A DNA stretch of 64,000 bases from a virus. How positions within the stretch are numbered: the first letter of the stretch is position 1; every line of letters begins with the position of its first letter. Below the pieces are notes generated by a model. The model ran no database searches, had not been told where the DNA came from, and worked only from the letters and a program-made list of their open reading frames with translations. The stretch lies in IMG/VR virus record IMGVR_UViG_3300022921_000006, positions 45,696 to 109,695 of that record; one strand, written 5' to 3'. Below, piece by piece: positions 1 to 64,000 of this stretch. A program made the translations under genes and the position numbers.

Positions 1-175
1 CATTATCCTTAATATCACCTTCCAAATGTAGGATTCTACGCTTGCCTACAAAACTTCTAAACTCATTTGGTGTAACTCGGTGCCACCTATCTAAACCAGG
101 TGAAAACACCTCACAACACAGGTGTTCAGGGAATGGAAACTTAAGTTTTACAGTGTTACCTTTTTTTTCAGACAT
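1..175 (-). CDS. Hypothetical protein, truncated by window edge
   Basis: The ATG at 175 opens a frame that runs off the left edge, so only the first 58 residues are visible. They begin MSEKKGNTVKLKFPFPEH and contain a cluster of Trp, His and Arg (DRWHRVTP) and a basic KRR. I do not recognise the family. The start overlaps the end of the HAD phosphatase gene by 28 nt, in keeping with the tight packing here. Only continuation beyond the window could show its function. Confidence 0.6.
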   Translation of the reverse strand, partial: MSEKKGNTVKLKFPFPEHLCCEVFSPGLDRWHRVTPNEFRSFVGKRRILHLEGDIKDN

Positions 176-699
176 TCAATTGTTTCTTTTGCGGATGTGT
201 GTAATATACCAATTCCTCCTTTAGATTCCCACTGCTCAATGTTATCTTTTCGATCATCAATCAAAATGTGAGAAGGAGCAGCATACTTTTGCTTGTTATG
301 GGAATAAGCCAAATTCAACTTAACTCCTAACTTGTGGTTTCTAACCCACAACCGCTTACCTAACCGTGAGTGTTCTGCTCTTGAAGGGGAGGAAAGCAAC
401 TCAACGTAGAAGTTTTCAGTAATAAATTTAAATAGTTCCTTACCATCTTCCATCCAATCCATTCCTACCCAAAAACCTACTCCTCTACCATCAATAAGTT
501 CCCAAAACTCATCTTTACCGTTTTTTTCAGTAAACTTTTTGGGACCCCAAGGGTGAATTTCGCTAAACTGCTTATCAAAGTCAGTAAGCACTCCATCCAT
601 ATCACAATAGATCTTGGGCCGAAACTCTTTCGATACCGTAAGTGCTTCCTCTTCGGATAGCTCCAAACTGTTCATTGTTGTAAATTGGTTTTGCTTCAT
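148..699 (-). CDS. HAD-family phosphatase, 5'(3')-deoxyribonucleotidase-like
   Basis: A 183-residue HAD-superfamily protein. Motif I is DMDGVLTDFD near residues 33-42, with the nucleophile Asp and the acid/base Asp two residues later. A late HILIDDRKDNI block supplies the acidic metal-binding motif. The size and the Trp-rich cap resemble the cytosolic 5'(3')-deoxyribonucleotidases that phages carry to dephosphorylate dNMPs; that substrate is inferred from family resemblance. Its 5' end overlaps the preceding 80-residue gene by 98 nt, which is long for this genome. However, starting at the next ATG (inside DMDG) would remove the nucleophile, so an upstream start (699 or 675) is needed. Confidence 0.75.
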   Translation of the reverse strand: MKQNQFTTMNSLELSEEEALTVSKEFRPKIYCDMDGVLTDFDKQFSEIHPWGPKKFTEKNGKDEFWELIDGRGVGFWVGMDWMEDGKELFKFITENFYVELLSSPSRAEHSRLGKRLWVRNHKLGVKLNLAYSHNKQKYAAPSHILIDDRKDNIEQWESKGGIGILHTSAKETIECLKKKVTL

Positions 700-844
700 T
701 TATATCTTCACTAAAATATGGATACCCTCTCCTCAATCCGGCAAACACCCTTGCATACTCATCTATTACATAAAATGGGCGTTTGCGTTCTTCTGCTATT
801 TTAAGGTCGATCTCGTTCTCCTGGCGCCTCAGGTCGATGTACAT
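602..844 (-). CDS. Small hypothetical phage protein
   Basis: An 80-residue protein of unknown function. The middle, with ARVFAGLRRGYPYFSEDINEAKP, looks like a conserved globular core seen in small uncharacterised phage proteins (my recollection, not a search). It overlaps the 66-residue gene upstream by 44 nt and the HAD gene downstream by 98 nt. The long downstream overlap lowers confidence, but the conserved-looking core argues that the frame is real. Confidence 0.5.
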   Translation of the reverse strand: MYIDLRRQENEIDLKIAEERKRPFYVIDEYARVFAGLRRGYPYFSEDINEAKPIYNNEQFGAIRRGSTYGIERVSAQDLL

Positions 845-1001
845 AATTCTGGGATTTACGTTGGATTTCTTCTGCTATAAACCTTATATGCTGGAGGTGG
901 GTAAATACTTCCTCAGTAACTTCAGAGAAGTGTTTGCGGTCAATTTCATTGAGTTGGTTAAGGATGTATTGTGCTTCCTTATAGATCTTATTCCTCTCCA
1001 T
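801..1001 (-). CDS. Small hypothetical protein, helical
   Basis: A 66-residue charged protein predicted from composition to be mostly helical (MERNKIYKEAQYILNQLNEI). Its ATG at 1001 lies inside the end of the preceding gene (GATGGAGAGGAATAA serves both), a typical phage translational-coupling overlap. No domain is recognised. The C-terminal tail (HRPEAPGERDRP) overlaps the next gene and may be dispensable. Confidence 0.5.
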   Translation of the reverse strand: MERNKIYKEAQYILNQLNEIDRKHFSEVTEEVFTHLQHIRFIAEEIQRKSQNYVHRPEAPGERDRP

Positions 1002-1218
1002 CGAGCATCAGATTATTGTTTTCTAAAAAATACCAGAAACGTTCGAGCCATAGGGCAATTCGTACGTCATCAATGGTGTCGTCAAATTTAGCACCTTCAG
1101 CACGGGCATCTGCTACTTTCATGATACCGAAGTCAGCTAGATCACGTGCTTTGTCTTCATCACCACGTGCTAGTGCTTCACGTGCGTTTGCGTAACAATC
1201 AGAGACTGTCATTTTCAT
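988..1218 (-). CDS. Small acidic hypothetical protein
   Basis: A 76-residue protein starting MKMTVSDCYANAREAL, rich in Ala, Asp and Glu. The frame stays open upstream to 1305. I placed the start at the ATG at 1218 because it follows an A-rich leader, which suits a Bacteroidota-type ribosome site, and because the upstream extension is low-complexity leader sequence. A TTCGTATCTTT promoter-like box lies about 125 nt upstream, so this may be the first gene of a small operon running to the left edge. Confidence 0.55.
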   Translation of the reverse strand: MKMTVSDCYANAREALARGDEDKARDLADFGIMKVADARAEGAKFDDTIDDVRIALWLERFWYFLENNNLMLDGEE

Positions 1219-1387
1219 TTTTATGTTTTGTTTTACGGGTATATTTACTTTTGTCAGTATGTACCTTATTAGAGGGTTGGCGGAAATATTTACCCTCAGG
1301 TACACTAGCGTTTATGTTTTTCCGCTTTTTCATGCACCATAAAGATACGAAAGTTCCCGGCAAAAACCACATTTTCATATGACGGGA
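1219..1387 (-). promoter_or_regulatory. Intergenic leader with promoter-like box
   Basis: A 169 nt gap between two minus-strand genes. Read on the minus strand it holds TTTCGTATCTTTATGG (near 1339-1354), a variant of the TTCGTATATT box found upstream of several other genes in the window. I see no gene in it. Confidence 0.35.
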
Positions 1388-2527
1388 TTATGAAAATTGA
1401 TGATTAAAAACAAGATTTCGATTTCCTCCCCATTCATGCCACCAATGAAGGTATCCTATTGTGGAACATAATTTATCTTTTAATTTATCTACCCCACAGC
1501 AAATAGTTACTTTTTTATTATTTTTTAAGTAAAATTCTATATTTTGTTTGGTGTATTCAAGATCTTCTTGTGTATTTACTTTAAAAAAAGCATAATCTGC
1601 ATCTTCCCTAAACTTGAAATACTCTATACCATAATCAAAAAACAGCTCCCTAATTCTATTTCTAGAACGGGGATTTAATTGAGAATTGTGGATATCAAAT
1701 TTAAAATTTTGGGGATAATTATAATGATCAGATAATAACATACCCACCCACACATCATAACATTCATCATAGTAATGTTCAATAGAATCTAATTCTTCTA
1801 AGTTTATTTTAGAATTACGTTTTTCTATAAACCTACTATTTTCTTCAACCATAATTTGTAGTTCTTCACTAGGTCTTACTTTATGGGATACTGATGTGTT
1901 AGATTCTTGGGAGTAAGTATGTAATACTCTAGGGAGGAATAAGAGTTTTCCTTTAGTTTCCGTAATATACCCCTTAACAAGATCTTCTGCAAAACTATGT
2001 TTAAATTCTCCTTCTTTAGCAAATTCTTCTGTGGAACGGGTTTTTATTCTATAAGCTCTAGCATCTCCTAAACTTCTCCACATTTTTTTTCCTTCCTCTA
2101 GGTTATAGACCCCCTTATAATGGTTATCTCTATACCACTCAATTTTCCCTTTAATATGATTCTTTTTCATTATAGAAGAACAAGATATCATTTCTACTTT
2201 GGGGAATTTATCAAAATTATACTTATAAACTTCTAATAATTTAGGATGGGGGAAATCATCAACATCCTGTACTAGCATAATGTCTCCTGTAGAAATCTCG
2301 ACAGGGGGGTTAAAGTAAAATTCTCTTTTCCATCTAGGTTTAATGTATTTTATCTGAGGGTGGAGTGAGGTGAAATCTATTAGGGTTTTTTCTATAGAGG
2401 AATCTTCACTAAAATCATCTGATATGATCCATTCCCAATTAGTGTAGGTTTGGTTTTTTATACCTTCCCAAACTTGATTTAAGTATTCTATATTATTATA
2501 GAACCCACTATATATAGTAAATTTCAT
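1388..2527 (-). CDS. Glycosyltransferase family 2 (GT-A) protein
   Basis: A 379-residue protein with an N-terminal GT-A fold. It shows YSGFYNNIEYLNQVWEGI followed by NWEWIISDD (nucleotide-binding acidic pair) and then MLVQDVDDF, the DxD metal site near residue 90. The remaining 250 residues form a C-terminal region I do not recognise. It probably transfers a sugar from a nucleotide donor; acceptor unknown. Its start shares one base with the stop of the upstream gene (TAATG), so the two are co-translated and likely act on the same glycan. Confidence 0.75.
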   Translation of the reverse strand: MKFTIYSGFYNNIEYLNQVWEGIKNQTYTNWEWIISDDFSEDSSIEKTLIDFTSLHPQIKYIKPRWKREFYFNPPVEISTGDIMLVQDVDDFPHPKLLEVYKYNFDKFPKVEMISCSSIMKKNHIKGKIEWYRDNHYKGVYNLEEGKKMWRSLGDARAYRIKTRSTEEFAKEGEFKHSFAEDLVKGYITETKGKLLFLPRVLHTYSQESNTSVSHKVRPSEELQIMVEENSRFIEKRNSKINLEELDSIEHYYDECYDVWVGMLLSDHYNYPQNFKFDIHNSQLNPRSRNRIRELFFDYGIEYFKFREDADYAFFKVNTQEDLEYTKQNIEFYLKNNKKVTICCGVDKLKDKLCSTIGYLHWWHEWGGNRNLVFNHQFS

Positions 2528-3465
2528 TATTTTTTAACAATACAGTTAGTTCTCCTAAATTCAATATTATTAGTAAATACTAAATCTTCTTTATAATAAT
2601 AATTCCCTTCTTTATTACTATTTAAAATAAAAATATAAGATACAGGGGTGGGTTTAAGAGGGTGTATACTTCCATCTTCATGTTCCAAACTACATGGATC
2701 TGGGAAAGTTCCCTCTTTAGGCCAAATCAAATATGAGTTTTTTTCAGAATAAAAATATATGTTTACTAAAGATTGCCCTAAAGTATATTTTCCATTAAAA
2801 CTTTTATATACTCCTGAAAAGGGGATATCTTGTGTGTGTGGGAATTTTTGGTTTGAGTACTTCTCAATTGCCCATTTAAAAAAAGATTCACAGAACCAAC
2901 CCTCTTTAAGGTTAGGATCATTGACTGTTCCCTCTTTATACAAATTAAGCACAGGCTCTATAGAATTTACATATGTGTTACAGGGAAGAGCAAATATATT
3001 AGTTGCAAAATTATAATCCTCCCCTTCTCCCCAAGGAAAAAATAAAGGATCTCCTTTTTCCCCTCTGTTAATAAATTTATAAAAGTTTTCTTCACTTAAT
3101 TCTATATCATAGTTTAGATGATAAACATAATCATATCCTAAACTTTGACACAACTTAATTGCTTTAAGTATTTGGTGAAGATGAGCATAGCCATAATCCC
3201 ATTCTACAAATTCCGCATAAAGATTTTCTCCCCACTCTATTTTAGGATCTACAAGCTCCCAAAATACAGCATACCTATTAGGTCTAGGATTTTCTTTAAT
3301 ATTTAAAGTATAATCTACCTTTTGTTGTATTTCTATAGGAATGGGGAAGTTACCCGCAAATATTACGGGTAACTTTTTATCTTGTAAAAAATCTACAAGT
3401 TTGTGAGCAATTTTTATTTTCTCACTATTGTTTATATGGGAAGTAACTAATATACAAGGACTCAT
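2527..3465 (-). CDS. Probable glycosyltransferase-like protein
   Basis: A 312-residue protein. It opens with a short beta-strand/helix (ILVTSHINNSEKIKIAHKLVDFL) and has YHLNYDIEL near residue 110, which resembles a DxD-type site in a GT-A fold. The sequence after that (FFPWGEGEDYNFATNIFALP) fits an acceptor-binding region. The family is not one I can name. Overlaps of 4 nt upstream (ATGA) and 1 nt downstream place it in an operon with a clear GT2 gene, which supports a glycan role. Confidence 0.5.
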   Translation of the reverse strand: MSPCILVTSHINNSEKIKIAHKLVDFLQDKKLPVIFAGNFPIPIEIQQKVDYTLNIKENPRPNRYAVFWELVDPKIEWGENLYAEFVEWDYGYAHLHQILKAIKLCQSLGYDYVYHLNYDIELSEENFYKFINRGEKGDPLFFPWGEGEDYNFATNIFALPCNTYVNSIEPVLNLYKEGTVNDPNLKEGWFCESFFKWAIEKYSNQKFPHTQDIPFSGVYKSFNGKYTLGQSLVNIYFYSEKNSYLIWPKEGTFPDPCSLEHEDGSIHPLKPTPVSYIFILNSNKEGNYYYKEDLVFTNNIEFRRTNCIVKK

Positions 3466-3674
3466 GTCAATGTCATAACCTCAGAATGGTGATAGAATTT
3501 ACCTCTTTTAAAATCGGCTTTTTTAATCCTACGACCTTTACCAGACTCTGCTTTTTGTACAAAGTAGTAAGGACCTTCCCTATCATCGTAGGCTACTTGG
3601 TTAATTTCAGCAGTAACAATATAATCATTACCCTTACGTGAGTCTGGGACTCGGACTTGTTCGAACATTTTCAT
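3462..3674 (-). CDS. Small basic hypothetical protein
   Basis: A 70-residue basic protein (EQVRVPDSRKGNDYIVTAEINQ start region), beta-rich by composition. It is the first gene after tRNA-Leu(UAG). It overlaps the downstream gene by ATGA. An alternative ATG at 3668 would shorten it by two residues. Function unknown. Confidence 0.55.
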   Translation of the reverse strand: MKMFEQVRVPDSRKGNDYIVTAEINQVAYDDREGPYYFVQKAESGKGRRIKKADFKRGKFYHHSEVMTLT

Positions 3675-3693
3675 TTTATAACTTATTTAGTTG

Positions 3694-3773
3694 TACCTAA
3701 GGTGGGACTCGAACCCACACGCCGAAGCACTAGTTCCTAAGACTAGCGTGTATACCAATTCCACCACTTAGGC
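3694..3773 (-). tRNA. tRNA-Leu (anticodon UAG)
   Basis: Class II cloverleaf on the minus strand. The acceptor is GCCTAAG with CTTAGGT, leaving a G1-U72 wobble. The anticodon loop is CTTAGGA (TAG) in a CTAGT/ACTAG stem, with an extra arm closed by a CTTCGG turn, and the T arm carries GGTTCGAGT. The discriminator is A and no CCA is encoded. It would read CUN codons. Confidence 0.93.
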
Positions 3774-3782
3774 AAATAACCC

Positions 3783-4007
3783 TTAGTGGGTCATTTTAGC
3801 TGTAGGCTCAACAGCTGCAAGGCTATCAAGCAATTCACCTACAGTCTCGATTGAGTCTGTATTAAAAGGCATTTCTACACCTGTAGTGTCCCACTGTAGG
3901 CTGTCAGTTGCACAGCTATCAGCCATAGGGGTTACACAGTTTTCGTCTTCGGTTCCTCCACAAGAGGCAAGAGCAACAATTGCTCCAATAAAAAATAGTT
4001 GTTTCAT
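3783..4007 (-). CDS. Small lipoprotein
   Basis: A 74-residue protein with a lipoprotein signal, MKQLFFIGAIVALASCGG, lipobox ALAS-C. The short mature part is acidic (TEDENC, DSIETVGELLDSL). I chose the ATG at 4007, not the upstream one at 4040, because the signal peptide starts there and ATGA overlaps the preceding gene stop. Expected to be exported and lipidated in a Bacteroidota envelope. Role unknown; phage lipoproteins often act in superinfection exclusion. Confidence 0.65.
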   Translation of the reverse strand: MKQLFFIGAIVALASCGGTEDENCVTPMADSCATDSLQWDTTGVEMPFNTDSIETVGELLDSLAAVEPTAKMTH

Positions 4008-4210
4008 CGTTTTGTATTTTGGTTTGTTAAAATGTACCATGGTGGTACGTCTGATTTCTTTTTTGGTAGTTTTCTAAATGTTTGTACTTCGGGGTAATTA
4101 TACCCTTCATGTAGTAATCTAACTGTTTTATCTTTGGTATTAATGTTAAGAACCTCTCCTTGGACCTCCTCGCCAAATAGAAAAAAATTTATAATATCTC
4201 CTACTTTCAT
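4004..4210 (-). CDS. Small hypothetical protein, beta-barrel-like
   Basis: A 68-residue protein starting MKVGDIINFFLFGEEVQGEV. The pattern of a G-D-I start followed by short strands and KTVRLLHEG resembles small SH3-like barrels, but I cannot assign a family. The ATG shares a base with the TAA of the upstream lipoprotein gene (TAATG), and its TGA overlaps the downstream lipoprotein start, so all three are translationally linked. Confidence 0.55.
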   Translation of the reverse strand: MKVGDIINFFLFGEEVQGEVLNINTKDKTVRLLHEGYNYPEVQTFRKLPKKKSDVPPWYILTNQNTKR

Positions 4211-4425
4211 TACCAATCCCTTTGACATTGCTTACGGGGGACCCTAGCATATCTAGTACGAATTCCATTGTTGTAGGAATTACCTCTTCCACTATACCTC
4301 ATATGAGAAAATTTTCCATCATTAGTAAAAACAGCAGATTGGGTTCTGCTATTATAATAATAAGGAGAACAACTTGACAATCCAAGGGCAATAAACAACC
4401 CCAATAAGTAACTTAAATGTTTCAT
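4210..4425 (-). CDS. Small lipoprotein
   Basis: A 71-residue protein with signal MKHLSYLLGLFIALGLSSCS and lipobox GLSS-C. The mature part is short, Tyr/Ser/Arg-rich and basic (YYYNSRTQ, RYARVPRKQ). An AATATTTATT box sits a few bases upstream. It heads a three-gene unit flanked by tRNAs with a second lipoprotein at the end. Envelope role inferred only from the signal. Confidence 0.65.
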   Translation of the reverse strand: MKHLSYLLGLFIALGLSSCSPYYYNSRTQSAVFTNDGKFSHMRYSGRGNSYNNGIRTRYARVPRKQCQRDW

Positions 4426-4429
4426 TTGT

Positions 4430-4439
4430 AATAAATATT
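4430..4439 (-). promoter_or_regulatory. AATATTTATT box (motif A)
   Basis: On the minus strand this reads AATATTTATT, 4 nt before the lipoprotein ATG. The same box recurs before many genes here (10321, 15839, 25331, 38883, 44461, 51914, 59099, 61666). It could be a phage promoter element or an AT-rich translation-initiation enhancer. Confidence 0.4.
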
Positions 4440-4441
4440 TG

Positions 4442-4511
4442 AGGTTAGGGGTGGAATTGCACCACCGTAATAGGATTTGCGATCCTATACCTTCTAATCG
4501 GACACCTAACC
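4442..4511 (-). tRNA. tRNA-Cys (anticodon GCA)
   Basis: A compact 70 nt tRNA. The acceptor GGTTAGG/CCTAACC pairs perfectly. The anticodon arm is TAGGA-TCGCAAA-TCCTA with anticodon GCA, and the T arm is GGTGG/CCACC. The discriminator U agrees with cysteine identity. Oddities: position 33 is C instead of the near-universal U, and the D arm is irregular and short. No encoded CCA. Confidence 0.8.
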
Positions 4512-4519
4512 ATATTGCC

Positions 4520-4740
4520 CCAGCCAGCGCTGAGGACTTGTCCGTCTGGTATCTCGTCGGACCACTGAGATTCTATATTCTGGGTTATAGAAAACCTAGT
4601 CTCCCATATTAGACCAAGGGTTATTATGGGGTGATGTCTGTTCCCCTCTCTGACCCCAAGTATCAGGCCAACTGGGAATCGAACCCAGAGACATCGACTA
4701 CTAGAATACTGCCATATCCGTTCGCACTTTTACCCCTCTC
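4520..4740 (-). ncRNA. Unassigned structured RNA stretch A
   Basis: No gene or canonical tRNA fits this 220 nt gap between tRNA-Cys and tRNA-Thr, yet it is full of exact inverted repeats: 4540-4544 with 4558-4562, 4571-4577 with 4586-4592, 4595-4603 with 4611-4619 (partly), and 4633-4639 with 4689-4695. The last helix encloses a perfect T-arm-like hairpin (4672-4688, CTGGG-TTCGATT-CCCAG on the minus strand). I could not close an acceptor or anticodon arm around it. Strand is inferred from the T-arm motif and the neighbours. It could be a novel ncRNA or a decayed tRNA. Confidence 0.45.
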
Positions 4741-4759
4741 CCCCTGGCAGGGGGGAAAT

Positions 4760-4834
4760 TGGAGCCACTAGTCGGAATTGAACCAACGACCGATGCTTTA
4801 CAAGAGCATTGCTCTACCGCTGAGCTATAGTGGC
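4760..4834 (-). tRNA. tRNA-Thr (anticodon UGU)
   Basis: The acceptor GCCACTA/TAGTGGC pairs perfectly. The D arm is GCTC-AGCGGTAGA-GC, the anticodon loop CTTGTAA (TGT) lies in an ATGCT/AGCAT stem, and the T arm carries GGTTCAATTCC. The discriminator U is followed by an encoded CCA (4760-4762), the only one among the seven tRNAs. Confidence 0.95.
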
Positions 4835-4854
4835 TACATTCGCCTCACACGCTG

Positions 4855-4928
4855 TGATCCCGCTGGGACTCGAACCCAGGACCCTCTCATTAAAAGTGAG
4901 ATGCTCTAACCAACTGAGCTACGGGATC
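4855..4928 (-). tRNA. tRNA-Lys (anticodon UUU)
   Basis: The acceptor GATCCCG/CGGGATC is fully paired with discriminator A. The D arm is GCTC-AGTTGGTTA-GAGC, the anticodon loop CTTTTAA (TTT) sits in a TCTCA/TGAGA stem, and the T arm is CTGGG-TTCGAGT-CCCAG. No encoded CCA. It suits the AAA-rich codon use of this genome. Confidence 0.95.
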
Positions 4929-4929
4929 A

Positions 4930-5270
4930 ATAAATGAAGGAATGGGTAAAGAGTTATTCAGGCTCTTAAGCGCGACAAGCAGGCGGTTGTATTGGTAAAT
5001 CATAATGGCACAAGAGGAGTGTTAAACCCGCATCCCATTAATCATTTCACTTCATGGCTGCTAACCCCAATTGAAGTTCACAATATCGCTTAGTAGAATT
5101 TAGTTCCACTATCACACAACCACACCCTAATAGGCCCACACCGGGCTTTCACCCCCTACAGCGCTTGCTGTAAGTCGAGCTACCTATTAACATGTGTACT
5201 TTATTCCCCTAATCATAGGAACACATTCAGTCATACCCCCCCGTGCGTGATCAGCGCGGTAGGGTTTCCT
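4930..5270 (-). ncRNA. Unassigned structured RNA stretch B
   Basis: A 340 nt gene-free gap between tRNA-Lys and tRNA-Ile with dense exact dyads. A 7-bp helix (5128-5134 with 5183-5189) encloses a perfect 6-bp hairpin (5157-5162/5167-5172) and a GCCC/GGGC hairpin (5134-5137/5143-5146). Outside it are 5192-5197 with 5221-5226 and an ACTTCA/TGAAGT stem at 5049-5077. I find no tRNA, tmRNA tag frame or RNase P core in it. Large ornate RNAs such as ROOL and GOLLD are known next to phage tRNA arrays; I do not recognise their sequence here. Strand inferred from context. Confidence 0.5.
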
Positions 5271-5277
5271 TCATTTG

Positions 5278-5351
5278 TAGGAACGGCAGGAATCGAACCT
5301 GCGACCTTCAAGATATAAGCTTGATGCTCTAACCAATTGAGCTACGTTCCC
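5278..5351 (-). tRNA. tRNA-Ile (anticodon UAU)
   Basis: The acceptor GGGAACG/CGTTCCT leaves a G1-U72 wobble; discriminator A. The anticodon loop is CTTATAT (TAT) in a TCAAG/CTTGA stem and the T arm is GCAGG-TTCGATT-CCTGC. It reads the rare AUA codon directly without needing tRNA-lysidine modification of a CAU anticodon, which suits an AT-rich phage. No encoded CCA. Confidence 0.94.
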
Positions 5352-5425
5352 ATATTGGTGCGTCATTTTATTACGCAGTGACGTCATCAGCGAATGCTAT
5401 TTATTTCAATAAGTAAAGAACCTAG

Positions 5426-5499
5426 TACTCCCTACAGGATTTGAACCTGTGACCCACAGCTTAGAAGGCTGTTGCTCTATCCAGCTGAGCTAAGGGAGC
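5426..5499 (-). tRNA. tRNA-Arg (anticodon UCU)
   Basis: The acceptor GCTCCCT/AGGGAGT again leaves G1-U72; discriminator A. The D arm is GCTC-AGCTGGATA-GAGC, the anticodon loop CTTCTAA (TCT) is in an ACAGC/GCTGT stem and the T arm is ACAGG-TTCAAAT-CCTGT. It reads AGA/AGG codons. No encoded CCA. Confidence 0.95.
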
Positions 5500-5507
5500 A
5501 TATTTTG

Positions 5508-5592
5508 TAGCGCTGGGGGGACTCGAACCCCCACGGACCTACGGTCCAACAGATTTTAAGTCTGTCGTGTCTACCACTTCCACCACAGCGCC
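5508..5592 (-). tRNA. tRNA-Leu (anticodon UAA)
   Basis: Class II tRNA of 85 nt. The acceptor GGCGCTG/CAGCGCT has G1-U72; discriminator A. The anticodon loop CTTAAAA (TAA) lies in an ACAGA/TCTGT stem, the long variable arm is TGGACCGTAGGTCC, and the T arm is GGGGG-TTCGAGT-CCCCC. It reads UUA/UUG. It is the first tRNA in transcription order and starts 11 nt after a micro-ORF stop. Confidence 0.95.
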
Positions 5593-5603
5593 ATATTTTT
5601 ATT

Positions 5604-5693
5604 TTATTTTTTAATGTACTTAAAGTAAGTGTAAGTATTAAAAATAACCAATAAACTCAAAAAACTCCAACAATAAATTTGAAAATCTGTCAT
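5604..5693 (-). CDS. Micro membrane peptide, copy 1 (29 aa)
   Basis: A 29-residue frame starting MTDFQIYCW, with a hydrophobic middle (SFLSLLVIF) and ending YFKYIKK before TAA. A second copy at 5972-6067 shares the MTD start, the YFKYIKK tail, the same 45 bp upstream block and the same A/T-rich 3' flank, while the membrane segment differs. Conserved reading frame at both ends with a diverged but still hydrophobic core argues for translation. Predicted single-pass membrane peptide with a basic C-terminal anchor; function unknown. Confidence 0.6.
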   Translation of the reverse strand: MTDFQIYCWSFLSLLVIFNTYTYFKYIKK

Positions 5694-5729
5694 TTCTCTG
5701 CCTTAACTTTACCCCATGAATATACGAAC
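5685..5729 (-). repeat. 45 bp direct repeat, copy 1
   Basis: Identical to 6059-6103. It contains the TTCGTATATT box (5719-5728) and the start codon plus first codons of the micro-ORF. It acts as a transplanted promoter-leader module. Confidence 0.85.
5719..5728 (-). promoter_or_regulatory. TTCGTATATT box (motif B)
   Basis: Minus strand TTCGTATATT, 25 nt upstream of micro-ORF 1. The same box is found at 6093, 6506 (variant), 24404, 42990 and 53186. TATATT could serve as a -10 element. Confidence 0.5.
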
Positions 5730-5766
5730 GGGATCTTACAACCCCAAATCCCTCGCGGGAAATTTT

Positions 5767-5964
5767 TTATTCTTCAAGATAAAGAATAATAATAAGGGTA
5801 ATGATAACTAATCCAAACAAAAGCATATAATAATTAGCAGGCTCTGGGTCTCCGCTAATGATGATGTGCGTGTTTGCAATAAAGTTTAAAATAAAGAGTA
5901 TTAATTGCAAAAGCAAAAATGCTGCCCCAAGAAAATTCAGGATATAGAAGACAAATGCATTCAT
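5767..5964 (-). CDS. Small two-pass membrane protein
   Basis: A 65-residue protein starting MNAFVFYILNFLGAAF with two strongly hydrophobic segments (about residues 4-28 and 46-62) joined by a short loop with SGDPEPAN. I chose the ATG at 5964 because it follows the micro-ORF 2 stop by a few bases; the frame is open upstream but that region encodes the micro-ORF. Role unknown; small phage membrane proteins are often exclusion or lysis-timing factors. Confidence 0.6.
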   Translation of the reverse strand: MNAFVFYILNFLGAAFLLLQLILFILNFIANTHIIISGDPEPANYYMLLFGLVIITLIIILYLEE

Positions 5965-5971
5965 TTTTATT

Positions 5972-6067
5972 TTATTTTTTAATGTACTTAAAGTAATTGT
6001 AAATATTGATAGGAATACAAACCCCAAACACAACTCCATAAATAATAATCCAAACCTGATCTGTCAT
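5972..6067 (-). CDS. Micro membrane peptide, copy 2 (31 aa)
   Basis: A 31-residue paralogue of the peptide at 5604-5693, starting MTDQVWIIIYGVVFG and ending NYFKYIKK. One predicted membrane segment with a Lys-rich tail. Its last eight codons match copy 1 nearly base for base, whereas the core has diverged. It is followed 7 nt later by the two-pass membrane protein gene, so they are probably co-expressed from the box at 6093. Confidence 0.6.
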   Translation of the reverse strand: MTDQVWIIIYGVVFGVCIPINIYNYFKYIKK

Positions 6068-6103
6068 TTCTCTGCCTTAACTTTACCCCATGAATATACG
6101 AAC
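6059..6103 (-). repeat. 45 bp direct repeat, copy 2
   Basis: Exact copy of 5685-5729, 374 bp away. It covers the motif B box and the beginning of micro-ORF 2. Confidence 0.85.
6093..6102 (-). promoter_or_regulatory. TTCGTATATT box (motif B)
   Basis: Minus strand TTCGTATATT, 25 nt before micro-ORF 2, in the same spacing as copy 1. Confidence 0.5.
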
Positions 6104-6117
6104 CGGATTTTCGGATC

Positions 6118-6148
6118 CCACATTTTGGGATGACTTTAAGATGACCTT
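6118..6148 (-). repeat. 31 bp direct repeat downstream of a gene, copy 1
   Basis: One mismatch from 6531-6561. On the minus strand it starts at the stop codon of the 111-residue gene and includes GGTCATCTTAAAGTCATCC followed by a CCCAAAATGTGGG dyad. The second copy likewise begins at the end of the 104-residue gene, so it may be a 3' processing or weak terminator element. Confidence 0.7.
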
Positions 6149-6482
6149 ATTTTATTTTTCTGTAATAATAACGCTTAAGATTTAAAATCTCTGCTTTAAG
6201 ATTTTCATCTACTACTTGCACTTGTTGCTTATAACTTTTAAAATCATTAATTGACTTAATATAACGAGCATATCTGTAGACATAAACTTTATGAACGTCA
6301 TCAACGAAGTCTTCTCGAACTTCATACATCATATCATTAAGTAGAGTAAACGAGAAGTATGTCTTATGATTAGGATTCCAAACTATGAACGGCTTAGCTT
6401 CATCAAATTGCTCAACGTCGTAAGCGTAATAGCTAGTACTCATTCTGTACTCATCGAACTTTGAAACGTAATTAGTACTCAT
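6147..6482 (-). CDS. Hypothetical protein
   Basis: A 111-residue Tyr-rich protein (13 or more Tyr), starting MSTNYVSKFDEYRMSTSYYAY and ending in a basic KRYYYRKIK. No domain recognised. A motif B variant lies 24 nt upstream at 6506, so it appears to have its own promoter; a 31 bp repeat follows its stop. Confidence 0.6.
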   Translation of the reverse strand: MSTNYVSKFDEYRMSTSYYAYDVEQFDEAKPFIVWNPNHKTYFSFTLLNDMMYEVREDFVDDVHKVYVYRYARYIKSINDFKSYKQQVQVVDENLKAEILNLKRYYYRKIK

Positions 6483-6505
6483 GTTGCTTTTTTTTCTTCG
6501 CGTTA

Positions 6506-6515
6506 AATATACGAT
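6506..6515 (-). promoter_or_regulatory. Motif B variant (ATCGTATATT)
   Basis: Minus strand ATCGTATATT upstream of the 111-residue gene; nine of ten bases match the consensus box. Confidence 0.4.
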
Positions 6516-6530
6516 GAAAGATCAGCAATT

Positions 6531-6561
6531 CCACATTTTAGGATGACTTTAAGATGACCTT
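6531..6561 (-). repeat. 31 bp direct repeat, copy 2
   Basis: Near-identical to 6118-6148. On the minus strand it includes the last codons and stop of the 104-residue gene. Confidence 0.7.
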
Positions 6562-6863
6562 CTTCTTCCTTTTTTAGGCTCAATACCCAACTGCCTTTCC
6601 AATTCACGCAACTCACGGTTCCGCTTGACTTTTTCCTTACCAACAGCAACCTGCTGTTTGCTAGGGACTCGGTCCTCCATCTCACCACGGAACTCCCTCA
6701 TGAACTCCTCGCAGTCACGGCGGTCCATTTTTCCGCCATAACGTACTGCCTCTTTATAATGCCTAGCAACAGCTTCAGCATTTCCAGTAATCATAGCATA
6801 GGCTAGTTCAGCCATCCTACCATGGTAGTTCCGCTTACGGCGGCGATTGTTGTGATTACGCAT
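6549..6863 (-). CDS. Basic hypothetical protein
   Basis: A 104-residue, strongly basic protein: an Arg-rich N-terminus (MRNHNNRRRKRNYHGRM), a helical middle and an RRRSS tail. Composition suggests nucleic-acid binding, but no domain is recognisable. Overlaps the upstream SWIM-type gene by 8 nt. Confidence 0.6.
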   Translation of the reverse strand: MRNHNNRRRKRNYHGRMAELAYAMITGNAEAVARHYKEAVRYGGKMDRRDCEEFMREFRGEMEDRVPSKQQVAVGKEKVKRNRELRELERQLGIEPKKGRRRSS

Positions 6864-7284
6864 TTTTTAGTTCTTTAATATGTTTACACTCTCTAGTTTT
6901 CGATCTCCAAACACCTGGGCAGTTACAACTAAATGTAATTTTTCCAGTGGGTAAAGTCACCTTACGTGCCTCATAGGTAATATCAGGATTACTCTTAGAA
7001 GTAAACTCCATAACTACCATATTTGGCTCTTTTGGCTTAACCTCAGGACGTTCCCATTTAATGTCACTCAATTTGGTTTCAGGATGTACCTCTGTCCAAG
7101 TAGGCATAATGTATTTTTTACCATCCATCACTATAAGTGAAGGGGGCATCCAATCGTGTTCATGCTCATATGTCAAGCGTTGCACATTCACAAACTTGTG
7201 TCCTTTAGGTTTATACTTAAATTGTGAAGAATCTTGTACTACCTCTCGGTATTTACCGTCTTCCCAAATTTGAAAAATCGCCAT
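6856..7284 (-). CDS. SWIM-type zinc-finger protein
   Basis: A 142-residue protein whose C-terminus carries a CxC...CxH set (FSCNCPGVWRSKTRECKHI), the signature of SWIM zinc fingers that bind DNA or proteins. The N-terminal half is beta-rich with no known domain. A promoter-like TTCTTATATTTATGG lies about 10 nt upstream. The start overlaps the preceding frame by 46 nt. Confidence 0.65.
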   Translation of the reverse strand: MAIFQIWEDGKYREVVQDSSQFKYKPKGHKFVNVQRLTYEHEHDWMPPSLIVMDGKKYIMPTWTEVHPETKLSDIKWERPEVKPKEPNMVVMEFTSKSNPDITYEARKVTLPTGKITFSCNCPGVWRSKTRECKHIKELKNA

Positions 7285-7478
7285 TGCTTAAACTTATTCC
7301 ATAAATATAAGAATAAATTTTTAGGCTTCCCCGGTTTTGCTATGACGATTTTATGACTGACTTCTTTATCTTCCTTTTCTAATTGGTCTTCTAAAGTAAC
7401 CATCATACACATTCCATTAAGCATCATGGGGTAATAAGCCGCTACAAAGGCTAAATCTTCATCAGACATAGCCTCCAT
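7239..7478 (-). CDS. Small hypothetical protein
   Basis: A 79-residue frame from the ATG at 7478 (MEAMSDEDLAFVAAYYPMML), with a Met-rich helix and a basic aromatic tail. The frame is open to 7655, but that part overlaps the 59-residue gene at 7507-7686 in another frame, so I shortened it. A GTG at 7496 is an alternative start. The 46 nt overlap with the next gene lowers confidence. Confidence 0.45.
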   Translation of the reverse strand: MEAMSDEDLAFVAAYYPMMLNGMCMMVTLEDQLEKEDKEVSHKIVIAKPGKPKNLFLYLWNKFKQWRFFKFGKTVNTER

Positions 7479-7506
7479 AGCCTGCTTAGCTGTCACTATT
7501 TGGGGG

Positions 7507-7686
7507 TCAACGTTTACCACGCTTACCACTGTAGTAATCTTCCAAGTCCTCTTCTTCTGGTGGGAGGTAACCTGGTTTTTTGGGTTTTTTCTTCTTGCGC
7601 TCCTTATAAGCAGGAGACTCATGTTCCATAAAACGATCCCATTTTTGGAACGCATCTAACCTTTGGTGTGGGCTATTTTTGCTCAT
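7507..7686 (-). CDS. Small charged protein (59 aa)
   Basis: A 59-residue protein starting MSKNSPHQRLDAFQKWDRF, with a Lys run (KERKKKKPKKPG), an acidic stretch (PPEEEDLEDYY) and a basic tail GKRGKR. The ATG overlaps the TGA of the preceding 46-residue gene (ATGA). The alternating charge blocks suggest a disordered nucleic-acid or capsid-associated protein. Function unknown. Confidence 0.6.
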   Translation of the reverse strand: MSKNSPHQRLDAFQKWDRFMEHESPAYKERKKKKPKKPGYLPPEEEDLEDYYSGKRGKR

Positions 7687-7823
7687 CGTCCTTGACCTCT
7701 ATAGGCTTTTTTATAGTTTTTAGAATTTTTATTTTTGCTGGTTTTTGTTTTAGCGTGAACACCAGGGCGGCTCACTTTGTTGGTGCTGGGGGCATTTTCC
7801 AATGCGCTGATTTTCCTAGCCAT
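7683..7823 (-). CDS. Small Lys/Asn-rich basic protein (46 aa)
   Basis: A 46-residue, highly basic protein beginning MARKISALENAPSTNKVSRP and ending YKKAYRGQGR, with a KTKTSKNKNSKN tract in the middle. Its ATG overlaps the TAG of the upstream gene (ATGGCTAG) and its TGA overlaps the downstream ATG. It is too basic and short for an enzyme; nucleic-acid binding or packaging is a guess. Confidence 0.65.
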   Translation of the reverse strand: MARKISALENAPSTNKVSRPGVHAKTKTSKNKNSKNYKKAYRGQGR

Positions 7824-8127
7824 TTTTTGATTTTAAATAGTTTATTGCTTCAGTTATTTTAATACAATCTTCGTATTCTTCTTCACGCTCATAATGAGCT
7901 AAGTTTGTTCCTAAGATATCAATAAATTCATCTGTTTCCATTGATAATGTATAAATAGCTCCTTCTTCCTCCACTTCTACTTCAAACACAGGAATTTGTT
8001 TTTTCTTAGTATCCAAATTATTTAGTATCTTTTCTACAATTCCTTTAGCAAGCATAAAATCTTTAGTTTTAGCCATATTAAGGAATTCTTCATACGTTCC
8101 TACCTTTATGTGTTTCACGTACGGCAT
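7816..8127 (-). CDS. Hypothetical helical protein, paralogue of 9970-10317
   Basis: A 103-residue protein starting MPYVKHIKVGTYEEF. The last 35 residues (LAHYEREEEYEDCIKITEA) match the pattern of the 115-residue protein at 9970-10317 (IKFYEKQEDYDKCAKLVKL), so the two look like paralogues with a shared C-terminal helical hairpin. I chose the ATG at 8127, directly after the upstream TGA; an upstream TTG is preceded by AAAGGAG but sits inside that gene. Confidence 0.6.
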   Translation of the reverse strand: MPYVKHIKVGTYEEFLNMAKTKDFMLAKGIVEKILNNLDTKKKQIPVFEVEVEEEGAIYTLSMETDEFIDILGTNLAHYEREEEYEDCIKITEAINYLKSKNG

Positions 8128-8128
8128 A

Positions 8129-8284
8129 TCAAAATAGATCAAGGTAATCTCCTTTTATTTGTTTTGACTTGAATTTAAGCATCTTTTCGTCATTCTCCAA
8201 ACTTTTTGTCGCAAGCTTTTCAAGATGTTTACGTTTTTGTCCATCGTAATCGTCTACTAATTTTTGATGCTTACGCTTTTTCAT
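8129..8284 (-). CDS. Small Lys-rich helical protein (51 aa)
   Basis: A 51-residue Lys-rich helical protein: MKKRKHQKLVDDYDGQKRKH at the start, then ENDEKMLKFKSKQIKGDYL, ending DLF. It overlaps the end of the GH16 gene by 14 nt and stops 1 nt before the next ATG. Function unknown. Confidence 0.6.
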   Translation of the reverse strand: MKKRKHQKLVDDYDGQKRKHLEKLATKSLENDEKMLKFKSKQIKGDYLDLF

Positions 8285-8978
8285 ACTTAAAGTATTTTAT
8301 AGTAAAGTTACTAAGTGGTATTTCTGAATAGGGCATATCCTGTGTAACATGGTTATTTATTACAACATTCATTTTAGTATTATTTACCTGTTTCATTACA
8401 ACTGGATCACTTATTACACGGACTAATCTGTCATTGTAATAAAACTTTAATGAGTCTAAGCTCCAATTTAATTTGTACTTTAAGAAGTGTTTTGTGGGAT
8501 CTTTAAAGCCCATAAAATGACTTTTAGGTCCCCACATTTTATTTTTACCCTCTTCAGAGTAGTGTACATTTGTATCTATATGCCTACAAGCCCAAGGTTT
8601 GTTCCAATTAAACCTATGATAATTTGGTTTTTTATGAGAATAACCTTCAAATATATCAATTTCAGGGGGCCAACTGTCCCAACTCCACATCCAAAAAGCA
8701 GGCCATAAGTTCTTACCATATGGTAATTTAGCTTTTATTTCAAATATGCCAGGACCAAATTCAGTAGCACATGATACCAAACCTACACCTACTTTAGGTC
8801 TAATTCCTAATTCTTTAAACTCCTTAGGGTTGTATTGGGTTTTTAAAGTTAAATAGTTTTTTAATGTAATTTGAACTGCACTAGGATCATACCAACAATA
8901 GGGTTTATCCTTGTGTACCTGTCCCCACCTTTCTTGGGTTAACCATTTATATCCTGACCATTCTATTACTTTGCTCAT
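8271..8978 (-). CDS. GH16-family glycoside hydrolase
   Basis: A 235-residue single-domain protein with the GH16 jelly-roll signature. It has FGPGIFEIKAKLPYG, a Trp-rich cleft (WPAFWMWSWDSW) and the catalytic ExDxxE motif EIDIFE (Glu106, Asp108, Glu111). Known GH16 members cut beta-1,3/1,4-glucans (laminarin, lichenin), agar or carrageenan; the substrate cannot be told here. No signal peptide, so it may be released by lysis or sit on the virion. It could clear host capsule or algal-derived glycan. Overlaps of 4 and 14 nt tie it to small unknown genes. Confidence 0.8.
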   Translation of the reverse strand: MSKVIEWSGYKWLTQERWGQVHKDKPYCWYDPSAVQITLKNYLTLKTQYNPKEFKELGIRPKVGVGLVSCATEFGPGIFEIKAKLPYGKNLWPAFWMWSWDSWPPEIDIFEGYSHKKPNYHRFNWNKPWACRHIDTNVHYSEEGKNKMWGPKSHFMGFKDPTKHFLKYKLNWSLDSLKFYYNDRLVRVISDPVVMKQVNNTKMNVVINNHVTQDMPYSEIPLSNFTIKYFKYEKA

Positions 8979-9601
8979 ATCCTTGATATCAAATCTAATT
9001 CATCTTTATCTTCTAAACCTAGTTCTTTTAGGCGTTGAAGGTGATAATCATCAATTTCCCAATCTACTTGACCTTCATTAACTGGTTTATATTCCTCCAT
9101 TGTTTGGATTTGTTTGTCACTAAATATGTCCCCAACTGTTAAAAAGTAACAATTATAACAAAGGAGTTCTACGTTATCTAATTTATAATTTTTTTTATTA
9201 TTGTCTTTAAAGTTCATTATTAACGGAACTTTGTAATCTAACACCCTGCGTTCATTAAATGAACAATTTGAACAACAATCCTCTAAATAACCCTCCCCTA
9301 TCATTCTCTCACGAATTTTAGCAGCTGAAAAGTGGGAACTATCAACTCTACCTTCTATAATGTCTAACACAGCAGGTTGTTTTACACTACCATTTAAAAA
9401 CTTGGGTATACCTTTACCTGCTTGGTTTTTATGTTGTTCAAATAGGTCTGGGTAACCTTCTTCAGTGGCTTCATAATTTTTGGCCCATTTTTTGTAGTGA
9501 ATGTAGGAAACACCTAAGTAACGAGCGGCTGCACGGTTAGACATAGTCTTATTCATAGCTGCTTGTATCTGTTGTTTACTTAGGGGTTTTGCCTTGGGCA
9601 T
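8975..9601 (-). CDS. HTH plus zinc-ribbon (HNH-like) protein
   Basis: A 208-residue protein. Residues 8-45 form a helix-turn-helix (MSNRAAARYLGVSYIHYKKW). Residues 108-155 hold two Cys pairs (CSNC and CYNC) spaced as in HNH endonuclease zinc ribbons, with DYKVPLIMNF and NVELLCYNC. The catalytic histidines expected between and after the Cys pairs are absent, so it may be a DNA-binding protein with an inactive HNH fold, possibly derived from a homing endonuclease. Confidence 0.6.
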   Translation of the reverse strand: MPKAKPLSKQQIQAAMNKTMSNRAAARYLGVSYIHYKKWAKNYEATEEGYPDLFEQHKNQAGKGIPKFLNGSVKQPAVLDIIEGRVDSSHFSAAKIRERMIGEGYLEDCCSNCSFNERRVLDYKVPLIMNFKDNNKKNYKLDNVELLCYNCYFLTVGDIFSDKQIQTMEEYKPVNEGQVDWEIDDYHLQRLKELGLEDKDELDLISRI

Positions 9602-10004
9602 TTTTATCTATTTTTATTTTTAGATCTACTAAGTATTCCCACAATTCTTCTTTAGTATTAAACATATATTCAACACCTTCATCATCTAAAAAGGGTACTA
9701 CTCGTTTATTATCGTCAAATCTTGTGTATACATAAAATAGTATAGCTTCTGCAGCAACAGGTTCAAAGCAGAAATGGACTAGACTTTCTATAACTTGAAA
9801 GTAAATATCATCAATTGTTGATATATCTATTTTAAATTCATCGTACAATTTATGTTGACGCTGCCAAGCTTCCTCAAATAAACCTATTATACGAATAAAC
9901 TCATTTTTTATTTTAGCTTCAGTGTCTGCCTTATCACTAGTAAGGTGAACAGTGGTTCCTAAAATAGATTCAAGTATTTCCTTTATTTCTTTTTTCTGCC
10001 CCAT
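9576..10004 (-). CDS. Hypothetical protein
   Basis: A 142-residue protein, mainly helical (MGQKKEIKEILESILGTT), with Phe/Trp-rich segments. No domain recognised. It overlaps the upstream gene by 35 nt and the downstream HTH gene by 26 nt. Confidence 0.6.
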   Translation of the reverse strand: MGQKKEIKEILESILGTTVHLTSDKADTEAKIKNEFIRIIGLFEEAWQRQHKLYDEFKIDISTIDDIYFQVIESLVHFCFEPVAAEAILFYVYTRFDDNKRVVPFLDDEGVEYMFNTKEELWEYLVDLKIKIDKNAQGKTPK

Positions 10005-10317
10005 TAACCTTTTGTTTTAACTTAACCAATTTAGCACACTTATCATAATCTTCTTGTTTCTCGTAAAACTTAATAACTCCTTCAATAGCAGCTTTAAAAT
10101 TACGTCTGTATATTATTACTGAACATTCTAAATTAGGTATGTGGATTATTTTAGCTTGAGTAAAGTTAGTCTCTAATGCTTCTTCTATCCCACTTACAAC
10201 TTCATCAAATAATAGCTTGTGGAAATCCTCAGATTCAGTTAGTATATCTAAATCTTCTTTATCATCATAAAGTATTTCCACAGCAAGGATTTCACGTTTT
10301 TTATTTTCCTTATCCAT
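9970..10317 (-). CDS. Hypothetical helical protein, paralogue of 7816-8127
   Basis: A 115-residue protein. Its C-terminal half (NFKAAIEGVIKFYEKQEDYD then KCAKLVKLKQKVNG) parallels the end of the protein encoded at 7816-8127. The N-terminal half has an acidic DDKEDLDILTESEDF. Role unknown. A perfect AATATTTATA box lies 4 nt upstream. Confidence 0.6.
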   Translation of the reverse strand: MDKENKKREILAVEILYDDKEDLDILTESEDFHKLLFDEVVSGIEEALETNFTQAKIIHIPNLECSVIIYRRNFKAAIEGVIKFYEKQEDYDKCAKLVKLKQKVNGAEKRNKGNT

Positions 10318-10320
10318 GGT

Positions 10321-10330
10321 TATAAATATT
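10321..10330 (-). promoter_or_regulatory. AATATTTATA box (motif A)
   Basis: Minus strand AATATTTATA immediately upstream of the 9970-10317 gene; it overlaps the stop codon region of the GT2 gene at 10330. Confidence 0.4.
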
Positions 10331-11106
10331 TAGAAATCTAACATTTTAGAGTTATTGTCTGGGTTGTGTTTAGCCCATTGCCCCCATTTGTACTTAAAAT
10401 ATTCGTGGCAAAGTTGTTCTTTTTGCTGTTTGTTAATTTTTTCTTCATAAGTAGCTTCTGTGCCATATGAAACAAAGTGATAAAAATGGCACTCGTAAGT
10501 TCTTAACATTCTTAATCCTGCTATCTCACATTTAAGAAAAAAGTCCCAATCAACAACCCAAGCACCAGGATAAGATTCATCCCATCCCCCTATTTTCATA
10601 TAATCCCATTTATTCATAAAAATAGGTAAGGTACACCCAGTTTCTTCAACTTTACTTTCTTCTATAATACTTTCTTCATACTCCCAAAATGCCTTTAAAT
10701 CAAACTTTTTAGGATCCCTACCTAAATTTTTAATATGCATCTGTTTGAACATGCTAGGAATAGGTTCAATTTGATTGGGAGTAACTACAGATCCAGGAGA
10801 ATAACTTGCTATTAATGCTATATCCCATTGGTCTGGGAATACATTGTCATCGTTGACTATAAGGATTTTGTTTGATGTAGCATTAAAAACTCCTAAGTTA
10901 GTAGCCCTGCTAAGACCCACATTTTCTTCTAAGTTAAGGATTTCAATGTGTTTTTTATACTTTTCAAGGATCTCTTTATTTAGATCATAAAAACCATCTA
11001 CTACTACTATTATTTGATTCTTTTCAGTTTGACCTTCAATAGCAGATTTTAAACACAGATCTAAAACTTCAGGTTCTTTATAAGTAGGAATAATTACAGA
11101 AATCAT
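10330..11106 (-). CDS. Glycosyltransferase family 2
   Basis: A 258-residue GT2. The GT-A core begins MISVIIPTYKEPEVLDLCL, continues with IIVVVDGF, then NVGLSRATNLG and the metal site VNDDNVF near residue 80. GGWDES and WDFFLKCE later fit the acceptor-side motif (ED-type) of this family. It is the last gene (3' end) of a long glycan island in which all genes run in the same direction with short gaps or overlaps. Confidence 0.85.
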   Translation of the reverse strand: MISVIIPTYKEPEVLDLCLKSAIEGQTEKNQIIVVVDGFYDLNKEILEKYKKHIEILNLEENVGLSRATNLGVFNATSNKILIVNDDNVFPDQWDIALIASYSPGSVVTPNQIEPIPSMFKQMHIKNLGRDPKKFDLKAFWEYEESIIEESKVEETGCTLPIFMNKWDYMKIGGWDESYPGAWVVDWDFFLKCEIAGLRMLRTYECHFYHFVSYGTEATYEEKINKQQKEQLCHEYFKYKWGQWAKHNPDNNSKMLDF

Positions 11107-11123
11107 ATTTTAAAATTATTTTA

Positions 11124-11864
11124 TTAAGAAGTAATTTTTATGCTATATAGTTCACCTTCAAATAAAGTTGTAGTAAGGTAACCTAATAACCTTTCGAACC
11201 CATGGGCTAAACTACCATAGCGGTCATATCCCTCTTCAAATTTAGGAAGGAGAGAAGGAATATCTATTAAATTATAAAGATTTTTCATATAGAGATCATT
11301 TACTAAAAACATAGTCCCAGCAAAAAAAGGAGGGGCAAGTCTTTTATCTTTAAATACTAAAGTAGAGTCTGTGTTGAGGAGTTTTAATGCTTTTTTTATA
11401 AAGGGAAGAGCATCTAGATAATTTACGTTATCTAAAGTTTCACTAAATAACCAAGGAGCAGAACCTACCATACAGGGGACCGTATTAGATGAAAGCTCAG
11501 AAAGAGCAGTAACATATTGCATATTACTATGTAAAAAGCTATCTACTAATTGAGTTCTCCACATTTCTCCTAACTTAGGGGTATGAATAGACTTTTTTCC
11601 ATGGATCTTTATATAATATTTATAAGGAATTGACTTAATTTGATCACAAACATGTAAGAAAGGAGCTACATCTAACCCTTTATTTTCTACTAAAAATACT
11701 TCTTTACTATACTTACTAATATCTTTTATATAGGGGGTATTTAAATTGTTTACACTAACATACAAATCAGTTTTAGGATTATTTTGCAAAATAGATTTTA
11801 ACCTAACTCTAAACCAAGGCCACAAATCTTGATAGTGTAAATGTAAAATAATAGCTACTTTCAT
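11124..11864 (-). CDS. Rhamnan-synthesis F (RgpF)-like glycosyltransferase
   Basis: A 246-residue protein with ENKGLDVAPFLHV near residue 80 and YYIKIHGKKS shortly after. These are hallmarks of the RgpF/rhamnan synthesis family, which adds sugars to cell-wall or O-antigen-like polysaccharides. It overlaps the upstream GT by 4 nt. The donor may be dTDP-rhamnose or a related deoxysugar, by family analogy only. Confidence 0.75.
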   Translation of the reverse strand: MKVAIILHLHYQDLWPWFRVRLKSILQNNPKTDLYVSVNNLNTPYIKDISKYSKEVFLVENKGLDVAPFLHVCDQIKSIPYKYYIKIHGKKSIHTPKLGEMWRTQLVDSFLHSNMQYVTALSELSSNTVPCMVGSAPWLFSETLDNVNYLDALPFIKKALKLLNTDSTLVFKDKRLAPPFFAGTMFLVNDLYMKNLYNLIDIPSLLPKFEEGYDRYGSLAHGFERLLGYLTTTLFEGELYSIKITS

Positions 11865-12481
11865 CCTATTTGTGCATATCTATTATTTTGAAAAACTTGT
11901 CGTTCTATTTCTTTATTATGAATAATACTAAAATGTTCTTCCATAGGTAAAGTAACATAAGTTTCATAACCTTTAACCATCCCATGTACTTGATGTCCTT
12001 CCCACTGAATTTTGGAGGAATTTTTATATATTCTTTTTTGAGGGTCAGGCCAGTTTACCCATCCTTCAGGTGATACCTGCCATCCCCATTGTTTAGTGTG
12101 TTGGGGGGTAAGACCTTCTACTATGTTTTTTCTGGGGGTAATTAATAAATCAACAGGGTTCTCTTTAAGGATATTTTTTAGGTTAATTAGAAGAATCTCA
12201 CTAGGAATCTCATCAGCATCTAATTGAAATATGTAGTCCCCAGTACATTTAGTTTGGAGGTAATTTTTATTTTCTAAAAAGTTTTGTTTAAAATCAAAAG
12301 GATAGTAATCAATGTCATCTTCATACTTTTCAAGAACTTCTATAGTCTCATTAGTAATCCGATTCTTATCATATACTATTACAATTTCATCTTCATTGTC
12401 AATTTTTTCTATTAAATAAGAAATTAAATTATCTATTTCTTTATCTTCATTACATACTGTAAGGCCGTAACTTATTTTCAT
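11861..12481 (-). CDS. Glycosyltransferase family 2
   Basis: A 206-residue compact GT2 (MKISYGLTVCNEDKEIDNLI). It has IVIVYDKN, then YIFQLDADE as the DxD metal site near residue 92, and a Trp-rich segment (HTKQWGWQVSPEGWVNW) typical of SunS/WaaE-like short GT2 proteins that act on glycans or peptides. Overlaps the neighbours by 4 nt on each side. Confidence 0.8.
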   Translation of the reverse strand: MKISYGLTVCNEDKEIDNLISYLIEKIDNEDEIVIVYDKNRITNETIEVLEKYEDDIDYYPFDFKQNFLENKNYLQTKCTGDYIFQLDADEIPSEILLINLKNILKENPVDLLITPRKNIVEGLTPQHTKQWGWQVSPEGWVNWPDPQKRIYKNSSKIQWEGHQVHGMVKGYETYVTLPMEEHFSIIHNKEIERQVFQNNRYAQIG

Positions 12482-12909
12482 TTTTTTTCTTCTTTAAACA
12501 TACCAATATAATCAAGAGCTTCCATATAATCGTGTTCGGCAAAGTGTTTTAGATTTTGCATATCCATTTTATAAGTTTTTTCACTTTGATCTTCAGAAAG
12601 AGCTTTTACAGCAGCCCATCTCCATTCTTTAACATTTTTACCATCAGCATACACCATTCCTTTTTCAGGATTATTAGTAGCAGAAGGCATCCAATTTAAA
12701 CCTTTATCATCTACATAAATAAGATCCTTATACAACTCGGGAAGTATTTCTATTTGCTCACTAAGAAATGAACTGCCAGATTGCATTAAAGTATTAGTTG
12801 TAAATCCACACCCATAACATAAACTTATAACGTAATCCGCCCCCATTTCTTGTTCGTAACAAGCATCGCTTCCACAACGAGGACATATTGTTAATTTATC
12901 TTTCAACAT
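12478..12909 (-). CDS. Zinc-ribbon protein of unknown function
   Basis: A 143-residue protein with an N-terminal zinc ribbon (CPRCGSDACYEQ...LCYGCGF, residues 9-34, four Cys in two CxxC pairs) and a helical C-terminus. It lies inside the glycan island, overlapping neighbours by 4 and 14 nt. Function unknown; small Zn ribbons of this type recur in marine phages (recollection). Confidence 0.65.
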   Translation of the reverse strand: MLKDKLTICPRCGSDACYEQEMGADYVISLCYGCGFTTNTLMQSGSSFLSEQIEILPELYKDLIYVDDKGLNWMPSATNNPEKGMVYADGKNVKEWRWAAVKALSEDQSEKTYKMDMQNLKHFAEHDYMEALDYIGMFKEEKK

Positions 12910-14176
12910 TTTCTAATTTTTTAAGTTTAGGTAATTTCAAACTAATTTCATTAGGGACATCAGGTAAGTGTTCTTCCATTATTACCTCTAAAGCTTGTTT
13001 CATATTTCCATAACTAAAATGGTTTTTACTTTTATGGTATTGGAGTAATGCCTGTTTTTTATATTTAGGATAGTTATCAAAAACATCTTTTAAATAGGAA
13101 ACTGCCTGAGAGGGTTCTACTGAGAACCAACTTCCTTCTTTAAGGAGAATGTTTTTTACTAATGCACTATCATGTACTTTAGTAAGCTTTCCTTCTAACA
13201 AAGTAGTAAATTTACTATCTAAAAAATCAATATGGCCACTCCAATTAGTAGTAATAATAGGTTTTTTAGTTAAACTAAATTCTAATAAGGGTCTACCAAA
13301 TCCTTCCCCTTTAGTTAAAGATATCATAGCTTTAACTTTTTTATGATTGTAAAGATTATTCATCTCTTCATCAGTAAGTTCACCATGAAGTAAATAAATA
13401 TTAGGTAAAGTGTCTGCTTCTATTGTTTTTTTAATTTCATCTATTTTATCTAAGATCATTTCTCTATCCATATAAGATGCACCCGCCCCACTAGTTTTTA
13501 AAATTAATGCAGGTGTTTTTTTCTGGTTTTTGAATGTTTCGTAGAAGAGTTTTATCATTAGGCCTACATTTTTCCTATCTTCTCCTACAACTCCTTGCAT
13601 CCAATGTCCTACAAATAAGTAAGCAAATTGATCTTTTATATCTTTTAAATCAAATTTATTAGTTTCTTTTGAAGGAAAATATTTAGTTAAATCCGCTCCT
13701 TCAAATAATACTTCTATAGGTTTTTCTATATATATTTCAACAGGAGTATCTCCTTCTTTATGTTCAAATCTAAGGTTTTCAAATGTATTTTTGGAATGAT
13801 TTGAAGATACTAAATTTAAATCCATTCTATTTAATCCCTGGATCCATGAGGGATCACATACGGTGGTTTCTATGCCGGCAGTAATTCCAATATTATATTC
13901 CCCTACAGGTTGGAATTCATTAGGTACACTAATTTGAGCCCACACTTGGGGTTTCGCAGGAAGTTGATTACCTGGAGGAAGAAGGTGGGGTTGTATAAAT
14001 CCCCATTCCTCTAAATTATTTTCTATAAACCCCCAAGGGCAACTCCCCCATCTTTGGGGTAGAACTTTTACATTATATTTGTCAAGCTCAATAATAGCTC
14101 TAACTAAATCTCGAGAACGTGCTCCATAACCTGAGTAAGTGTCTATGGGGCAACTTATTATAAATAAAGGTTTCAT
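12896..14176 (-). CDS. Glycosyltransferase family 4 (GT-B)
   Basis: A 426-residue GT-B enzyme. The N-terminal domain starts SCPIDTYSGYGARSRDLV, a donor-binding glycine-rich loop. The C-terminal domain has AMISLTKGEGFGRPLLEFSL, the E-x7-E nucleotide-sugar motif, and ITTNWSGHIDFL. Retaining transfer from a nucleotide sugar is expected. Shares its start base with the stop of the next GT4 (14176), so the two GT4 enzymes are tightly coupled. Confidence 0.85.
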   Translation of the reverse strand: MKPLFIISCPIDTYSGYGARSRDLVRAIIELDKYNVKVLPQRWGSCPWGFIENNLEEWGFIQPHLLPPGNQLPAKPQVWAQISVPNEFQPVGEYNIGITAGIETTVCDPSWIQGLNRMDLNLVSSNHSKNTFENLRFEHKEGDTPVEIYIEKPIEVLFEGADLTKYFPSKETNKFDLKDIKDQFAYLFVGHWMQGVVGEDRKNVGLMIKLFYETFKNQKKTPALILKTSGAGASYMDREMILDKIDEIKKTIEADTLPNIYLLHGELTDEEMNNLYNHKKVKAMISLTKGEGFGRPLLEFSLTKKPIITTNWSGHIDFLDSKFTTLLEGKLTKVHDSALVKNILLKEGSWFSVEPSQAVSYLKDVFDNYPKYKKQALLQYHKSKNHFSYGNMKQALEVIMEEHLPDVPNEISLKLPKLKKLENVER

Positions 14177-15627
14177 TAATATTCTAATTTATGGGGTGTT
14201 ACTTTTGGTTTTCTAGTGTCTATTTTGATTAGTTCATACCTTTCTCGGGGCTTCCAATTTTTAAATAATGTATCTATATTATCTATAATACGGTAGGACA
14301 TTTTTTCTGCAGTGAATCCTGCTTCATCACTTAGAGCCCACTTTCTTCCTATTTCTCCTTTAATTTTTCTTTCTTTAGCCCCCATTTCCCATACCTCAAA
14401 TAATCTATTAGCGGCATCACTAGAATCACATCTATCATCAAAAATATAAGGGGTAGGAGGGGAACCTTGGATTGAAATACTTGAAGGGAAAATAGGAAAG
14501 GCCCATTCTCCATGTTGGGTATATGTTTTTCTATGGTTTGAAGGTATTTTCTCATTAGGGGTAAACCATTTTCCTTTATTATCTATAAATCTCATTTGGT
14601 CTTGCATTCCCCCGGTAACATTAGCTACTATAGGGTTACCTACAAGTAAAGCTTCGGTTAAACTTAACCCCCACCCTTCATTAGATGTAAGTTGGATCTG
14701 AACATCAGAGCAATTATATAGAAAATTCATATGCTCAGTATCCAATTTATCCTCTACAAATAAAATGTTATACTTTTTATCATCCCCACACAAAGTTTCA
14801 ATAACAGCAGGTAAATTGGTACCATTAGGATCTATCCTTTGGGTTTTTAATATTAGAAGACATTTCTCAGCTTGCTTGGGAGTAAGTTTATCAACGAATT
14901 GTTTATAGGCCCAAATAGTATCTGGTATCTGTTTACGCCTAATGTTTCTAGAGTTGTAAAGGGTAACAAAATCATATTCTTTGCCTTTAAAAAGCTCAGT
15001 TTTAAACTCTTCAAGCTGAGTGGCTTTTTCGTGTGATTTGTCGATAGGGAAAAATATTTTATGATTTAGCCCATGGGGAACATAAGAAATAATTTTATTT
15101 TTAGCTTTATCTCCTAATACTAATTTATTTATATTAACAGTCTGTTTTGAAATGCCCATTAACAAATCACATGATTCATAATATTCTTTATTATACATTG
15201 GGGCTGGGAAGTCGTCCCAAATATTTAAATAAATAATAGGAATATTTTGCCTAATTTCGTTTTCCATTTGAAACAACCAAGTCCAATATCTGGGGTCAGT
15301 AAATATAAAAATGGCATCAGGCTGCTCTCTTTTTATAAAGAACCTCACTGCATCGGGGTTCCCATACCCATTACTAGGGTATATAGTTACTGAGGTGTCT
15401 TCTAATCCTGTTATTTTATTGGTTTCAGGGCTTAAATCTATAATTTTTCCTTCTTCAGGGTGTTGTATTGCTGCTCCTATATTTACCCAATTATAGTGAT
15501 GGCAGGTATGGAGCACCATTTCTTTGGCTATAGTCCCTATTCCCGAATGAGTCCTAATATCATCACACATTAGGAGTATCTTTTTACGTTCCTCTTTGGG
15601 AACATATCCTTTCATTTTCGTAACCAT
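14176..15627 (-). CDS. Glycosyltransferase family 4 (GT-B)
   Basis: A 483-residue GT-B enzyme. N-terminal loop LLMCDDIRTHSGIGTIAKEMV; C-terminal VQIQLTSNEGWGLSLTEALLVGNPIVANVTGG, the E-x7-E donor site. It is one of two adjacent GT4 enzymes that probably act in sequence. Some alpha-glycosylated phage DNA or virion systems use GT4 enzymes, but the acceptor here is unknown. Confidence 0.85.
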   Translation of the reverse strand: MVTKMKGYVPKEERKKILLMCDDIRTHSGIGTIAKEMVLHTCHHYNWVNIGAAIQHPEEGKIIDLSPETNKITGLEDTSVTIYPSNGYGNPDAVRFFIKREQPDAIFIFTDPRYWTWLFQMENEIRQNIPIIYLNIWDDFPAPMYNKEYYESCDLLMGISKQTVNINKLVLGDKAKNKIISYVPHGLNHKIFFPIDKSHEKATQLEEFKTELFKGKEYDFVTLYNSRNIRRKQIPDTIWAYKQFVDKLTPKQAEKCLLILKTQRIDPNGTNLPAVIETLCGDDKKYNILFVEDKLDTEHMNFLYNCSDVQIQLTSNEGWGLSLTEALLVGNPIVANVTGGMQDQMRFIDNKGKWFTPNEKIPSNHRKTYTQHGEWAFPIFPSSISIQGSPPTPYIFDDRCDSSDAANRLFEVWEMGAKERKIKGEIGRKWALSDEAGFTAEKMSYRIIDNIDTLFKNWKPRERYELIKIDTRKPKVTPHKLEY

Positions 15628-15639
15628 TTTGTTTTTTTA

Positions 15640-15822
15640 TTATAAATCTAAACTATTGTGATTGTGGATTTGACGTTTAAAGTCTTCATCAGTAAGATAC
15701 AAATGAACACAACGGTCAGCAAGTTTTTGAAAAGAAAACTTATGTCTAACACATGCTACTTTAAATTCTTCAAATAAATCACTTTGAATTTTTACGCTTG
15801 TTAATGTTAAATCTTTTTTCAT
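15640..15822 (-). CDS. Ribbon-helix-helix DNA-binding protein
   Basis: A 60-residue protein with a ribbon strand (LTLTSVKIQSDLFEEFKVAC) followed by two helices (SFQKLADRCVHLYLTDEDF), matching Arc/CopG/MetJ-type repressors. It may be a local transcription regulator of the glycan island. It lies between two glycosyltransferase genes and has its own AATATTTATA box 17 nt upstream. Confidence 0.7.
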   Translation of the reverse strand: MKKDLTLTSVKIQSDLFEEFKVACVRHKFSFQKLADRCVHLYLTDEDFKRQIHNHNSLDL

Positions 15823-15838
15823 AGCTAATATATTTTGA

Positions 15839-15848
15839 TATAAATATT
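15839..15848 (-). promoter_or_regulatory. AATATTTATA box (motif A)
   Basis: Minus strand AATATTTATA upstream of the ribbon-helix-helix gene. Confidence 0.4.
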
Positions 15849-15855
15849 CGCGAAA

Positions 15856-16596
15856 TTAAAAAGATGTGTTTCGGGTATAACCCTCCTCAAAATGATCAAC
15901 AGTTAACTTATTGATAAATACAGGTTTTAAATCATGTTGTTTCATCCAAGGGTTAACTCTATTATAAAAATTTATATCTCCAGGTTCACGTCTTCCATAA
16001 AAATATAAAGGGTCTCTTCTTCTTAAAGGTATAATTCTATAGTTAATACAAGTACTAGAATTAATTATATTAATAGGAGTTGGGGGGAGATTAGTATAAA
16101 GTTCTGGGGGGTTTTGGCGGGGTAAAACACCATTTAGGTATTTGGATTTAGTATAAAGAAATGGAGATTGAGTAGTTTCTATTGCTGTAGCTAAGGTTTC
16201 TAAATGATCAGGAAAATAAATATCATCGTGGTCTAATTTACAGATATAATCATAACCTTCGTTTATAGCATATTCTATCCCTATGTTGGTACCGTGGGCA
16301 CCCCCACTATGCCATAAATCCTCTCCTCCTTTAGGATACCTTTTCCTTTCTACAGCCACTGGAAGGTTAATGGGTAGGGTTTTATTTGGGGGGCAAAGTT
16401 TAATTATTTGTTCAAATTCTGCTTTGTCTTTGTAATTATCTCCTATTAAGTATATTTTCCAATTTTTATATGTTTGGTTAAAAACACTTTGTAAGGTATT
16501 TTTTATATAACTAAATGTTTTACCATCAGGTCTATAATAAGTAGTTACAACTATTGCTAATTTAGGGTTACTATATTTTTTATTTATAAGTTCCAT
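15856..16596 (-). CDS. Glycosyltransferase family 2
   Basis: A 246-residue GT2. LAIVVTTYYRPDGKTFSYIK and NTLQSVFNQTYKNW are classic N-terminal GT-A motifs, and YICKLDHDDIYF is the metal-binding DxDD site near residue 120. A PGDINFYNRV segment follows. Overlaps the upstream acyltransferase gene by 13 nt. Confidence 0.85.
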   Translation of the reverse strand: MELINKKYSNPKLAIVVTTYYRPDGKTFSYIKNTLQSVFNQTYKNWKIYLIGDNYKDKAEFEQIIKLCPPNKTLPINLPVAVERKRYPKGGEDLWHSGGAHGTNIGIEYAINEGYDYICKLDHDDIYFPDHLETLATAIETTQSPFLYTKSKYLNGVLPRQNPPELYTNLPPTPINIINSSTCINYRIIPLRRRDPLYFYGRREPGDINFYNRVNPWMKQHDLKPVFINKLTVDHFEEGYTRNTSF

Positions 16597-17405
16597 AGTG
16601 GAATTCCTTTAAGGTTGGGTTCAATGTTTTTTTTCTTTTTAGCAGGAATTCCTATATAAACTCCACTATCTTTTATGTTTTTAATTACTACACTTCCTGC
16701 TCCTAATATTATATTATCTGATTGGAGTTCTATTCTAGGGTTTATGATGGTGGCACAACCTAAGAAACAATTATTAGATATCTTAACAGAACCCCCTATA
16801 GTAACATTATTAGCAAAATGTACATTTTCTCCAATTTTAGTTCCATGACCTATACAGCAACCAGGAGCTAAGTTAACATTGTCTTTTAAGGTTGTGTATT
16901 CATTTGCTGATCCTCTTACTATTGAAGTATTACTACCAATAATACAGTTGTTTCCTATTTTAACTCCACCTAATTGTCTTAAAAAAACTTTAGTAGCCCC
17001 ATCCCACACCCACATCATACCTTCGGTTCCAATACTGCAATTAGCATCTATCCTTGTTCCATTTCCTACTTCAGTTTTAGAATAAACTACAGAATTAGGG
17101 CCAATAATTACATTATCACCAATTACAACACCATCACCAATTACAGCTGTAGGGTCTATAGAACAATTATCACCCTTAATATATGATTTTTTATCAAAAG
17201 TGTATGGGTATTTTACTTGATGGGATAACCTATAAAATTCTAGTTGGGGATTTTTTACAATAACTTGTACTACATTATTTAATCCTTCAAATTTTTGTTT
17301 GCAAAATAATTTACAATTTTTTAAATGTTTTACATGTTCAGGATTATCACCTACATAATAAGTAATCATTCCTTCTTTAGTATTAGGTAAAATTGATAAT
17401 ATCAT
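16584..17405 (-). CDS. Hexapeptide-repeat acyltransferase (LpxD-like)
   Basis: A 273-residue protein. An N-terminal Rossmann-like part is followed by many left-handed beta-helix hexapeptides (IGDGVVIGDNVIIGPNS, IGNNCIIGSNTSI, ending VYIGIPAKKKK). The layout resembles LpxD-type or sugar N/O-acyltransferases acting on nucleotide-linked amino sugars. With the aminotransferase two genes upstream it probably completes an acylamino sugar. ATGA overlap upstream. Confidence 0.75.
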   Translation of the reverse strand: MILSILPNTKEGMITYYVGDNPEHVKHLKNCKLFCKQKFEGLNNVVQVIVKNPQLEFYRLSHQVKYPYTFDKKSYIKGDNCSIDPTAVIGDGVVIGDNVIIGPNSVVYSKTEVGNGTRIDANCSIGTEGMMWVWDGATKVFLRQLGGVKIGNNCIIGSNTSIVRGSANEYTTLKDNVNLAPGCCIGHGTKIGENVHFANNVTIGGSVKISNNCFLGCATIINPRIELQSDNIILGAGSVVIKNIKDSGVYIGIPAKKKKNIEPNLKGIPLWNL

Positions 17406-17887
17406 TTATTGTCCTTATATTTTTTAGCGGGAATCCCATACCAAATTTCATCTGCAGGAATATCATTTCTTACTTGGGAATTAGCACCTATAATTGAATT
17501 ATTTCCAACTGATGTATCAGGCATTAAGGTTACATTTGCACCAATTAGCACAAAATTACCTATACCTTTTACAATTTTTGTTGAATTTTCTTCAAGGTTT
17601 GGAGTGTCGGTTAATACAAACCCATATTTAATTACACAATTTTTCCCAATAGTAGCGTTTGCTGAGATTGTGCATCTGCTTCCCATAGAGGTTCTATCAC
17701 CCACTACGACGTTATTTCTAATTTCACAATAAGCAGTAAATGAACAATTCTTACCAATCTTCGCACCAGTCCTCACAATGCAAAACGGACCAATTTTAGT
17801 GTTATCACCAATTTCTACACCATCTTCTATTAGTGCTAGGGGATGAATTTCTACATTTTTACCTATTTTTGATTTGTTTGATATCAT
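17402..17887 (-). CDS. Hexapeptide-repeat sugar acetyltransferase
   Basis: A 161-residue single-domain left-handed beta-helix protein (IGKNVEIHPLALIEDGVEIG through SVGNNSIIGANSQV to WYGIPAKKY). It resembles FdtC/WbbJ-type acetyltransferases of dTDP-amino sugars. Its gene overlaps the aminotransferase gene by 4 nt, supporting joint action on one sugar nucleotide. Confidence 0.8.
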   Translation of the reverse strand: MISNKSKIGKNVEIHPLALIEDGVEIGDNTKIGPFCIVRTGAKIGKNCSFTAYCEIRNNVVVGDRTSMGSRCTISANATIGKNCVIKYGFVLTDTPNLEENSTKIVKGIGNFVLIGANVTLMPDTSVGNNSIIGANSQVRNDIPADEIWYGIPAKKYKDNK

Positions 17888-18513
17888 TTCTTATATATTT
17901 CAAATTTACTTAAATCGGGATAAGGTAGTTCCAAATCTTCATTGTGTTTCTTACCACCACCCATTTCATAGAATTGTCCCATAAGTAACAACCCCCTAGC
18001 TGCAAGTTCCGGCATCATGTAAAAGTTCCAACCTAACATATCAAAGTTATCTTCGTGATATGAACATTCTCTTCTTCCACTATATCTAGCTCTTTTAAAC
18101 CATAAATAAGCCTCATGTGAGTCAGTTAATATAGCACCACCTTTAGATAGCTTAAAATGTTTATAAGGTCCAGTGAATGAAATACACATATGTGTGTTAG
18201 GTAAATACATGTCTGCTGTAAATCTTAGAGCAGAATCCCATACGTTAGAGCCCTCTAATTGGTATGCTCCTTTTATGGTCTTTCCTTTTACAGGTTTAAA
18301 TTTAACTTTCCCCCCAGCATGAATAATTTCACAAGGGACTGATGGGTAGGTTCTAGAAGGAATAGTAATTTCTTTTCCTTCTATATTTTCATACTTTAAA
18401 GCTAAAAATAAAGCATTAGAAGCATTATCTACCGTAATAGCATACCTTGCTCCTGTATAATCTGCGAGTTTGGCTTCAAACTCTTCAGTAATTTTATATA
18501 TCCCGTTGGCCAT
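17884..18513 (-). CDS. DegT/DnrJ/EryC1-type sugar aminotransferase, short form
   Basis: A 209-residue PLP aminotransferase-like protein. It has TGARYAITVDNASNALFLAL (cofactor phosphate loop) and SFTGPYKHFKLSKGGAI, which holds the candidate Schiff-base lysine. Family members are about 370 residues; this one lacks most of the C-terminal small domain. It may be a minimal or partly decayed enzyme. Paired with two acyltransferases it points to a 3- or 4-acylamino deoxysugar. The dTDP-sugar precursors would come from the host. Confidence 0.7.
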   Translation of the reverse strand: MANGIYKITEEFEAKLADYTGARYAITVDNASNALFLALKYENIEGKEITIPSRTYPSVPCEIIHAGGKVKFKPVKGKTIKGAYQLEGSNVWDSALRFTADMYLPNTHMCISFTGPYKHFKLSKGGAILTDSHEAYLWFKRARYSGRRECSYHEDNFDMLGWNFYMMPELAARGLLLMGQFYEMGGGKKHNEDLELPYPDLSKFEIYKK

Positions 18514-18515
18514 TT

Positions 18516-19145
18516 TTAATATTTAACTTTAATTATAAATTCGTTGCTTAACTCTTTAGAAGCAGGTTTAGCTTTAAATTCATTTTTTAAAGTTCCAATT
18601 ATTTCATAATTGGGGTCTAACTCTTTTACTATATGATCTACAGCTGGTTTTACTTCAGGGGAGTGTTTAAAATCTAAGTAATCATCAAATATAATATAGC
18701 CTCCTACAGGAACTAAATCTTTATAGTTATAAAAATCATCAATTACAGCTTGATAACTATGATCCCCATCAATAAACAAAAGATCAATTACAGGGAATTT
18801 ATTTTTTACAATATTAATAGTAGAAAGATTACGAGAACTACCTTTAAAGTATTCCCAAGTATTATGTTCCTTTTTATATTTAGCTACATTTGCTTTAGCT
18901 ATTTCTGGGGGGATGGGGCTTCCTATATCAATAGATAAGCAATTGGTAGGATAGGGGTGGGAGGTCATTAAACATGCTGACCCTCCAGCAAAACATCCTA
19001 TTTCAACATAATTAATAGAATCTTTCCCTAAAAAAGTTCTTAAATCGTATAATATATGATAATGATGATGGAAAGTATGACTCTCCATATTATTTGAAAT
19101 AAATTCAACTAATTCTTTAGACTCTTGAGTAATTATTTGTTGCAT
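18516..19145 (-). CDS. Class I SAM methyltransferase (Methyltransf_24-like)
   Basis: A 209-residue Rossmann methyltransferase. NYVEIGCFAGGSACLM is the SAM-binding motif I, CLSIDIG motif II, and LLFIDGDHSYQAVIDDF with GGYIIFDDY completes the pattern of the Methyltransf_24 family, common in O-antigen loci. Probable O-methylation of a sugar. It overlaps the end of the nuclease gene by 13 nt and is the first gene of the glycan island in transcription order. Confidence 0.75.
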   Translation of the reverse strand: MQQIITQESKELVEFISNNMESHTFHHHYHILYDLRTFLGKDSINYVEIGCFAGGSACLMTSHPYPTNCLSIDIGSPIPPEIAKANVAKYKKEHNTWEYFKGSSRNLSTINIVKNKFPVIDLLFIDGDHSYQAVIDDFYNYKDLVPVGGYIIFDDYLDFKHSPEVKPAVDHIVKELDPNYEIIGTLKNEFKAKPASKELSNEFIIKVKY

Positions 19146-20056
19146 AACTCTTTATTATTATTAAAGGGACACCATTCACATAATTTAGATACAATTTTTG
19201 GGTGCTCCACGTTTAAATGTTTCCCTTCAGAAGAAAAACACTCAGTAATAAACTCATCTAATATACGGTCTGCTTTTTTAAGTTTATTTCTACCTGCAGC
19301 GGGTCTATGTTGTTGTACTCTATGAATTGGGTAATCACTATTTTCCCATATTTTTCTACGCACAATAAAGAATTCCACTTCTATATTTTCAAGCGGGATA
19401 CCATATTGTTCATTAAAGAACTTCTTATAAAGCACAAGCTGCATTTGCTTGTTTTCGTCTTTTTTAGCTGTATCGTTCCATCCCCTAGTAGACGTTTTTA
19501 TATCGTATACATAAAATTTGTTTGTGGGTTCATGGTATAATACGAGGTCAATAAAACCTTTGTATACTAAATTTCTACCAACGTTCATTACAATTGGTAA
19601 CTCGATTCCTGCTAGATGCCAACCACGATTACCAAAGTATTGTTTACGTTTTTTCTTAAGAAAGTCAAGTATTGCTACACCATCTTCAAAAAACTCTCGT
19701 AGTTCTTCTGGGGAGGAATAATGGGTGTCTTTATTTTGTTTGTATCCTTCTTTATACAATCCTATAAATTTTTCTTGAAATAACTCCTCTAAATTCATAG
19801 CATCTGCTTTTACCCCTGACTGTTCATATAATACAGTAAGCCAATCTTGGATTACTTCATGCATTGCCGTACCAAAAGTAAAATGGATAGATTGTTCATT
19901 TTGATAGTGTCCATCTTTGTACTGGAGTGCCCACTTGTGTGGGCAACTCCTGTACATAGACATTTGCGAATAAGAAATTGTCTTTTGGTAAGCATAATTT
20001 ACCTCAGGCAATTCTTTATTCTGTATCTCCTTGAGTATTTGGGGCTTCTTGGCCAT
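19133..20056 (-). CDS. PD-(D/E)XK nuclease, Cas4/RecB-like
   Basis: A 307-residue nuclease. YSQMSMYRSCPHKWALQY is the N-terminal signature, GFIDLVLYHE with VYDIKTSTRGW is the D...D-x-K catalytic core, and CEWCPFNNNKELC at the end completes a four-Cys Fe-S cluster with the early Cys, as in Cas4/AddB. Likely a recombination or DNA-processing exonuclease. It follows the clamp-loader genes. Confidence 0.82.
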   Translation of the reverse strand: MAKKPQILKEIQNKELPEVNYAYQKTISYSQMSMYRSCPHKWALQYKDGHYQNEQSIHFTFGTAMHEVIQDWLTVLYEQSGVKADAMNLEELFQEKFIGLYKEGYKQNKDTHYSSPEELREFFEDGVAILDFLKKKRKQYFGNRGWHLAGIELPIVMNVGRNLVYKGFIDLVLYHEPTNKFYVYDIKTSTRGWNDTAKKDENKQMQLVLYKKFFNEQYGIPLENIEVEFFIVRRKIWENSDYPIHRVQQHRPAAGRNKLKKADRILDEFITECFSSEGKHLNVEHPKIVSKLCEWCPFNNNKELCNK

Positions 20057-20231
20057 ATATTTTTTCTAATTTCTCTAAATAAAGTATGGCATCCATTAAC
20101 TCTTCTTTCATATGAGTGACCCATTCGGGGAATTGTAGATCTCCTCGATCCATGTTAACTCCATACTTTTGTTCACCCATTTTAGAACGGGTTTCAAATT
20201 GTTTAATTACTGAGGTAACTATGCTATCCAT
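20016..20231 (-). CDS. Small MazG-like or dNTP pyrophosphohydrolase-type protein
   Basis: A 71-residue all-helical protein with RSKMGEQKYGVNMDR and HMKEELMDAILYLEKL. The ExxD helix resembles one half of the MazG-type metal site. Proteins like this are common beside phage replication genes. Whether it is catalytic alone is unclear. Shares its start base region with gp62 (stop/start at 20231) and overlaps the nuclease by 41 nt. Confidence 0.6.
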   Translation of the reverse strand: MDSIVTSVIKQFETRSKMGEQKYGVNMDRGDLQFPEWVTHMKEELMDAILYLEKLEKIYGQEAPNTQGDTE

Positions 20232-20641
20232 TACTTAAATAATTCTTTAATTTCGTCTTTTTGTAAGCCCTGTTGTTGTAGTGCTTCCTTAATATACTTT
20301 TTATCAAGTATGTTTATCCAATCTACTGCTTGAGCGGTAGAAACTTCATAGAGGGAAGCAATTGTTTCCACTAATTTTTTATTGGGTTGTTTCATACTTG
20401 ATTTAATGTATTTTAACCAAACATTTTGTTTAGGGAGTAAACCACAATACACTGTATAGTATTTTTTCTTATCAGTGTAAGGTATGGTTTGAACATAATT
20501 TACCAACTCAACAAAGGGTTGGTGCATAGATAAAAAACGATTAACCATATAAGGATTAAAGGACTCCCTCTCTTTATCCGAGAAGGAGTCCCAATCTCGT
20601 TTCTTACCTGTTAACTCTTTGAGCCAATCAAAAAGTGTCAT
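20231..20641 (-). CDS. 62: Clamp-loader small subunit, gp62-like
   Basis: A 136-residue helical protein with FNPYMVNRFLSMHQPFVELV near residues 28-47. This motif marks the short gp62-like clamp-loader subunits of T4-like marine phages. T4 gp62 is 187 residues, so this is a reduced form. It partners the gp44 ATPase (21032-21952) to load the gp45 clamp. Unusually, two small genes separate 44 from 62, which are adjacent in T4. Confidence 0.75.
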   Translation of the reverse strand: MTLFDWLKELTGKKRDWDSFSDKERESFNPYMVNRFLSMHQPFVELVNYVQTIPYTDKKKYYTVYCGLLPKQNVWLKYIKSSMKQPNKKLVETIASLYEVSTAQAVDWINILDKKYIKEALQQQGLQKDEIKELFK

Positions 20642-20870
20642 ACTCGTCTCTCAATTCAGATGGGAGAGTTTCCGAGTAAATTTTTCCTGTGGCCCCATCA
20701 TAAAATACTGGAATGGGGAGGACAGCATCCTCACCACCTGTAATAAAACGGGATACTTTACGCAAGACAAATCCTTGCTTAAATATTTGGTCCCCATTTT
20801 CAGTAGTGATTGAGGTAGTTTTGCTCAAATCAAGTTGTGGTTGTTGAGCTGTCATTTCTGATTTCTTCAT
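20628..20870 (-). CDS. Small hypothetical protein between clamp-loader genes
   Basis: An 80-residue protein with RKVSRFITGGEDAVLPIPVF and GKIYSETLPSELRDEY. A globular beta-type composition; no domain recognised. Overlaps gp62 by 14 nt and the upstream 76-residue gene by 41 nt. Position suggests a replication-associated role. Confidence 0.55.
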   Translation of the reverse strand: MKKSEMTAQQPQLDLSKTTSITTENGDQIFKQGFVLRKVSRFITGGEDAVLPIPVFYDGATGKIYSETLPSELRDEYDTF

Positions 20871-21060
20871 AGTTTATTGTTTTAATTTCGTTGCAAAAAT
20901 AATATAATTCTTCTTTTTTAAGCACTGTGTCACAATGCCAGTATTGTTTTAATATGTTAGGATCTATTTTATCAGTAACCTTAGCGGTACGATACAATAG
21001 AAACATTCGTTCTCCAAATTCAAATATGTCTTTATATAACAACTTTACCAGAGATTTCAA
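20830..21060 (-). CDS. Small hypothetical protein downstream of gp44
   Basis: A 76-residue helical protein (MKSLVKLLYKDIFEFGERMF) with conserved-looking Trp/Cys residues (YWHCD) and a Ser/Thr tail. Overlaps the end of gene 44 by 29 nt. Function unknown. Confidence 0.5.
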   Translation of the reverse strand: MKSLVKLLYKDIFEFGERMFLLYRTAKVTDKIDPNILKQYWHCDTVLKKEELYYFCNEIKTINYEEIRNDSSTTTT

Positions 21061-21952
21061 GTAGTTTAGAAATACATGCCATTATGTTAATTTCCTTATC
21101 AATTCGGAAATTTGAATGGTACATATATTCTTCAATAATAATAATTGCTTCTGCAGGACGTGATGTGTATTCGTCCATACGCTCATATAAAGCTTTATAT
21201 AGCGCTTCAAAATCATTTACATTGGAATCTGCAATTACTTGTCGAATTTGTTTAAATGAATTTGGATTAACCAATAATTCAATAACTTTATCAACATAAT
21301 TGGATGATACAAGTGTTTGTTTATCTAATACAAGCTCACCATCTTTAGTAGACATTTGGCATACGTTAAGCATTTTACGTACATCTGGGTAATATTGGTT
21401 TACAAGATCTTTAAGATGGTCAGTGCTATGTTGTACATTCTCTTTAGATAAGATATTAAAAAGGTGTGCAGCAACAGCACCTTTAGTTGGGGGTACAATT
21501 TTAAGTACTTGGCAACGTGACTGTAGAGGATCAATAATACGCTCTACGTAATTACAAGTTAATATAAACCTTGTACTTTTAGAGAACGTTTCAATGACAT
21601 TGCGGAGAGAAGCTTGTGCCTGGATAGTAAGAAAATCAGCCTCATCCAGAATAACCACTTTAAGTGGTTTAAACGACATTGTGCTAGCAAACCCCGATAC
21701 TTTATCCCTAATTGTTTCAATACCTCTTTCATCGCTGGCATTAATATAAAGGTGCTCACAATCAAGATTCTTAACCAAAAGTTTGGCGAGTGTAGTTTTT
21801 CCTGTACCAGCGGGTCCATAGAAGATTAGATTTTGTATATCGTTCTCTTCTAAATATCGTTTAACAATATTTTTTAGATGCTCATTGCCTACATAATTTT
21901 CAAGTACATTGGGCCGATACTTTTCTACCCATAAACTATTATTAATAGCCAT
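21032..21952 (-). CDS. 44: Clamp-loader ATPase large subunit, gp44-like
   Basis: A 306-residue AAA+ protein of the RFC small-subunit/gp44 family. LWVEKYRPNVLENYVG at the start, Walker A GPAGTGKT (about residues 46-53), Walker B VVILDEADF, and the arginine-finger SRC motif (LQSRCQ). It loads the gp45 clamp onto DNA with gp62. I chose the ATG at 21952 (MAINNSLW), which overlaps the upstream TAA; five extra residues are possible upstream. Confidence 0.93.
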   Translation of the reverse strand: MAINNSLWVEKYRPNVLENYVGNEHLKNIVKRYLEENDIQNLIFYGPAGTGKTTLAKLLVKNLDCEHLYINASDERGIETIRDKVSGFASTMSFKPLKVVILDEADFLTIQAQASLRNVIETFSKSTRFILTCNYVERIIDPLQSRCQVLKIVPPTKGAVAAHLFNILSKENVQHSTDHLKDLVNQYYPDVRKMLNVCQMSTKDGELVLDKQTLVSSNYVDKVIELLVNPNSFKQIRQVIADSNVNDFEALYKALYERMDEYTSRPAEAIIIIEEYMYHSNFRIDKEINIMACISKLLEISGKVVI

Positions 21953-22205
21953 CTCCATAAAAATCAAATGTTTTGATTGGTTCCTGTTCTATTTCTACTT
22001 CTACTCTATCTACAGCATACAAAGCACTTCCAATAGGATCTAAATAAAATGCTTTGTTAAATTTAGTTTTTTGAAAATATGCTTCTAATGTGTCTGTAAG
22101 TGACTCATAAATAGTACTACTATCACTAGTAAGGGACCACCGGTCTCCCGGTGGTACCCTTTTAGCGATTAGTTGCTTTTGCTCTACTGTTTCAAATTCA
22201 GCCAT
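21942..22205 (-). CDS. Hypothetical protein
   Basis: An 87-residue acidic protein (RVPPGDRWSLTSDSSTIYES), with a beta/alpha mix and an acidic tail. Sits between groEL and gene 44 with an 11 nt overlap into gene 44. Not recognised. Confidence 0.55.
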   Translation of the reverse strand: MAEFETVEQKQLIAKRVPPGDRWSLTSDSSTIYESLTDTLEAYFQKTKFNKAFYLDPIGSALYAVDRVEVEIEQEPIKTFDFYGDGY

Positions 22206-22214
22206 TGGCTAAAA

Positions 22215-23840
22215 TTAATACATTCCAGACATAGCTCCAACCTCATCTTGATTTTCTTGAGGTTTATTAACTACAGTACATTCTGTTAACAAAATAGTAC
22301 CTGCAATTGAAGCTGCATTTTCGAGAGCACAACGCGTAACTTTGGTAGGATCAATAATACCTTTTTTAAGGAAATCATCAAACTTACCAGTTTTAATATT
22401 GTAACCTATATTAGCATTTTCAGCTGATGTAGTACTAAATTCGATGCGGGGAGCATCTTCTATACCAGCATTTATAAGGATTTGTCTAAAGGGTTTACGC
22501 AGAGCTGCATTCATAATAGCACATCCTAGTTTTTGGTCATCGTTAGTAGTTTTACACGTTACGTTTTCACTAGAACGAAGCAATGCTACTCCCCCACCAG
22601 GTACAATACCTTCTTCAATAGCCGCTTTAGTAGCTTGAAGAGCATCATCAACTCTATCTTTACGTTCACGCATTTCAGTTTCAGTGTTCCCACCTACATG
22701 GACAACAGCTACTCCACCTGTAAGTTTAGCTAAACGCTCTTGGAGTTTTTCAGTTTCAAAAGGTGAAGTAGAATTTTCAATTTGAGATTGAAGTTGGGCA
22801 CACAGCCCCTCAATAGCTTCTTCGGTACCTGCACCATCAACAAGAGTAGTTGATTCTTTAGTGACAGTAACTGTACGGCACTCACCTAACCAATTTAGGT
22901 CAAACTTATCAAGTTTCATACCTTTGTCTTTATCAACAACAGTACCACCTGTAAGGGTAGCCATATCATTCATAAGCAAAGTACGACGATCACCAAAATC
23001 AGGGGCTTTAACACAGCATACGTTCAAAATACCTCTCATTTTATTAACAACAAGTGTAGCAAGTGCTTCACCATCAATATCTTCAGCAACAATAAGAAGT
23101 GATTTAGCTTGCTGTGATAGATTTTCAAGGAGGGGGAGCAAATCTTTTACAGTAGTAATTCTACCGTTATAAAAAAGAATAGCTGCATCCTTGAGTACAC
23201 AACTCATATTGTCATTGTTAGTAACAAAATAAGGTGATTTATAGCCCCTATCAAATTGTAGGCCCTCTACTGTTTCAAGGTAGGTTTCACCTGTACGTGA
23301 CTCTTCAATAGTTACTACACCATCACGTCCAACTTTTTCCATAGCAGTAGCAATCAACTCACCTACCTCTTCATCATTATTAGCTGAGATAGTAGCTACC
23401 TGGCGGAGTTGCTTTTCGCTAGAAATATCTTGAGATATCTCCCTAAGATAATCTACATGGGCTTTAACACATACATCAATACCACGTTTAATCTCTACAA
23501 TGTTATGTCCCTTATCACTGTAGCGCATACCTGCATTTACAATTTCACGGGCCAGCAAAGTAGAAGTGGTAGTACCATCACCTGCTTGTTCAGCAGTTTT
23601 AATAGCAGCCTGCTTAACCATTTGAGCACCCGTATTTTCAACAGTATCCTCAAGTTCAATAGCTTTAGCTACAGTTACTCCATCCTTAGTACTTTGGGGA
23701 ACACCTTGTTCATTTTGGATAACAACATTACGACCATTTGGCCCCAAAGTAGTTACGACTGCATCTGCGAGTTGATTAACCCCACTAATTAATTTTTTAC
23801 GGGAGTCGTCTCCGTAGTTTACGATAGTTGTTTTATTCAT
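22215..23840 (-). CDS. groEL: Chaperonin GroEL
   Basis: A 541-residue, apparently intact Hsp60. It has [15 protein letters not shown] and [15 protein letters not shown] in the equatorial domain, [19 protein letters not shown] with the catalytic Asp of GDGTTT, and [10 protein letters not shown] near residue 405. The usual long GGM tail is reduced to GAMSGMY, suggesting a slightly different cavity lining. With the phage GroES it would fold phage proteins such as capsid or fibres in place of host GroEL. Confidence 0.97.
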
Positions 23841-24124
23841 TTTTCAATAATTCCTAAAATTTTATTTTCTTCAATCATGTAGTATTCCTGCCCTTCATAG
23901 TCTACTTTAGTAGGACCCATTTGGGGAAGAAGTGCAATATCCCCTACTTTTATAGTAGTCTCAATAAAGTGTCCCATACCTGAATAGTAACCAGGACCAA
24001 CAGATACTACTTCACCTTTAAGGTTTTTTTCTTTGCCCATATCAGGAACAATAATGCTCCCATGGACACTTTCTTCTTCTTCGATCGGTTTTATAATAAC
24101 CGCGTTAAATAATGCTTTTACCAT
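23837..24124 (-). CDS. groES: Co-chaperonin GroES
   Basis: A 95-residue GroES. NAVIIKPIEEEESVHGSIIVP holds the start of the mobile loop, followed by GEVVSVGPG and a C-terminal KILGIIEK. It is GroES-like rather than the diverged gp31 type. ATGA overlap with groEL gives the normal groES-groEL order. Works as the lid of the chaperonin. Confidence 0.93.
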   Translation of the reverse strand: MVKALFNAVIIKPIEEEESVHGSIIVPDMGKEKNLKGEVVSVGPGYYSGMGHFIETTIKVGDIALLPQMGPTKVDYEGQEYYMIEENKILGIIEK

Positions 24125-24378
24125 TACAAAAAGTGTTGTTTAAATTCGTTTTTAATATTTCTAAGTTCAATAATATAATCCTTAATACTAGTATAAGAAC
24201 TTTGTTTCATTTTATTTTCAACAACCTTATTAAGTGCTGCTTCGAGGCTACTACAATGTCCTATACAGGAATCATAAGGTGTACCACTATCTGGCATGAT
24301 TGTTTTGTAAACAGAATAGTTGTAATCATCAACTTGGATGAAATACTCACCGAGGAGTGGGTCTTTAATAAAATTCAT
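24124..24378 (-). CDS. Hypothetical protein upstream of groES
   Basis: An 84-residue protein (MNFIKDPLLGEYFIQVDDYN) with two Cys (DSCIGHCSS) and a helical end. No domain recognised. It overlaps groES by 1 nt, and a perfect TTCGTATATT box lies 25 nt upstream, so it probably begins the groES-groEL transcript. Confidence 0.55.
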   Translation of the reverse strand: MNFIKDPLLGEYFIQVDDYNYSVYKTIMPDSGTPYDSCIGHCSSLEAALNKVVENKMKQSSYTSIKDYIIELRNIKNEFKQHFL

Positions 24379-24403
24379 AACTTTGTTTTTTCTAATACGC
24401 GGG

Positions 24404-24413
24404 AATATACGAA
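24404..24413 (-). promoter_or_regulatory. TTCGTATATT box (motif B) of groES-groEL operon
   Basis: Minus strand TTCGTATATT, 25 nt before the first gene of the chaperonin operon, the same spacing as at 5719 and 6093. Confidence 0.5.
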
Positions 24414-24444
24414 AGGATCTTCAGGACACCAACCCTAAAGTAAA

Positions 24445-24885
24445 TTACTTAATAGTAATTGATTTTGGTTTTGATTCAAGTGCAAACGGGATACTAATTA
24501 CAAGCAAACCATTTACCATTTCAGCATTAGCTTTAGCTAGATTAAACCTACGGGAGATTTTCCAACCTAAATTGAAGTTACTTTTTTTAATACCTGAGTG
24601 GTAGTAGCGGGTTCCATTTTCTTCAGTTTGGGTTGATGGGGTGGGTTTTCCTTTGTCATAGGAAAGTCTAAGAACATCCCCTTCAATGTTAATGTTTACA
24701 TCTTTTTTATCAATACCCGTACAAGCTACTTCGAGTGTAAGGCCATTTTGATCTTCAAATACATCAATAGGATGTGTTACTGTGGGTCGACTAGGCTTAT
24801 CAAATGTACCTTGTGAGTCGAAAAAATTTCTAACTAGTACATCAAGTGGACTAGTATAATTTTCATTAAATAATACGTGTGTCAT
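24445..24885 (-). CDS. Small heat-shock protein, Hsp20 family
   Basis: A 146-residue alpha-crystallin-domain protein. After a short N-terminal arm, HPIDVFEDQNGLTLEVACTG opens the domain and ANAEMVNGLLVISIP is its end, followed by a KSITIK tail with an I-x-I motif. It holds unfolded proteins and probably hands them to the phage GroEL, whose genes follow. Confidence 0.92.
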   Translation of the reverse strand: MTHVLFNENYTSPLDVLVRNFFDSQGTFDKPSRPTVTHPIDVFEDQNGLTLEVACTGIDKKDVNINIEGDVLRLSYDKGKPTPSTQTEENGTRYYHSGIKKSNFNLGWKISRRFNLAKANAEMVNGLLVISIPFALESKPKSITIK

Positions 24886-24900
24886 TTTGTTTTGTTTTGT

Positions 24901-24957
24901 GTCCCCTAAGGTGACGGTTAATAATTATAATAACTAGGTTGGTGCCCTAAAGTCACC
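24901..24957 (-). promoter_or_regulatory. Paired dyad elements before hsp20
   Basis: Two similar imperfect dyads lie 40 bp apart in the hsp20 leader: GTCCCCTAAGGTGAC at 24901-24915 and GGTGCCCTAAAGTCACC at 24941-24957. Both hold a CCTAA core with inverted ends. They could be operators or RNA hairpins for hsp20. A TATGTATATTTATT promoter-like stretch lies just upstream of them. Confidence 0.35.
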
Positions 24958-24991
24958 AATAAATATACATAATTTTTAAGAAATTACCAAA

Positions 24992-25327
24992 TTATTTGAT
25001 AATTCCTGCGCGACGCTGCCATTGGCGCTTTGTCCATTCATTTAGATTTTTTTCTTCTTTAAATCTATTATAATCCCTAATAAAATAAGCTTCTGCTTCT
25101 TGATCACTAGATTTAACAGGATTAGGTTCAGTTGAATCCCACCCTTTATAAAACCCATTATACTCTGATCTTTCAGGGTATGTTTGTGGGGCTTCATTAT
25201 ATAAGAAAGCATCTATGTCTTTATCTTCATTAGGAAACTTTCTTTTAAGAAAACCTTCTATGGGACCTATTTTCCAAGTAGGGGTTCCAAATGCCATTTC
25301 CCCATACGTTGTTTCTTTTTTTTCCAT
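24992..25327 (-). CDS. Hypothetical protein next to the clamp gene
   Basis: A 111-residue protein (TTYGEMAFGTPTWKIGPIEG), with Trp and acidic residues and a basic end (EWTKRQWQRRAG). No domain recognised. It lies directly after gene 45. T4 clamp partners such as gp33 are small acidic proteins, but no diagnostic motif links this one to them. Confidence 0.55.
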   Translation of the reverse strand: MEKKETTYGEMAFGTPTWKIGPIEGFLKRKFPNEDKDIDAFLYNEAPQTYPERSEYNGFYKGWDSTEPNPVKSSDQEAEAYFIRDYNRFKEEKNLNEWTKRQWQRRAGIIK

Positions 25328-25330
25328 GTC

Positions 25331-25340
25331 AATAAATATT
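25331..25340 (-). promoter_or_regulatory. AATATTTATT box (motif A)
   Basis: Minus strand AATATTTATT, 3 nt before the ATG of the 111-residue gene, overlapping the stop of the clamp gene. Confidence 0.35.
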
Positions 25341-26091
25341 AATAATCTGCTTTTCGTACGACAAAGTACATAGAGTCTATATTCTCATCTTCGGATCTAA
25401 AGATAAGGCGAAGAAGGCCATCATCCACAAAACTCATTTGACATTCATCTGACGTTTTGTTAGCGTTAAATATTTCTCTAAGCATTTCACTACTAAAGGG
25501 AATCTTATTATCTTCTCTAACATTATCTTCAAATTTAGCTGCAACATGAAATTCTACTTTATTTGAGAAATCCATACGTTCACCAAATGTAAATTGAAGT
25601 ACTGAGTTACCGATAATATCTTGTGTGGGGTTTACTGTAACAAGCTCGTTTCCTTGAATAGCTCCTGCTGCTCTAATAAACGTTTGGAAGTCTTCATTAT
25701 CAAAATTAGCTCTAGCTTGCCATTGAACATCTTCATTTACCTCACCTACTTTAGGTATCATAAGTGGATCAGCAAGTGAGTAGTTAATAGTAGATTTGGC
25801 GTCTTGGATATTAAGTTTAGTAAGTATTGCTTTGGTTTTTTCAGCATCAAGTACCAAATCACCTGATAGTACATTCAATAGCCTATTAAGTTGAGTTGTG
25901 TTAAAGATAGCTAATGTGCCCTCAGTTGTGATAGGAAATTCCCAAGCAATTACCCTACCAATCATATCCTTAGTAGGAGCCATAAAGTCGATAGTTAAAG
26001 TACCTCCTTCAATTTCCCATTTAACGGATTCTACTTTACCTCCAAGATAATACTTAGAGATAACTGATTGTAATCTATTTTTTGATATCAT
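25339..26091 (-). CDS. 45: Sliding clamp, gp45-like
   Basis: A 250-residue protein in the place and of the size expected for a T4-type gp45 clamp. It has strand-rich repeats (LTIDFMAPTKDMIGRVIAWE, LAIFNTTQLNRLLNVLSGD) and a C-terminal MYFVVRKADY. A trimeric ring would tether the polymerase and, in T4, also activates late transcription. It is one base from the polymerase C-terminal gene (stop/start at 26091). Confidence 0.8.
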   Translation of the reverse strand: MISKNRLQSVISKYYLGGKVESVKWEIEGGTLTIDFMAPTKDMIGRVIAWEFPITTEGTLAIFNTTQLNRLLNVLSGDLVLDAEKTKAILTKLNIQDAKSTINYSLADPLMIPKVGEVNEDVQWQARANFDNEDFQTFIRAAGAIQGNELVTVNPTQDIIGNSVLQFTFGERMDFSNKVEFHVAAKFEDNVREDNKIPFSSEMLREIFNANKTSDECQMSFVDDGLLRLIFRSEDENIDSMYFVVRKADY

Positions 26092-27017
26092 TAGAAACTA
26101 AAAAATTTATTTATGTTTGGATTTAAATTTAATGTCCAGCCTAGGTCATTATAAAACCCTTCCAACTTAGATTGTAGTATAGTTTCAAATGATTTTTTCC
26201 TATCAGCATAGTCCTCAAGAAATATACGAAACTTATCTGGCATGTCAAAGGTTAAGAAGCCTATTTGTTCAATTTTGTAGGGATTATCTTTTAAATAGAC
26301 CCATTTGATTTTATCTCCCTGTACTATTCGGCTATGGTTTTTAATACCCCAAAAGTTAAGCAAATCATTATACTTTACTGCTGCCTTAACATTAACAGGG
26401 GCACCTTTTTTAAGTTCAGTCATTACCTCACCTGCTCTAGGTTTACGAACTACATACTCATTTAGTGTTTTTACAGAGGTAGGATTGCCAAGTTTAGCTA
26501 TATCTAAATCTTTAGACATAACATGATTCCTAAAATCTAAAATTAACTTATCAATATGTTTTTGATCTGCTCCTTTTAGAATTTGCTCTAAGATATCATT
26601 AAAGAAATCTCCAAATATAGGAGGAAAGTTAGCTTTTTTAAACTCAAGTCCTTTAACATCTAGTGATTCTTTAGCTATACCCTCTTGTTTAGTTATCCAC
26701 TGAGCATATCTACGAGTTGCTCTAAAATAAGCAGAACGGATAACGCACTCTGTTTTCATTTCAAGTCGATGTGTACCGACATTGAAGCAGTCCCTAGCCA
26801 ACTCATCATAATGAGAAGTAATGATGTCCTGATACTTAAGTGCGATTTGTTCAAGTAGGTTGTCTTTTTCTTCATCAGTTTTACTTTCAAAATCTGGGTA
26901 GAGATGTAGTAAGAGGGGTTCAGCGTTAAAGTAATTTGAGTCTGTGTCTACATAAGCACAGAAATTTTTATCTCCTTCGTCACATATCCACCAAGGTGTT
27001 TCTTCTAAGTGTATCAT
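26091..27017 (-). CDS. 43: DNA polymerase family B, C-terminal fragment (motif C, thumb)
   Basis: A 308-residue protein that supplies the rest of the family B polymerase. FCAYVDTDSNYFNAEPL is motif C with the second pair of catalytic acids, followed by a thumb-type region. It cannot work alone, since motifs A and B are in the upstream gene. Its ATG overlaps that stop in an ATGA, and the junction lies just before motif C with nothing missing when compared to known gp43. The two chains presumably assemble. Confidence 0.88.
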   Translation of the reverse strand: MIHLEETPWWICDEGDKNFCAYVDTDSNYFNAEPLLLHLYPDFESKTDEEKDNLLEQIALKYQDIITSHYDELARDCFNVGTHRLEMKTECVIRSAYFRATRRYAQWITKQEGIAKESLDVKGLEFKKANFPPIFGDFFNDILEQILKGADQKHIDKLILDFRNHVMSKDLDIAKLGNPTSVKTLNEYVVRKPRAGEVMTELKKGAPVNVKAAVKYNDLLNFWGIKNHSRIVQGDKIKWVYLKDNPYKIEQIGFLTFDMPDKFRIFLEDYADRKKSFETILQSKLEGFYNDLGWTLNLNPNINKFFSF

Positions 27018-28699
27018 AGTTTTACTTCTCCTCTAATTACTTTATTCATATGTCTATTAGCACACAAAGCACTTTCTTGAATAATACGCTGACCAGATAG
27101 AGTGATTGCCTCACTAAGGATTACGTTACCGTATCTAAAACTACCAAGAGCAGTTGCACCATACAAGCTATTTAACAAAATTTTCATTGTGTGTTGACGT
27201 TGATGCCAAAACGCACCCTTTTCTTTATCACCAGCTTTATATGCTTTTTTCATATAACCTTTATATTCCACTCGCTCATCAAACCATTTAGCAAGTATAG
27301 TTGACAAAACAGAAGGCTTATCAGTTCTAAACATTACACCATTAGCTGAGATGGCTAAGTTATTATTTTCTATAGTTTCAATAATTTTTTTACAGGGAAT
27401 ATAAGTTTGTTTACGTTGTAGGTTTTCAACACACAATTCTTTATTAGGGTCCATTGCTTTAAGATCATTTAACCCTAAACGATTATTTCGATCATCAAAC
27501 AAATCCATTACTCTACCAACATATGTTTCTTTACCAATGTTAAGAGACATAATAATTGAAGGATACAGTGAAGTTAGATCCTCATCAAACATGTACTTAT
27601 ACAAACCTGCAGCAGGACAAAATAGATAACCACCTGCATAACCCTTTTTATGAATTGGATTTTTATCTCTAGAAGGTGGGACAATATTTTGTCCTAACAA
27701 ATAAGCTGAAATTGCTCCGTCTTGGGTTTTAGTGTTTGCATAAACCTCTCCATAATTGTGTTTTCCTTTATGTGATAGGTTTTTTACAAGGCCAATATAT
27801 TCAAATTTTTCATCTAGTGCCTTAAGTATTTCTACATCTCGAAAGTTGTATTGAATAAACTTTTGGATATCATCTTCGAATAAACGATCTAGATTACCAT
27901 CATATTCAACTTTACCTAAATTAACATATTTTTCTCCAATAGCATCTAGTCTCATTGAGGGTTCATCTCGGAAACTAAACTTTTTATGTAGTTTCATATA
28001 GTCTAGTGATTCAACTCCTGCAATATTGAGCCATCCGTTGCGGTTCCAAGCACTTTCGTCTTTTACAACATCTATAGGAGATAAGGCATTAGCAAAATCT
28101 TCACCTAGCACTCTACTAATCCTAAAATAAAGATAAGGAATATCAAAGTAATCACTATTCCATCCTACAAGGATGTCTGGGTTTATTTCTCTAAATTTTT
28201 CTATAAACTTACTAAGTAGTTCTTCTTCACTAGCACAAGGGATAATTTCTTTGTGTCCCTTAGTATGTTTAATTTGATTCTTTTTATCTAAAATAAGAAT
28301 TACCCATTCATCAGGTGTTTTATCATACCAAGCAATTGAAGTTACAGGTTTAGGAGCTTCTTTAATATACTCTTCTGTAAGTGCTCCACCCATTTCAATC
28401 TCAATATCAAAAAATACTTCACGGTGTCCCTTAGACACTTCATCATTAGTTCCATATTTTTCAATAAGGAACTTTTGGTAAGCAGGCATGTCATGGAAGT
28501 GGAGGCCAGGGGTATCTTTGTCCCATTTATAGGTTTTCTTTAACCATTCCCCCTTCAAACCCTGGTATTGAGCTTCATTTTCAGAGCACTCAACATAAGC
28601 AGGATTGCTCCAAGGAATTATATTATAATTATCTTCTTCCCATAGATGTATCTTATACCGGTTTTTACCAGCATATTCAGCATAACATTTTTTGTACAT
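27014..28699 (-). CDS. 43: DNA polymerase family B, N-terminal fragment (exonuclease, palm motifs A and B)
   Basis: A 561-residue protein with the 3'-5' exonuclease motifs REVFFDIEIE (Exo I), NSDYFDIPYL (Exo II) and YNFRDVEILKAL (Exo III). Next come polymerase motif A (DEDLTSLYPSIIMSL) and motif B (KILLNSLYGATALGSFRYG). It ends just after, at IRGEVKL, before motif C. Gene fission of gp43 is known in some T4-like phages, where a mobile endonuclease may lie between; none lies here. Confidence 0.92.
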   Translation of the reverse strand: MYKKCYAEYAGKNRYKIHLWEEDNYNIIPWSNPAYVECSENEAQYQGLKGEWLKKTYKWDKDTPGLHFHDMPAYQKFLIEKYGTNDEVSKGHREVFFDIEIEMGGALTEEYIKEAPKPVTSIAWYDKTPDEWVILILDKKNQIKHTKGHKEIIPCASEEELLSKFIEKFREINPDILVGWNSDYFDIPYLYFRISRVLGEDFANALSPIDVVKDESAWNRNGWLNIAGVESLDYMKLHKKFSFRDEPSMRLDAIGEKYVNLGKVEYDGNLDRLFEDDIQKFIQYNFRDVEILKALDEKFEYIGLVKNLSHKGKHNYGEVYANTKTQDGAISAYLLGQNIVPPSRDKNPIHKKGYAGGYLFCPAAGLYKYMFDEDLTSLYPSIIMSLNIGKETYVGRVMDLFDDRNNRLGLNDLKAMDPNKELCVENLQRKQTYIPCKKIIETIENNNLAISANGVMFRTDKPSVLSTILAKWFDERVEYKGYMKKAYKAGDKEKGAFWHQRQHTMKILLNSLYGATALGSFRYGNVILSEAITLSGQRIIQESALCANRHMNKVIRGEVKL

Positions 28700-28719
28700 A
28701 ACTTAATTATAATCTATTG

Positions 28720-29757
28720 TTAACTCTGAGGATTTAGGGGGAATCTTCGTTTTTTTTTTGGGAGGGGTTGGGGTTTTGATGGAGGTGGAGTTTGAATTGT
28801 TGGTGGATTTGTTTGTGGGGAAGAAAATAGGGGTTTTTCTTTTTTAGTTTCCCCATATACTTCTAAGGGTTTTTCTTCTTTTACAACTTCTTCTTTATGT
28901 CTTTCAAAAGCTTGTTTTAAAGCTTCATTAGGTTCATTTTCATCTTTATTTCTTAACTGTGCAAAAGCAAAGTTTGCAGCTACTACTAAAGATATGGCCA
29001 AAGGATCAAATACAAAAATTATTATTAAAAGAAGATAATTTATTATTTTATCCATACCTAAGCCAGTTAAACCTGATAAGTATTTAAGGGGGCCTAGTTC
29101 ACTAGCAACATCACTTCCAGTTTGGATGTTTACTATTTCGGTTTCGTACTCAAATAATTGTTGATTTAAATCGTCTACTCTAGTATTAATTTGAATTTGA
29201 CGTTCAATTGCCTGGTCGAGTTGTTTTTCTAGAGCTTTACGAGTTGAACTAGAAGTAGTTGTTATTATTTCACCCGTTTCAGGGTCTTTATACTGTATTA
29301 TATTGTTAGATAAACCATCTCGCAATGAAGCCACAGCAGTATTAATAGAAGATTTTTCTTCATTATATACCGCTAATTGTTCTTTAACATTGTCCCTTTT
29401 AGTTTCTACAAGAGCAACTTGAGCATCAATGTTACCTGCTAAAGCAGCAGTTTCTTGATATGCTGAAGATAAAAAACCATAGATGCCTGCTGAGGTAATT
29501 AAAATAAGGACAAAACAAGCTATGCCTAGGTAAGTTCTAAGTCCTTTATTAATTGTGTCCCAATACTGATAGAGTAAGGAAGCAATTACTAGTTTAGCTA
29601 CTTCTAAAGAACCTGCCATTATAAGCACTTCAGTTGAAGCACCAGCAAACAATTTACTTAATCCTGTAACTGAGTAAAATGCTGCTGATGCTGAAACTGA
29701 TAGAGCGCTTAATGCTATAATGAAAGGAAATATTCTTTCTTGTAGCTTTTTAAGCAT
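28720..29757 (-). CDS. Membrane protein with coiled coil and Pro-rich tail
   Basis: A 345-residue protein. Hydrophobic segments near residues 10-30, 40-62 and 75-95 precede a long charged coiled coil (about 105-215). A fourth membrane segment (YLLLIIIFVFDPLAISLVVA) follows, then a cytoplasmic tail rich in Pro and Lys. The layout resembles DUF4407-like phage membrane proteins. It ends with one base shared with the thioredoxin start. Possible role in membrane remodelling or lysis control; speculative. Confidence 0.65.
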   Translation of the reverse strand: MLKKLQERIFPFIIALSALSVSASAAFYSVTGLSKLFAGASTEVLIMAGSLEVAKLVIASLLYQYWDTINKGLRTYLGIACFVLILITSAGIYGFLSSAYQETAALAGNIDAQVALVETKRDNVKEQLAVYNEEKSSINTAVASLRDGLSNNIIQYKDPETGEIITTTSSSTRKALEKQLDQAIERQIQINTRVDDLNQQLFEYETEIVNIQTGSDVASELGPLKYLSGLTGLGMDKIINYLLLIIIFVFDPLAISLVVAANFAFAQLRNKDENEPNEALKQAFERHKEEVVKEEKPLEVYGETKKEKPLFSSPQTNPPTIQTPPPSKPQPLPKKKRRFPLNPQS

Positions 29758-30008
29758 TAGTTTTGATTATACATATCGAGGTAGGCTTGCTTTGAATGTA
29801 CCCCCATTTTTCTAGTTACTTCATTACCCATACCATCAATTAAAACTACAGCAGGGATACTTCTTATCCCATAGTGGCTTGATATTTCAGGACTATTGTC
29901 TATGTTTATTTTTTGAACGTTTGCTTCTTGGGCAACTTCTTCCATTACAGGACCTAATACTTTACAAGGAGTGCACCAAGGGGCACTAAAATAAATTAAT
30001 TTTTTCAT
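29757..30008 (-). CDS. Thioredoxin-like protein
   Basis: An 83-residue minimal thioredoxin: YFSAPWCTPCKVLGPVMEEV with the redox pair Cys12/Cys15, and SIPAVVLIDG holding the cis-proline. Probably reduces the phage ribonucleotide reductase (44471-47170) or other enzymes. It is shorter than typical thioredoxin (about 105 residues), lacking the first strand and helix. Confidence 0.9.
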   Translation of the reverse strand: MKKLIYFSAPWCTPCKVLGPVMEEVAQEANVQKINIDNSPEISSHYGIRSIPAVVLIDGMGNEVTRKMGVHSKQAYLDMYNQN

Positions 30009-30256
30009 ACTAATTCTTCAATTATACCTACTACTTCACTTATTATAAGTAAAATAACAGCTGTTAACATATTAAAAGGAATAAAACCATACCCCAATAT
30101 ACGTATCCCTGATTTTATAAATGAGAGAACACGATGCCATTTTTGGTCTGGCATTTTGTCTATGTTTTTGGCTTTAGGGGTAGTTGTGAGAATTTTTTTA
30201 TATCTAGTATGGGAGTAAGTATTTCCCTTTAGGGCTTCATTTAATCCATCACTCAT
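30005..30256 (-). CDS. Small membrane-anchored hypothetical protein
   Basis: An 83-residue protein with a basic N-terminal half and a C-terminal hydrophobic segment (FNMLTAVILLIISEVVGII). WHRVLSFIKSGIRILGYGFI looks amphipathic. Overlaps by 4 nt on both sides. Function unknown. Confidence 0.6.
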   Translation of the reverse strand: MSDGLNEALKGNTYSHTRYKKILTTTPKAKNIDKMPDQKWHRVLSFIKSGIRILGYGFIPFNMLTAVILLIISEVVGIIEELV

Positions 30257-30759
30257 TTTAATTCATCTTTAGTAAAAAATTGTTTAAGATCGGGTCTAAA
30301 GTAATTTATATTTTTCATTACTTTACGATCACGCGAGCGGTAAACAATATACTTATCGCCAACCTTTTCATAATGGCAGGGTTCACCTTGCTCTTCGGAT
30401 CTCTTTTCAACTGTTGCTCGTGCCTCATCTTCACTCGAGCAAGCTTTTGATAGGTTAGAGGCTTGAACTTCTTGATAGGCGGGCCAAATTTTATCCTTAA
30501 GGCCATGTAACATAACTCCATTCCCCAATGAGACGTAAGCAATGTCGCACAAAGCGTCCAAAACTTCAACGATGTCACCTCGTTGACATGCCTCTCTATA
30601 TTCCTCAAGTTCCTCCAGTACGAAGTTGTAAACGAACTCCCACTCTTTTGTTTCGGGTATAGTAGGTTCATAATTGTTTGGTTTATTCATTAATTGATTA
30701 AACTCTTCCACTTCATCAACAAAAGGGACTTTGGTAAATAACTCTAATTGTTCACTCAT
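30253..30759 (-). CDS. MazG-like nucleotide pyrophosphohydrolase
   Basis: A 168-residue all-alpha NTP pyrophosphohydrolase. The metal-binding helices are VLEELEEYREAC (ExxE) and VLDALCDIAYVSLGNG (ExxD-like). It would hydrolyse dNTPs or related nucleotides; phage MazG proteins have been linked to nucleotide-pool or (p)ppGpp control. Its neighbours FolE and HPRT support a nucleotide role. Confidence 0.8.
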   Translation of the reverse strand: MSEQLELFTKVPFVDEVEEFNQLMNKPNNYEPTIPETKEWEFVYNFVLEELEEYREACQRGDIVEVLDALCDIAYVSLGNGVMLHGLKDKIWPAYQEVQASNLSKACSSEDEARATVEKRSEEQGEPCHYEKVGDKYIVYRSRDRKVMKNINYFRPDLKQFFTKDELK

Positions 30760-30764
30760 AACTA

Positions 30765-31460
30765 TTATATTTGATGCCCTCCGTTATTGATTTTTAAACT
30801 ATCAAAAAACTCTTTACGGGCTTGATTACTATCATCTCTAAATACTCCACTTGCTTTAGTGGTAACCATCGCTGCACCTGAGTGCTTAATTCCTCTGCAA
30901 CTTACACAGTTGTGGGTTGCAACTACAGTAACAATAACCCCTAAATTACCTTCACATACTTTTTCTACACCTTGGTGAATAGCAGATGTAAGCTGTTCTT
31001 GGATTGCTCCTCTACGACCAAAGTGTTCTACAATCCGGTTTAATTTAGACAAACCAATTACTCTTCCTTCTGCACCTGCAACGTAACCAATATGAACAAC
31101 TCCATGAATAGTTTGGTGATGATGGGAACACATACTAGTAAGGGGAATATTACGTTCAATGACGATACCGTCATAACCATCACTAGGAAAAGACGTAATA
31201 TCAGTGAATCCATCATACCTACCCGCCCATAAATCATTTACATATGCCTTTGCTACTCGTTTTGGGGTTTCCATTGAATTGGGATCATTTCTCCAATCAC
31301 ATTTTAAAGCATCTAGAAACCTACTATAGGCATCTGCTGCTTCATTAATCATAACTTCTTTTTCATGGGGGGTAAGTGGACGATCCATTGCAGCCCCATT
31401 TGCATAACCTGTAGGTACACACTCAATATCGTTGTGTAACTTTCTTCGTTTGTTTTCCAT
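30765..31460 (-). CDS. folE: GTP cyclohydrolase I
   Basis: A 231-residue FolE. TSMCSHHHQTIHGVVHIGYV and THNCVSCRG give the Cys/His/Cys zinc ligands, and GLSKLNRIVEHFGRRGAIQE is the core signature. It converts GTP to dihydroneopterin triphosphate, the first step to both folate and 7-deazaguanine. With QueD, QueE, QueC and a DpdA-like enzyme in the same genome, it likely feeds the DNA modification. It shares one base with the HPRT stop. Confidence 0.95.
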   Translation of the reverse strand: MENKRRKLHNDIECVPTGYANGAAMDRPLTPHEKEVMINEAADAYSRFLDALKCDWRNDPNSMETPKRVAKAYVNDLWAGRYDGFTDITSFPSDGYDGIVIERNIPLTSMCSHHHQTIHGVVHIGYVAGAEGRVIGLSKLNRIVEHFGRRGAIQEQLTSAIHQGVEKVCEGNLGVIVTVVATHNCVSCRGIKHSGAAMVTTKASGVFRDDSNQARKEFFDSLKINNGGHQI

Positions 31461-31972
31461 TATATAGTATAAATTGTACTTAAATTTCTATTGTGGCCCT
31501 TATCATCATCCATACCATAACCTATATACCAAGGATCAAATACAGAATCAGTAGGTTGGTATAAGATATGATAAACTTTATCAAAATCCCCGCTTTCCTT
31601 ATAAATTGCTACAACAGGAGTAACTGTTTTTGGTTCTTTAACTGAGAGGAATTTAGAGACTGCTTTCATAGTATTACCTGAATCTAAAATATCGTCTACA
31701 AGATAAACATGTTTGCCTTTAATTTTAGTTTCTAAGTCTTTACTAACTACTAAATCACCTTGTTTTCTACCAAAGTAAGATTTGCAACGAATAAAATCTA
31801 TTTCAATAGGGATTGTAATTTGTTTTACCAAATCACTAAAGAACATAAATCCACCATTTAGTATACAAACTAATACTACAGGGGTAGGATCATCTTTATG
31901 TTCGTCATTAATTTTTTTAGCTATTAACTTTAATTTAAAGTCTAAGTCTTTTTCACTTATTGCTTGTTCCAT
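31460..31972 (-). CDS. Hypoxanthine(-guanine) phosphoribosyltransferase
   Basis: A 170-residue type I PRTase with PRPP-binding motif VYLVDDILDSGNT (about residues 99-111). VVLVCILNGGFMFFSDLV is the pyrophosphate loop. It salvages hypoxanthine or guanine to IMP or GMP, and could support GTP supply for FolE. It is the first gene after a hairpin at 31997-32022. Confidence 0.92.
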   Translation of the reverse strand: MEQAISEKDLDFKLKLIAKKINDEHKDDPTPVVLVCILNGGFMFFSDLVKQITIPIEIDFIRCKSYFGRKQGDLVVSKDLETKIKGKHVYLVDDILDSGNTMKAVSKFLSVKEPKTVTPVVAIYKESGDFDKVYHILYQPTDSVFDPWYIGYGMDDDKGHNRNLSTIYTI

Positions 31973-31996
31973 TTTACTAAAATATAAAATTTAGAG

Positions 31997-32022
31997 GGCT
32001 ACTCCCCGTTAAGGGAGTAGCC
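31997..32022 (-). terminator. Intrinsic terminator-like hairpin
   Basis: A perfect 10-bp stem (GGCTACTCCC / GGGAGTAGCC) with a 6-nt loop follows the outer-membrane protein gene on the minus strand. The following bases (CTCTAAATTTT) give only a weak U tract, so termination may be partial. It separates the 32053-32535 gene from the HPRT-FolE operon. Confidence 0.7.
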
Positions 32023-32052
32023 TTCTTATTTACAATTAACCTTGAGATTATT

Positions 32053-32535
32053 TTAGAATTTTAGGCCAAACCCAATTCTCAAGTTAGCGGTTCCATCTGT
32101 AGTGTTATAAACTACACGAGGGTCTAAGTACATATTATTAGTAGTAGTAGTAAACAATTTACCAACACCAATATTTAGTCCAAAGTCGGTTGTTAGGTTT
32201 TGAGTACCAATGTACCCAAAAAAACCTTTGTAAAAATAACGAGCATGGACATCTAAATTCAAATCACCTGCTACAGTAGCACCTGTGCTATCAGTAGTGG
32301 TTCCTTGATTTAAAGAAAATCCTGCCATAACGTCATCAGTAAAAGCATACCCTACAGTGGGGGTAAGCATCCACTGAGTCCATGCAGTATTAGAGATGTC
32401 ACCAGTACCTATGTACCAATCTCCTTTAGCGTTATCGTGGTTGTGGGTTTCACAACACGTAGTAGTATCACCTTGGGCGGCAGCAAATGAAGTTGCTCCC
32501 AAGATTAATGTAAGAGTTAAAAATAAATTTTTCAT
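32053..32535 (-). CDS. Probable outer-membrane beta-barrel protein
   Basis: A 160-residue protein with a signal peptide (MKNLFLTLTLILGATSFAAA) and Gly/Thr-rich alternating strands ending in an aromatic residue (RIGFGLKF), as in small outer-membrane barrels. A CC and His cluster (CCETHNH) lies after the signal. I chose the ATG at 32535. Could change the host surface to block other phages, by analogy only. Confidence 0.65.
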   Translation of the reverse strand: MKNLFLTLTLILGATSFAAAQGDTTTCCETHNHDNAKGDWYIGTGDISNTAWTQWMLTPTVGYAFTDDVMAGFSLNQGTTTDSTGATVAGDLNLDVHARYFYKGFFGYIGTQNLTTDFGLNIGVGKLFTTTTNNMYLDPRVVYNTTDGTANLRIGFGLKF

Positions 32536-32578
32536 ATTAAATTTGGTTTTATATATATATGTAACGTGGTTAATTGTA

Positions 32579-33187
32579 TTATGTAATATCGTCTGATTCA
32601 ATTAGGGTATATGTAAATGAATTACCCCAAATGTCTCTAGATTGTCTAACAAGGCCCATAAAATCTTGCCAATCATCATTAGAAGCAATTACTTGGCAAC
32701 CTGCAGACCATTTATCGATTTGAGTAGAAGTTTTACCTTCATATTTAGTTGCTCGGTGAATGTTAATTCCAAAAATACCTTTTTCAATATTTTCTTCATC
32801 TAGATCATAACAAACATCTAAGTTATTATCCCTGTAAACTTGTACAGGTTTTACTTGACGTAGTGCTTCGTATTTACCTTGGTGCAACCCAATTTGGTAA
32901 GTACTTCTATACTGATTAGGCTTTAAAATAGCAACACCTGATTCTTTCATAATATTTTCAACCCAATACTTGCCTGGGTCGGTTGTGCATCCGAAGCAAC
33001 TATAATTCCACATACCATCTACCTTATAGGAGACAGTCATGTAGTCATCAAATTTATTAGTTACTTCGTTTAATGTTTCAGAGTTTCTAACTCCTACTAT
33101 GTTTAAATTGTAATCTCCACTTTCAAACCATTTGTATTCTTTAGACTTGACTGCGGTTTCAATTTGTTCTCTTGTTGGACAATTCAT
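32579..33187 (-). CDS. L,D-transpeptidase/YkuD-like peptidoglycan enzyme, possible endolysin
   Basis: A 202-residue protein whose active-site pattern INIHRATKYEG...WSAGCQV (His144, Ser161, Cys164) matches the HxxxxxSxGC core of YkuD-type L,D-transpeptidases. No signal peptide, so access to the wall would need the holin at 44251-44436. In this phage it is the only visible candidate peptidoglycan enzyme. Whether it cuts or crosslinks is unknown. Confidence 0.65.
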   Translation of the reverse strand: MNCPTREQIETAVKSKEYKWFESGDYNLNIVGVRNSETLNEVTNKFDDYMTVSYKVDGMWNYSCFGCTTDPGKYWVENIMKESGVAILKPNQYRSTYQIGLHQGKYEALRQVKPVQVYRDNNLDVCYDLDEENIEKGIFGINIHRATKYEGKTSTQIDKWSAGCQVIASNDDWQDFMGLVRQSRDIWGNSFTYTLIESDDIT

Positions 33188-33291
33188 TTTTTATCATTTT
33201 TATTCTTAATAATAGATACTATAGACAAAACTACAATTGTAAATGTCATAGCTATAAATAAAGTATCTACTAAAGAAATGTTAAAGTACAT
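33184..33291 (-). CDS. Micro membrane peptide (35 aa)
   Basis: A 35-residue frame MYFNISLVDTLFIAMTFTIV... ending IIKNKNDKK, with one membrane segment and a Lys-rich cytoplasmic tail. It overlaps the end of the phosphate permease gene by 11 nt and the start of the next gene by ATGA, filling an otherwise empty gap. Located just before the wall enzyme, so a lysis-related role is possible but unproven. Confidence 0.6.
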   Translation of the reverse strand: MYFNISLVDTLFIAMTFTIVVLSIVSIIKNKNDKK

Positions 33292-34219
33292 AATGTATTA
33301 ATAATACTATTGCTACTGATACCATTAATCCTACTAATAATTTTAGGAAATCTTTAGCTACAATAGGGAATACTTGCTTAAGATTACCCTTTTTAGTAAG
33401 GTATGTATTCAATGCTAACTCTCTACCACACAACAATCCAACAAATACCCAGGTAGTTGACATAGGAATGTTATTTATTTGTTTAAAATAAAGTAATAGG
33501 AAAGCATACACTAAATCAATTAAAGTAGCTGATCTAACATATTTTGTATTTTGTTTGTCTAAGACAATTTGTTGTATTTTACCTCCTTGTTGATAAAAAA
33601 TCCATCCTAGACCTGCTGTAAAGAAGGTAATTACTCCTATAAGCTCTACAACTGAAAGTTGGCGAGGGAGGAATACAGCAATATTAGCTACATCATGAGA
33701 CAACCAAGTAAACCATAGGAATCCTGTAGTGAACCATTGTCCTATTCTCCAATATTTTTTATTTTCTTCCTTAATATCTTTATTTTCATCAAAGAAATTA
33801 GAGATAATAAACCAAAGGGTATATGCTACTATTGCTGCTAATCCGTAACCCACTACACTTTTAAGTAGCATTTTTTCAAGTACAAAAGTAGAGGCGAATG
33901 CTGAGAGTACAAGGAATGAAGTAGATACAGGAATACCTTTTCTAGTAAGTGCAACTAGTGCTAAAGGTGCTAGTGCATGATACCACTGTACTTCTTGGAA
34001 TGGTATTTTAGTTAATCTTCCATATGATATATCTCCATCATAGGCATACCACCCATAAACCATAGTACCTATCATTACTGCAGAAGCTGCAGCCCACATA
34101 ACGTACCATTTAAATTTTTCTCTGTTAGAGGCAATCCAAGTGCCTAGTGTTTGAACGCTGTCGTTAGCGATAACTGAATAACCGGCAAGGCAAAACCCTA
34201 CCATTGCTAATAAACTCAT
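33281..34219 (-). CDS. PiT-family inorganic phosphate permease
   Basis: A 312-residue multi-pass membrane protein with the duplicated PiT signature: VIANDSVQTLGTW near residue 17 and WLSHDVANIAVF near residue 175. Each repeat is followed by a PVSTSF/PMSTTW loop. It would import phosphate with Na+ or H+ during infection, when phosphate limits DNA synthesis. Shorter than bacterial PiT proteins (about 420-500). No regulatory pho box was recognised. Confidence 0.88.
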   Translation of the reverse strand: MSLLAMVGFCLAGYSVIANDSVQTLGTWIASNREKFKWYVMWAAASAVMIGTMVYGWYAYDGDISYGRLTKIPFQEVQWYHALAPLALVALTRKGIPVSTSFLVLSAFASTFVLEKMLLKSVVGYGLAAIVAYTLWFIISNFFDENKDIKEENKKYWRIGQWFTTGFLWFTWLSHDVANIAVFLPRQLSVVELIGVITFFTAGLGWIFYQQGGKIQQIVLDKQNTKYVRSATLIDLVYAFLLLYFKQINNIPMSTTWVFVGLLCGRELALNTYLTKKGNLKQVFPIVAKDFLKLLVGLMVSVAIVLLIHYVL

Positions 34220-34228
34220 TTTGTTGTG

Positions 34229-34672
34229 TTAAATTTTAATTGAAATTCTAAATCGTATTGTGTTTGAAGTATCCCATCCTACTCTATAAACGTAGTTTTT
34301 ATATGGAATATCTGTTGCTATTGCAAAATTATATATTTCGTCGAACCAAAATTCTTGTTGTACCCAAAGTTTAAATTTTTCAAACTTATAAATTAAACGT
34401 GGTTCCCAAGTAGGTTCGTTTTTTTCTCTTTTGTAGTGAAGTGGGACACTAAATACTACTTTGTCTGTTACTTTAAAATTGTGTCTATAAGTAAATCGAT
34501 TTTCACCTAAATCAGTTTTATGTCTTAATTCAAGTCCACCTTTATTGTGTATTTTATGACTTATAGTAAGGTATGATTTACCGTTTGTTCTTAACTCATA
34601 TCCTATTTTTTGGGAATGGCAAACGCTTGCTATTATAAGAACTAAATTAAATAATATAAATAAATGTTTCAT
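34229..34672 (-). CDS. Secreted, probable small outer-membrane barrel protein
   Basis: A 147-residue protein with a signal peptide (MKHLFILFNLVLIIASVCHS) and many amphipathic strands (LTISHKIHNKGGLELRHK, IRFRISIKI). It resembles DUF2490-type or other small beta-barrels, without a firm match. Lies between the phosphate permease and thyX. Confidence 0.6.
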   Translation of the reverse strand: MKHLFILFNLVLIIASVCHSQKIGYELRTNGKSYLTISHKIHNKGGLELRHKTDLGENRFTYRHNFKVTDKVVFSVPLHYKREKNEPTWEPRLIYKFEKFKLWVQQEFWFDEIYNFAIATDIPYKNYVYRVGWDTSNTIRFRISIKI

Positions 34673-34674
34673 GC

Positions 34675-35334
34675 TTATACGTATCCTAAAGCGTTCGAGA
34701 TCACTGGGAATTTGTTTATAAAGTGTTTTTTAATCTCTTTAGCTACTAATTGGATTTCTTTTTGAGCATGTTCATCATCTCTTAGTTCAAGAAAATGAAT
34801 CCAACTACGAATACTACCTGTCATATGAATTTTAGTAGTTGTAGCAAGTGGAAGAACCATACGTGCTTGTTCACGAGCTACTCCTGCTTCTAAAAGCTCA
34901 TTATATAAAGCATGAGTTCTTTTTAAATGAGCATCTATAACTTCAGATGCTTTACCTTTAAAATAACTTTGATTGTTATTAAAAATTTCAGGATTAATTA
35001 TTTCTGTTGAACTTTGTCTATTATCTTCACATTGTGCTCTTAGTTCAATAGGTTCAAACATACCTTCAAGCTTGTTAACATCTTGGTATCGTTGGCTAAA
35101 CTCTTGAAATGAAAATGAACGGTGTCTGATTAATTGTATACCTATTGCTTTTGATGTTTCGATTTCAAAAGTAACATGTCCATGTTCAAATGGAGACCAA
35201 TGTTTATGTTTAATTAGGTAATTAAGAAGACCTTCAGGTTTGCTTTTTTTGTCTTTACGTGAGCTAGATACACGTGCTACTTCTACTATATGCTCTTCAG
35301 CATTTGGTGTAACATTTAATAGCGTAACTTTCAT
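34675..35334 (-). CDS. thyX: Flavin-dependent thymidylate synthase
   Basis: A 219-residue ThyX with the signature RHRSFSFQEFSQRY (about residues 75-88). Makes dTMP from dUMP with FAD and methylene-THF. ThyX is common in phages and cooperates with the phage NrdAB. Ends FPVISNALGYV. A gap of about 50 nt separates it from the next gene upstream. Confidence 0.96.
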   Translation of the reverse strand: MKVTLLNVTPNAEEHIVEVARVSSSRKDKKSKPEGLLNYLIKHKHWSPFEHGHVTFEIETSKAIGIQLIRHRSFSFQEFSQRYQDVNKLEGMFEPIELRAQCEDNRQSSTEIINPEIFNNNQSYFKGKASEVIDAHLKRTHALYNELLEAGVAREQARMVLPLATTTKIHMTGSIRSWIHFLELRDDEHAQKEIQLVAKEIKKHFINKFPVISNALGYV

Positions 35335-35385
35335 TTGGTTAATAAATTTGATATAACTTTACGAACAATTTTTGAAAAAACCAAG

Positions 35386-36861
35386 TTAACGTAAAATTAT
35401 AACGTGTCCTCTTAATTCTTTTACTTCAGCTGTCCCTACTTTCCTTGCTTGGAACCACCACAAATACATTTCATTTTGTACATAATAATCACCCCCTCTA
35501 AAATTACCATTCCAAACTAAGTTATTTACATCATAAGATTCCCATACTATATTTCCCCATCTACTTATTACTTGAACCTTAACATCAGTCCAACATTCAG
35601 GATCTAGTACTATCTCCCACCCATCATTATACCCATCATTATCTGGGGTGAAGGCGTTAGGAATGTAAACATTACATTCTTTATTCCTAATTTCACTACA
35701 AGGTAAACCTGTTTCACAATCTATTTCTACAAACTCATATATAGTAACTGTATCACTTTGTATTATATAAATTGTATCTACAGAATAGATGTATTCTGTT
35801 TCAATTACAGTATCAGTTACAAAAATAAATTCTGTCTCAGTTACAGTAATTGTATCTGTTATAAATATAGTTTCAGTAACTGTGTCCGGGGGTAGTTCTA
35901 TATAGAGTGTATCAATTTCAGTTACAATAATTGTATCGGGAGGTAGCTCTATATAAAGTGTATCAATTTCAGTTACAGTAATAATAAGAGTATCTATTTC
36001 ATATATAGTATCAGGGGGTAGTTCTATGTAAACAGTATCACACTCAACTTCTTCAGGACAATCAAAAGCATTAAAATAAAAATCCCAATAACCGTCTGAG
36101 TTTTGGTATTCATTACATAGTTCTTCACCATTAGGAGTATCACAATAAATACAAAACCCACCTGGTTCAAACCATTGGTTGTTGTAATTACAAGCTATTG
36201 GGTTATTACATTCATCTAATATTAATGGTTCTTCGGGTTCCTCGCAAGGTCCTACGATTATCCAATTGTCTAAAAAGTTAGTATCTTCATACAACCCACT
36301 CCCATAACTGGTCCCATCACCATTTGCCCCTACTTCTGCCCAACCCCCATCTTCAGCATACATTGTAGGCCCATAGCTAATCTGCCATATTACTGCTTGA
36401 ATGCTATAACCTTCATCATACCAATATTGTAAATTATTGGCAAGTTGAGAAGTTGTATTGATATTTGTTGATTGATAAACATTATCCAAAGGAAAAGTTA
36501 AAGTATCCCCCGTATAGTAAGGGGGTTGTAATTCAGGACCATAGTTATTAGTCCAATTACCAAATATTTCAGTTGTAGTAGCTGAGTATAACCATCCAGG
36601 ATGATTACTGTTATCAGGGATAGATATTCCACTAGGGAAATCCCAACCAATATTCATAGCATTACAGTTACTATCTATTGCTTGAAACCCAAATTGAATT
36701 TCAGATATACCATCAGGCCCACCTGTCCCCCCACAGTTATTTGTATTGTTAAAAGCTACAGTAATTGTAGCATCATTAACATTAAAATCAAGTATTTCAA
36801 GATCACATTGTCCTAATATACTAAATGGTAAAAAAAGTAAAGCTAATAATAATTTCTTCAT
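35386..36861 (-). CDS. Secreted CHU_C/gliding-type T9SS protein with Thr-rich repeats
   Basis: A 491-residue protein with a signal peptide (MKKLLLALLFLPFSILGQ) and a beta-rich N-terminal domain. Residues about 275-375 repeat an IDTLYIELPPDT / TVTETEFI pattern, a stalk of alternating Thr/Val/Ile. The last 95 residues (IPNAFTPDNDGYNDGWEI, VISRWGNIVWE) form a gliding-motility-type C-terminal domain, a T9SS type B sorting signal. Expected to be exported by host T9SS and displayed. Shares one base with the protease stop. Confidence 0.82.
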   Translation of the reverse strand: MKKLLLALLFLPFSILGQCDLEILDFNVNDATITVAFNNTNNCGGTGGPDGISEIQFGFQAIDSNCNAMNIGWDFPSGISIPDNSNHPGWLYSATTTEIFGNWTNNYGPELQPPYYTGDTLTFPLDNVYQSTNINTTSQLANNLQYWYDEGYSIQAVIWQISYGPTMYAEDGGWAEVGANGDGTSYGSGLYEDTNFLDNWIIVGPCEEPEEPLILDECNNPIACNYNNQWFEPGGFCIYCDTPNGEELCNEYQNSDGYWDFYFNAFDCPEEVECDTVYIELPPDTIYEIDTLIITVTEIDTLYIELPPDTIIVTEIDTLYIELPPDTVTETIFITDTITVTETEFIFVTDTVIETEYIYSVDTIYIIQSDTVTIYEFVEIDCETGLPCSEIRNKECNVYIPNAFTPDNDGYNDGWEIVLDPECWTDVKVQVISRWGNIVWESYDVNNLVWNGNFRGGDYYVQNEMYLWWFQARKVGTAEVKELRGHVIILR

Positions 36862-38858
36862 TAATGTTGTTGGTGATAGATTTTTTTACTAATCACAAAA
36901 CCATTTGTCCATTCTTGAACTATAAAATAGATTCCTGTATCTAGATAATCATTATATTGTACTTCTTGTCCTTGCAAATTATATAGTTTTTGAGTAACAA
37001 CTTCTTCTCCTGCCTCTTGTACTAATCGTCTAAAACTATCTAATGGGGGAGACATTAAACCTGTTCCACATTCAGTATCAAAATTAGCAATAGCATCTAA
37101 TATATCATCTACCCCTACAACCCCATCTTGGTTGATATCAAATTGGTTACAAGGTTCTACTTCAAGTCCATAATATTGTATAATTTGTAGTATATCACTT
37201 ACCCATACAAATCCATTACCATCTACATCCCATGGACAATCGTTAGGGGGACAAAAAGAGGGTATTACATAAAAGGGTAAAGGTTCACCATCAGCCCACC
37301 CTCCTTGGATTGAGTTTAATGTATCATTCCCACTTATAATTGAGATAAGCCCATACTCATCAGGATTATCTACACAATAATAATGTAACCCATTACCAAA
37401 AATATCTTCTAACACTAAAACATAGTTACCTTCAGGTAAACAAAAACTATAAGTTTCAGATTCACAAGAATAATCAGCATTAGTATATGTCTGGCTTCCT
37501 ACCCCACTAATAGCATCTCCTATAGGATTGTTTAAACTATCAGCCTCGTATAAAACCCAATGGAATCCGTAGGGAAGGGCGTCAAATTGTATATTAATAT
37601 CAATAAGAGAACCTTCATAATTGTCAAGTTGAACTGACTGAGTGTTATTATCTGCGTAGACATCTCCTAAGGCATCTACATTAATTTCAATATCTACTAG
37701 ACCATAACCTACTTCAAAATTAGGTATAGTTATAGTTTCACTTTCACCAAATCCTAAATTACCTGTCCAAATCATAAATAACTCTTCACCATTAATTGTA
37801 TAATTAATAGTGGTTTCAGTTAAAGTATCACCATAACTAGTTAATATAAATTCTATATCTTGTGTAGGGTCACAACCAAGATTTGGTATAGTAACACCAC
37901 TTACACCAGCATCTACACCATCAATAGCACCACAAGCTAGTGTGTTATTTACTACCCCTGGGCGAGCTGTTTCTAGTCTGCTAAGCATTCTTAAAGCTTG
38001 ACCCTGGGTAAAACTATCCATGCATTGGTCATTAGAATAATCCATGAAATTCTCCACCAATGTTTCAGGACATGATAAAGGTCCACATCCCGCAGAACCT
38101 GTAGTTGGTGGGGTATCGCATACAGCATCACCTTGGCTGACGCAATTACCAGTAGGATTACACGTAGAAGTATTGTGGAATGTATGGAATAACCCACAAT
38201 AATGTCCTAGTTCGTGTACTAGTGTTCTATTTAAAGCATAATTATTTTGATACCCAGTTATTCCAAAGTAATTTGTACCTACAAATACCCCATAATTTGA
38301 AGGGGCTAAATAAGCAAATCCTAAAGGACTAGTAAAAGGTGCAACAAAAATATTACAATAATTACTACGATCATACCCAATTAAATTAGAAACATTTACA
38401 TTATTTAAGTAAAAATCAGAAATGTCACCGAAACCTAAATCATCCCAATTATAATATCTAATACCTTCAATTGGAGCACCACTAGTAGATAAATTTGCAA
38501 TACAAAAATCTATTTCTGTATTTGCTGTGGGGTCGTCACTAAACTCACCTGCAAAGTTTTGGTTGGCATTATCAATAGCTTCTTGAACATATTCAATAGG
38601 TAAATGGTTATCCACTCCATAGGGCTCACCAAGGTGAATAATATGGACAATAACCGGTACAGTTATAGGAAGATCAGGCATAGATGAAGCCCTTTTAGCT
38701 TCTTCTGCTTCCTTAGCTATTTTTTCAAGTTTTAAATAGCTTCGTTTAAATTTAGGATCTTGTAGCTGTTGCTCAAAAAGAGCATCTGTGCCACATCTTT
38801 CTTGCCCATAAAGGGGCAATGTCATAAGTAGTAAAAATAGGAAAATCAGTTTTTTCAT
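36861..38858 (-). CDS. Secreted M43-type zinc metalloprotease with dockerin-like and T9SS domains
   Basis: A 665-residue exported protease. Signal MKKLIFLFLLLMTLPLYG; catalytic HELGHYCGLFH (residues 215-225) fits HExxHxxGxxH of pappalysin-type M43 proteases, and VENFMDYSND is the Met-turn. Near residues 540-600 are two calcium-loop repeats (DVDGNGFVWVSDIL, DINQDGVVGVDDIL), as in type I dockerins. It ends in a T9SS type A tail (GIYFIVQEWTNGFVISKK). I used the ATG at 38858, where the signal begins. A motif A box is upstream. Confidence 0.88.
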   Translation of the reverse strand: MKKLIFLFLLLMTLPLYGQERCGTDALFEQQLQDPKFKRSYLKLEKIAKEAEEAKRASSMPDLPITVPVIVHIIHLGEPYGVDNHLPIEYVQEAIDNANQNFAGEFSDDPTANTEIDFCIANLSTSGAPIEGIRYYNWDDLGFGDISDFYLNNVNVSNLIGYDRSNYCNIFVAPFTSPLGFAYLAPSNYGVFVGTNYFGITGYQNNYALNRTLVHELGHYCGLFHTFHNTSTCNPTGNCVSQGDAVCDTPPTTGSAGCGPLSCPETLVENFMDYSNDQCMDSFTQGQALRMLSRLETARPGVVNNTLACGAIDGVDAGVSGVTIPNLGCDPTQDIEFILTSYGDTLTETTINYTINGEELFMIWTGNLGFGESETITIPNFEVGYGLVDIEINVDALGDVYADNNTQSVQLDNYEGSLIDINIQFDALPYGFHWVLYEADSLNNPIGDAISGVGSQTYTNADYSCESETYSFCLPEGNYVLVLEDIFGNGLHYYCVDNPDEYGLISIISGNDTLNSIQGGWADGEPLPFYVIPSFCPPNDCPWDVDGNGFVWVSDILQIIQYYGLEVEPCNQFDINQDGVVGVDDILDAIANFDTECGTGLMSPPLDSFRRLVQEAGEEVVTQKLYNLQGQEVQYNDYLDTGIYFIVQEWTNGFVISKKIYHQQH

Positions 38859-38882
38859 AGCGGTTTGGTTGTAACTTTCGGT

Positions 38883-38892
38883 TATAAATATT
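38883..38892 (-). promoter_or_regulatory. AATATTTATA box (motif A) after a terminator
   Basis: Minus strand AATATTTATA lies one base past the U tract of the 38893-38914 terminator and 24 nt before the protease ATG. This position, right after a terminator, is the best evidence that motif A is a promoter. Confidence 0.55.
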
Positions 38893-38914
38893 AAAAAAGG
38901 CACCCGAAGGTGCC
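38893..38914 (-). terminator. Intrinsic terminator, UUCG loop
   Basis: Minus strand GGCACC-TTCG-GGTGCC followed by TTTTTT: a textbook rho-independent terminator ending the queE transcript. The other strand also has a short T run, so it may work both ways. Confidence 0.9.
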
Positions 38915-38939
38915 CTTTTTGGCATAAATTTGTAAGTCG

Positions 38940-39713
38940 TTAAACTCCACGTTCTGTATTATAAGCTATAATATGGTCTCGACCAGTCATATTATATCCA
39001 TGCTCAGCGACCATTTCAAATACTTTAGGGTACATTTCAACTAGTGTTTCTCTTGTATCCCCTGCAGGCATAACAAATGTTTTATTTTTAGGAATATTCA
39101 TTTTAACTCTAAATTCCTCAATTTCAGCTAAACACTCATCGGTACCATCCCAAACTGGTTTATAATGATAATCACTATGAAAATCAATCATTTTCTGAAT
39201 GTTCTCATAATGGAGTCTAAACTTGTTATGCTGAGTGACAAACCTTTCATCAACCACTTTACCACCGGGAGTAGTAATACCCACACGAGGGACAGAATTA
39301 GAAAACTTAGGGCTAAGGGATACGAGACCAAGTGGAAAATCCGTTTCCACGAAGTGAGACCCTTCGGTTTCGATTGTAATGAGAATTCCTCTTTCGTTGG
39401 CAAAATGGGTAAGTTCATTTACAAGGGCAGCATGCATTGTTGGTGAACCCCCTGTTAACATCATCTCTTTTACTTGAGGATTCTCATCATAAATATTGAT
39501 AATGTCATTAAATGTAAACGTACCTTTTTCAGGGTGGATTGAAGTATACCACGAATCACACCACCCACCTTCACCAAACCAACAGCGGTGGGTACATCCT
39601 GTAGTTCGAACGGCAATAGTGGGGCGCCCGAAACGGGAGCCCTCACTTTGCACGCATCGATATACCTCTAATACAGGTAATACTTTATCGTAATCTTCTA
39701 TCCTTTTAAGCAT
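38940..39713 (-). CDS. queE: 7-carboxy-7-deazaguanine synthase QueE
   Basis: A 257-residue radical SAM enzyme. VQSEGSRFGRPTIAVRTTG leads to the cluster cysteines Cys40, Cys44 and Cys52 in a Cx3Cx7C spacing, where common QueE proteins have CxxxCxxC or Cx14CxxC. MMLTGGSPTM and LVSLSPKFSN are typical QueE motifs. It makes 7-carboxy-7-deazaguanine from the QueD product. It ends at a strong terminator, closing the modification operon. Confidence 0.9.
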   Translation of the reverse strand: MLKRIEDYDKVLPVLEVYRCVQSEGSRFGRPTIAVRTTGCTHRCWFGEGGWCDSWYTSIHPEKGTFTFNDIINIYDENPQVKEMMLTGGSPTMHAALVNELTHFANERGILITIETEGSHFVETDFPLGLVSLSPKFSNSVPRVGITTPGGKVVDERFVTQHNKFRLHYENIQKMIDFHSDYHYKPVWDGTDECLAEIEEFRVKMNIPKNKTFVMPAGDTRETLVEMYPKVFEMVAEHGYNMTGRDHIIAYNTERGV

Positions 39714-39714
39714 A

Positions 39715-40335
39715 TTATCTTTCGATCTTTAGAAACTTTTCACCATTTTTAATATAAATGGAGTTAAAGGGAATTTGATCGTAGCTATCAATTTCTTGAC
39801 CCATAATATTATAGTAAATATTATTTTGTGGGGTTTTATTTTCTAGCTCTAGTATTGAATTAGTACTACTAGGTACAAGAACAGCATCAATAACATGAAC
39901 AACACCATTATCTGTGACAAGGTCAGCAACTGTGACCATGGCATATTCAACTGTGACTCCTGTGCTATCTACACCAATAGTTAAAGTACCATTGTTTAGT
40001 GCTGTTACTTCCATACCATCATACAGATCAGTACTTAGAGCTGTGGTTCCCACAACATGATATGTAAGAATATCTGCCAAGTTTTGTAACTCTAATAGAT
40101 CAGTGGGTTCGAGTTGGAGTGAGGTTGCTAAAGTAATAAATGCACTATCTGTAGGTGCAAATACTGTAAATGTTCCTGTTGTGTCGCTTAAAGCTTCAAC
40201 TAATCCTGCTTCTACTACTGCAGCTTCTAACAAGGTGTGGTCTTCGCTATTTACAATAACATCAACAACAGTTGTTTGTGCAGAACTAACTAGGGTGGTT
40301 AAGGCCAACCCAAAGGCCATAATTGTTTTTTTCAT
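39715..40335 (-). CDS. Secreted fasciclin-domain protein with T9SS-like tail
   Basis: A 206-residue protein: signal MKKTIMAFGLALTTLVSSAQ, one FAS1 domain (FTVFAPTDSAFITL, ILTYHVVG, NGVVHVIDAVLVP), and a C-terminal segment IYYNIMGQEIDSYDQIPFNS typical of T9SS type A tails. FAS1 domains mediate adhesion. It sits inside the queuosine-type operon between queE and queD, an odd place for an adhesin. Confidence 0.85.
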   Translation of the reverse strand: MKKTIMAFGLALTTLVSSAQTTVVDVIVNSEDHTLLEAAVVEAGLVEALSDTTGTFTVFAPTDSAFITLATSLQLEPTDLLELQNLADILTYHVVGTTALSTDLYDGMEVTALNNGTLTIGVDSTGVTVEYAMVTVADLVTDNGVVHVIDAVLVPSSTNSILELENKTPQNNIYYNIMGQEIDSYDQIPFNSIYIKNGEKFLKIER

Positions 40336-40363
40336 AATTTTGATTTTTGTTATTAACTTTTAT

Positions 40364-40822
40364 TTATTCAGCATAGATTGCTGTGTTTTTTCCGTGTTCT
40401 CTAAATTCTACTTGCATAACCTTAACACGTCCATCTGTTTCTTCTAATACAAACTTGTTAAGTTTCTCATAAATATACTGAGCAAAACGTTCTGCTCCAG
40501 TTGCTGGTATTTCTCTAAGTTGAATTACACCTGCTTCATCCATTCTACGAAATGATTCTAGGAATGGATCGTCTTCAGCTACAAGCATAGTATGATCAAA
40601 CATATGGTCCATCCAAGCTTTAGGATTCATACCATCAATTTCGGTTTTAGCACGTTTCATACCCCCAAAATCCCAAACCCAATTACGTTCGTCTAGTTCC
40701 CCTTTAAACCATACTTTAAACGAGATTCCATAACCATGGAGAAATCTACAATGTGTGCCTTCTGCTTTAGCTTGACGAAACACACAGCTAAACCCATCAA
40801 ATACTTTAGTTGATATAAACAT
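40364..40822 (-). CDS. queD: 6-carboxytetrahydropterin synthase QueD
   Basis: A 152-residue member of the PTPS/QueD family. GTHCRFLHGYGISFKVWFKG supplies Cys and His ligands, MDHMFDHTML the second metal/catalytic block, and IPATGAERFAQYIYEKL the Glu of the pterin pocket. Converts dihydroneopterin triphosphate to 6-carboxytetrahydropterin. Shares one base with the queC stop. Confidence 0.9.
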   Translation of the reverse strand: MFISTKVFDGFSCVFRQAKAEGTHCRFLHGYGISFKVWFKGELDERNWVWDFGGMKRAKTEIDGMNPKAWMDHMFDHTMLVAEDDPFLESFRRMDEAGVIQLREIPATGAERFAQYIYEKLNKFVLEETDGRVKVMQVEFREHGKNTAIYAE

Positions 40823-41658
40823 TAGGCTTCAGCTAAAACTTGTTCAACATGTTGTTTTACAGTATTCCATGTAACGGGTCCTCTCTCATCAGCATATTGT
40901 ACCGGATCCTCTGTCCCCAACTTAATAAACGCTTCGACACGTTCCACCGAAGAAGCAGATTTATAGTCGCTGTACCACTTATCACCAAAACTAAGGGGCT
41001 TATAAGAAGTATTTGTAAGGGAATAAACTCGGTTGAAATCAAGTCCCAATTCATCGCAGCATCTTCTTCCATCAAGCAAAATATCATACTTATCCCCACT
41101 GAGGTAAGGGGTATGATAGGTAACGCGCCCAGCGTTCCAATTACCTTCGGTGAAAGCTGCATAGTCAGCGTCCCTGAACTCTTGTCTACAATCGGGGTAT
41201 ATAGCATGATCACCTGCGTGAATACCCATCGCAATATGTACTTCAGTATCTTTTTCATTTGCTATTGATAGTGCTACCGCTTGAATTATTGATGAGAAAA
41301 TTTTATTTCTATTAGGAACAACTGTTTCCTTCATGTTTTCCTGTTCATAGTGTCCTTCAGGCACCTCATCTCCACCTTCTACAAGGGCACTATTAAGCAT
41401 AGGAGCCAAACCATCAAGTTTAATTACTCCATATTTAATTTCTGGGTATTTTTCCCTAAATTCACCTAGTGGGGATTGTTCAAGTCTAACTGTATTAAGG
41501 TGGCTTACTAATTCACGAGCACGGGAGAGTTCAACTTTATGTTTTTGTCCATAATCAAAACTCAAAGCTGTAACCTCGTAGCCTTCTGCTAATAGTCTTA
41601 GCAAAACTGTGGAGCTGTCCATTCCTCCACTTAAAGATAAAACTGCTTGTTTATTCAT
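40822..41658 (-). CDS. queC: QueC-like 7-cyano-7-deazaguanine synthase lacking zinc cysteines
   Basis: A 278-residue ATP-dependent enzyme of the QueC family. LSLSGGMDSSTVLL is the PP-loop; YPDCRQEFRDA and VTYHTPYLSGDK are conserved. The zinc site that QueC normally has near its end (SCY...CGxCxxC) is replaced by TSYKPLSF and YSDYKSASS (residues 217-237), so all four Cys are missing. It may use a different fold-stabiliser or make a different product (amide instead of nitrile). ATGA overlap with dpdA. Confidence 0.85.
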   Translation of the reverse strand: MNKQAVLSLSGGMDSSTVLLRLLAEGYEVTALSFDYGQKHKVELSRARELVSHLNTVRLEQSPLGEFREKYPEIKYGVIKLDGLAPMLNSALVEGGDEVPEGHYEQENMKETVVPNRNKIFSSIIQAVALSIANEKDTEVHIAMGIHAGDHAIYPDCRQEFRDADYAAFTEGNWNAGRVTYHTPYLSGDKYDILLDGRRCCDELGLDFNRVYSLTNTSYKPLSFGDKWYSDYKSASSVERVEAFIKLGTEDPVQYADERGPVTWNTVKQHVEQVLAEA

Positions 41659-42473
41659 GTTATATTATTAATTAATTTAAAGTATGTAGTATTATGTCGT
41701 ATAGCTTCATATATGGCTTCATCAAATTTAGCATCAATTACTTCATCTATTTTAGTTTTAGGTTTAGAATCTAGACCCCAATTATTATAAAGAGTACCAT
41801 CAAATGCCGCCATTACAGGATTTGAAGTGTCTATGCTTACAATTTGTTTTACATCCTTATAATATAAAAACTCTTGTGGGAGGGAACAACCTAAAAGATG
41901 AATTTTATCGCTTTTTCCAATAAGACCCATATTAATCATTTTGCTAATAACTAATTGACGTCCCAATGCTTTCCCAATATCCTTATTAGGATGTGGGAAT
42001 ATATCGTTATAATAGCTAGCTCCATATGAAAATGCAATTTTGGTGTAACCCAACCACTTATATGTTTGATAACACTTTACTACGTCATCAAATGATTTAC
42101 CTTGTACTACTGCAACTTTCTTTACTCCTTCAGGTAATTCAATAAAGCTCCATTCTTTAGCTTGGCGCATTGATTGGGTGGCGTCTTCCCAAGCATCTGG
42201 TACTATAAATTCATCGGGTTTTATTTCCTCAATAATAGAAATCATTCTACCTTTTGAGTAAGGTGCTCCAAGTTCATGGAGAGAATTATCCATTATAATG
42301 TGACGCTTACCTGCATGGTTGCTTCTTTGGAAGAATTCTTTGTACTCCTCAAATTGATCATACAAATGAGGGAGTAAATAGTCATAGTCGTTAAATTCTA
42401 GACTAGCTTGTAGGTAAGTAAAAGGTATCTCATGTGATACTATTGCTCCCTTTGCTGATGCTTCTATACTCAT
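41655..42473 (-). CDS. dpdA: DpdA-like DNA 7-deazaguanine transglycosylase
   Basis: A 272-residue TGT-related TIM-barrel protein. HIIMDNSLHELG (Asp62) and IVSIDTSNPVMAAFDG (Asp215) sit where TGT enzymes have their two catalytic aspartates. The zinc site (CxCxxC...H) of tRNA TGT is absent, as in phage DpdA proteins that exchange guanine in DNA for preQ0 or derivatives. Its placement next to queC/queD/queE strongly supports a DNA substrate. The exact DpdA subgroup is not determined. Confidence 0.78.
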   Translation of the reverse strand: MSIEASAKGAIVSHEIPFTYLQASLEFNDYDYLLPHLYDQFEEYKEFFQRSNHAGKRHIIMDNSLHELGAPYSKGRMISIIEEIKPDEFIVPDAWEDATQSMRQAKEWSFIELPEGVKKVAVVQGKSFDDVVKCYQTYKWLGYTKIAFSYGASYYNDIFPHPNKDIGKALGRQLVISKMINMGLIGKSDKIHLLGCSLPQEFLYYKDVKQIVSIDTSNPVMAAFDGTLYNNWGLDSKPKTKIDEVIDAKFDEAIYEAIRHNTTYFKLINNIT

Positions 42474-42983
42474 TTAAAAATATAATTCTTTATTTTTTGG
42501 TGGTCGACCTCTACGGGGTGCTGTAGTGGGACGATTGTATTTACCGTATTTGTCTTCACAGTAATTATAAAATTCCTCCAGTGTACCTCCAACCTCAACT
42601 ACATCATGATCAAAATCTTGTTTGGTCATACGAAATGTGGTAGTAAAATCTTTACGTAATTGGGTCAGATTTTCCTTTTCATACTTTTCATGATCATCAA
42701 CAAGACGACGGCGACGGTTTTTATCAAGACGGGTCTCAGCAGCTTGGGCTTGACCATCACCTTCATATTTTTTGTATTTTTGATCAATTTCCCATTGACA
42801 ATAATGGATTTGCCACAAATAAGGACTTGGGTCGTAGTCACCATTACGAATTTTGTCAATCAATGGAGCATAATTGTGTAAAGACTGACCCTTACGGCCC
42901 CATCTACGCCACCAAAAGAATTGATTGTAATTCAATTTTTGGAGTTGCGACAACTGCTCTTCGATAACCTCAATTGTGTGCAT
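42474..42983 (-). CDS. Hypothetical protein with AT-hook-like tail
   Basis: A 169-residue charged protein, rich in Trp (FFWWRRWGRKG) and basic clusters (KNRRRRLVDD), ending APRRGRPPKNKELYF, which includes an AT-hook-like RGRPPK. Probable DNA-binding protein. It is the first gene of the modification operon, 1 nt before dpdA, with a perfect TTCGTATATT box 6 nt upstream. It might guide or regulate modification. Confidence 0.6.
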   Translation of the reverse strand: MHTIEVIEEQLSQLQKLNYNQFFWWRRWGRKGQSLHNYAPLIDKIRNGDYDPSPYLWQIHYCQWEIDQKYKKYEGDGQAQAAETRLDKNRRRRLVDDHEKYEKENLTQLRKDFTTTFRMTKQDFDHDVVEVGGTLEEFYNYCEDKYGKYNRPTTAPRRGRPPKNKELYF

Positions 42984-42989
42984 GAGGTG

Positions 42990-42999
42990 AATATACGAA
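42990..42999 (-). promoter_or_regulatory. TTCGTATATT box (motif B) of modification operon
   Basis: Minus strand TTCGTATATT 6 nt before the first ATG of the dpdA-queC-queD-queE unit. The short spacing suggests a leaderless or near-leaderless message if this is the -10 element. Confidence 0.5.
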
Positions 43000-43020
43000 T
43001 AAAAATTTAAAGATCCAAAT

Positions 43021-43386
43021 TTATCTTTTACCCCCGTAATAAGGCACTGCTAAATTTTCAGCTAATAATTTTTCACTTAAATTAATGTGATTATGAGCGT
43101 TAGGTTCTATTCTTACATCACCCAAACATCTACCATATTTATCTACTCCTTTTGAGTAAAGGAAAAACTGGCCGTCTGTGAGAGCTAAGAGTTCCTCTAC
43201 TCTTGCTTTGGCTTTTAATCCTTTTTTCTTTTCATCTAAATCCCTAGTTCGAGATTCATAGGCATCTATTCCGTTTAACCTAATACGGACATGTTTCCAT
43301 GTATCAAAACCTAAATCTACTAAGGCGTCAATAGTATCACCATCAACAACTCTATCAAGTTTAGCATTGTAATAATATAAAACCAT
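43021..43386 (-). CDS. Staphylococcal-type thermonuclease (SNase)
   Basis: A 121-residue OB-fold nuclease: VVDGDTIDALVDLGF, HVRIRLNGIDAYESRTRD (catalytic Arg and Glu) and VDKYGRCLGDV (second Arg). Calcium-dependent cutting of host DNA or RNA is likely; no signal peptide, so it acts in the cytoplasm or on lysis. Common in phages beside replication or lysis genes. Confidence 0.88.
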   Translation of the reverse strand: MVLYYYNAKLDRVVDGDTIDALVDLGFDTWKHVRIRLNGIDAYESRTRDLDEKKKGLKAKARVEELLALTDGQFFLYSKGVDKYGRCLGDVRIEPNAHNHINLSEKLLAENLAVPYYGGKR

Positions 43387-43395
43387 TTTTAAAAC

Positions 43396-43929
43396 TTAGT
43401 GAGGAAAAGTATTTTTTTTACTTAACTTTTTGTTAGTTTCTACCAATGAATCTAAATAAAAAACCCAATTTTGTAAAGAGTCTACATAATTTAATAAATC
43501 TTGGTTTTCTTGATTTAATCTTATAATTGTAGGGTAACATTCATTACCACACTTATGTAAAGCATGATTTAAATTGTCTTCTATTTCTTGAATTTTTTCT
43601 TCAAGAAATAAATTATTTGCTTGGTAGGCAAAAAGTAAACTATCTTTAGCTCCTAATTCTCCTGATAAATTTGTTAATAGGGCTTCTTCTTGGTTTACTG
43701 TATACTGTAATTGGAGAATCTGGTTTCTTGTTTTAATTTTGTCTTCAAGGATTTCATCAAGAGCTATATCTGCTACTTCTAAAGTAGCATCTACAGTTGC
43801 TAATAAATCTTCATTAAGTTCAACTGATGGGGATACATCTACTTTTACAGGGGTTTTTATATCTTCTCCTGCTTCTACCCCACAGCCTACTAATAGTACA
43901 GCTAGTATTAATCTCGTGTGTCTAAACAT
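43396..43929 (-). CDS. Lipoprotein, probable outer-membrane spanin (Rz1-like)
   Basis: A 177-residue protein with lipobox LLVG-C (Cys16) after MFRHTRLILAV, then a long coiled coil (about residues 55-170). Its gene overlaps the end of the preceding gene, a membrane-anchored coiled-coil protein, by 22 nt, the usual nested or overlapped Rz/Rz1 arrangement. Would join inner and outer membranes in the last step of lysis. Larger than most o-spanins, so it could also be an unrelated lipoprotein. Confidence 0.6.
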   Translation of the reverse strand: MFRHTRLILAVLLVGCGVEAGEDIKTPVKVDVSPSVELNEDLLATVDATLEVADIALDEILEDKIKTRNQILQLQYTVNQEEALLTNLSGELGAKDSLLFAYQANNLFLEEKIQEIEDNLNHALHKCGNECYPTIIRLNQENQDLLNYVDSLQNWVFYLDSLVETNKKLSKKNTFPH

Positions 43930-44174
43930 TCTAATAACTTTTCGTTAATTACTTCTAGTTTTTCTTCGTACCTAAGGATAGTTTCTTCTAAGGATTCAAT
44001 CCTTTCTTTATGATCCTCAATCCTTTGCACACAAGAAGATTCTAAATTTTCGAGTTGAGCCTCATGAATTTTCATCATGTCTACATACAAATACCCTATT
44101 ACTCCTATAGCCGCGAATGCTATTGCTGCAACTGGGTTTTTAGTAAACTGCTCAAATGTTATAGGTGACTTCAT
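43908..44174 (-). CDS. Probable inner-membrane spanin (Rz-like)
   Basis: An 88-residue protein with an N-terminal membrane segment (NPVAAIAFAAIGVIGYLYVD) and a periplasmic coiled coil (IEDHKERIESLEETILRYEE), ending in an acidic tail. This is the layout of i-spanins. Lies between the holin and the lipoprotein, completing a lysis cassette. Confidence 0.65.
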   Translation of the reverse strand: MKSPITFEQFTKNPVAAIAFAAIGVIGYLYVDMMKIHEAQLENLESSCVQRIEDHKERIESLEETILRYEEKLEVINEKLLECLDTRD

Positions 44175-44185
44175 TTATTTAATAG

Positions 44186-44229
44186 AAAAAGAGGGTCTAA
44201 CCAGTATTTATGTAACTGATTAGACCCTC
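44186..44229 (-). terminator. Intrinsic terminator between holin and spanin genes
   Basis: Minus strand GAGGGTCTA ... TAGACCCTC (9-bp outer stem, inner CAGT/ACTG) followed by TTTTT. It would reduce read-through from the holin gene into the spanin pair, so spanins may have separate control. Confidence 0.85.
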
Positions 44230-44250
44230 AAGTTAAGTTTTTTTGTTTTA

Positions 44251-44436
44251 TTAAGCTTCTGTTTCGGTAGCTTCTGCTTTGTTCTTATCGATCACAGACC
44301 AAACACCACCAACGAGTGTCATTACTGCACCAAATAATTCCATAAAAGTAGCGTCATCAAGGACACCCTGTGTTACTAAAACACCACCAACAAATGTTAA
44401 AGCGTGTCTTACAATTCCTAATACTTTGTCTTTCAT
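44251..44436 (-). CDS. Holin (Pam3-gp28-like)
   Basis: A 61-residue protein with two membrane segments (HALTFVGGVLVTQGV and LFGAVMTLVGGVWSVID) joined by a short DDATF turn, and a charged tail. The RHALTFVGG and GGVWSVIDK motifs match the Pam3-gp28 type of phage holin. It would permeabilise the inner membrane at the end of infection. Confidence 0.8.
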   Translation of the reverse strand: MKDKVLGIVRHALTFVGGVLVTQGVLDDATFMELFGAVMTLVGGVWSVIDKNKAEATETEA

Positions 44437-44460
44437 AATAATTTGTTTTTAAGATTCATG

Positions 44461-44470
44461 TATAAATATA
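44461..44470 (-). promoter_or_regulatory. Motif A variant (TATATTTATA)
   Basis: Minus strand TATATTTATA, 24 nt before the holin ATG and directly after the nrdA stop; may give the holin its own late start. Confidence 0.4.
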
Positions 44471-46180
44471 TCACCCATCACAAGAAACGCATTCTGCAGT
44501 ACGGGATCCTAAATCTCCTTTTATCACGGAATCTGTGCGAAGATAATATAAAGTTTTAACTCCTAATTTCCAAGCCTCCATATGACACTGGTTAATCCAT
44601 TTAGGGGAATCAGTAGGGTCAAATGAAAGGTTTAGAGATTGTGTTTGATCAATATATTTTTGTCTAATAGCTGCTTGCCTAACTAATTCAAGTTGATTTA
44701 CCTCACTAAATGTTAAATATACCTCCTTTTCGTCAGGTGATAATATATCTTCAGATAAATTTTGAACAGAACCATTGTCTGCTAAGATTTGATCCCATAC
44801 TTTATCTGTGTTGTGTCCTTTACCTTCTAATAAACATTCCAATTCTTTATTTTTAACAATAAATGTTCCTTTAGCACCATTAAAAGTGTAGATATTAGCT
44901 GGGATGGGCTCAATACCTGCTGAACAATTGTTTAGGCGAGAATTTGAGACTGTAGGTGCAATAGCAAGTAAGTGGGTATTTCTCATACCTGTACCCTTAC
45001 ACCAAGTAGGTTCACCATATTCTTCAGCAAGTTGTCTTGAAGTAGCTTCTGCTTTACTTCTAATATCACTAAAAATAGTATGGGTCCAGGCTGTTGAAGC
45101 AATAGAATTAAATGGCAATCCTTTTTGTTGAAGGAATGAGTGCCAACCCATTACACCTAATCCTAATGCTCTACCTTTTTTAGCGTGTCTCCAAGTACGA
45201 ATAAGTGATTCTTTACCTGCACTTTTATCAATAAACTCTTGCATTACACCATCTAAAAAGCGAATAGATGTTTCTACTACATCAGTATCTTTCCACTCAT
45301 CGTATTTTGCGAGGTTTAAAGAGCTTAAACAGCAAATAAAACTATGCTCTTCATCTGTGTGGAGTGTAATCTCAGTACAAATATTAGTCATACTGACATC
45401 AAGGTTATTCATAGCATATGCTAAAGGGTTGTTTTTATTAACATTATCCTTAAACATAATATATGGTTCACCTGTTTCTACACGTGTTTTAAGTATCTCA
45501 AGCCAAAGTTTCATAGCATTGCTGTCCCTATCTTGTAGACGTCTCATAAAAGTATCATCTACTACAACACATTGGTGTAGATTAAGACACTGTCTATTAG
45601 GATCACCTTTAGGTCTACGAATCTGCATAAACTCATCAATATCAAGGTGATTGATATCTAAGTTTACAGAAGCAGCACCTCTACGAACTGAACCTTGGTT
45701 AGTTGCTATGATAGCTGAGTCGTAGATTTTACACCATGGTACTACACCTTCACTTTTACCATTACCTGTAATTGTAGTTCCTCTAGGGCGAATTCTAGAA
45801 ACACTAATACCTACACCACCACCTAAAGCGGTAAGTTTCATAAGTTCAGCATTTGTTAATCCAATTCCCCTAACGCTATCAGGTGTATCAATACCAAAAC
45901 AGCTGATGGGAAGACCCCTATCGGTCCCAGTGTTAGATAACACGGGAGAAGCAAGGCCAATCCAACCGTTCCAAATATATCTGTAGAACTTATTTTCCAG
46001 ATCTGGTCTATTAATACGTTCTGCGATCGCTTTCGCAACTCTTCTGTAGGCTTTCTTTGGTGTTTCATCCGGTAATAAATACCCTTTAGATATAGTTGCT
46101 ACGCCTACTTCATCCATCCATTCAGGGTAATCCTTTCCTGCAACCCAATTTGTTGTATCTGCTACTAAATTTCCGTCCAT
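44471..46180 (-). CDS. nrdA: Ribonucleotide reductase large subunit NrdA
   Basis: A 569-residue class I alpha subunit. LPISCFGIDTP has the first active-site Cys, NICTEITLHTD the N-x-C-x-E triad with the radical Cys, SFICCLSSLNLAKY the partner Cys, and VKTLYYLRTDS the radical-transfer Tyr pair. The end, AECVSCDG, carries the reducing cysteines. There is no N-terminal ATP cone, and the length is far below the usual 750-850, so allosteric activity control is probably lost. Confidence 0.95.
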   Translation of the reverse strand: MDGNLVADTTNWVAGKDYPEWMDEVGVATISKGYLLPDETPKKAYRRVAKAIAERINRPDLENKFYRYIWNGWIGLASPVLSNTGTDRGLPISCFGIDTPDSVRGIGLTNAELMKLTALGGGVGISVSRIRPRGTTITGNGKSEGVVPWCKIYDSAIIATNQGSVRRGAASVNLDINHLDIDEFMQIRRPKGDPNRQCLNLHQCVVVDDTFMRRLQDRDSNAMKLWLEILKTRVETGEPYIMFKDNVNKNNPLAYAMNNLDVSMTNICTEITLHTDEEHSFICCLSSLNLAKYDEWKDTDVVETSIRFLDGVMQEFIDKSAGKESLIRTWRHAKKGRALGLGVMGWHSFLQQKGLPFNSIASTAWTHTIFSDIRSKAEATSRQLAEEYGEPTWCKGTGMRNTHLLAIAPTVSNSRLNNCSAGIEPIPANIYTFNGAKGTFIVKNKELECLLEGKGHNTDKVWDQILADNGSVQNLSEDILSPDEKEVYLTFSEVNQLELVRQAAIRQKYIDQTQSLNLSFDPTDSPKWINQCHMEAWKLGVKTLYYLRTDSVIKGDLGSRTAECVSCDG

Positions 46181-46183
46181 AAC

Positions 46184-47170
46184 TTAAAATATTGCTTCAG
46201 CATCCCATTCCATATGGCCCTTGCTGTAATTTGTGACTCTGTTTGCGAAGAAATCAGTGTGCTGTTTACCTGCTGATAAACTATCAAACCATTTCATTCT
46301 TTTAAGTGCATTAGGGTCAATTCCATTAACTACACCCTCATATCCTAAATCCCCCATTTTGGTATTAACTCTATGTTTAATAAATGAGATTAAATCTTCT
46401 TTAGAACACCCTTCAAGATCACCCAATTCATATACTTTCTCAATAAACTCAAGTTCGAGGTGAAGTGAAAGTAATGCAGCTTCTGTTATTGCTGTTTTGA
46501 GCTCCGGAGTGTTGAGCTCAGGGTTTTCCTGGATAAGTGTTCTAAATAACCAGCATCCTGCTTCTGAGTGCATTGATTCGTCTCTAATGCTCCACTCAAC
46601 AATTTGTCCCACTCCCTTAAGCTTATTTCGCATTTTAAAAGATAGGAGTACGGCGAAAGAGGAGAATAAATTGACCCCTTCTGTGAAAGCAGAAAATATA
46701 GCGAGGGATTTAGCGATTTCGTGCCAATCTTTTTCGCCATTAAAACTATCCCTAACTGACATAAGGTTTTCAATCTTAGCCATCGTAGTTTCGTCTTCGA
46801 GAAATTCTGAAAAGTCATCAAGTCCAAGTTCTTCATTTAATAGTGAATATGCTTCCGCATGTATTGTTTCAAAGGCCCCAAACGTTGTGGCCATCATAAT
46901 TATTTCGGGTTTACGGAACCATTTAGTTACCAAACCACTCCAGTAATCGTTTACTACAGTTTCAGTTTGGGCAAAACCTTTTAAAATGGATCCTACTATA
47001 TTTTTTTCGGTTTCTGTTAAGTTTTGTTTCCAATCGTTTACATCACTCATCATTGGTACTTCAGTGTGAAGCCAATGTGCCTGTTGTTGTTTTAGCCAAT
47101 AATTATGTGCTTCGGGATATTCGAAGGGTTTATAGACTACTCTCTCCTGCAATAGTTTGCTGTTTGCCAT
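46184..47170 (-). CDS. nrdB: Ribonucleotide reductase small subunit NrdB
   Basis: A 328-residue class I beta subunit. AFETIHAEAYSLLNEEL contains the E-x2-H iron site and the tyrosine seven residues after the Glu, where class Ia proteins hold the radical Tyr. EWSIRDESMHSEAG is the second E-x2-H. It sits 3 nt upstream of nrdA; together they make dNTP precursors. Confidence 0.95.
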   Translation of the reverse strand: MANSKLLQERVVYKPFEYPEAHNYWLKQQQAHWLHTEVPMMSDVNDWKQNLTETEKNIVGSILKGFAQTETVVNDYWSGLVTKWFRKPEIIMMATTFGAFETIHAEAYSLLNEELGLDDFSEFLEDETTMAKIENLMSVRDSFNGEKDWHEIAKSLAIFSAFTEGVNLFSSFAVLLSFKMRNKLKGVGQIVEWSIRDESMHSEAGCWLFRTLIQENPELNTPELKTAITEAALLSLHLELEFIEKVYELGDLEGCSKEDLISFIKHRVNTKMGDLGYEGVVNGIDPNALKRMKWFDSLSAGKQHTDFFANRVTNYSKGHMEWDAEAIF

Positions 47171-47180
47171 TTAAGTGTTT

Positions 47181-48542
47181 TTAAGAATTAAGTTGAAAAA
47201 ATTGTTGTGCTAGAAGATCTCGATCTAGGGTATTCATACTTGTCCCATCAATTTGTTGTACAGGAGAGGGACCTTCACTATCGTCAAAATGGTGATCCAT
47301 AACTTCAAAATGACCTGTAGATGTATCTGCGTTGACCGAAAATGTCATACCATCCATTCCGTATCTATTTTTCATAATGTGAAATCTACCTGTGCCATTT
47401 ACTTTATCTTCCTTTTTACGTGAAAGAGATATTGCAATGTCAGTAATCATAATTTTATCATAACTGCCAGCTGCCTTATCACCTTCAATTACATCATCTT
47501 TTGCCCCTGCTCTGTTTACTTGGGAAACAGACCAAACAGGCAATTGTAACTCTTTAGCGAGACCTTTAGTACTAATATAAATATCATCTATTTCTCCTTT
47601 ACGGTCTTGAACTCGCTTTTTAGATGAAAGAAGATCTACATAATCAATAATAACTAAATCAGGTTTAAAATCTAAATCCTCGCACTTTTGGAGGTGTGAA
47701 CGAAGAGTATTTATAGTTGCCTGCCCAGGAGCATATTCTTTGATAATAAGTTGGCCAGGTAGTTCTTTAACTATTTCGTCTACTCGTTCCCTATTTTTAA
47801 ATAGTGTATCTACTGACTTACCTGTGAAAAATGCATCGTAGCGTCGACCTACATAATCCTCGCCAAGTTCTAACGTATAGTGAACTACATTAAAGCCTAA
47901 TTTTACGGCATAGCCACCAAGCGCAACCAAAGTCCACGACTTACCTCCTCCAGGATTACCAAATATAAGACCAAAATCTCCGTTACCCAGACCCCCCTGC
48001 ATAAGGTCATTAAATTTATCCCAAGGAGTTGGTACAACTGCTCTTGCTTCTTCCCGATAACGAGCTTCAGTATCTTTAATATATTCATGTCCTATGTTTT
48101 TTTCTGCACCTGCTTTTAATGCATTATCAATAAGATTCCTAATAGACTCAAAATCACCAGAGTTAAGTAAGTCCACTGAGTTAAGTAGTGCTTTTTTGAG
48201 TTGCTGGTTCTTACAGAAAGATGAAAATTCTTTTTCAACATATTCTAAATCTTCATTTGAGGCTTGGTAAGCTTCTCTAAGTTGTTCTTTAATAGATAGC
48301 TGGAGGACATCATTTTCTACTTTTTTCATTTCTACCCTCAACACTTCCATTGTGGGTGTTGTATGGTATTGTTCGTAATAATCTAAAATTTGTCCAATAA
48401 TCCACTTGTGTGCTGAATTGTCGAAGTATTCTTCAGTTAATATATCATATATATTTTGAAGGAATTCTTTGTGTGTAAGCAAAGAGGATAGAACCTTTAC
48501 TTGAAAGGCTGTACCATATGTTGAGAGACTATTAAGCGTCAT
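47181..48542 (-). CDS. 41: Replicative DNA helicase, DnaB/gp41-like
   Basis: A 453-residue helicase. An N-terminal helical domain (residues 1-150) is followed by a RecA-like core with Walker A GNPGGGKS (195-202), Walker B LVIIDYVDLLSS, and VWSVSQVNRAGAK (motif H3-type). Unwinds the lagging strand. No separate primase (gp61) is visible nearby. Overlaps the exonuclease gene by 11 nt. Confidence 0.92.
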   Translation of the reverse strand: MTLNSLSTYGTAFQVKVLSSLLTHKEFLQNIYDILTEEYFDNSAHKWIIGQILDYYEQYHTTPTMEVLRVEMKKVENDVLQLSIKEQLREAYQASNEDLEYVEKEFSSFCKNQQLKKALLNSVDLLNSGDFESIRNLIDNALKAGAEKNIGHEYIKDTEARYREEARAVVPTPWDKFNDLMQGGLGNGDFGLIFGNPGGGKSWTLVALGGYAVKLGFNVVHYTLELGEDYVGRRYDAFFTGKSVDTLFKNRERVDEIVKELPGQLIIKEYAPGQATINTLRSHLQKCEDLDFKPDLVIIDYVDLLSSKKRVQDRKGEIDDIYISTKGLAKELQLPVWSVSQVNRAGAKDDVIEGDKAAGSYDKIMITDIAISLSRKKEDKVNGTGRFHIMKNRYGMDGMTFSVNADTSTGHFEVMDHHFDDSEGPSPVQQIDGTSMNTLDRDLLAQQFFQLNS

Positions 48543-49569
48543 AAACTAATCTTGTAAATGTATCTTTTAACCAAAATTCTGTATTTTTAATAATGTGGGT
48601 CATACCATCTTCGTTGTATAAACTCATGAACTCAAGTATACGGAGTTCATTTAATGGTTCCTCGGTTAGTTGAGATAAATCTTGCTTTTCTTTTTCTGAT
48701 AGCATGGGTTCACTTAAGTCCATAATCTTTTTAGTGTTTAAAAGCTTGTCCCAATCTTGAATTACCCTAGCATATACTACACTATTTTTTAGCTTTTGTT
48801 CACTAATTTTAAATAGTTGATCAAATTCAAGTTCACCCTCCCCTAACTCAGGGAAACGCTTTAGCACACCTTTTTTACCTAAGCCTTTAATACCAGGTAC
48901 TTTATCAGAGGCATCACCTACTAACACTTTATAATGAATAAAGTTTTGAGGTATAATACCAAACTTTTCCTTTACAGTACGTGGGTCATAAAATTCTCGT
49001 TCTATAGGGCGGTAAACTGTTACATTATCATCTATTAACTGAAGGAAATCCCTGTCACTAGAAACAATATATGATTTTGTATTAAAGCGTTTAGCCATAT
49101 CTTTTGACATATAAGCTATAATATCGTCTGCTTCTACTTTGTCTATTGATACCACTTTAACTGGTAAGCATTTTAGGTATTGGATTAAGCGGATGATTTG
49201 GTCTACTTTAGCATTATTTTCATCATCAATACTATCAAAAATATCCCAATTAGTAATACGAGTTAAGTTTCTACCTGTTTTGTATTCGGGGAGTAGGTAC
49301 CTCCTATTAGTGGAGGCACCCACTCCATCGAATACTATATATATAGAGGTAGGTTGTATTTGGTTTATAAGAGAACCTAACGAACGTAAAAACCCAGACA
49401 ACCCCCCTATATGTGTGCCTGTATGGTTAACAAATTTAAGCATAGCAAAATTACGCAAAAATAAGTTTAAACCATCAATAAACACCACCCTCTCATGTTG
49501 GCCAGGTTTAGCAGTCGGTTCCCCTTGCTCAATGTTATTGAGCATTTCCAAATAATCCTTCCTATTCAT
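48532..49569 (-). CDS. rnh: 5'-3' exonuclease / RNase H (FEN-like)
   Basis: A 345-residue FEN/PIN-domain nuclease: VVFIDGLNLFLRNF (first Asp), IYIVFDGVGASTNRR, VEADDIIAYMSKD and YIVSSDRDFLQLI (metal acids), then VLVGDASDKVPGIKGLGKKG, the helix-hairpin DNA-binding motif. In T4, Rnh removes Okazaki primers. Shares one base with uvsX. Confidence 0.9.
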   Translation of the reverse strand: MNRKDYLEMLNNIEQGEPTAKPGQHERVVFIDGLNLFLRNFAMLKFVNHTGTHIGGLSGFLRSLGSLINQIQPTSIYIVFDGVGASTNRRYLLPEYKTGRNLTRITNWDIFDSIDDENNAKVDQIIRLIQYLKCLPVKVVSIDKVEADDIIAYMSKDMAKRFNTKSYIVSSDRDFLQLIDDNVTVYRPIEREFYDPRTVKEKFGIIPQNFIHYKVLVGDASDKVPGIKGLGKKGVLKRFPELGEGELEFDQLFKISEQKLKNSVVYARVIQDWDKLLNTKKIMDLSEPMLSEKEKQDLSQLTEEPLNELRILEFMSLYNEDGMTHIIKNTEFWLKDTFTRLVYDA

Positions 49570-50645
49570 TAATCAGGTTCTTTTTCGAAGTGAGAAATAT
49601 CTTGTACTTCCTGATCTTCTTCCATGATATCAAAATCAATACCCCCTAAAATAGCTCTCCAGGCTTCTGCATGAGCGTCCTTATAGGTTTTAATTTCTTT
49701 ATCATTATCATTGATAAACCCATGAGGTGTCATAACAATTTTACCTCTGGTAGTAACTCCATTAATGTGATTTTTATCAATCTGAACATTGGTACGTTTA
49801 GCGAATTCTACCTGCTTACCATCTTTGATTGCTTTAATTTTAGATGTACCTGCAGACATTACATTGCCAAATGTTACTACAAATGTTGAATCAAACCACA
49901 TAGCGTATCCACCTTTATTCATCAACTTAGGTTGACCCATAGGTGATTCAGGTTTAAGTGTCCACACCTTATTAATACAAACTAATGTATTAGTATATGG
50001 ACTACTTTCTTTACGTGAAAGTACAATACGCTGGTTTACATTATTACCGAATTGGGTAGACATAGCACCAGCATTCCACTCATTATTATTTTTATTTGAT
50101 TTAAGTGACATTTCGCATGGTACTGAGCCAATTGAGTCCCACAAGAACAATAGATCGTAAGGTAGGTTACCTTTCTTTTGTTCGTCAATCAAATCTAAAA
50201 TAAACGCTGCTACGTCTTCAATAGAATTAATAGTTTCTCTATCTACATAAATAAAGTTACCATTATAATCTGTAATTTCACCAGTTTCTTCATCAACTAC
50301 TTCGTTGATTTCAAGACCCATCATTTTAGCATGTTCCCAACTCCATTTCATCTCTGTGATAATAAACACAGGGAGTATTCCTCGTTTCTGGCCGGAGACA
50401 GCCGCCTCAATTAAGGCGGTTGTCTTACCGGTATCAGAATGGCCTCTTAGTAGAACAATATGTCCTGCAGGTATGCCTGGAATTGAAGTTACATCCTGGA
50501 ATGCTTGGGAAAGTGGGATCCATTGTTGGGGCTTAAATTTAGCATTAGCATTAAGCATTTTCTTTTCCTTAAATTTGCTAAGGTCGAAATTTGCTTTAAG
50601 CTCTGCTGAAACTGCCTCTGTAAGTGATGCTTTTTTCCTAGGCAT
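49569..50645 (-). CDS. uvsX: Recombinase UvsX (RecA-like)
   Basis: A 358-residue RecA-fold protein. Walker A RGHSDTGKTT (68-76), FLWDSIGSVPCEMSL as Walker B, and a C-terminal acidic tail (EEDQEVQDISHFEKEPD). Promotes strand exchange and recombination-dependent replication. No UvsY homologue was recognised in the window. Shares one base with gene 32. Confidence 0.92.
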   Translation of the reverse strand: MPRKKASLTEAVSAELKANFDLSKFKEKKMLNANAKFKPQQWIPLSQAFQDVTSIPGIPAGHIVLLRGHSDTGKTTALIEAAVSGQKRGILPVFIITEMKWSWEHAKMMGLEINEVVDEETGEITDYNGNFIYVDRETINSIEDVAAFILDLIDEQKKGNLPYDLLFLWDSIGSVPCEMSLKSNKNNNEWNAGAMSTQFGNNVNQRIVLSRKESSPYTNTLVCINKVWTLKPESPMGQPKLMNKGGYAMWFDSTFVVTFGNVMSAGTSKIKAIKDGKQVEFAKRTNVQIDKNHINGVTTRGKIVMTPHGFINDNDKEIKTYKDAHAEAWRAILGGIDFDIMEEDQEVQDISHFEKEPD

Positions 50646-51451
50646 TAGCTAAATAATTCGTCAAATTGGTCTATCTTGCTCGTTTTTGTTGGGGGAGTCT
50701 TTAGAGCATAATTGTTTTGAGACCCCCCATTATCAAAAGGGAGGTCGTCGCCTTTTCCTTCATCAATAATATCTCCTTCTTGGGCTTCATCTTCAGGTGC
50801 CAAGAATGTTTGGAGATTGTTTTTCATATCCTCAAATGAATAACGCTTAAACACGTCAAGAGGATTTGATTGATCATCTAACCAGCTTTGAATCTGGTCA
50901 GCATCACCAAGTGGGGTTTGCTTAGTCTTAACACGAACCGAAGACTTATTATAAGCGGTTCCTGTTACATCAGGACCTACAGTATCAACTGTAATATCAC
51001 GTCCCTGATGAATATCTGTGTAGTCGCCAATGTCGTCATCATCAGCAAGTGAAAGGAATTCGAGGTAAGTATTCTTACCAAACTGCCAAAGTTTAACACC
51101 TTGATCTTCTTCACCACGTACAATTACAGGTACGAAGATACGCATTTTGGGGTCAAGCTTCTTAGCCAAACGCCAATTTTCCTTATCACTAGTTGTACGA
51201 AGTTGCTTCGCAAACTCAACAATTGGATCTTTTTCACCATAATTGATAGGTGAAATCATAACACGTTCACCAATCCCATAATGGAAGTATACTTCCGTAA
51301 AAGGATTTGCTTTGTTAAACTTATTAGGTACAATACGTACTACCTGTTTACCAATGCTTGGTTTCCAAAATAGACTCCGATCGGAGCCTCCATTTCCCTT
51401 ATTTTGCTGCTGTAGGGAATTCAGCTTACTGCGAATTGCGTTTAAATCCAT
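50645..51451 (-). CDS. 32: Single-stranded DNA-binding protein gp32-like, cysteine-free
   Basis: A 268-residue gp32-like protein. A basic N-terminus (LNAIRSKLNSLQQQNK) for cooperativity leads to an OB-type core (KPSIGKQVVRIVPNKFN, YFHYGIGERVMISP) and an acidic C-terminal tail ending DQFDELFS. It has no cysteine at all, so the zinc site of T4 gp32 (His plus three Cys) is absent. Upstream gene of the UvsX-exonuclease-helicase operon. Confidence 0.88.
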   Translation of the reverse strand: MDLNAIRSKLNSLQQQNKGNGGSDRSLFWKPSIGKQVVRIVPNKFNKANPFTEVYFHYGIGERVMISPINYGEKDPIVEFAKQLRTTSDKENWRLAKKLDPKMRIFVPVIVRGEEDQGVKLWQFGKNTYLEFLSLADDDDIGDYTDIHQGRDITVDTVGPDVTGTAYNKSSVRVKTKQTPLGDADQIQSWLDDQSNPLDVFKRYSFEDMKNNLQTFLAPEDEAQEGDIIDEGKGDDLPFDNGGSQNNYALKTPPTKTSKIDQFDELFS

Positions 51452-51489
51452 AATATAACTGTTTAAAATGTAACTTTCATTAAATATAA

Positions 51490-51508
51490 GGACCTAAATT
51501 TAAGGTCC
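51490..51508 (-). terminator. Hairpin between 51513 gene and gene 32
   Basis: Minus strand GGACCT-TAAATTT-AGGTCC, 6-bp stem with TTATATTT after it. A weak terminator that may also be part of the gene 32 leader; gp32 is autoregulated at the leader in T4. Confidence 0.5.
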
Positions 51509-51512
51509 CAAA

Positions 51513-51899
51513 TTAAAGTTCAATGATCTTGTGGATCCTTGTCTTTAATTGTCTTAACTCATTGTGCTGGGTTAGCAAAATGGTGTTTCTGTAATGTTGC
51601 CAATTCACCTTATATCTCACATCAACTACCCCTCCGTTTAAAGATTTAATTAGTTCATTAAGGGCGTTAATTGTATATAAAGTATTGGATTCTTTTTTTC
51701 TGTGGACTAATATGGTTTCGGGTAAAATTCTCTCTACGCTGCTCGGCTCTACGTTATATGTGCAAACATATTCGTCATTACTTTTTATATATAAAACAAA
51801 AATCTTTTTATAGAGTATATCGTAGCTAGATTTTACCTCCAATAATGTCCTCTCTAAATCCTCTAAAGAGGTAAAGGTACAAAATAGCTTGTTGTTCAT
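51513..51899 (-). CDS. Hypothetical protein
   Basis: A 128-residue protein (LFCTFTSLEDLERTLLEVKS, IFVLYIKSNDEYVCTYN), an alpha/beta type with a C-terminal basic region. No domain recognised. An AATATTTATA box lies 14 nt upstream. Lies between the family A polymerase and gp32, so a replication role is plausible. Confidence 0.55.
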   Translation of the reverse strand: MNNKLFCTFTSLEDLERTLLEVKSSYDILYKKIFVLYIKSNDEYVCTYNVEPSSVERILPETILVHRKKESNTLYTINALNELIKSLNGGVVDVRYKVNWQHYRNTILLTQHNELRQLKTRIHKIIEL

Positions 51900-51913
51900 G
51901 TTTGGGCTTTACA

Positions 51914-51923
51914 TATAAATATT
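51914..51923 (-). promoter_or_regulatory. AATATTTATA box (motif A)
   Basis: Minus strand AATATTTATA, 14 nt before the 51513-51899 start, overlapping the stop of the polymerase gene. Confidence 0.4.
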
Positions 51924-53178
51924 ACACCCTTTCTAAAGAACTATAATTGGGACCTGCCTCTACTTTAGTAGAAAATCCATATTTCTTAAATACAGCGAGG
52001 ATAGACAACACTACATATTTCTCATCCTTAGATACATCTAACAAGAATGAATCATAAGTATAATGAACAATCTTAGTTTCACTATTTTTAAGTATATGTA
52101 TGATTTCTTCTAAAATAAGCACATTATAATACGTTTCCGTGTTTTGAAGTATGTAATTAAACAGTTTTTGAGGCTTCATATCTGTTTTAAAAACATATCC
52201 AGATTTACACTTGTATTCTTCCTTACTACTTATATCCTCTATATATTTTTCTACACGTTTAAAGAATTCTAACTCTTTATATTCCTTAAATACCCCTCCG
52301 TATAGCTGTTTAAAAGTTAACTCCTTAGCCTTTTTATAATCTACCCCATACATGTCAGCAAATGCTTGGTGTATGTCTTCATGCTCAAATTTGTATCCTA
52401 CCAATTGTGCCGCTAATGTAGGGTGATAAGCACTAATATCAATCTCTAATAAAAAGTCGTTTTTAGGTATAAACGCTTCTCGACAACCATTTTTTTTATC
52501 CAACGCCATATAATTTACACCTCCATAAGTGTTTGAGGGTCGCGTAGTAGTTGTTTTTAGATTAAAACACGTATAAACATGGTCCCAAGGGGTAACATTA
52601 GCTTTAAAATACTTTTCAAATAACTCGGGATCTACCTTAATTCCCTCTTGTTCAATCCAATAAAACACATTTGTAGCTTTGATATTATAAAACTCAAAGT
52701 GTGGTGGTTTCTCCATAGAAAACACATGCTTAACCGCGTGAAATATCGTTTCACAACGTTCATAATGCTTTACTATGGGGATGATGCTACCTATATTGGC
52801 TATGTTAGGATATTGCCTATAGAAAAACTCATGGCATGGGAATGAGTCTGGGATATCTGTAGGATATATATAGTCTATGTCGCTAAGCTTTTTATTAGGT
52901 GCTATATTTAAAAATGCTTTCCTATCCCTTACAAATATTTCATCAAAACTATATATTAGATCATAAATTTCATCCATACCACAACTAGTGGTTTCGCTAT
53001 GTTGTAGTACAACTATAAATCCTTTTTTATAGTTTACTTCCCTAATATAAAACCCTTGGATTCCCCTATGGTAGGGGTGAACGTTTTCATTAGACCATAT
53101 AGGTTCAATAAAAACATTCTTAAAATTCTTTGCCCTAAGTTGGGTTAATTGTTCATTATTCTCTATGAGCCAAAACAT
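51922..53178 (-). CDS. Reduced family A DNA polymerase-like protein
   Basis: A 418-residue protein. The C-terminal half has family A motifs in order: TTTTRPSNTYGGVN (template/primer contact), FLLEIDISAYHPTLAAQL (motif A, catalytic Asp), AKELTFKQLYGG (O-helix motif B) and IVHYTYDSFLLDV (motif C, with YDS in place of HDE). The N-terminal 170 residues are not a clear exonuclease. Being compact and altered in motif C, it may be a specialised or weakened polymerase working beside the split family B enzyme. Confidence 0.75.
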   Translation of the reverse strand: MFWLIENNEQLTQLRAKNFKNVFIEPIWSNENVHPYHRGIQGFYIREVNYKKGFIVVLQHSETTSCGMDEIYDLIYSFDEIFVRDRKAFLNIAPNKKLSDIDYIYPTDIPDSFPCHEFFYRQYPNIANIGSIIPIVKHYERCETIFHAVKHVFSMEKPPHFEFYNIKATNVFYWIEQEGIKVDPELFEKYFKANVTPWDHVYTCFNLKTTTTRPSNTYGGVNYMALDKKNGCREAFIPKNDFLLEIDISAYHPTLAAQLVGYKFEHEDIHQAFADMYGVDYKKAKELTFKQLYGGVFKEYKELEFFKRVEKYIEDISSKEEYKCKSGYVFKTDMKPQKLFNYILQNTETYYNVLILEEIIHILKNSETKIVHYTYDSFLLDVSKDEKYVVLSILAVFKKYGFSTKVEAGPNYSSLERV

Positions 53179-54342
53179 TCACTCCAATATACGAACAAGA
53201 GCATTAGCAACCAAATCTGGGGTTATAGATTTTGAGCATTCAAAATGGCGGGGGGTATCTTTATGGTGGGGACACCACTCCCAATCTCCTGCATCTAATT
53301 TATGAGTATTAAAACATCCACGGCATACATTAGAGGGGGCACTTATTCTTTCACAATTTTGGAATTCAGTATACTCATCACTAAATCCTGAGATAAGAAT
53401 TGTAGGGGTATTTAAGGCCCAGCTAACCCAGGATAAACCACTACCTGTTCCTACAAAAGCTTCAGCGTTAAAAATGTCTGTGAATCTATCTTGGAAAGAA
53501 TAGTCACCTGTTTTATCTATTACATTTTGTAAGGTTCCTCCTAGTTTAGAATCATGCCAGCTATTTCCTAATTTTTCATAGGAAATCATAACTACTTTAT
53601 ATCCTGTTTCATTTAACCAATCAATTATAAGTTGCCACCCCCCCTTATTATTCCAATAAGAAGCATGTTTGGTTCCATGGGGGGCTATAACAACATATTT
53701 TTCTTTTATATTGCGTTTTTTATTTTTAATAAAAATAGAAGGTTTAATTTCTTGATATTGTAACCCCAATATGTCACTTGCAGTTTTTTGTAAGGGTTGG
53801 GTTTTTACTTCTTTTGGATTTTTATTTAAATTGATATTTTCTTCTTCGTAAAACCATCCTACTCTATACATAGCATATAAATCATGCACTATAGTATTAG
53901 GTTCTACAAATTCAACATTAGGATATTCTTTTTTAAACCAATCATTATGAAATGTAGAACACACAACTTTGCAATTATGTTGTTCTTGAAATTGTTTTAT
54001 ATAAGGAAACCATGCTAATGTATCTCCAATGGATTTAGAATCTAAATGAATATAAACTCTTTTATTAGTACAATCAAAAATATGTTCTTTTATTTTGTTT
54101 CCATTATTCCAAACTTCTACCCTCCACTTTATAAAATATTGAGGGTTAGGGGAAGTCCACATGTTATTGCTAATAGTATCCTCCCATATAAGTTCATTAG
54201 TTTTATAATTAAAGAACTTAACTAAATATTTCTTATCAAAAGAACCATTAATTTCAACTTTAGCTCCTTCAATGAAAGAAATATTTATTTTATTTTCATT
54301 AGTATTATAAGAAGCATTATAACTTAAATTATCGTATATCAT
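53179..54342 (-). CDS. GT9-like glycosyltransferase, BAHT/TibC-type heptosyltransferase
   Basis: A 387-residue protein. The N-terminal 90 residues are a beta domain; then HLDSKSIGDTLAWFPYIKQF opens a GT-B fold, with VIAPHGTKHASYWNNKGGW and AFVGTGSGLSWVSWAL as the donor-side motifs. The end has several Cys (NVCRGCF, EWCPHH, FECSKS) that resemble the metal-binding finger of autotransporter heptosyltransferases. These O-glycosylate Ser-rich adhesins; the Ser/Thr/Gly-repeat protein at 61676-64000 would be a natural acceptor. Confidence 0.7.
   Translation of the reverse strand: MIYDNLSYNASYNTNENKINISFIEGAKVEINGSFDKKYLVKFFNYKTNELIWEDTISNNMWTSPNPQYFIKWRVEVWNNGNKIKEHIFDCTNKRVYIHLDSKSIGDTLAWFPYIKQFQEQHNCKVVCSTFHNDWFKKEYPNVEFVEPNTIVHDLYAMYRVGWFYEEENINLNKNPKEVKTQPLQKTASDILGLQYQEIKPSIFIKNKKRNIKEKYVVIAPHGTKHASYWNNKGGWQLIIDWLNETGYKVVMISYEKLGNSWHDSKLGGTLQNVIDKTGDYSFQDRFTDIFNAEAFVGTGSGLSWVSWALNTPTILISGFSDEYTEFQNCERISAPSNVCRGCFNTHKLDAGDWEWCPHHKDTPRHFECSKSITPDLVANALVRILE
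53186..53195 (-). promoter_or_regulatory. TTCGTATATT box (motif B)
   Basis: Minus strand TTCGTATATT, 7 nt before the family A polymerase ATG, inside the last codons of the GT9-like gene. Confidence 0.45.
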
Positions 54343-55280
54343 AATTTTTCTAAAATTAAATTTTTAGTTTGATTAACATCCCCATTTGTATATGATACTA
54401 AATTATTGTTATCATACTGGTTTAAGTAGGTGGGGAGTTTTCTCATCAGAATAGGGAGTTTGTAGGAAAGTGATTCTTTAACTACTAAGGGGTTTAACTC
54501 TAAAATACTACTAAAATAAAATAAATCAGCAGCTTGTAAAAACTTTTCTACATCATTTCTTTCCCCCCATACTTTACAGTTTTTAGGTTTATTTTTCATT
54601 AAGGGACCCCAATAATCTTCAAAATTACCTGCTTGGTTTCCTATAAAGTGGAATATTATATCTTTATCTGTAAGGTGTTTTGCAACTTCGAATATTTCAC
54701 TTTGGTTTTTACCAGGGGTAAATAATCCTATATTAATTATATGTTTATAACTAGGATCAAATCCTAATTCTTTTTGGTATTTTTCTTTATTAGGAATTAA
54801 ATCCTCAATCGGATATTCCCAAATATCACAAGGAATTTTTACTACCGATTCAAATCTATTTTTACTCCACTCAGATACTAAAATAAATTTGTCTGGTAGT
54901 GAAGATAATTGGTTAGGGTCAGTGTATGAAGAATGTGTAGTAGATAAAATATAATAAGAACGATTAGGTTTATTAAAAATTTTATCTAAAATAATAGTAT
55001 CTATAAAATGCTCAGGAATTTCTTCAAAATGAACAATATCAGGTTTTATATTTTCTATGTGTTGTAATAAAACCTGTTTATCTTCATAAAGGGTAATTAA
55101 TTTATTTTCCCCTAGTAATTGTTTTATCTTATTTTTTTGAACAACGTATTCCCAACTTAAATCTTGATATTCTATTACATAAATGTTAAATTGAGATTTA
55201 AAATACTCTATTTTTTTTAAAAGATATTGTGGTAACCCTCCTGTTGACAAGTGAGGAGTTACGTAAAGTAACTTTTGCAT
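54339..55280 (-). CDS. Glycosyltransferase family 4 (GT-B)
   Basis: A 313-residue GT4 with LLYVTPHLSTGGLPQYLLKK as the N-terminal loop, NIGLFTPGKNQSEIFEVAKH, and LVVKESLSYKLPILMRK, a shortened E-x7-E region. ATGA overlap with the GT9-like gene downstream. Its place right after the fibre genes suggests virion glycosylation. Confidence 0.8.
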   Translation of the reverse strand: MQKLLYVTPHLSTGGLPQYLLKKIEYFKSQFNIYVIEYQDLSWEYVVQKNKIKQLLGENKLITLYEDKQVLLQHIENIKPDIVHFEEIPEHFIDTIILDKIFNKPNRSYYILSTTHSSYTDPNQLSSLPDKFILVSEWSKNRFESVVKIPCDIWEYPIEDLIPNKEKYQKELGFDPSYKHIINIGLFTPGKNQSEIFEVAKHLTDKDIIFHFIGNQAGNFEDYWGPLMKNKPKNCKVWGERNDVEKFLQAADLFYFSSILELNPLVVKESLSYKLPILMRKLPTYLNQYDNNNLVSYTNGDVNQTKNLILEKL

Positions 55281-55317
55281 AACATTTAATATAATAATTT
55301 TAATTTAAAAAAACAAA

Positions 55318-56751
55318 TTAAAGTTTATTTAAAGTAAGTGTGTGAGAATGAAACATATACCTAGTGCTAGAGGCATTTGTGGTGCTCTTTGCTCCTATAA
55401 TAAGGAGGTCCCCCTTAGATAGGGATTGGGGTTGGTAGTTAACACTTCCCGTTACAGGAAAAGAACTATCAGAAGAATTAAATTCTACACTAGCACTAGT
55501 AATTATACTCATATTAGGGTTTCCAGAAGAAGGTTGGCTTCTAATAACAAGGAAATCATGAGATTGACCTTGATATTCTGCAGCAGTAACATCACTGGTG
55601 GGTTGGGAAGAAACATAAGCTCTAACGGCAAGGTTTACATTATAAGTTCCATCTTCGGGGACAACATATCCTGCTTTCATGTAACTTCCTGCACCTGTAG
55701 TAAGAGTAGTAGGGGAAGCTAATGAGTACATATCAAAAATACCAATACTATAACCATACTGCCTACTGCCCATATAATGGTAATATTGATCAGTTGTAGT
55801 ACTTAACAAGGTTTGTCCTGAGTTCGCGAATGTTGTTTTTACATGTATAGCTGCTAAAGACGCAGATACACTACCCCAATCATCTATAGTGATATCGCTT
55901 CCTGTTATTTCACCTGTGGGTCCATGTAAAAATATAGTGCCAGTTCCAAATTTATTATTTATTTGAATTAGACCCCCTAGATTGGTAGTTCCAGGGTTGT
56001 CTGTTCTAATAATTACATAAGGATTGGTTCCATTACTAAGTACAAAACTAGCGTTTTCAGTAGGAGTGGTTTGGGGGTTAGTATCTTTTATTTCAATAGA
56101 ATGACTAGTAACTGTAGAGTAAAAATCAGAATAGGCACCATGATTATGCGCCATGTCTACCATATCAACCTCGGTATTAATATTCCTTGATATAGCAAAA
56201 GTTAATTGACCATTTACTCCTTGTGTAGCACTAGGGACATCATTTACTCTAGTTTTAATACGAGCAATAGAACCTGTAGTTGTGATATCATTAAAAGAAG
56301 CACTGTCAATTACAAAATTAATTATTCCTGCTTCATCACCTACTTGTGCTCCTACAGATTCACGGCTGGAGCGGATAAGTAATTCTGTTCCTCTACTATT
56401 TTCTATTTTGGATTTTATATCAAATGCTTTAATAGGCTTTTCACTTGTACTAAACCCAATACCTATGCGTGGCTCATTATTACTACCAGTTGCAGATATT
56501 TTAAATATTGGTTCTCCTTTTGAAGTATTATTTTCTGGGGAGGGTACTCTAAATATTAATTCACCTGAGGAGCCGGTTTGGTCCGCACTGGTAATGATAG
56601 CTTCTATAGAGGCAACTGAGGATGTTGTTAAAACATTCGAACTGGTTGCAGGGGAATATACAAAAAATATTCCTGGGATGGAAGATGTTGTGGGTAATGT
56701 GTACGACCCTGTGCTTCCTAGAGCTATTCCTATTGCAGAACCAAAAATCAT
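55318..56751 (-). CDS. Virion fibre-like protein with C1q-like end
   Basis: A 477-residue Ser/Thr/Gly-rich protein with no Cys, built of repeated beta strands (SATGSNNEPRIGIGFSTSE, VIIRTDNPGTTNLGG). Near residues 370-470 the pattern GYVVPEDGTYNVNLAVRAYV fits a C1q/TNF-like jelly roll used as a receptor-binding tip in phage fibres. It is the last of a run of structural genes. Specific role inferred from composition and position. Confidence 0.65.
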   Translation of the reverse strand: MIFGSAIGIALGSTGSYTLPTTSSIPGIFFVYSPATSSNVLTTSSVASIEAIITSADQTGSSGELIFRVPSPENNTSKGEPIFKISATGSNNEPRIGIGFSTSEKPIKAFDIKSKIENSRGTELLIRSSRESVGAQVGDEAGIINFVIDSASFNDITTTGSIARIKTRVNDVPSATQGVNGQLTFAISRNINTEVDMVDMAHNHGAYSDFYSTVTSHSIEIKDTNPQTTPTENASFVLSNGTNPYVIIRTDNPGTTNLGGLIQINNKFGTGTIFLHGPTGEITGSDITIDDWGSVSASLAAIHVKTTFANSGQTLLSTTTDQYYHYMGSRQYGYSIGIFDMYSLASPTTLTTGAGSYMKAGYVVPEDGTYNVNLAVRAYVSSQPTSDVTAAEYQGQSHDFLVIRSQPSSGNPNMSIITSASVEFNSSDSSFPVTGSVNYQPQSLSKGDLLIIGAKSTTNASSTRYMFHSHTLTLNKL

Positions 56752-56752
56752 A

Positions 56753-57283
56753 TTATATAAATAAATATGTTCCCTTTACCATTTTTGCTCCTCCTCTAAC
56801 AGCTAATCTACATGAAAAAGTTTTAGTAGAATCATTATAAGTAATATTATTATAATCTACAGTGTCATTTCCCAACATTGAATAGGGTTGAGGAGTAGTA
56901 TAAGTAATATTATTAGGACTAGCGACATTTAAAGGCGTATATTTAAAACTTGAATGGGTTGAATTGTCAGGTCTAATTATAGCAATTTGTTCAAACCTAA
57001 TAGGTTGGGTCCCCCCAACAAGATTAGTAAGTGTATTAGGTAGTTGGCGGGGCATTACTATCCCTTTTACATGAAGGCCTATAGGGACAAAGTTTAAAGA
57101 ATCAGGAATAACTTCTAAATACACAATGGGAGTAGTACCTGCTGATCCTCCGGCAACGGTATAGTTTATAAAGGCTTTTTGGGTAGTATAGGGTTGCTCA
57201 AATGAAGAGGATACATATAACCCCTCCCCACTAACATCATTATATGCTATATTTAATTGGTTAAGTGTTTTTAAATTTCCCAT
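56753..57283 (-). CDS. Small fibre/structural protein (paralogue of next upstream gene)
   Basis: A 176-residue beta-rich protein starting MGNLKTLNQLNIAYNDVSGE. Its end (YNNITYNDSTKTFSCRLAVR, then GTYLFI) parallels that of the 205-residue protein upstream (YNNLNQTFQLKWWMSKQ, then GNYLMY), suggesting duplication. One nt separates it from the large fibre gene. Probably part of a fibre or baseplate complex. Confidence 0.5.
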   Translation of the reverse strand: MGNLKTLNQLNIAYNDVSGEGLYVSSSFEQPYTTQKAFINYTVAGGSAGTTPIVYLEVIPDSLNFVPIGLHVKGIVMPRQLPNTLTNLVGGTQPIRFEQIAIIRPDNSTHSSFKYTPLNVASPNNITYTTPQPYSMLGNDTVDYNNITYNDSTKTFSCRLAVRGGAKMVKGTYLFI

Positions 57284-57293
57284 AATTTTTAAT

Positions 57294-57911
57294 TTAATAC
57301 ATTAAATAGTTTCCTCTAACTATAAAAGGATCAAGTTGTTTACTCATCCACCATTTTAATTGAAATGTTTGGTTAAGGTTATTATAAACTATATTAAATG
57401 TTTGGGTGGGGTTTCCTGCATTATCATAATAACCAGCAGGATCTACTGCATTAAATAGATTCCAATCCCCTTCCTCGTTAAAATGGTCTTCTTTAAAACT
57501 AAAAGGGTAATTTATACCCTCAGAGGATACAGCTCCTTCTGTGTATTCATCACCATTACTAGCGTGGGTAACAGCAGATGATATCATTGTAAAAGTAAAA
57601 GGACCTGTGTTGAAATTAACACCTATAGGTTCAACAGAAATAAACATTTCTAATATATTAGCCCCAATTCTATCAGGATCTCCAAAAGCTAAAGCTTGGT
57701 CTTCAGCAAAAGTGTTAGCAAATCTATATCTTGAAATTTCAAATATAACAGATCCAGTATAATCATTACCAAGGGGGTAATCTTGGTCATTATCAGGGAT
57801 ATAAACTGTATTATAAAAAGACCCATACAAAGGATTATATACATAATTTACATTATCATTTATACTAGAACTAGCAATAGCAATTTCATGATATAAAGGG
57901 GAATTTATCAT
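57294..57911 (-). CDS. Small fibre/structural protein
   Basis: A 205-residue protein rich in Asn, Tyr and Gly (HEIAIASSSINDNVNYVYNP), all-beta by composition. Shares its C-terminal pattern with the 176-residue neighbour. ATGA overlap with the gene upstream. Likely virion component. Confidence 0.5.
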   Translation of the reverse strand: MINSPLYHEIAIASSSINDNVNYVYNPLYGSFYNTVYIPDNDQDYPLGNDYTGSVIFEISRYRFANTFAEDQALAFGDPDRIGANILEMFISVEPIGVNFNTGPFTFTMISSAVTHASNGDEYTEGAVSSEGINYPFSFKEDHFNEEGDWNLFNAVDPAGYYDNAGNPTQTFNIVYNNLNQTFQLKWWMSKQLDPFIVRGNYLMY

Positions 57912-58612
57912 ATATATTCAATTATAGTTCTTATGTTTCGTGTACTCCCAGGTGGTGGAACAGTCATAATCCCCGCTATATATATAAAATCATTACTAGA
58001 TGTGTCTACTTCATTATCTACCATTCCTGATGAAGATGGATCTCTTCCTACATAAAAATAAGGGGGGCCTTGAAACATGTTATTATAAAAAAAATATGTA
58101 GTAAAATCTGTATTGATGGGGGAGGTTATTAAATTTAGTTGGAAATTTGTAGGGTTAGTTAACGTAAGATCTGTGGGGGTTGTTACTGAATTGTCTCCTT
58201 CTAGTGTAGAAGGGAGTCTTCCTATTATTTCAAAAATTGCATTATCATAGAATCCTCCTTGATTATTAGAATTGCTATCGTTATAAAAATACATATACCC
58301 TTTAAAAGCTGATCTATAGGGCTTGGTAGAGGTGGTTCCTTCTTTAATTATGGGGAATTTTGCAAAAATGGATAGGGTTGTTGAATTCGAAGTTATTATT
58401 CTATTGCAACAATATTTTTGAGAGGAAAATGGAAAAACTCCATCATTTCTGTCTGTAAATGCTGAGGTGTTATCATTGGTGAATTGTTCATGTATTAAGT
58501 TAGAGTAATTTAAGGCCTGTATATTACTACCACCACCCTCACTTTTAGCAAAAATATACTTACTTTTTTTGGGGTGTAAATTTAGTTTATCAAATACAGG
58601 GGAACTACTCAT
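57908..58612 (-). CDS. Structural protein, unknown
   Basis: A 234-residue protein starting MSSSPVFDKLNLHPKKSKYI. Rich in Asn, Ser, Thr and Phe; beta-type with no known fold. I used the ATG at 58612, which overlaps the upstream TGA, instead of 58633. It falls in the structural operon by position and composition. Confidence 0.5.
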   Translation of the reverse strand: MSSSPVFDKLNLHPKKSKYIFAKSEGGGSNIQALNYSNLIHEQFTNDNTSAFTDRNDGVFPFSSQKYCCNRIITSNSTTLSIFAKFPIIKEGTTSTKPYRSAFKGYMYFYNDSNSNNQGGFYDNAIFEIIGRLPSTLEGDNSVTTPTDLTLTNPTNFQLNLITSPINTDFTTYFFYNNMFQGPPYFYVGRDPSSSGMVDNEVDTSSNDFIYIAGIMTVPPPGSTRNIRTIIEYI

Positions 58613-59094
58613 AACAAAATATATTTTAAACAATAATAAACATTATCAATATCATATTGATAAATTTCAAAATTTAAACCCCCATTACTATCAAAAGAAC
58701 CCGTAACCCTTTTTATGTCATAAATAACCTTATCTTCGGGATATCTAACATCTTCTACAGTACTGCTTACTAAACTATCTCCTGAACTTGAGTCCCATAT
58801 TAAAGTGGTACGCATAGCTTGGTGTTGGGTATAAGATCCTTGAGTTACGGCATCACATTCAATTCGTGCATATCCAAATTCTCCCGACACATTTTGGGGA
58901 TAATTAGTAGGATCTAAAGTAATATTAATAGTGTAAACTCCGGGACCATCATTAGGACCCGCACATATATATCCTTCATTATTTCTAAGGTCAAATTCTT
59001 TTTTTTGGTTATCCCATACCACATAAGAAGAAGGAGGGGGGCTGCATGCATCAAGTGGTACTATAACATTATGTCTTGTTGTTCCTTGAGCCAT
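58609..59094 (-). CDS. Structural protein, unknown
   Basis: A 161-residue protein (MAQGTTRHNVIVPLDACSPP), beta-rich, with a Tyr/Asp-rich end (IYQYDIDNVYYCLKYILL). A motif A box directly precedes its ATG. Same operon as the other fibre-type genes. Confidence 0.5.
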   Translation of the reverse strand: MAQGTTRHNVIVPLDACSPPPSSYVVWDNQKKEFDLRNNEGYICAGPNDGPGVYTINITLDPTNYPQNVSGEFGYARIECDAVTQGSYTQHQAMRTTLIWDSSSGDSLVSSTVEDVRYPEDKVIYDIKRVTGSFDSNGGLNFEIYQYDIDNVYYCLKYILL

Positions 59095-59098
59095 TTAT

Positions 59099-59108
59099 TA
59101 TAAATATT
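59099..59108 (-). promoter_or_regulatory. AATATTTATA box (motif A)
   Basis: Minus strand AATATTTATA, 4 nt before the 58609-59094 ATG, in the short gap after the LamG gene. Confidence 0.4.
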
Positions 59109-59122
59109 AAAATTATATAGAT

Positions 59123-60235
59123 TTATTCAAATCTATCAAGTTCAGCATTATAATTTTGTGTAACTTGATTTGCACTAAGGGCAAAATCATACATTCTTAC
59201 TATAGCAATTTTTCCTTTAAAATATTGAGATGTATATGTTCCTATTCTTACAAGAGGGTTATAGAGCAAAGTTGCTGTAGTGTCAATATTTAATGATGAA
59301 AAAGTGTTTGTTAAGGATCCATTTTTGTACACTTTAACAGTATTATTAGCACCATCAATAGTTACTACTAAGTGCATCCAAGGTCCAGGGTTCCCTGTAG
59401 TTAGGGGTGGGAAAAAATTATTGATGGTATTACTATAATTTGTAGTTGAACCTTCGATATTAACTCTAAGATCTCTACCACTAGTACCTTTTTTAGTTAG
59501 TCTTACATGTCTAGAGAATGAAGTCATTAGTATTTCTTCTTCAACATTATTATCACGGTTACGATCTGATGCTAACCATATTTCTATACTAGATGTATTA
59601 AGATTTTGAAATCTATATATGGCCGCAGTTGCTTCACTTGAGTCGGGGTCAGGGGAAAGATATTTAACAACTCCACCAGTGGCTTGGATAAAATCATCTG
59701 TTCCATCCAACCCTAAATATTTAGCACTTCCTGTAGTATCATATAAAGGACCATTAGCAAATATTGCAGCTAAACTTCCTGTAAGTTCTATTTCAGTACC
59801 TCCTGCTATAAGGGGGGTACCTGTACCACCAAGGGGTAATACGGTATAAGTAGTTCCAGGGTCATAATTATCCAAAGATTGCCATAAGGGTCTATTGGCT
59901 TGGGAGGGATTCCCACTAACATTAGGATTAACATCCCCCCAAAGTTGAGATCCTGAATCTTCAGCATCTAAGTGGAGCATTAGGCCTGTAGTAACATAAT
60001 CAGGGGTGTTTGAAGAGGGTATAAAAGAATGGGTTCCTAATAATTCTACATAAGTTTTACCTACTAAACTTTCAGTAACATATGAGGAATTTAAAGCCAC
60101 ATAATTTTGACTTAATAAATTAGTACTACCAATTTGACCCTTTAATAAAGTATTTGTAATAAAACCTTGTTGTTCAATTGTAATAAATCCTGTTACAGAC
60201 TCTGATTTGTATGTTGCATTTAAGTTTAAAGTCAT
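59123..60235 (-). CDS. LamG/concanavalin-like fibre protein
   Basis: A 370-residue protein. After an 80-residue N-terminal part, YVTTGLMLHLDAEDSGSQLW starts a LamG-type jelly roll. HLVVTIDGANNTVKVYKNGS and YFKGKIAIVRMYDFALSANQ are its diagnostic strands. Such domains bind carbohydrates and are common in Bacteroidota phage tail or capsid fibres. The ATG overlaps the preceding LamG gene by 4 nt. Confidence 0.75.
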   Translation of the reverse strand: MTLNLNATYKSESVTGFITIEQQGFITNTLLKGQIGSTNLLSQNYVALNSSYVTESLVGKTYVELLGTHSFIPSSNTPDYVTTGLMLHLDAEDSGSQLWGDVNPNVSGNPSQANRPLWQSLDNYDPGTTYTVLPLGGTGTPLIAGGTEIELTGSLAAIFANGPLYDTTGSAKYLGLDGTDDFIQATGGVVKYLSPDPDSSEATAAIYRFQNLNTSSIEIWLASDRNRDNNVEEEILMTSFSRHVRLTKKGTSGRDLRVNIEGSTTNYSNTINNFFPPLTTGNPGPWMHLVVTIDGANNTVKVYKNGSLTNTFSSLNIDTTATLLYNPLVRIGTYTSQYFKGKIAIVRMYDFALSANQVTQNYNAELDRFE

Positions 60236-61221
60236 GTTATTCCTGCAACTAAGCCATGAGTAGGAGCAAAGTGTTGATAAACTTGGTTTACTTCGCTGTC
60301 TGAAAGGAAACGGTTATATACTAACATTAGTGATGATTCAAAACTAGAGGCATCATCATGAGTAGTAACCAGACCCCATGCATTGGTAGAACCAGCGGTT
60401 GCAAATTCATAAGTTTTGTCGAAGGTTGCTTGGGTTTTAATATTAGCACTATATTCAGGATCATCACTCCAATTCCAAGTTACTTGGTTTTTCCCTATAA
60501 CTTTTATATCAATGTCTTCACCCGCTCCAGACTTTGCAGTTATTCTTATGACCAACATATGCCATTCTGAAGTGTCGATAAGAAAAGAATCAGTAAAATA
60601 ATTGTAAACTCTAGGGATAGTACCAGTCATACCTACTGGAACATCGACATGTAAATGGTCTGAGTTAGGGTTAGGCCCTCTGCTTATTCTGTATCTTTGA
60701 TTAGGGCTGCTGGAGGCATTACGGTATATATACTCATCGGGGTTTATATTAACATTACGTATCCACATTATATGGGTTACAGGATCTGTGGTTGCGAAAT
60801 CTAAAGTATTGTTAACATTTATGTTATCCATAAATTTATTATTATCAAATTTAAAGTACCTTACACTATACTTACCATTTTCGGTAATACCAAAGTCGTT
60901 AATAGTAGGATTTTCTGAAGGATTGTTTATATTTTCAAAAAATAGAGTATAATCATGTTCTTCGGGAGATTGATCTTTATATCGCTTATAGTATCCAATA
61001 AAGGTAGTACTTGAAGCATGACCATCATACGTGCTTAAATTACTACCTGTTGCTTGAGAAACTATAAAAAGGTATAATCCATTTGTAATTAAAGGAACAG
61101 GGTCATAAGGGATATCATGTCTTGCTTTTAAGAAAACATTTCGACCATGTTGACCTCTAAGTTGGACATTCCTAATATCCCCTTGAAGAAGAATTTTATC
61201 TTTACCTAATAAATTACCCAT
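60232..61221 (-). CDS. LamG-like fibre protein
   Basis: A 329-residue protein with an N-terminal assembly segment (LLGKDKILLQGDIRNVQLRG), followed by a second LamG-like domain: EWHMLVIRITAKSGAGEDID and SLMLVYNRFLSDSEVNQVYQ. Sequence differs from the 370-residue neighbour, so the two may bind different glycans or assemble at different sites. Confidence 0.65.
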   Translation of the reverse strand: MGNLLGKDKILLQGDIRNVQLRGQHGRNVFLKARHDIPYDPVPLITNGLYLFIVSQATGSNLSTYDGHASSTTFIGYYKRYKDQSPEEHDYTLFFENINNPSENPTINDFGITENGKYSVRYFKFDNNKFMDNINVNNTLDFATTDPVTHIMWIRNVNINPDEYIYRNASSSPNQRYRISRGPNPNSDHLHVDVPVGMTGTIPRVYNYFTDSFLIDTSEWHMLVIRITAKSGAGEDIDIKVIGKNQVTWNWSDDPEYSANIKTQATFDKTYEFATAGSTNAWGLVTTHDDASSFESSLMLVYNRFLSDSEVNQVYQHFAPTHGLVAGIT

Positions 61222-61227
61222 TTATTT

Positions 61228-61647
61228 TTAGACTCTTGATGCAGAGGGGAATAAAGCTTTATTTAGGGTAAAGGTACCTCTAGATACTACTACACTATTT
61301 TCTCCATTACTATCTGCTAAAACTAATTCATGTTCGTATGTAGCGTTAATTTCGTCTGCATCAGAATCCAAGTTATCTGTTAACCATCCAAAATCATCTT
61401 TAGTTATTGAAACTAAAAATTTATTATCAGGTTGGTATGCAATTCCTCCTTCACCACTAAAATCACTAGCTCCAGTTGTTTTTACTATTCTTTTAGTAGT
61501 ATTTGAATTTGCAATTCCGGTAGGTACAGGGCCCGCTGACCAATAAGCTTTATAAGTGGATATGTCCCCCACATCAGTAGTAATAGTAAATTGAATAGTG
61601 AAAGTATCATATGCATACTTTGTAAAATTTTGATTTAAAGAAGCCAT
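61228..61647 (-). CDS. Small baseplate/fibre-associated protein
   Basis: A 139-residue beta-rich protein (YDTFTIQFTITTDVGDISTY, YEHELVLADSNGENSVVVSR). The pattern resembles N-terminal domains of BppU-type baseplate proteins, without certainty. It follows the giant repeat protein after a motif A box. Confidence 0.5.
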   Translation of the reverse strand: MASLNQNFTKYAYDTFTIQFTITTDVGDISTYKAYWSAGPVPTGIANSNTTKRIVKTTGASDFSGEGGIAYQPDNKFLVSITKDDFGWLTDNLDSDADEINATYEHELVLADSNGENSVVVSRGTFTLNKALFPSASRV

Positions 61648-61665
61648 AATGTTGTAAGTTTTATT

Positions 61666-61675
61666 TATAAATATT
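61666..61675 (-). promoter_or_regulatory. AATATTTATA box (motif A)
   Basis: Minus strand AATATTTATA directly after the stop of the repeat protein and 18 nt before the 61228-61647 start. Confidence 0.45.
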
Positions 61676-64000
61676 TTAAGTTATTGTTACCGATGGAGAA
61701 ATTACAATTGCGGGATCATCATATTTTCTTACTTGGAATAAACATTTAAAATCTACATCAAAAGATAAATTATTTGTAAGTTTTACAGTAATATCGTCAT
61801 CAGCAGGGTTATCTGTTAATTCTACACATATTTCATTAATTTTTATTGGGAGGAATCCAACATTAGAGTCTCTTCTAATCCCATTAAAATCTGTTATATC
61901 TAAATAATAGGTAACATCATTAGTTCCACTAATATTAGTAAAGGCATCACACTCTAGTTGTATAGTTAATGCAAGATAACTTGCTCCTGTAGCATTAAAT
62001 ACTATAATTCCTTCTATATGTATGGAATCTTGAGTATCAGTGGGAACTATACTAGATATTACTCTACTACCGCCTGAAAATAAAGTAGTTTCAGTAGACC
62101 AAACTTCTGATATAGAAGTACCACTAGTACCTGAGGTACCTGAAGAACCGGAAGTACCGCTTGAGCCTGAAGTACCTGATGAGCCACTAGTACCTGAGGA
62201 ACCTGATGTACCACTAGAGCCTGAGGTACCTGAAGAACCACTAGTACCTGATGAGCCTGAAGTACCTGAGGAACCTGATGTACCGCTTGAACCTGAGGTA
62301 CCTGAAGAACCACTAGTACCTGAGGAACCTGATGTACCACTAGAGCCTGAGGTACCTGAAGAGCCGCTAGTACCTGATGAGCCTGATGTACCTGAGGAAC
62401 CTGATGTGCCACTAGAGCCTGAAGTACCTGAAGAACCACTAGTACCTGAGGAACCTGATGTACCTGAGGAACCTGATGTACCTGAGGAACCTGATGTACC
62501 GCTTGAACCTGAGGTACCTGAAGAACCACTAGTACCTGAGGAACCTGATGTACCTGATGAACCACTGGTACCTGATGAGCCTGAAGTACCACTTGAACCT
62601 GAGGTACCTGAGGAACCTGAGGTACCTGAAGAACCACTAGTACCTGAGGAACCTGATGTACCTGAGGAACCTGATGTACCGCTTGAACCTGAGGTACCAC
62701 TAGTACCTGATGAGCCTGAAGTACCACTAGAGCCTGAGGTACCTGAAGAACCACTAGTACCTGAGGAGCCTGATGTACCACTTGAACCTGAAGTACCTGA
62801 TGAGCCTGATGTACCTGATGAACCACTGGTACCTGATGAACCTGAGGTACCACTTGATCCTGAGGTACCACTGGTACCTGAGGAACCTGATGTACCTGAA
62901 GAACCACTAGTACCTGATGAGCCTGATGTACCTGATGAGCCTGATGTGCCACTAGTACCTGATGAGCCTGATGTACCTGAGGAACCTGATGTACCTGATG
63001 AGCCTGAGGTACCGCTTGAACCTGAAGTACCTGAAGAACCACTAGTACCTGATGAGCCTGATGTACCTGAGGAACCTGATGTACCGCTTGAACCTGAGGT
63101 ACCTGATGAACCTGAAGTACCTGATGAACCTGAAGTACCTGAGGAACCTGATGTACCACTGGAGCCTGATGAACCTGAAGTACCTGAGGAACCTGATGTA
63201 CCACTAGAGCCTGATGAGCCTGATGTACCTGATGAACCTGATGTACCACTAGAGCCTGAGGAACCTGATGTACCACTGGAGCCTGATGAACCTGAAGTAC
63301 CTGAGGAACCTGATGTACCACTAGAGCCTGATGAACCTGAAGTACCTGAGGAACCTGATGTACCACTGGAGCCTGATGAACCTGATGTACCTGAGGAACC
63401 TGATGTACCTGAGGAACCTGATGTACCACTGGAACCTGATGAACCTGATGTACCTGAGGAACCTGATGTACCTGAGGAACCTGATGTACCACTGGAACCT
63501 GATGAACCTGATGTACCTGAGGAACCTGATGTACCTGATGAACCTGATGTACCACTAGAGCCTGATGAACCTGATGTACCTGAGGAACCTGAAGTACCTG
63601 AGGAACCTGATGTACCGCTTGAACCTGAGGTACCTGAAGAGCCGCTAGTACCTGAAGAACCACTAGTACCTGAGGAACCTGATGTACCACTAGAGCCTGA
63701 GGTACCTGAAGAGCCGCTAGTACCTGATGAGCCTGATGTACCTGAGGAACCTGATGTACCACTGGAACCTGATGAACCTGATGTACCACTAGAGCCTGAT
63801 GAACCTGAAGTACCTGAGGAACCTGATGTACCACTGGAGCCTGATGAACCTGATGTACCTGATGAACCTGATGTACCTGAGGAACCTGATGTACCACTGG
63901 AACCTGATGAACCACTTGTACCTGAAGTACCTGATGATCCTGAAGTACCTGATGTACCTGATGAACCACTTGTACCTGAAGTACCTGATGATCCTGAAGT
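61676..64000 (-). CDS. Giant Ser/Thr/Gly-repeat fibre or adhesin protein, 5' end beyond window
   Basis: The true coding frame has codons ACT/ACA/AGT-TCA/AGT-GGT and a TAA at 61676-61678. At least 774 residues are visible. The visible N-terminal part, about 630 residues, is an unbroken series of Ser-Ser-Gly and Thr-Ser-Gly triplets. The last 145 residues are a globular beta-rich domain (SEVWSTETTLFSGG to VISPSVTIT). Probably a long, flexible virion fibre or linker, and a plausible glycosylation target. The start lies outside the window. Confidence 0.8.
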   Translation of the reverse strand, partial: TSGSSGTSGTSGSSGTSGTSGSSGTSGTSGSSGSSGTSGSSGTSGSSGTSGSSGSSGTSGSSGTSGSSGSSGTSGSSGSSGTSGSSGTSGSSGTSGSSGTSGSSGTSGSSGTSGSSGTSGSSGTSGSSGTSGSSGTSGSSGTSGSSGSSGTSGSSGTSGSSGTSGSSGSSGTSGSSGTSGSSGTSGSSGSSGTSGSSGTSGSSGTSGSSGSSGTSGSSGTSGSSGSSGTSGSSGTSGSSGSSGTSGSSGSSGTSGSSGTSGSSGSSGTSGSSGTSGSSGSSGTSGSSGTSGSSGTSGSSGTSGSSGTSGSSGTSGSSGTSGSSGTSGSSGTSGSSGTSGSSGTSGSSGTSGTSGSSGTSGSSGTSGSSGTSGSSGTSGTSGSSGTSGSSGTSGSSGTSGSSGTSGSSGTSGSSGTSGSSGTSGSSGTSGSSGTSGTSGSSGTSGSSGTSGSSGTSGSSGTSGSSGTSGSSGTSGSSGTSGSSGTSGSSGTSGSSGTSGSSGTSGSSGTSGSSGTSGSSGTSGSSGTSGSSGTSGSSGTSGSSGTSGSSGTSGSSGTSGSSGTSGSSGTSGSSGTSGSSGTSGSSGTSGSSGTSGSSGTSGSSGTSGSSGTSGSSGTSGSSGTSGTSGTSISEVWSTETTLFSGGSRVISSIVPTDTQDSIHIEGIIVFNATGASYLALTIQLECDAFTNISGTNDVTYYLDITDFNGIRRDSNVGFLPIKINEICVELTDNPADDDITVKLTNNLSFDVDFKCLFQVRKYDDPAIVISPSVTIT
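62110..64000 (-). repeat. 9-bp tandem repeat array (SSG/TSG codons)
   Basis: About 1.9 kb of 9-bp units reading GGT-(TCA/ACT)-(TCA/AGT) on the minus strand, with about 210 units. Third-base and Ser-codon choice vary (TCA, TCT, AGT), so the protein pattern is kept while the DNA drifts. Because all units are multiples of three and lack stops, other frames also stay open for hundreds of codons. Confidence 0.9.

Follow-up and report, generated by a model that had tools for sequence, protein, structure and literature searches.

Why should a phage carry genes for proteins that appear to be built for the secretion machinery of its host? The question arises from three minus-strand genes in a 64,000-nucleotide stretch of DNA (hereafter the window), which corresponds to positions 45,696 to 109,695 of the IMG/VR record IMGVR_UViG_3300022921_000006. 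An earlier note, made from the letters alone, placed correctly the genes of a CHU_C-type stalk protein, an M43 metalloprotease and a fasciclin protein. It also gave all three a C-terminus like that of type IX secretion system (T9SS) cargo, a claim that stands in full for the stalk protein, which passes both cut-offs applied, and in part for the other two. The reading that we favour, with a probability of about 0.55, is that these phage proteins ride the export route of the Bacteroidota host itself to re-dress the infected cell; hindered adsorption of other phages would be the most likely result.

The first requirement of such a route would be Sec export, followed by signal peptidase I cleavage that exposes an N-terminal Gln. 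A pattern scan for signal peptides across 162 ORFs flagged nine, six with Gln at +1 and three lipoprotein-like, against a mean of 0.68 and a maximum of 3 for shuffled N-termini. The three named proteins, for each of which the earlier note had proposed a signal peptide, are all among the six. In the stalk protein the Sec/signal peptidase I pattern reads MKKLLLALLFLPFSILG, followed by cleavage before Q, and the predicted cleavage before Gln in all three proteins agrees with the Bacteroidetes Q-rule. Exported proteins that follow the Q-rule have been described for Porphyromonas phages (PMC10367356). The five convincing Q-type signal peptides of the 109.7-kb record all fall within window positions 32053-40335. 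This interval also holds exported proteins of 147 aa (34229..34672, minus strand) and 160 aa (32053..32535, minus strand), both with Q-type signal peptides and both resembling small outer-membrane proteins by eye; the former had no Pfam family over cut-off and the latter no Pfam match at E<=0.01.

The stalk protein (491 aa; 35386..36861, minus strand) consists of a signal peptide, an N-domain, a Cys-rich module, a stalk and a type B (CHU_C) C-terminal domain (CTD), an architecture supported by PF13585 and TIGR04131 scores, the family alignments A1, A2 and A5 and structure models. Repeats of the DTxYIELPPDT type follow one another along the stalk, which was modelled at pLDDT <50; Thr makes up 14% of the 174 residues counted. 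Over residues 400-490 the protein scores 39.3 bits with TIGR04131 (cut-off 35) and 44.5 bits with PF13585 (CHU_C; cut-off 27), which bears out the CHU_C-type C-terminus proposed before. The model of the CTD (about residues 394-491; 35386..35682, minus strand) matched solved T9SS CTDs, with NucA (8glk_D) first (Z 8.4, rmsd 2.4, 75/75 residues aligned) and then PorZ (Z 8.2), PorU (7.9), RemA (7.7), FspA (7.3) and RgpB (6.9). A beta-glucuronidase domain outscored them (Z 8.7) and most Z values were below 8; the modelled fold is immunoglobulin-like and generic, so that its likeness to T9SS CTDs is to be taken as supportive only. Of 32 chosen records, 16 had a TIGR04131 match over cut-off (three of these are the window phage and near-identical copies of it), against none of 14 control genomes. 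The stalk protein is thus a convincing T9SS type B cargo, with good support for its delivery from sequence, fold and conservation alike, and a part for it in T9SS-delivered surface remodelling is likely.

The stop codon of the M43 gene and the ATG of the stalk gene overlap by one base (TAATG). The M43 gene (pappalysin/mirolysin-like; 36861..38858, minus strand) encodes 665 aa when read from its ATG, and the ORF as listed begins upstream, at the GTG at 38903. That its body is an M43 metalloprotease, as the earlier note had it, is clear from PF05572 (49.9 bits, cut-off 23) and from a match of mirolysin 6r7u to residues 22-298 (E 5.9e-17). The zinc-binding motif HELGHYCGLFH (residues 215-225; 38184..38216, minus strand) is an intact HExxHxxGxxH, and three phage M43 proteins do not differ at its H, E and G positions. 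A pro-segment and a metalloprotease domain with this motif are common to the phage protein and its best PDB sequence matches, the solved M43 pappalysins mirolysin and ulilysin. Unlike these, the phage protein goes on into beta-rich regions, a dockerin/EF-hand-like pair (residues 544-591; 37086..37229, minus strand; PF00404 19.2 bits, below the cut-off of 22.9) and a short type A-like tail formed by the last 62 residues (36864..37049, minus strand). Mirolysin itself is a T9SS-secreted KLIKK protease. By the test that the earlier note itself had named, neither the M43 nor the fasciclin protein qualifies as type A: TIGR04183 had no match anywhere in the whole record, and PF18962 matched neither protein at E<=1. 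Compared by hhalign with 28 flavobacterial type A CTDs (tails from 30 loci, selected for a YxNP-type motif), the M43 tail gave a Prob of 81.7 and a P of 1.1e-5, and with a score of 28.5 it ranked first among 19 phage C-termini, the second reaching 13.2. T9SS delivery of a protein that the curated model does not file as type A cargo is in this way supported only by profile-profile comparison, and its participation in surface remodelling is somewhat more probable than its absence. The eight best bacterial matches of the M43 protein are Flavobacteriales MAGs (33-37% identity), and a phage-wide tblastn returned one short faecal record only.

The third protein (206 aa; 39715..40335, minus strand) joins a signal peptide to a body in which the proposed fasciclin domain is plain (PF02469 96.5 bits, cut-off 22) and to a short tail (YYNIMGQEI...NSIYIKNGEKFLKIER; 39718..39858, minus strand), seen in alignment A4 of six phage tails and in bacterial counterparts. 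The tail showed no significant likeness to the 28 type A CTDs (P 0.37; 0.21 in a control run); against the M43 tail P was 5.4e-5. Tails of this type were found at E<=0.01 in 6 of 150 bacterial genomes, and five matches were accepted; the other (L330, E 0.0066) was dropped, being no C-terminal tail. In the accepted five, the tail ends secreted flavobacterial proteins with three mutually dissimilar bodies, unlike the phage fasciclin body too. Further, fasciclin homologues in L048 and L053 bear TIGR04183 domains over cut-off (47.8 and 52.2 bits). These observations indirectly support a putative T9SS sorting tail that the curated model does not file as type A, and for this protein a part in T9SS-delivered surface remodelling is an even bet. 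It had no match in the phage-wide tblastn.

What the three proteins might do outside the cell, where the earlier note named superinfection exclusion, aggregation and nutrient release as possible roles, can be considered in the light of their neighbours. A queE-like gene (38940-39713), absent from the earlier note, lies between the fasciclin and M43 genes, and a terminator-like hairpin of 12 pairs followed by a T-rich stretch (38893..38920, minus strand) lies between it and the M43 gene. The consensus scan gave seven such sites against a shuffle mean of 4.0, so the hairpin is not proof of a terminator; its position suggests that the M43 and stalk genes may form a separate unit of their own. PADLOC had no match among seven proteins of the region. 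The region also encodes a PHO4-like phosphate transporter (PF01384 37.2 bits, cut-off 33.7) with relatives in 147 viral stretches, and the close relative L029 has a TonB-dependent receptor (PF13715, PF07715 and PF00593 over cut-off) at the corresponding place. The cultured phage immuto, a possible relative whose NrdB is 73.5% identical to that of the window phage in this single-gene comparison, has the order SSB, RecA, exonuclease, helicase, NrdB, NrdA, which resembles the window by size and position. Beside its nrdA lie genes for a C-type lectin protein and for a cohesin protein that bears a type A CTD. With Flavobacterium sp. LMO8 as its host, immuto provides a cultured system with type A cargo recognised by the curated model. 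The transporter, the receptor and the immuto proteins would fit an extracellular auxiliary metabolism, in which the protease, the adhesion domains and nearby transport genes feed the infected cell through particle attachment, protein degradation and uptake of phosphate or nutrients. We find this unlikely, if the best of the alternatives: it leaves unexplained the conserved stalked protein that lies next to the terminase in podophages, and a lytic infection gives secreted enzymes little time to pay back.

Fasciclin, cohesin and lectin domains are also adhesion-type domains, and across the family the length of the stalk varies while the tip domain is conserved. Both facts would suit stalk and fasciclin proteins through which infected cells clump or stick and so release their progeny beside new hosts. 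The accompanying protease has no obvious place in that scheme, and the N-domain at the tip (194 aa; 36232..36813, minus strand), which begins just before the predicted cleavage site and was modelled with a pLDDT of 77.9 and a pTM of 0.81, lacks a confident structural relative of known function. Foldseek against the PDB gave no match to the model at E<=0.001, and a PDB sequence search with the whole family found nothing better than E 0.078. In Pfam the window copy had no match at E<=1, and 2 of 43 family members matched DUF6404 (best E 0.0075). A likeness to the lamin immunoglobulin-like domain was discarded, as the best second-look Z of 6.4 is within the range of chance. Adhesion is accordingly a rather improbable main role.

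The distribution of the N-domain brings in a further alternative. The domain occurs in 79 viral loci, and its HMM matched 1 of 399 bacterial genomes in the order of G030 and 0 of 395 in the phylum of G030. The sole match (G071) is a partial N-domain at a contig end, running into lipase-like sequence, and it was counted as a bacterial copy because the neighbouring genes look chromosomal. A weak scan of bacterial genome contigs with two peptide patterns only confirmed none of 21 candidate stretches. As judged from these sequences, the N-domain is a phage-enriched family common to the window phage and to Elemovirus-related podophages. Among BFVD models it matched A0A7S9STS8 of virus NIOZ-UU157 (406 aa; E 1.5e-7, 23% identity), known from its database entry only and named 'gliding motility-associated C-terminal domain-containing protein', the name of the type B domain, and the nameless A0A516LPX6 (60% identity, E 5.5e-20). 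A phage-wide tblastn with the stalk protein gave CHU_C-like matches in two giant uncultured phages only. In the podophages the stalk gene lies among virion genes, overlapping the terminase gene by 4 bases in three of seven loci checked, and its dN/dS is 0.04-0.16 in nine pairs, a tenth being undefined. A crAss-like affiliation of these podophages was abandoned; the L031 terminase is closest to those of Manatee Spring podovirus MW202828 (47.7%) and Elemovirus (40.3%). The stalk protein had no match in MW202828 or the elemo records, and TIGR04131 is absent in W02 and W03; because these closest GenBank podophages are without the stalk gene, it is regarded as accessory. The podophage location, which counts against T9SS display, and the generic CTD fold make a virion role possible, in which the stalk protein would decorate the capsid or tail and its CHU_C-like domain would be no more than an immunoglobulin-like module. 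We hold it to be improbable to a greater degree than adhesion, since the +1 Gln signal peptide should take the protein out of cytoplasmic assembly, the CTD passes two T9SS-specific cut-offs and, in the window phage, the gene sits among nucleotide-metabolism genes with companions, the protease and the fasciclin protein, that carry the same type of signal peptide.

That the carrier is a phage, as the earlier note assumed, is supported by a PHROGs search with 10 proteins of the record, of which five matched (baseplate wedge, DNA polymerase, UvsX/RecA-like recombinase, QueC-like and one of unknown function) and five did not, and by the position of the cargo genes between phage genes in diverged contigs. 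The M43-stalk order is kept in L035 (M43 46%, stalk 50%) and L040 (M43 65%, stalk 52%) and recurs in L034, L036 and L038; comparison with the sister contigs L034 and L040 gave a dN/dS of 0.18-0.26 for the two genes. Host DNA wrongly joined to a phage contig, which the typically bacterial nature of T9SS cargo, the bacterial relatives of the M43 protein and the contig end with a partial N-domain might have suggested, is regarded as refuted because these diverged syntenic relatives exist, quite apart from the many viral loci with an N-domain.

We return to the re-dressing of the infected cell. Seven of the eight Flavobacteriales genomes with the best M43 matches and one Lacinutrix have 20-28 TIGR04131 matches each, and the probable host group is Flavobacteriales-type Bacteroidota. 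After Sec export, the stalk protein would cross the outer membrane through the host T9SS by its type B domain, and the M43 and fasciclin proteins would probably do so by their short type A-like tails. Barrels of the PorP/SprF family serve as surface anchors for type B cargo (PMC9143113), and the stalk protein may likewise stay bound to such a barrel. A flexible stalk would then hold out the conserved N-domain at its tip, and exposed proteins would meanwhile be trimmed by the protease. The cell might become a poorer target for other phages and re-adsorbing progeny, either because its surface proteins are masked or clipped or because the anchors that normally serve adhesins such as SprB are taken. 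Given delivery, surface remodelling with interference with adsorption as its main role is proposed tentatively; strong conservation of the N-domain is unexpected for a protein in a receptor arms race and counts against it, and a literature search for phage-resistant gliding mutants found no report. A PorP/SprF protein is absent from the window phage, and PF11751 was found in 1 of 22 phage records searched and in none of the other 21, a partner in the same genome not being a required feature of type B cargo. A 270-kb phage encodes one (155 bits, cut-off 22.3), at a distance of about 7 kb from the gene of a 998-aa relative of the stalk protein; this PorP/SprF is present in four contigs, of which one has an 82% variant. 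It is conceivable, if doubtful, that several unrelated Bacteroidota phage lineages, at least one of them this 270-kb lineage with its own PorP/SprF, share a phage-specific coat-exchange stalk protein, displayed through T9SS, that takes over type B anchors, replaces the adhesin coat and closes the cell to competitors. If the main reading is right, phages use the secretion machine of the phylum itself to alter the outer surface of infected Bacteroidota cells. This would constitute a further delivery route for superinfection exclusion or extracellular viral enzymes, would explain T9SS domains in phage genomes and would provide a testable family, the stalk protein together with PorP/SprF in the 270-kb phage, in many environmental phages.

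The earlier note called such cargo rarely described, rightly so, as it is reported in PMC7468147 and PMC6949934; its restriction of T9SS to Bacteroidota is a little too narrow, the former giving the Fibrobacteres-Chlorobi-Bacteroidetes superphylum. The cryophage of that study (Nat Commun 2020) has three genes with T9SS sorting domains, comparable with the three here, and its authors propose that the host system is hijacked and that superinfection may be excluded. Its type A domains are on an endoglucanase, a GH39 and a PA14 protein, whereas here a type B stalk protein accompanies the short-tailed M43 and fasciclin proteins; the cryophage passages of PMC7468147 describe no stalk family or PorP/SprF. 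In Bacteroidetes phages of crAss-like cluster 2 (PMC6949934, Viruses 2019), T9SS sorting-domain proteins are encoded close to the head gene section and are linked to BACON domains; the podophages described here are nearest by terminase to Elemovirus and Manatee Spring podovirus. In the SprB-SprF and PG1035-PorP pairs (PMC9143113), both made of host proteins, a PorP-like barrel holds a type B CTD protein at the surface; the 270-kb phage has genes for both partners, the window phage for the cargo only. Phage-encoded T9SS cargo is, in conclusion, already known from a few genomes, and the stalk, M43 and fasciclin proteins of the window would be a further instance.

The window corresponds to bases 45,696-109,695 of a viral record of 109,695 bases. 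PHROG matches were obtained for 5 of the 10 window proteins tested, among them a baseplate wedge-like protein, a DNA polymerase, a UvsX-like recombinase and a QueC-like protein; ThyX is also encoded, and the best cultured match of the ribonucleotide reductase was Flavobacterium phage immuto (73.5%). The eight best bacterial matches of the M43 protein were Flavobacteriales MAGs (33-37% identity). Seven of these MAGs and one Lacinutrix genome contained 20-28 TIGR04131 matches each, and TIGR04183 had 23-106 matches in five genomes. These sequence matches, together with the T9SS domain counts, make a flavobacterial host likely. By eye, GroEL- and GroES-like genes were recognised at 22215-24124, and groEL with chaperonin 10 also occurs in the Manatee Spring podovirus record. 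Six tRNA genes lie on the minus strand at 3693-5592.

The genes for the stalk protein (35386-36861), the M43 protein (36861-38858) and the fasciclin protein (39715-40335) were located where the earlier note had placed them, all on the minus strand. The M43 and stalk genes overlap by one base (TAATG), a terminator-like hairpin (38920-38893) lies immediately upstream of the M43 gene, and a queE-like gene (phrog_2076) separates the latter from the fasciclin gene. QueE-, QueD-, QueC- and DpdA-like genes, QueD and DpdA being called by eye, span 38940-42473, a set that suggests deazaguanine DNA modification. A PHO4-like phosphate transporter is encoded at 33281-34219 (PF01384, 37.2 bits; cut-off 33.7); a pattern search for its relatives matched 158 viral stretches, 147 of which encode one, and the best 80 of these 147 were kept. 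Scanning of 162 ORFs for a signal peptide followed by Gln (Q-type) or a lipoprotein-like signal flagged nine, compared with a mean of 0.68 and a maximum of 3 in 50 rounds with shuffled N-termini. Six of the nine were Q-type, a Bacteroidetes feature as described in PMC5837995 and PMC10653852; one is a 61-aa holin-like protein, and the other five (a 160-aa and a 147-aa protein and the stalk, M43 and fasciclin proteins) are all encoded within 32053-40335.

The stalk protein starts with a signal peptide and a conserved N-domain; a Cys-rich stretch and DTxYIELPPDT-type repeats come next, and a type B T9SS domain forms its C-terminus. The assignment of its C-terminus to the T9SS, already made in the earlier note, was borne out by TIGR04131 (39.3 bits; cut-off 35) and by PF13585 (44.5 bits; cut-off 27). 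The AlphaFold model shows a disordered repeat stalk and a folded C-terminal domain. This modelled domain aligned with the solved C-terminal domain (CTD) of NucA (8glk_D; Z 8.4, rmsd 2.4, 75 residues) and with those of PorZ (Z 8.2), PorU (7.9), RemA (7.7), FspA (7.3) and RgpB (6.9). Because generic immunoglobulin-like domains scored similarly, and one beta-glucuronidase higher (Z 8.7), the structural alignment supports T9SS CTD identity short of proof. In 17 relatives, 60 to 315 residues separate the final Cys of the N-domain from the DCxTGxxC motif; the maximum belongs to L035, which has extra sequence in that interval.

The M43 protein matched mirolysin (6r7u; E 5.9e-17, residues 22-298) and keeps both HELGHYCGLFH and the downstream ENFMDYS stretch. 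The earlier note had also ascribed T9SS-like domains to the M43 and fasciclin C-termini, but neither TIGR04183 nor PF18962 matched them. When the M43 tails of three phages were aligned with 28 flavobacterial type A CTDs, hhalign gave a Prob of 81.7 (P 1.1e-5), and in a control with the C-termini of 19 phage gene families M43 ranked first (28.5 vs 13.2 for the next). The fasciclin tail did not match the same 28 CTDs (P 0.37; 0.21 in the control run) and did match the M43 tail (P 5.4e-5). In two viral contigs, L048 and L053, the fasciclin homologue has a type A domain recognised by the curated model TIGR04183 (47.8 and 52.2 bits; 43.7 and 46.9 bits in a second run). Function of the P. gingivalis CTD is described as needing a beta3-beta4 loop with Gly and a C-terminal motif with Lys, and the last 22 residues of HBP35 as a sufficient targeting signal (PMC11285876). 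Motifs of both kinds are readable by eye in the two phage tails (YNLQGQEV and YNIMGQEI; KKI and KFLKI). An HMM built from six phage fasciclin tails matched in 6 of 150 bacterial genomes from the order of G030; L330 was left out, and in the five matches kept the tail ends secreted-looking proteins of 170-212 residues. Three of these (L327, L328 and L329) are mutually related. With the last 45 residues removed, blastp detected no similarity (E<=0.01) among L325, L326, the L327-L329 group and the phage fasciclin protein, yet with tails on all matched one another. The fasciclin-type tail is therefore, as judged from sequence, a portable C-terminal element.

T9SS domains were surveyed in 32 records, picked for having relatives and so not random, and in 14 control genomes. 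TIGR04131 exceeded the cut-off in 16 of the 32 records (three being the window phage and near-identical copies) and in none of the controls; TIGR04183 did so in seven records and in one control, with two more controls below the cut-off. Among the seven is a cultured phage, immuto; its cohesin protein, gp015, has a C-terminal type A domain (46.5 bits). Nearby, within gp013-gp015 (L200:10527-13422), a C-type lectin protein is encoded (57.3 bits). A dockerin-like stretch was seen by eye in gp013 and likewise, sub-threshold, in the window M43 protein; a phage-made cohesin-dockerin pair is conceivable. An 844-aa type A cargo protein (L163:13399-15933; TIGR04183, 34.3 bits) is encoded near a podophage stalk gene on the opposite strand, and frames of about 900 aa in G014, G018 and G019 also matched TIGR04183. 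In the 270-kb phage record G006, a type B protein of 998 aa shows relatedness to residues 88-321 and 387-491 of the window stalk protein (E 9e-22); with the stalk protein of L035 it shares 37% identity across 464 columns (E 3e-66). A PorP/SprF homologue is encoded some 7 kb from it (155 bits; L331:1438-2412, about 147458-148432 of G006:C1) and was the only one among 22 records tested, the window phage lacking it. This PorP/SprF occurs in four contigs including G006, three copies being identical and one at 82%; since most compared flanking genes of the latter are 99-100% identical, the PorP segment itself varies.

The M43-stalk order is kept in L035 and the sister contig L040 with 46-65% identity, and their neighbours are far closer (QueE 93-95%, the 147-aa protein 92-93%, PHO4 94-95%). 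L040, L036 and L038 have the fasciclin gene, L034 and L035 lack it, and in L050-L052 the 170-aa gene comes immediately after QueE, the M43 and stalk genes being missing. Given this patchy distribution, the cargo genes are cassettes that are gained and lost. Searches for the N-domain gave 79 distinct viral loci, two of them copies of the window phage. Among podophages whose terminase is phrog_6681 and whose portal is phrog_6547, the stalk gene lies in the midst of virion genes; of seven loci checked, three (L162, L182 and L006) show a 4-base overlap with the terminase gene and four do not. For the stalk gene, 9 of 10 podophage pairs gave dN/dS values of 0.04-0.16, the tenth being undefined. In comparisons with the sister contigs L034 and L040, the values were 0.18-0.26 for the M43 and stalk genes; the fasciclin gene had values of 0.07 and 0.24, the C-terminus of the stalk protein a value of 0.36 against the close relative L029, and QueE and NrdA, which served as references, values of 0.07 and 0.05. 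The dS was saturated (>1) in several comparisons. L029 also encodes, at 1832-4630, a 932-aa TonB-dependent receptor (PF13715, PF07715 and PF00593 over cut-off) with a Q-type signal peptide, flanked by genes 93-100% identical to those of the window phage. At a bacterial contig end (L324:7988-9431), a phage-type N-domain continues into lipase-like sequence, either a chimera or a real fusion.

In F. johnsoniae, mutants defective in gliding are resistant to many phages. Rough Flavobacterium columnare selected by phage is described as having lost gliding (PMC4094633), which is consistent with T9SS-displayed adhesins mattering for phage adsorption. Type B cargo is described as anchored by PorP-like barrels, as SprB is by SprF (PMC9143113); an anchor of this kind would also be required by a type B protein of phage origin, and could come from the host or, in the case of the 270-kb phage, from the phage genome. 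Because of this anchoring and the link between gliding and phage resistance, interference with adsorption is favoured as the putative role of the phage cargo, by analogy, over the rival aggregation and feeding roles for exported cargo. Phage-encoded T9SS cargo is already known in print: three type A cargo proteins are described for Cryophage (PMC7468147), and sorting-domain proteins near head genes for crAss-like cluster 2 (PMC6949934). Viral database entries exist for relatives of the N-domain, and among open-licence PMC papers none was found on a phage type B stalk family or a phage PorP/SprF; the kind is therefore known and the variant new.
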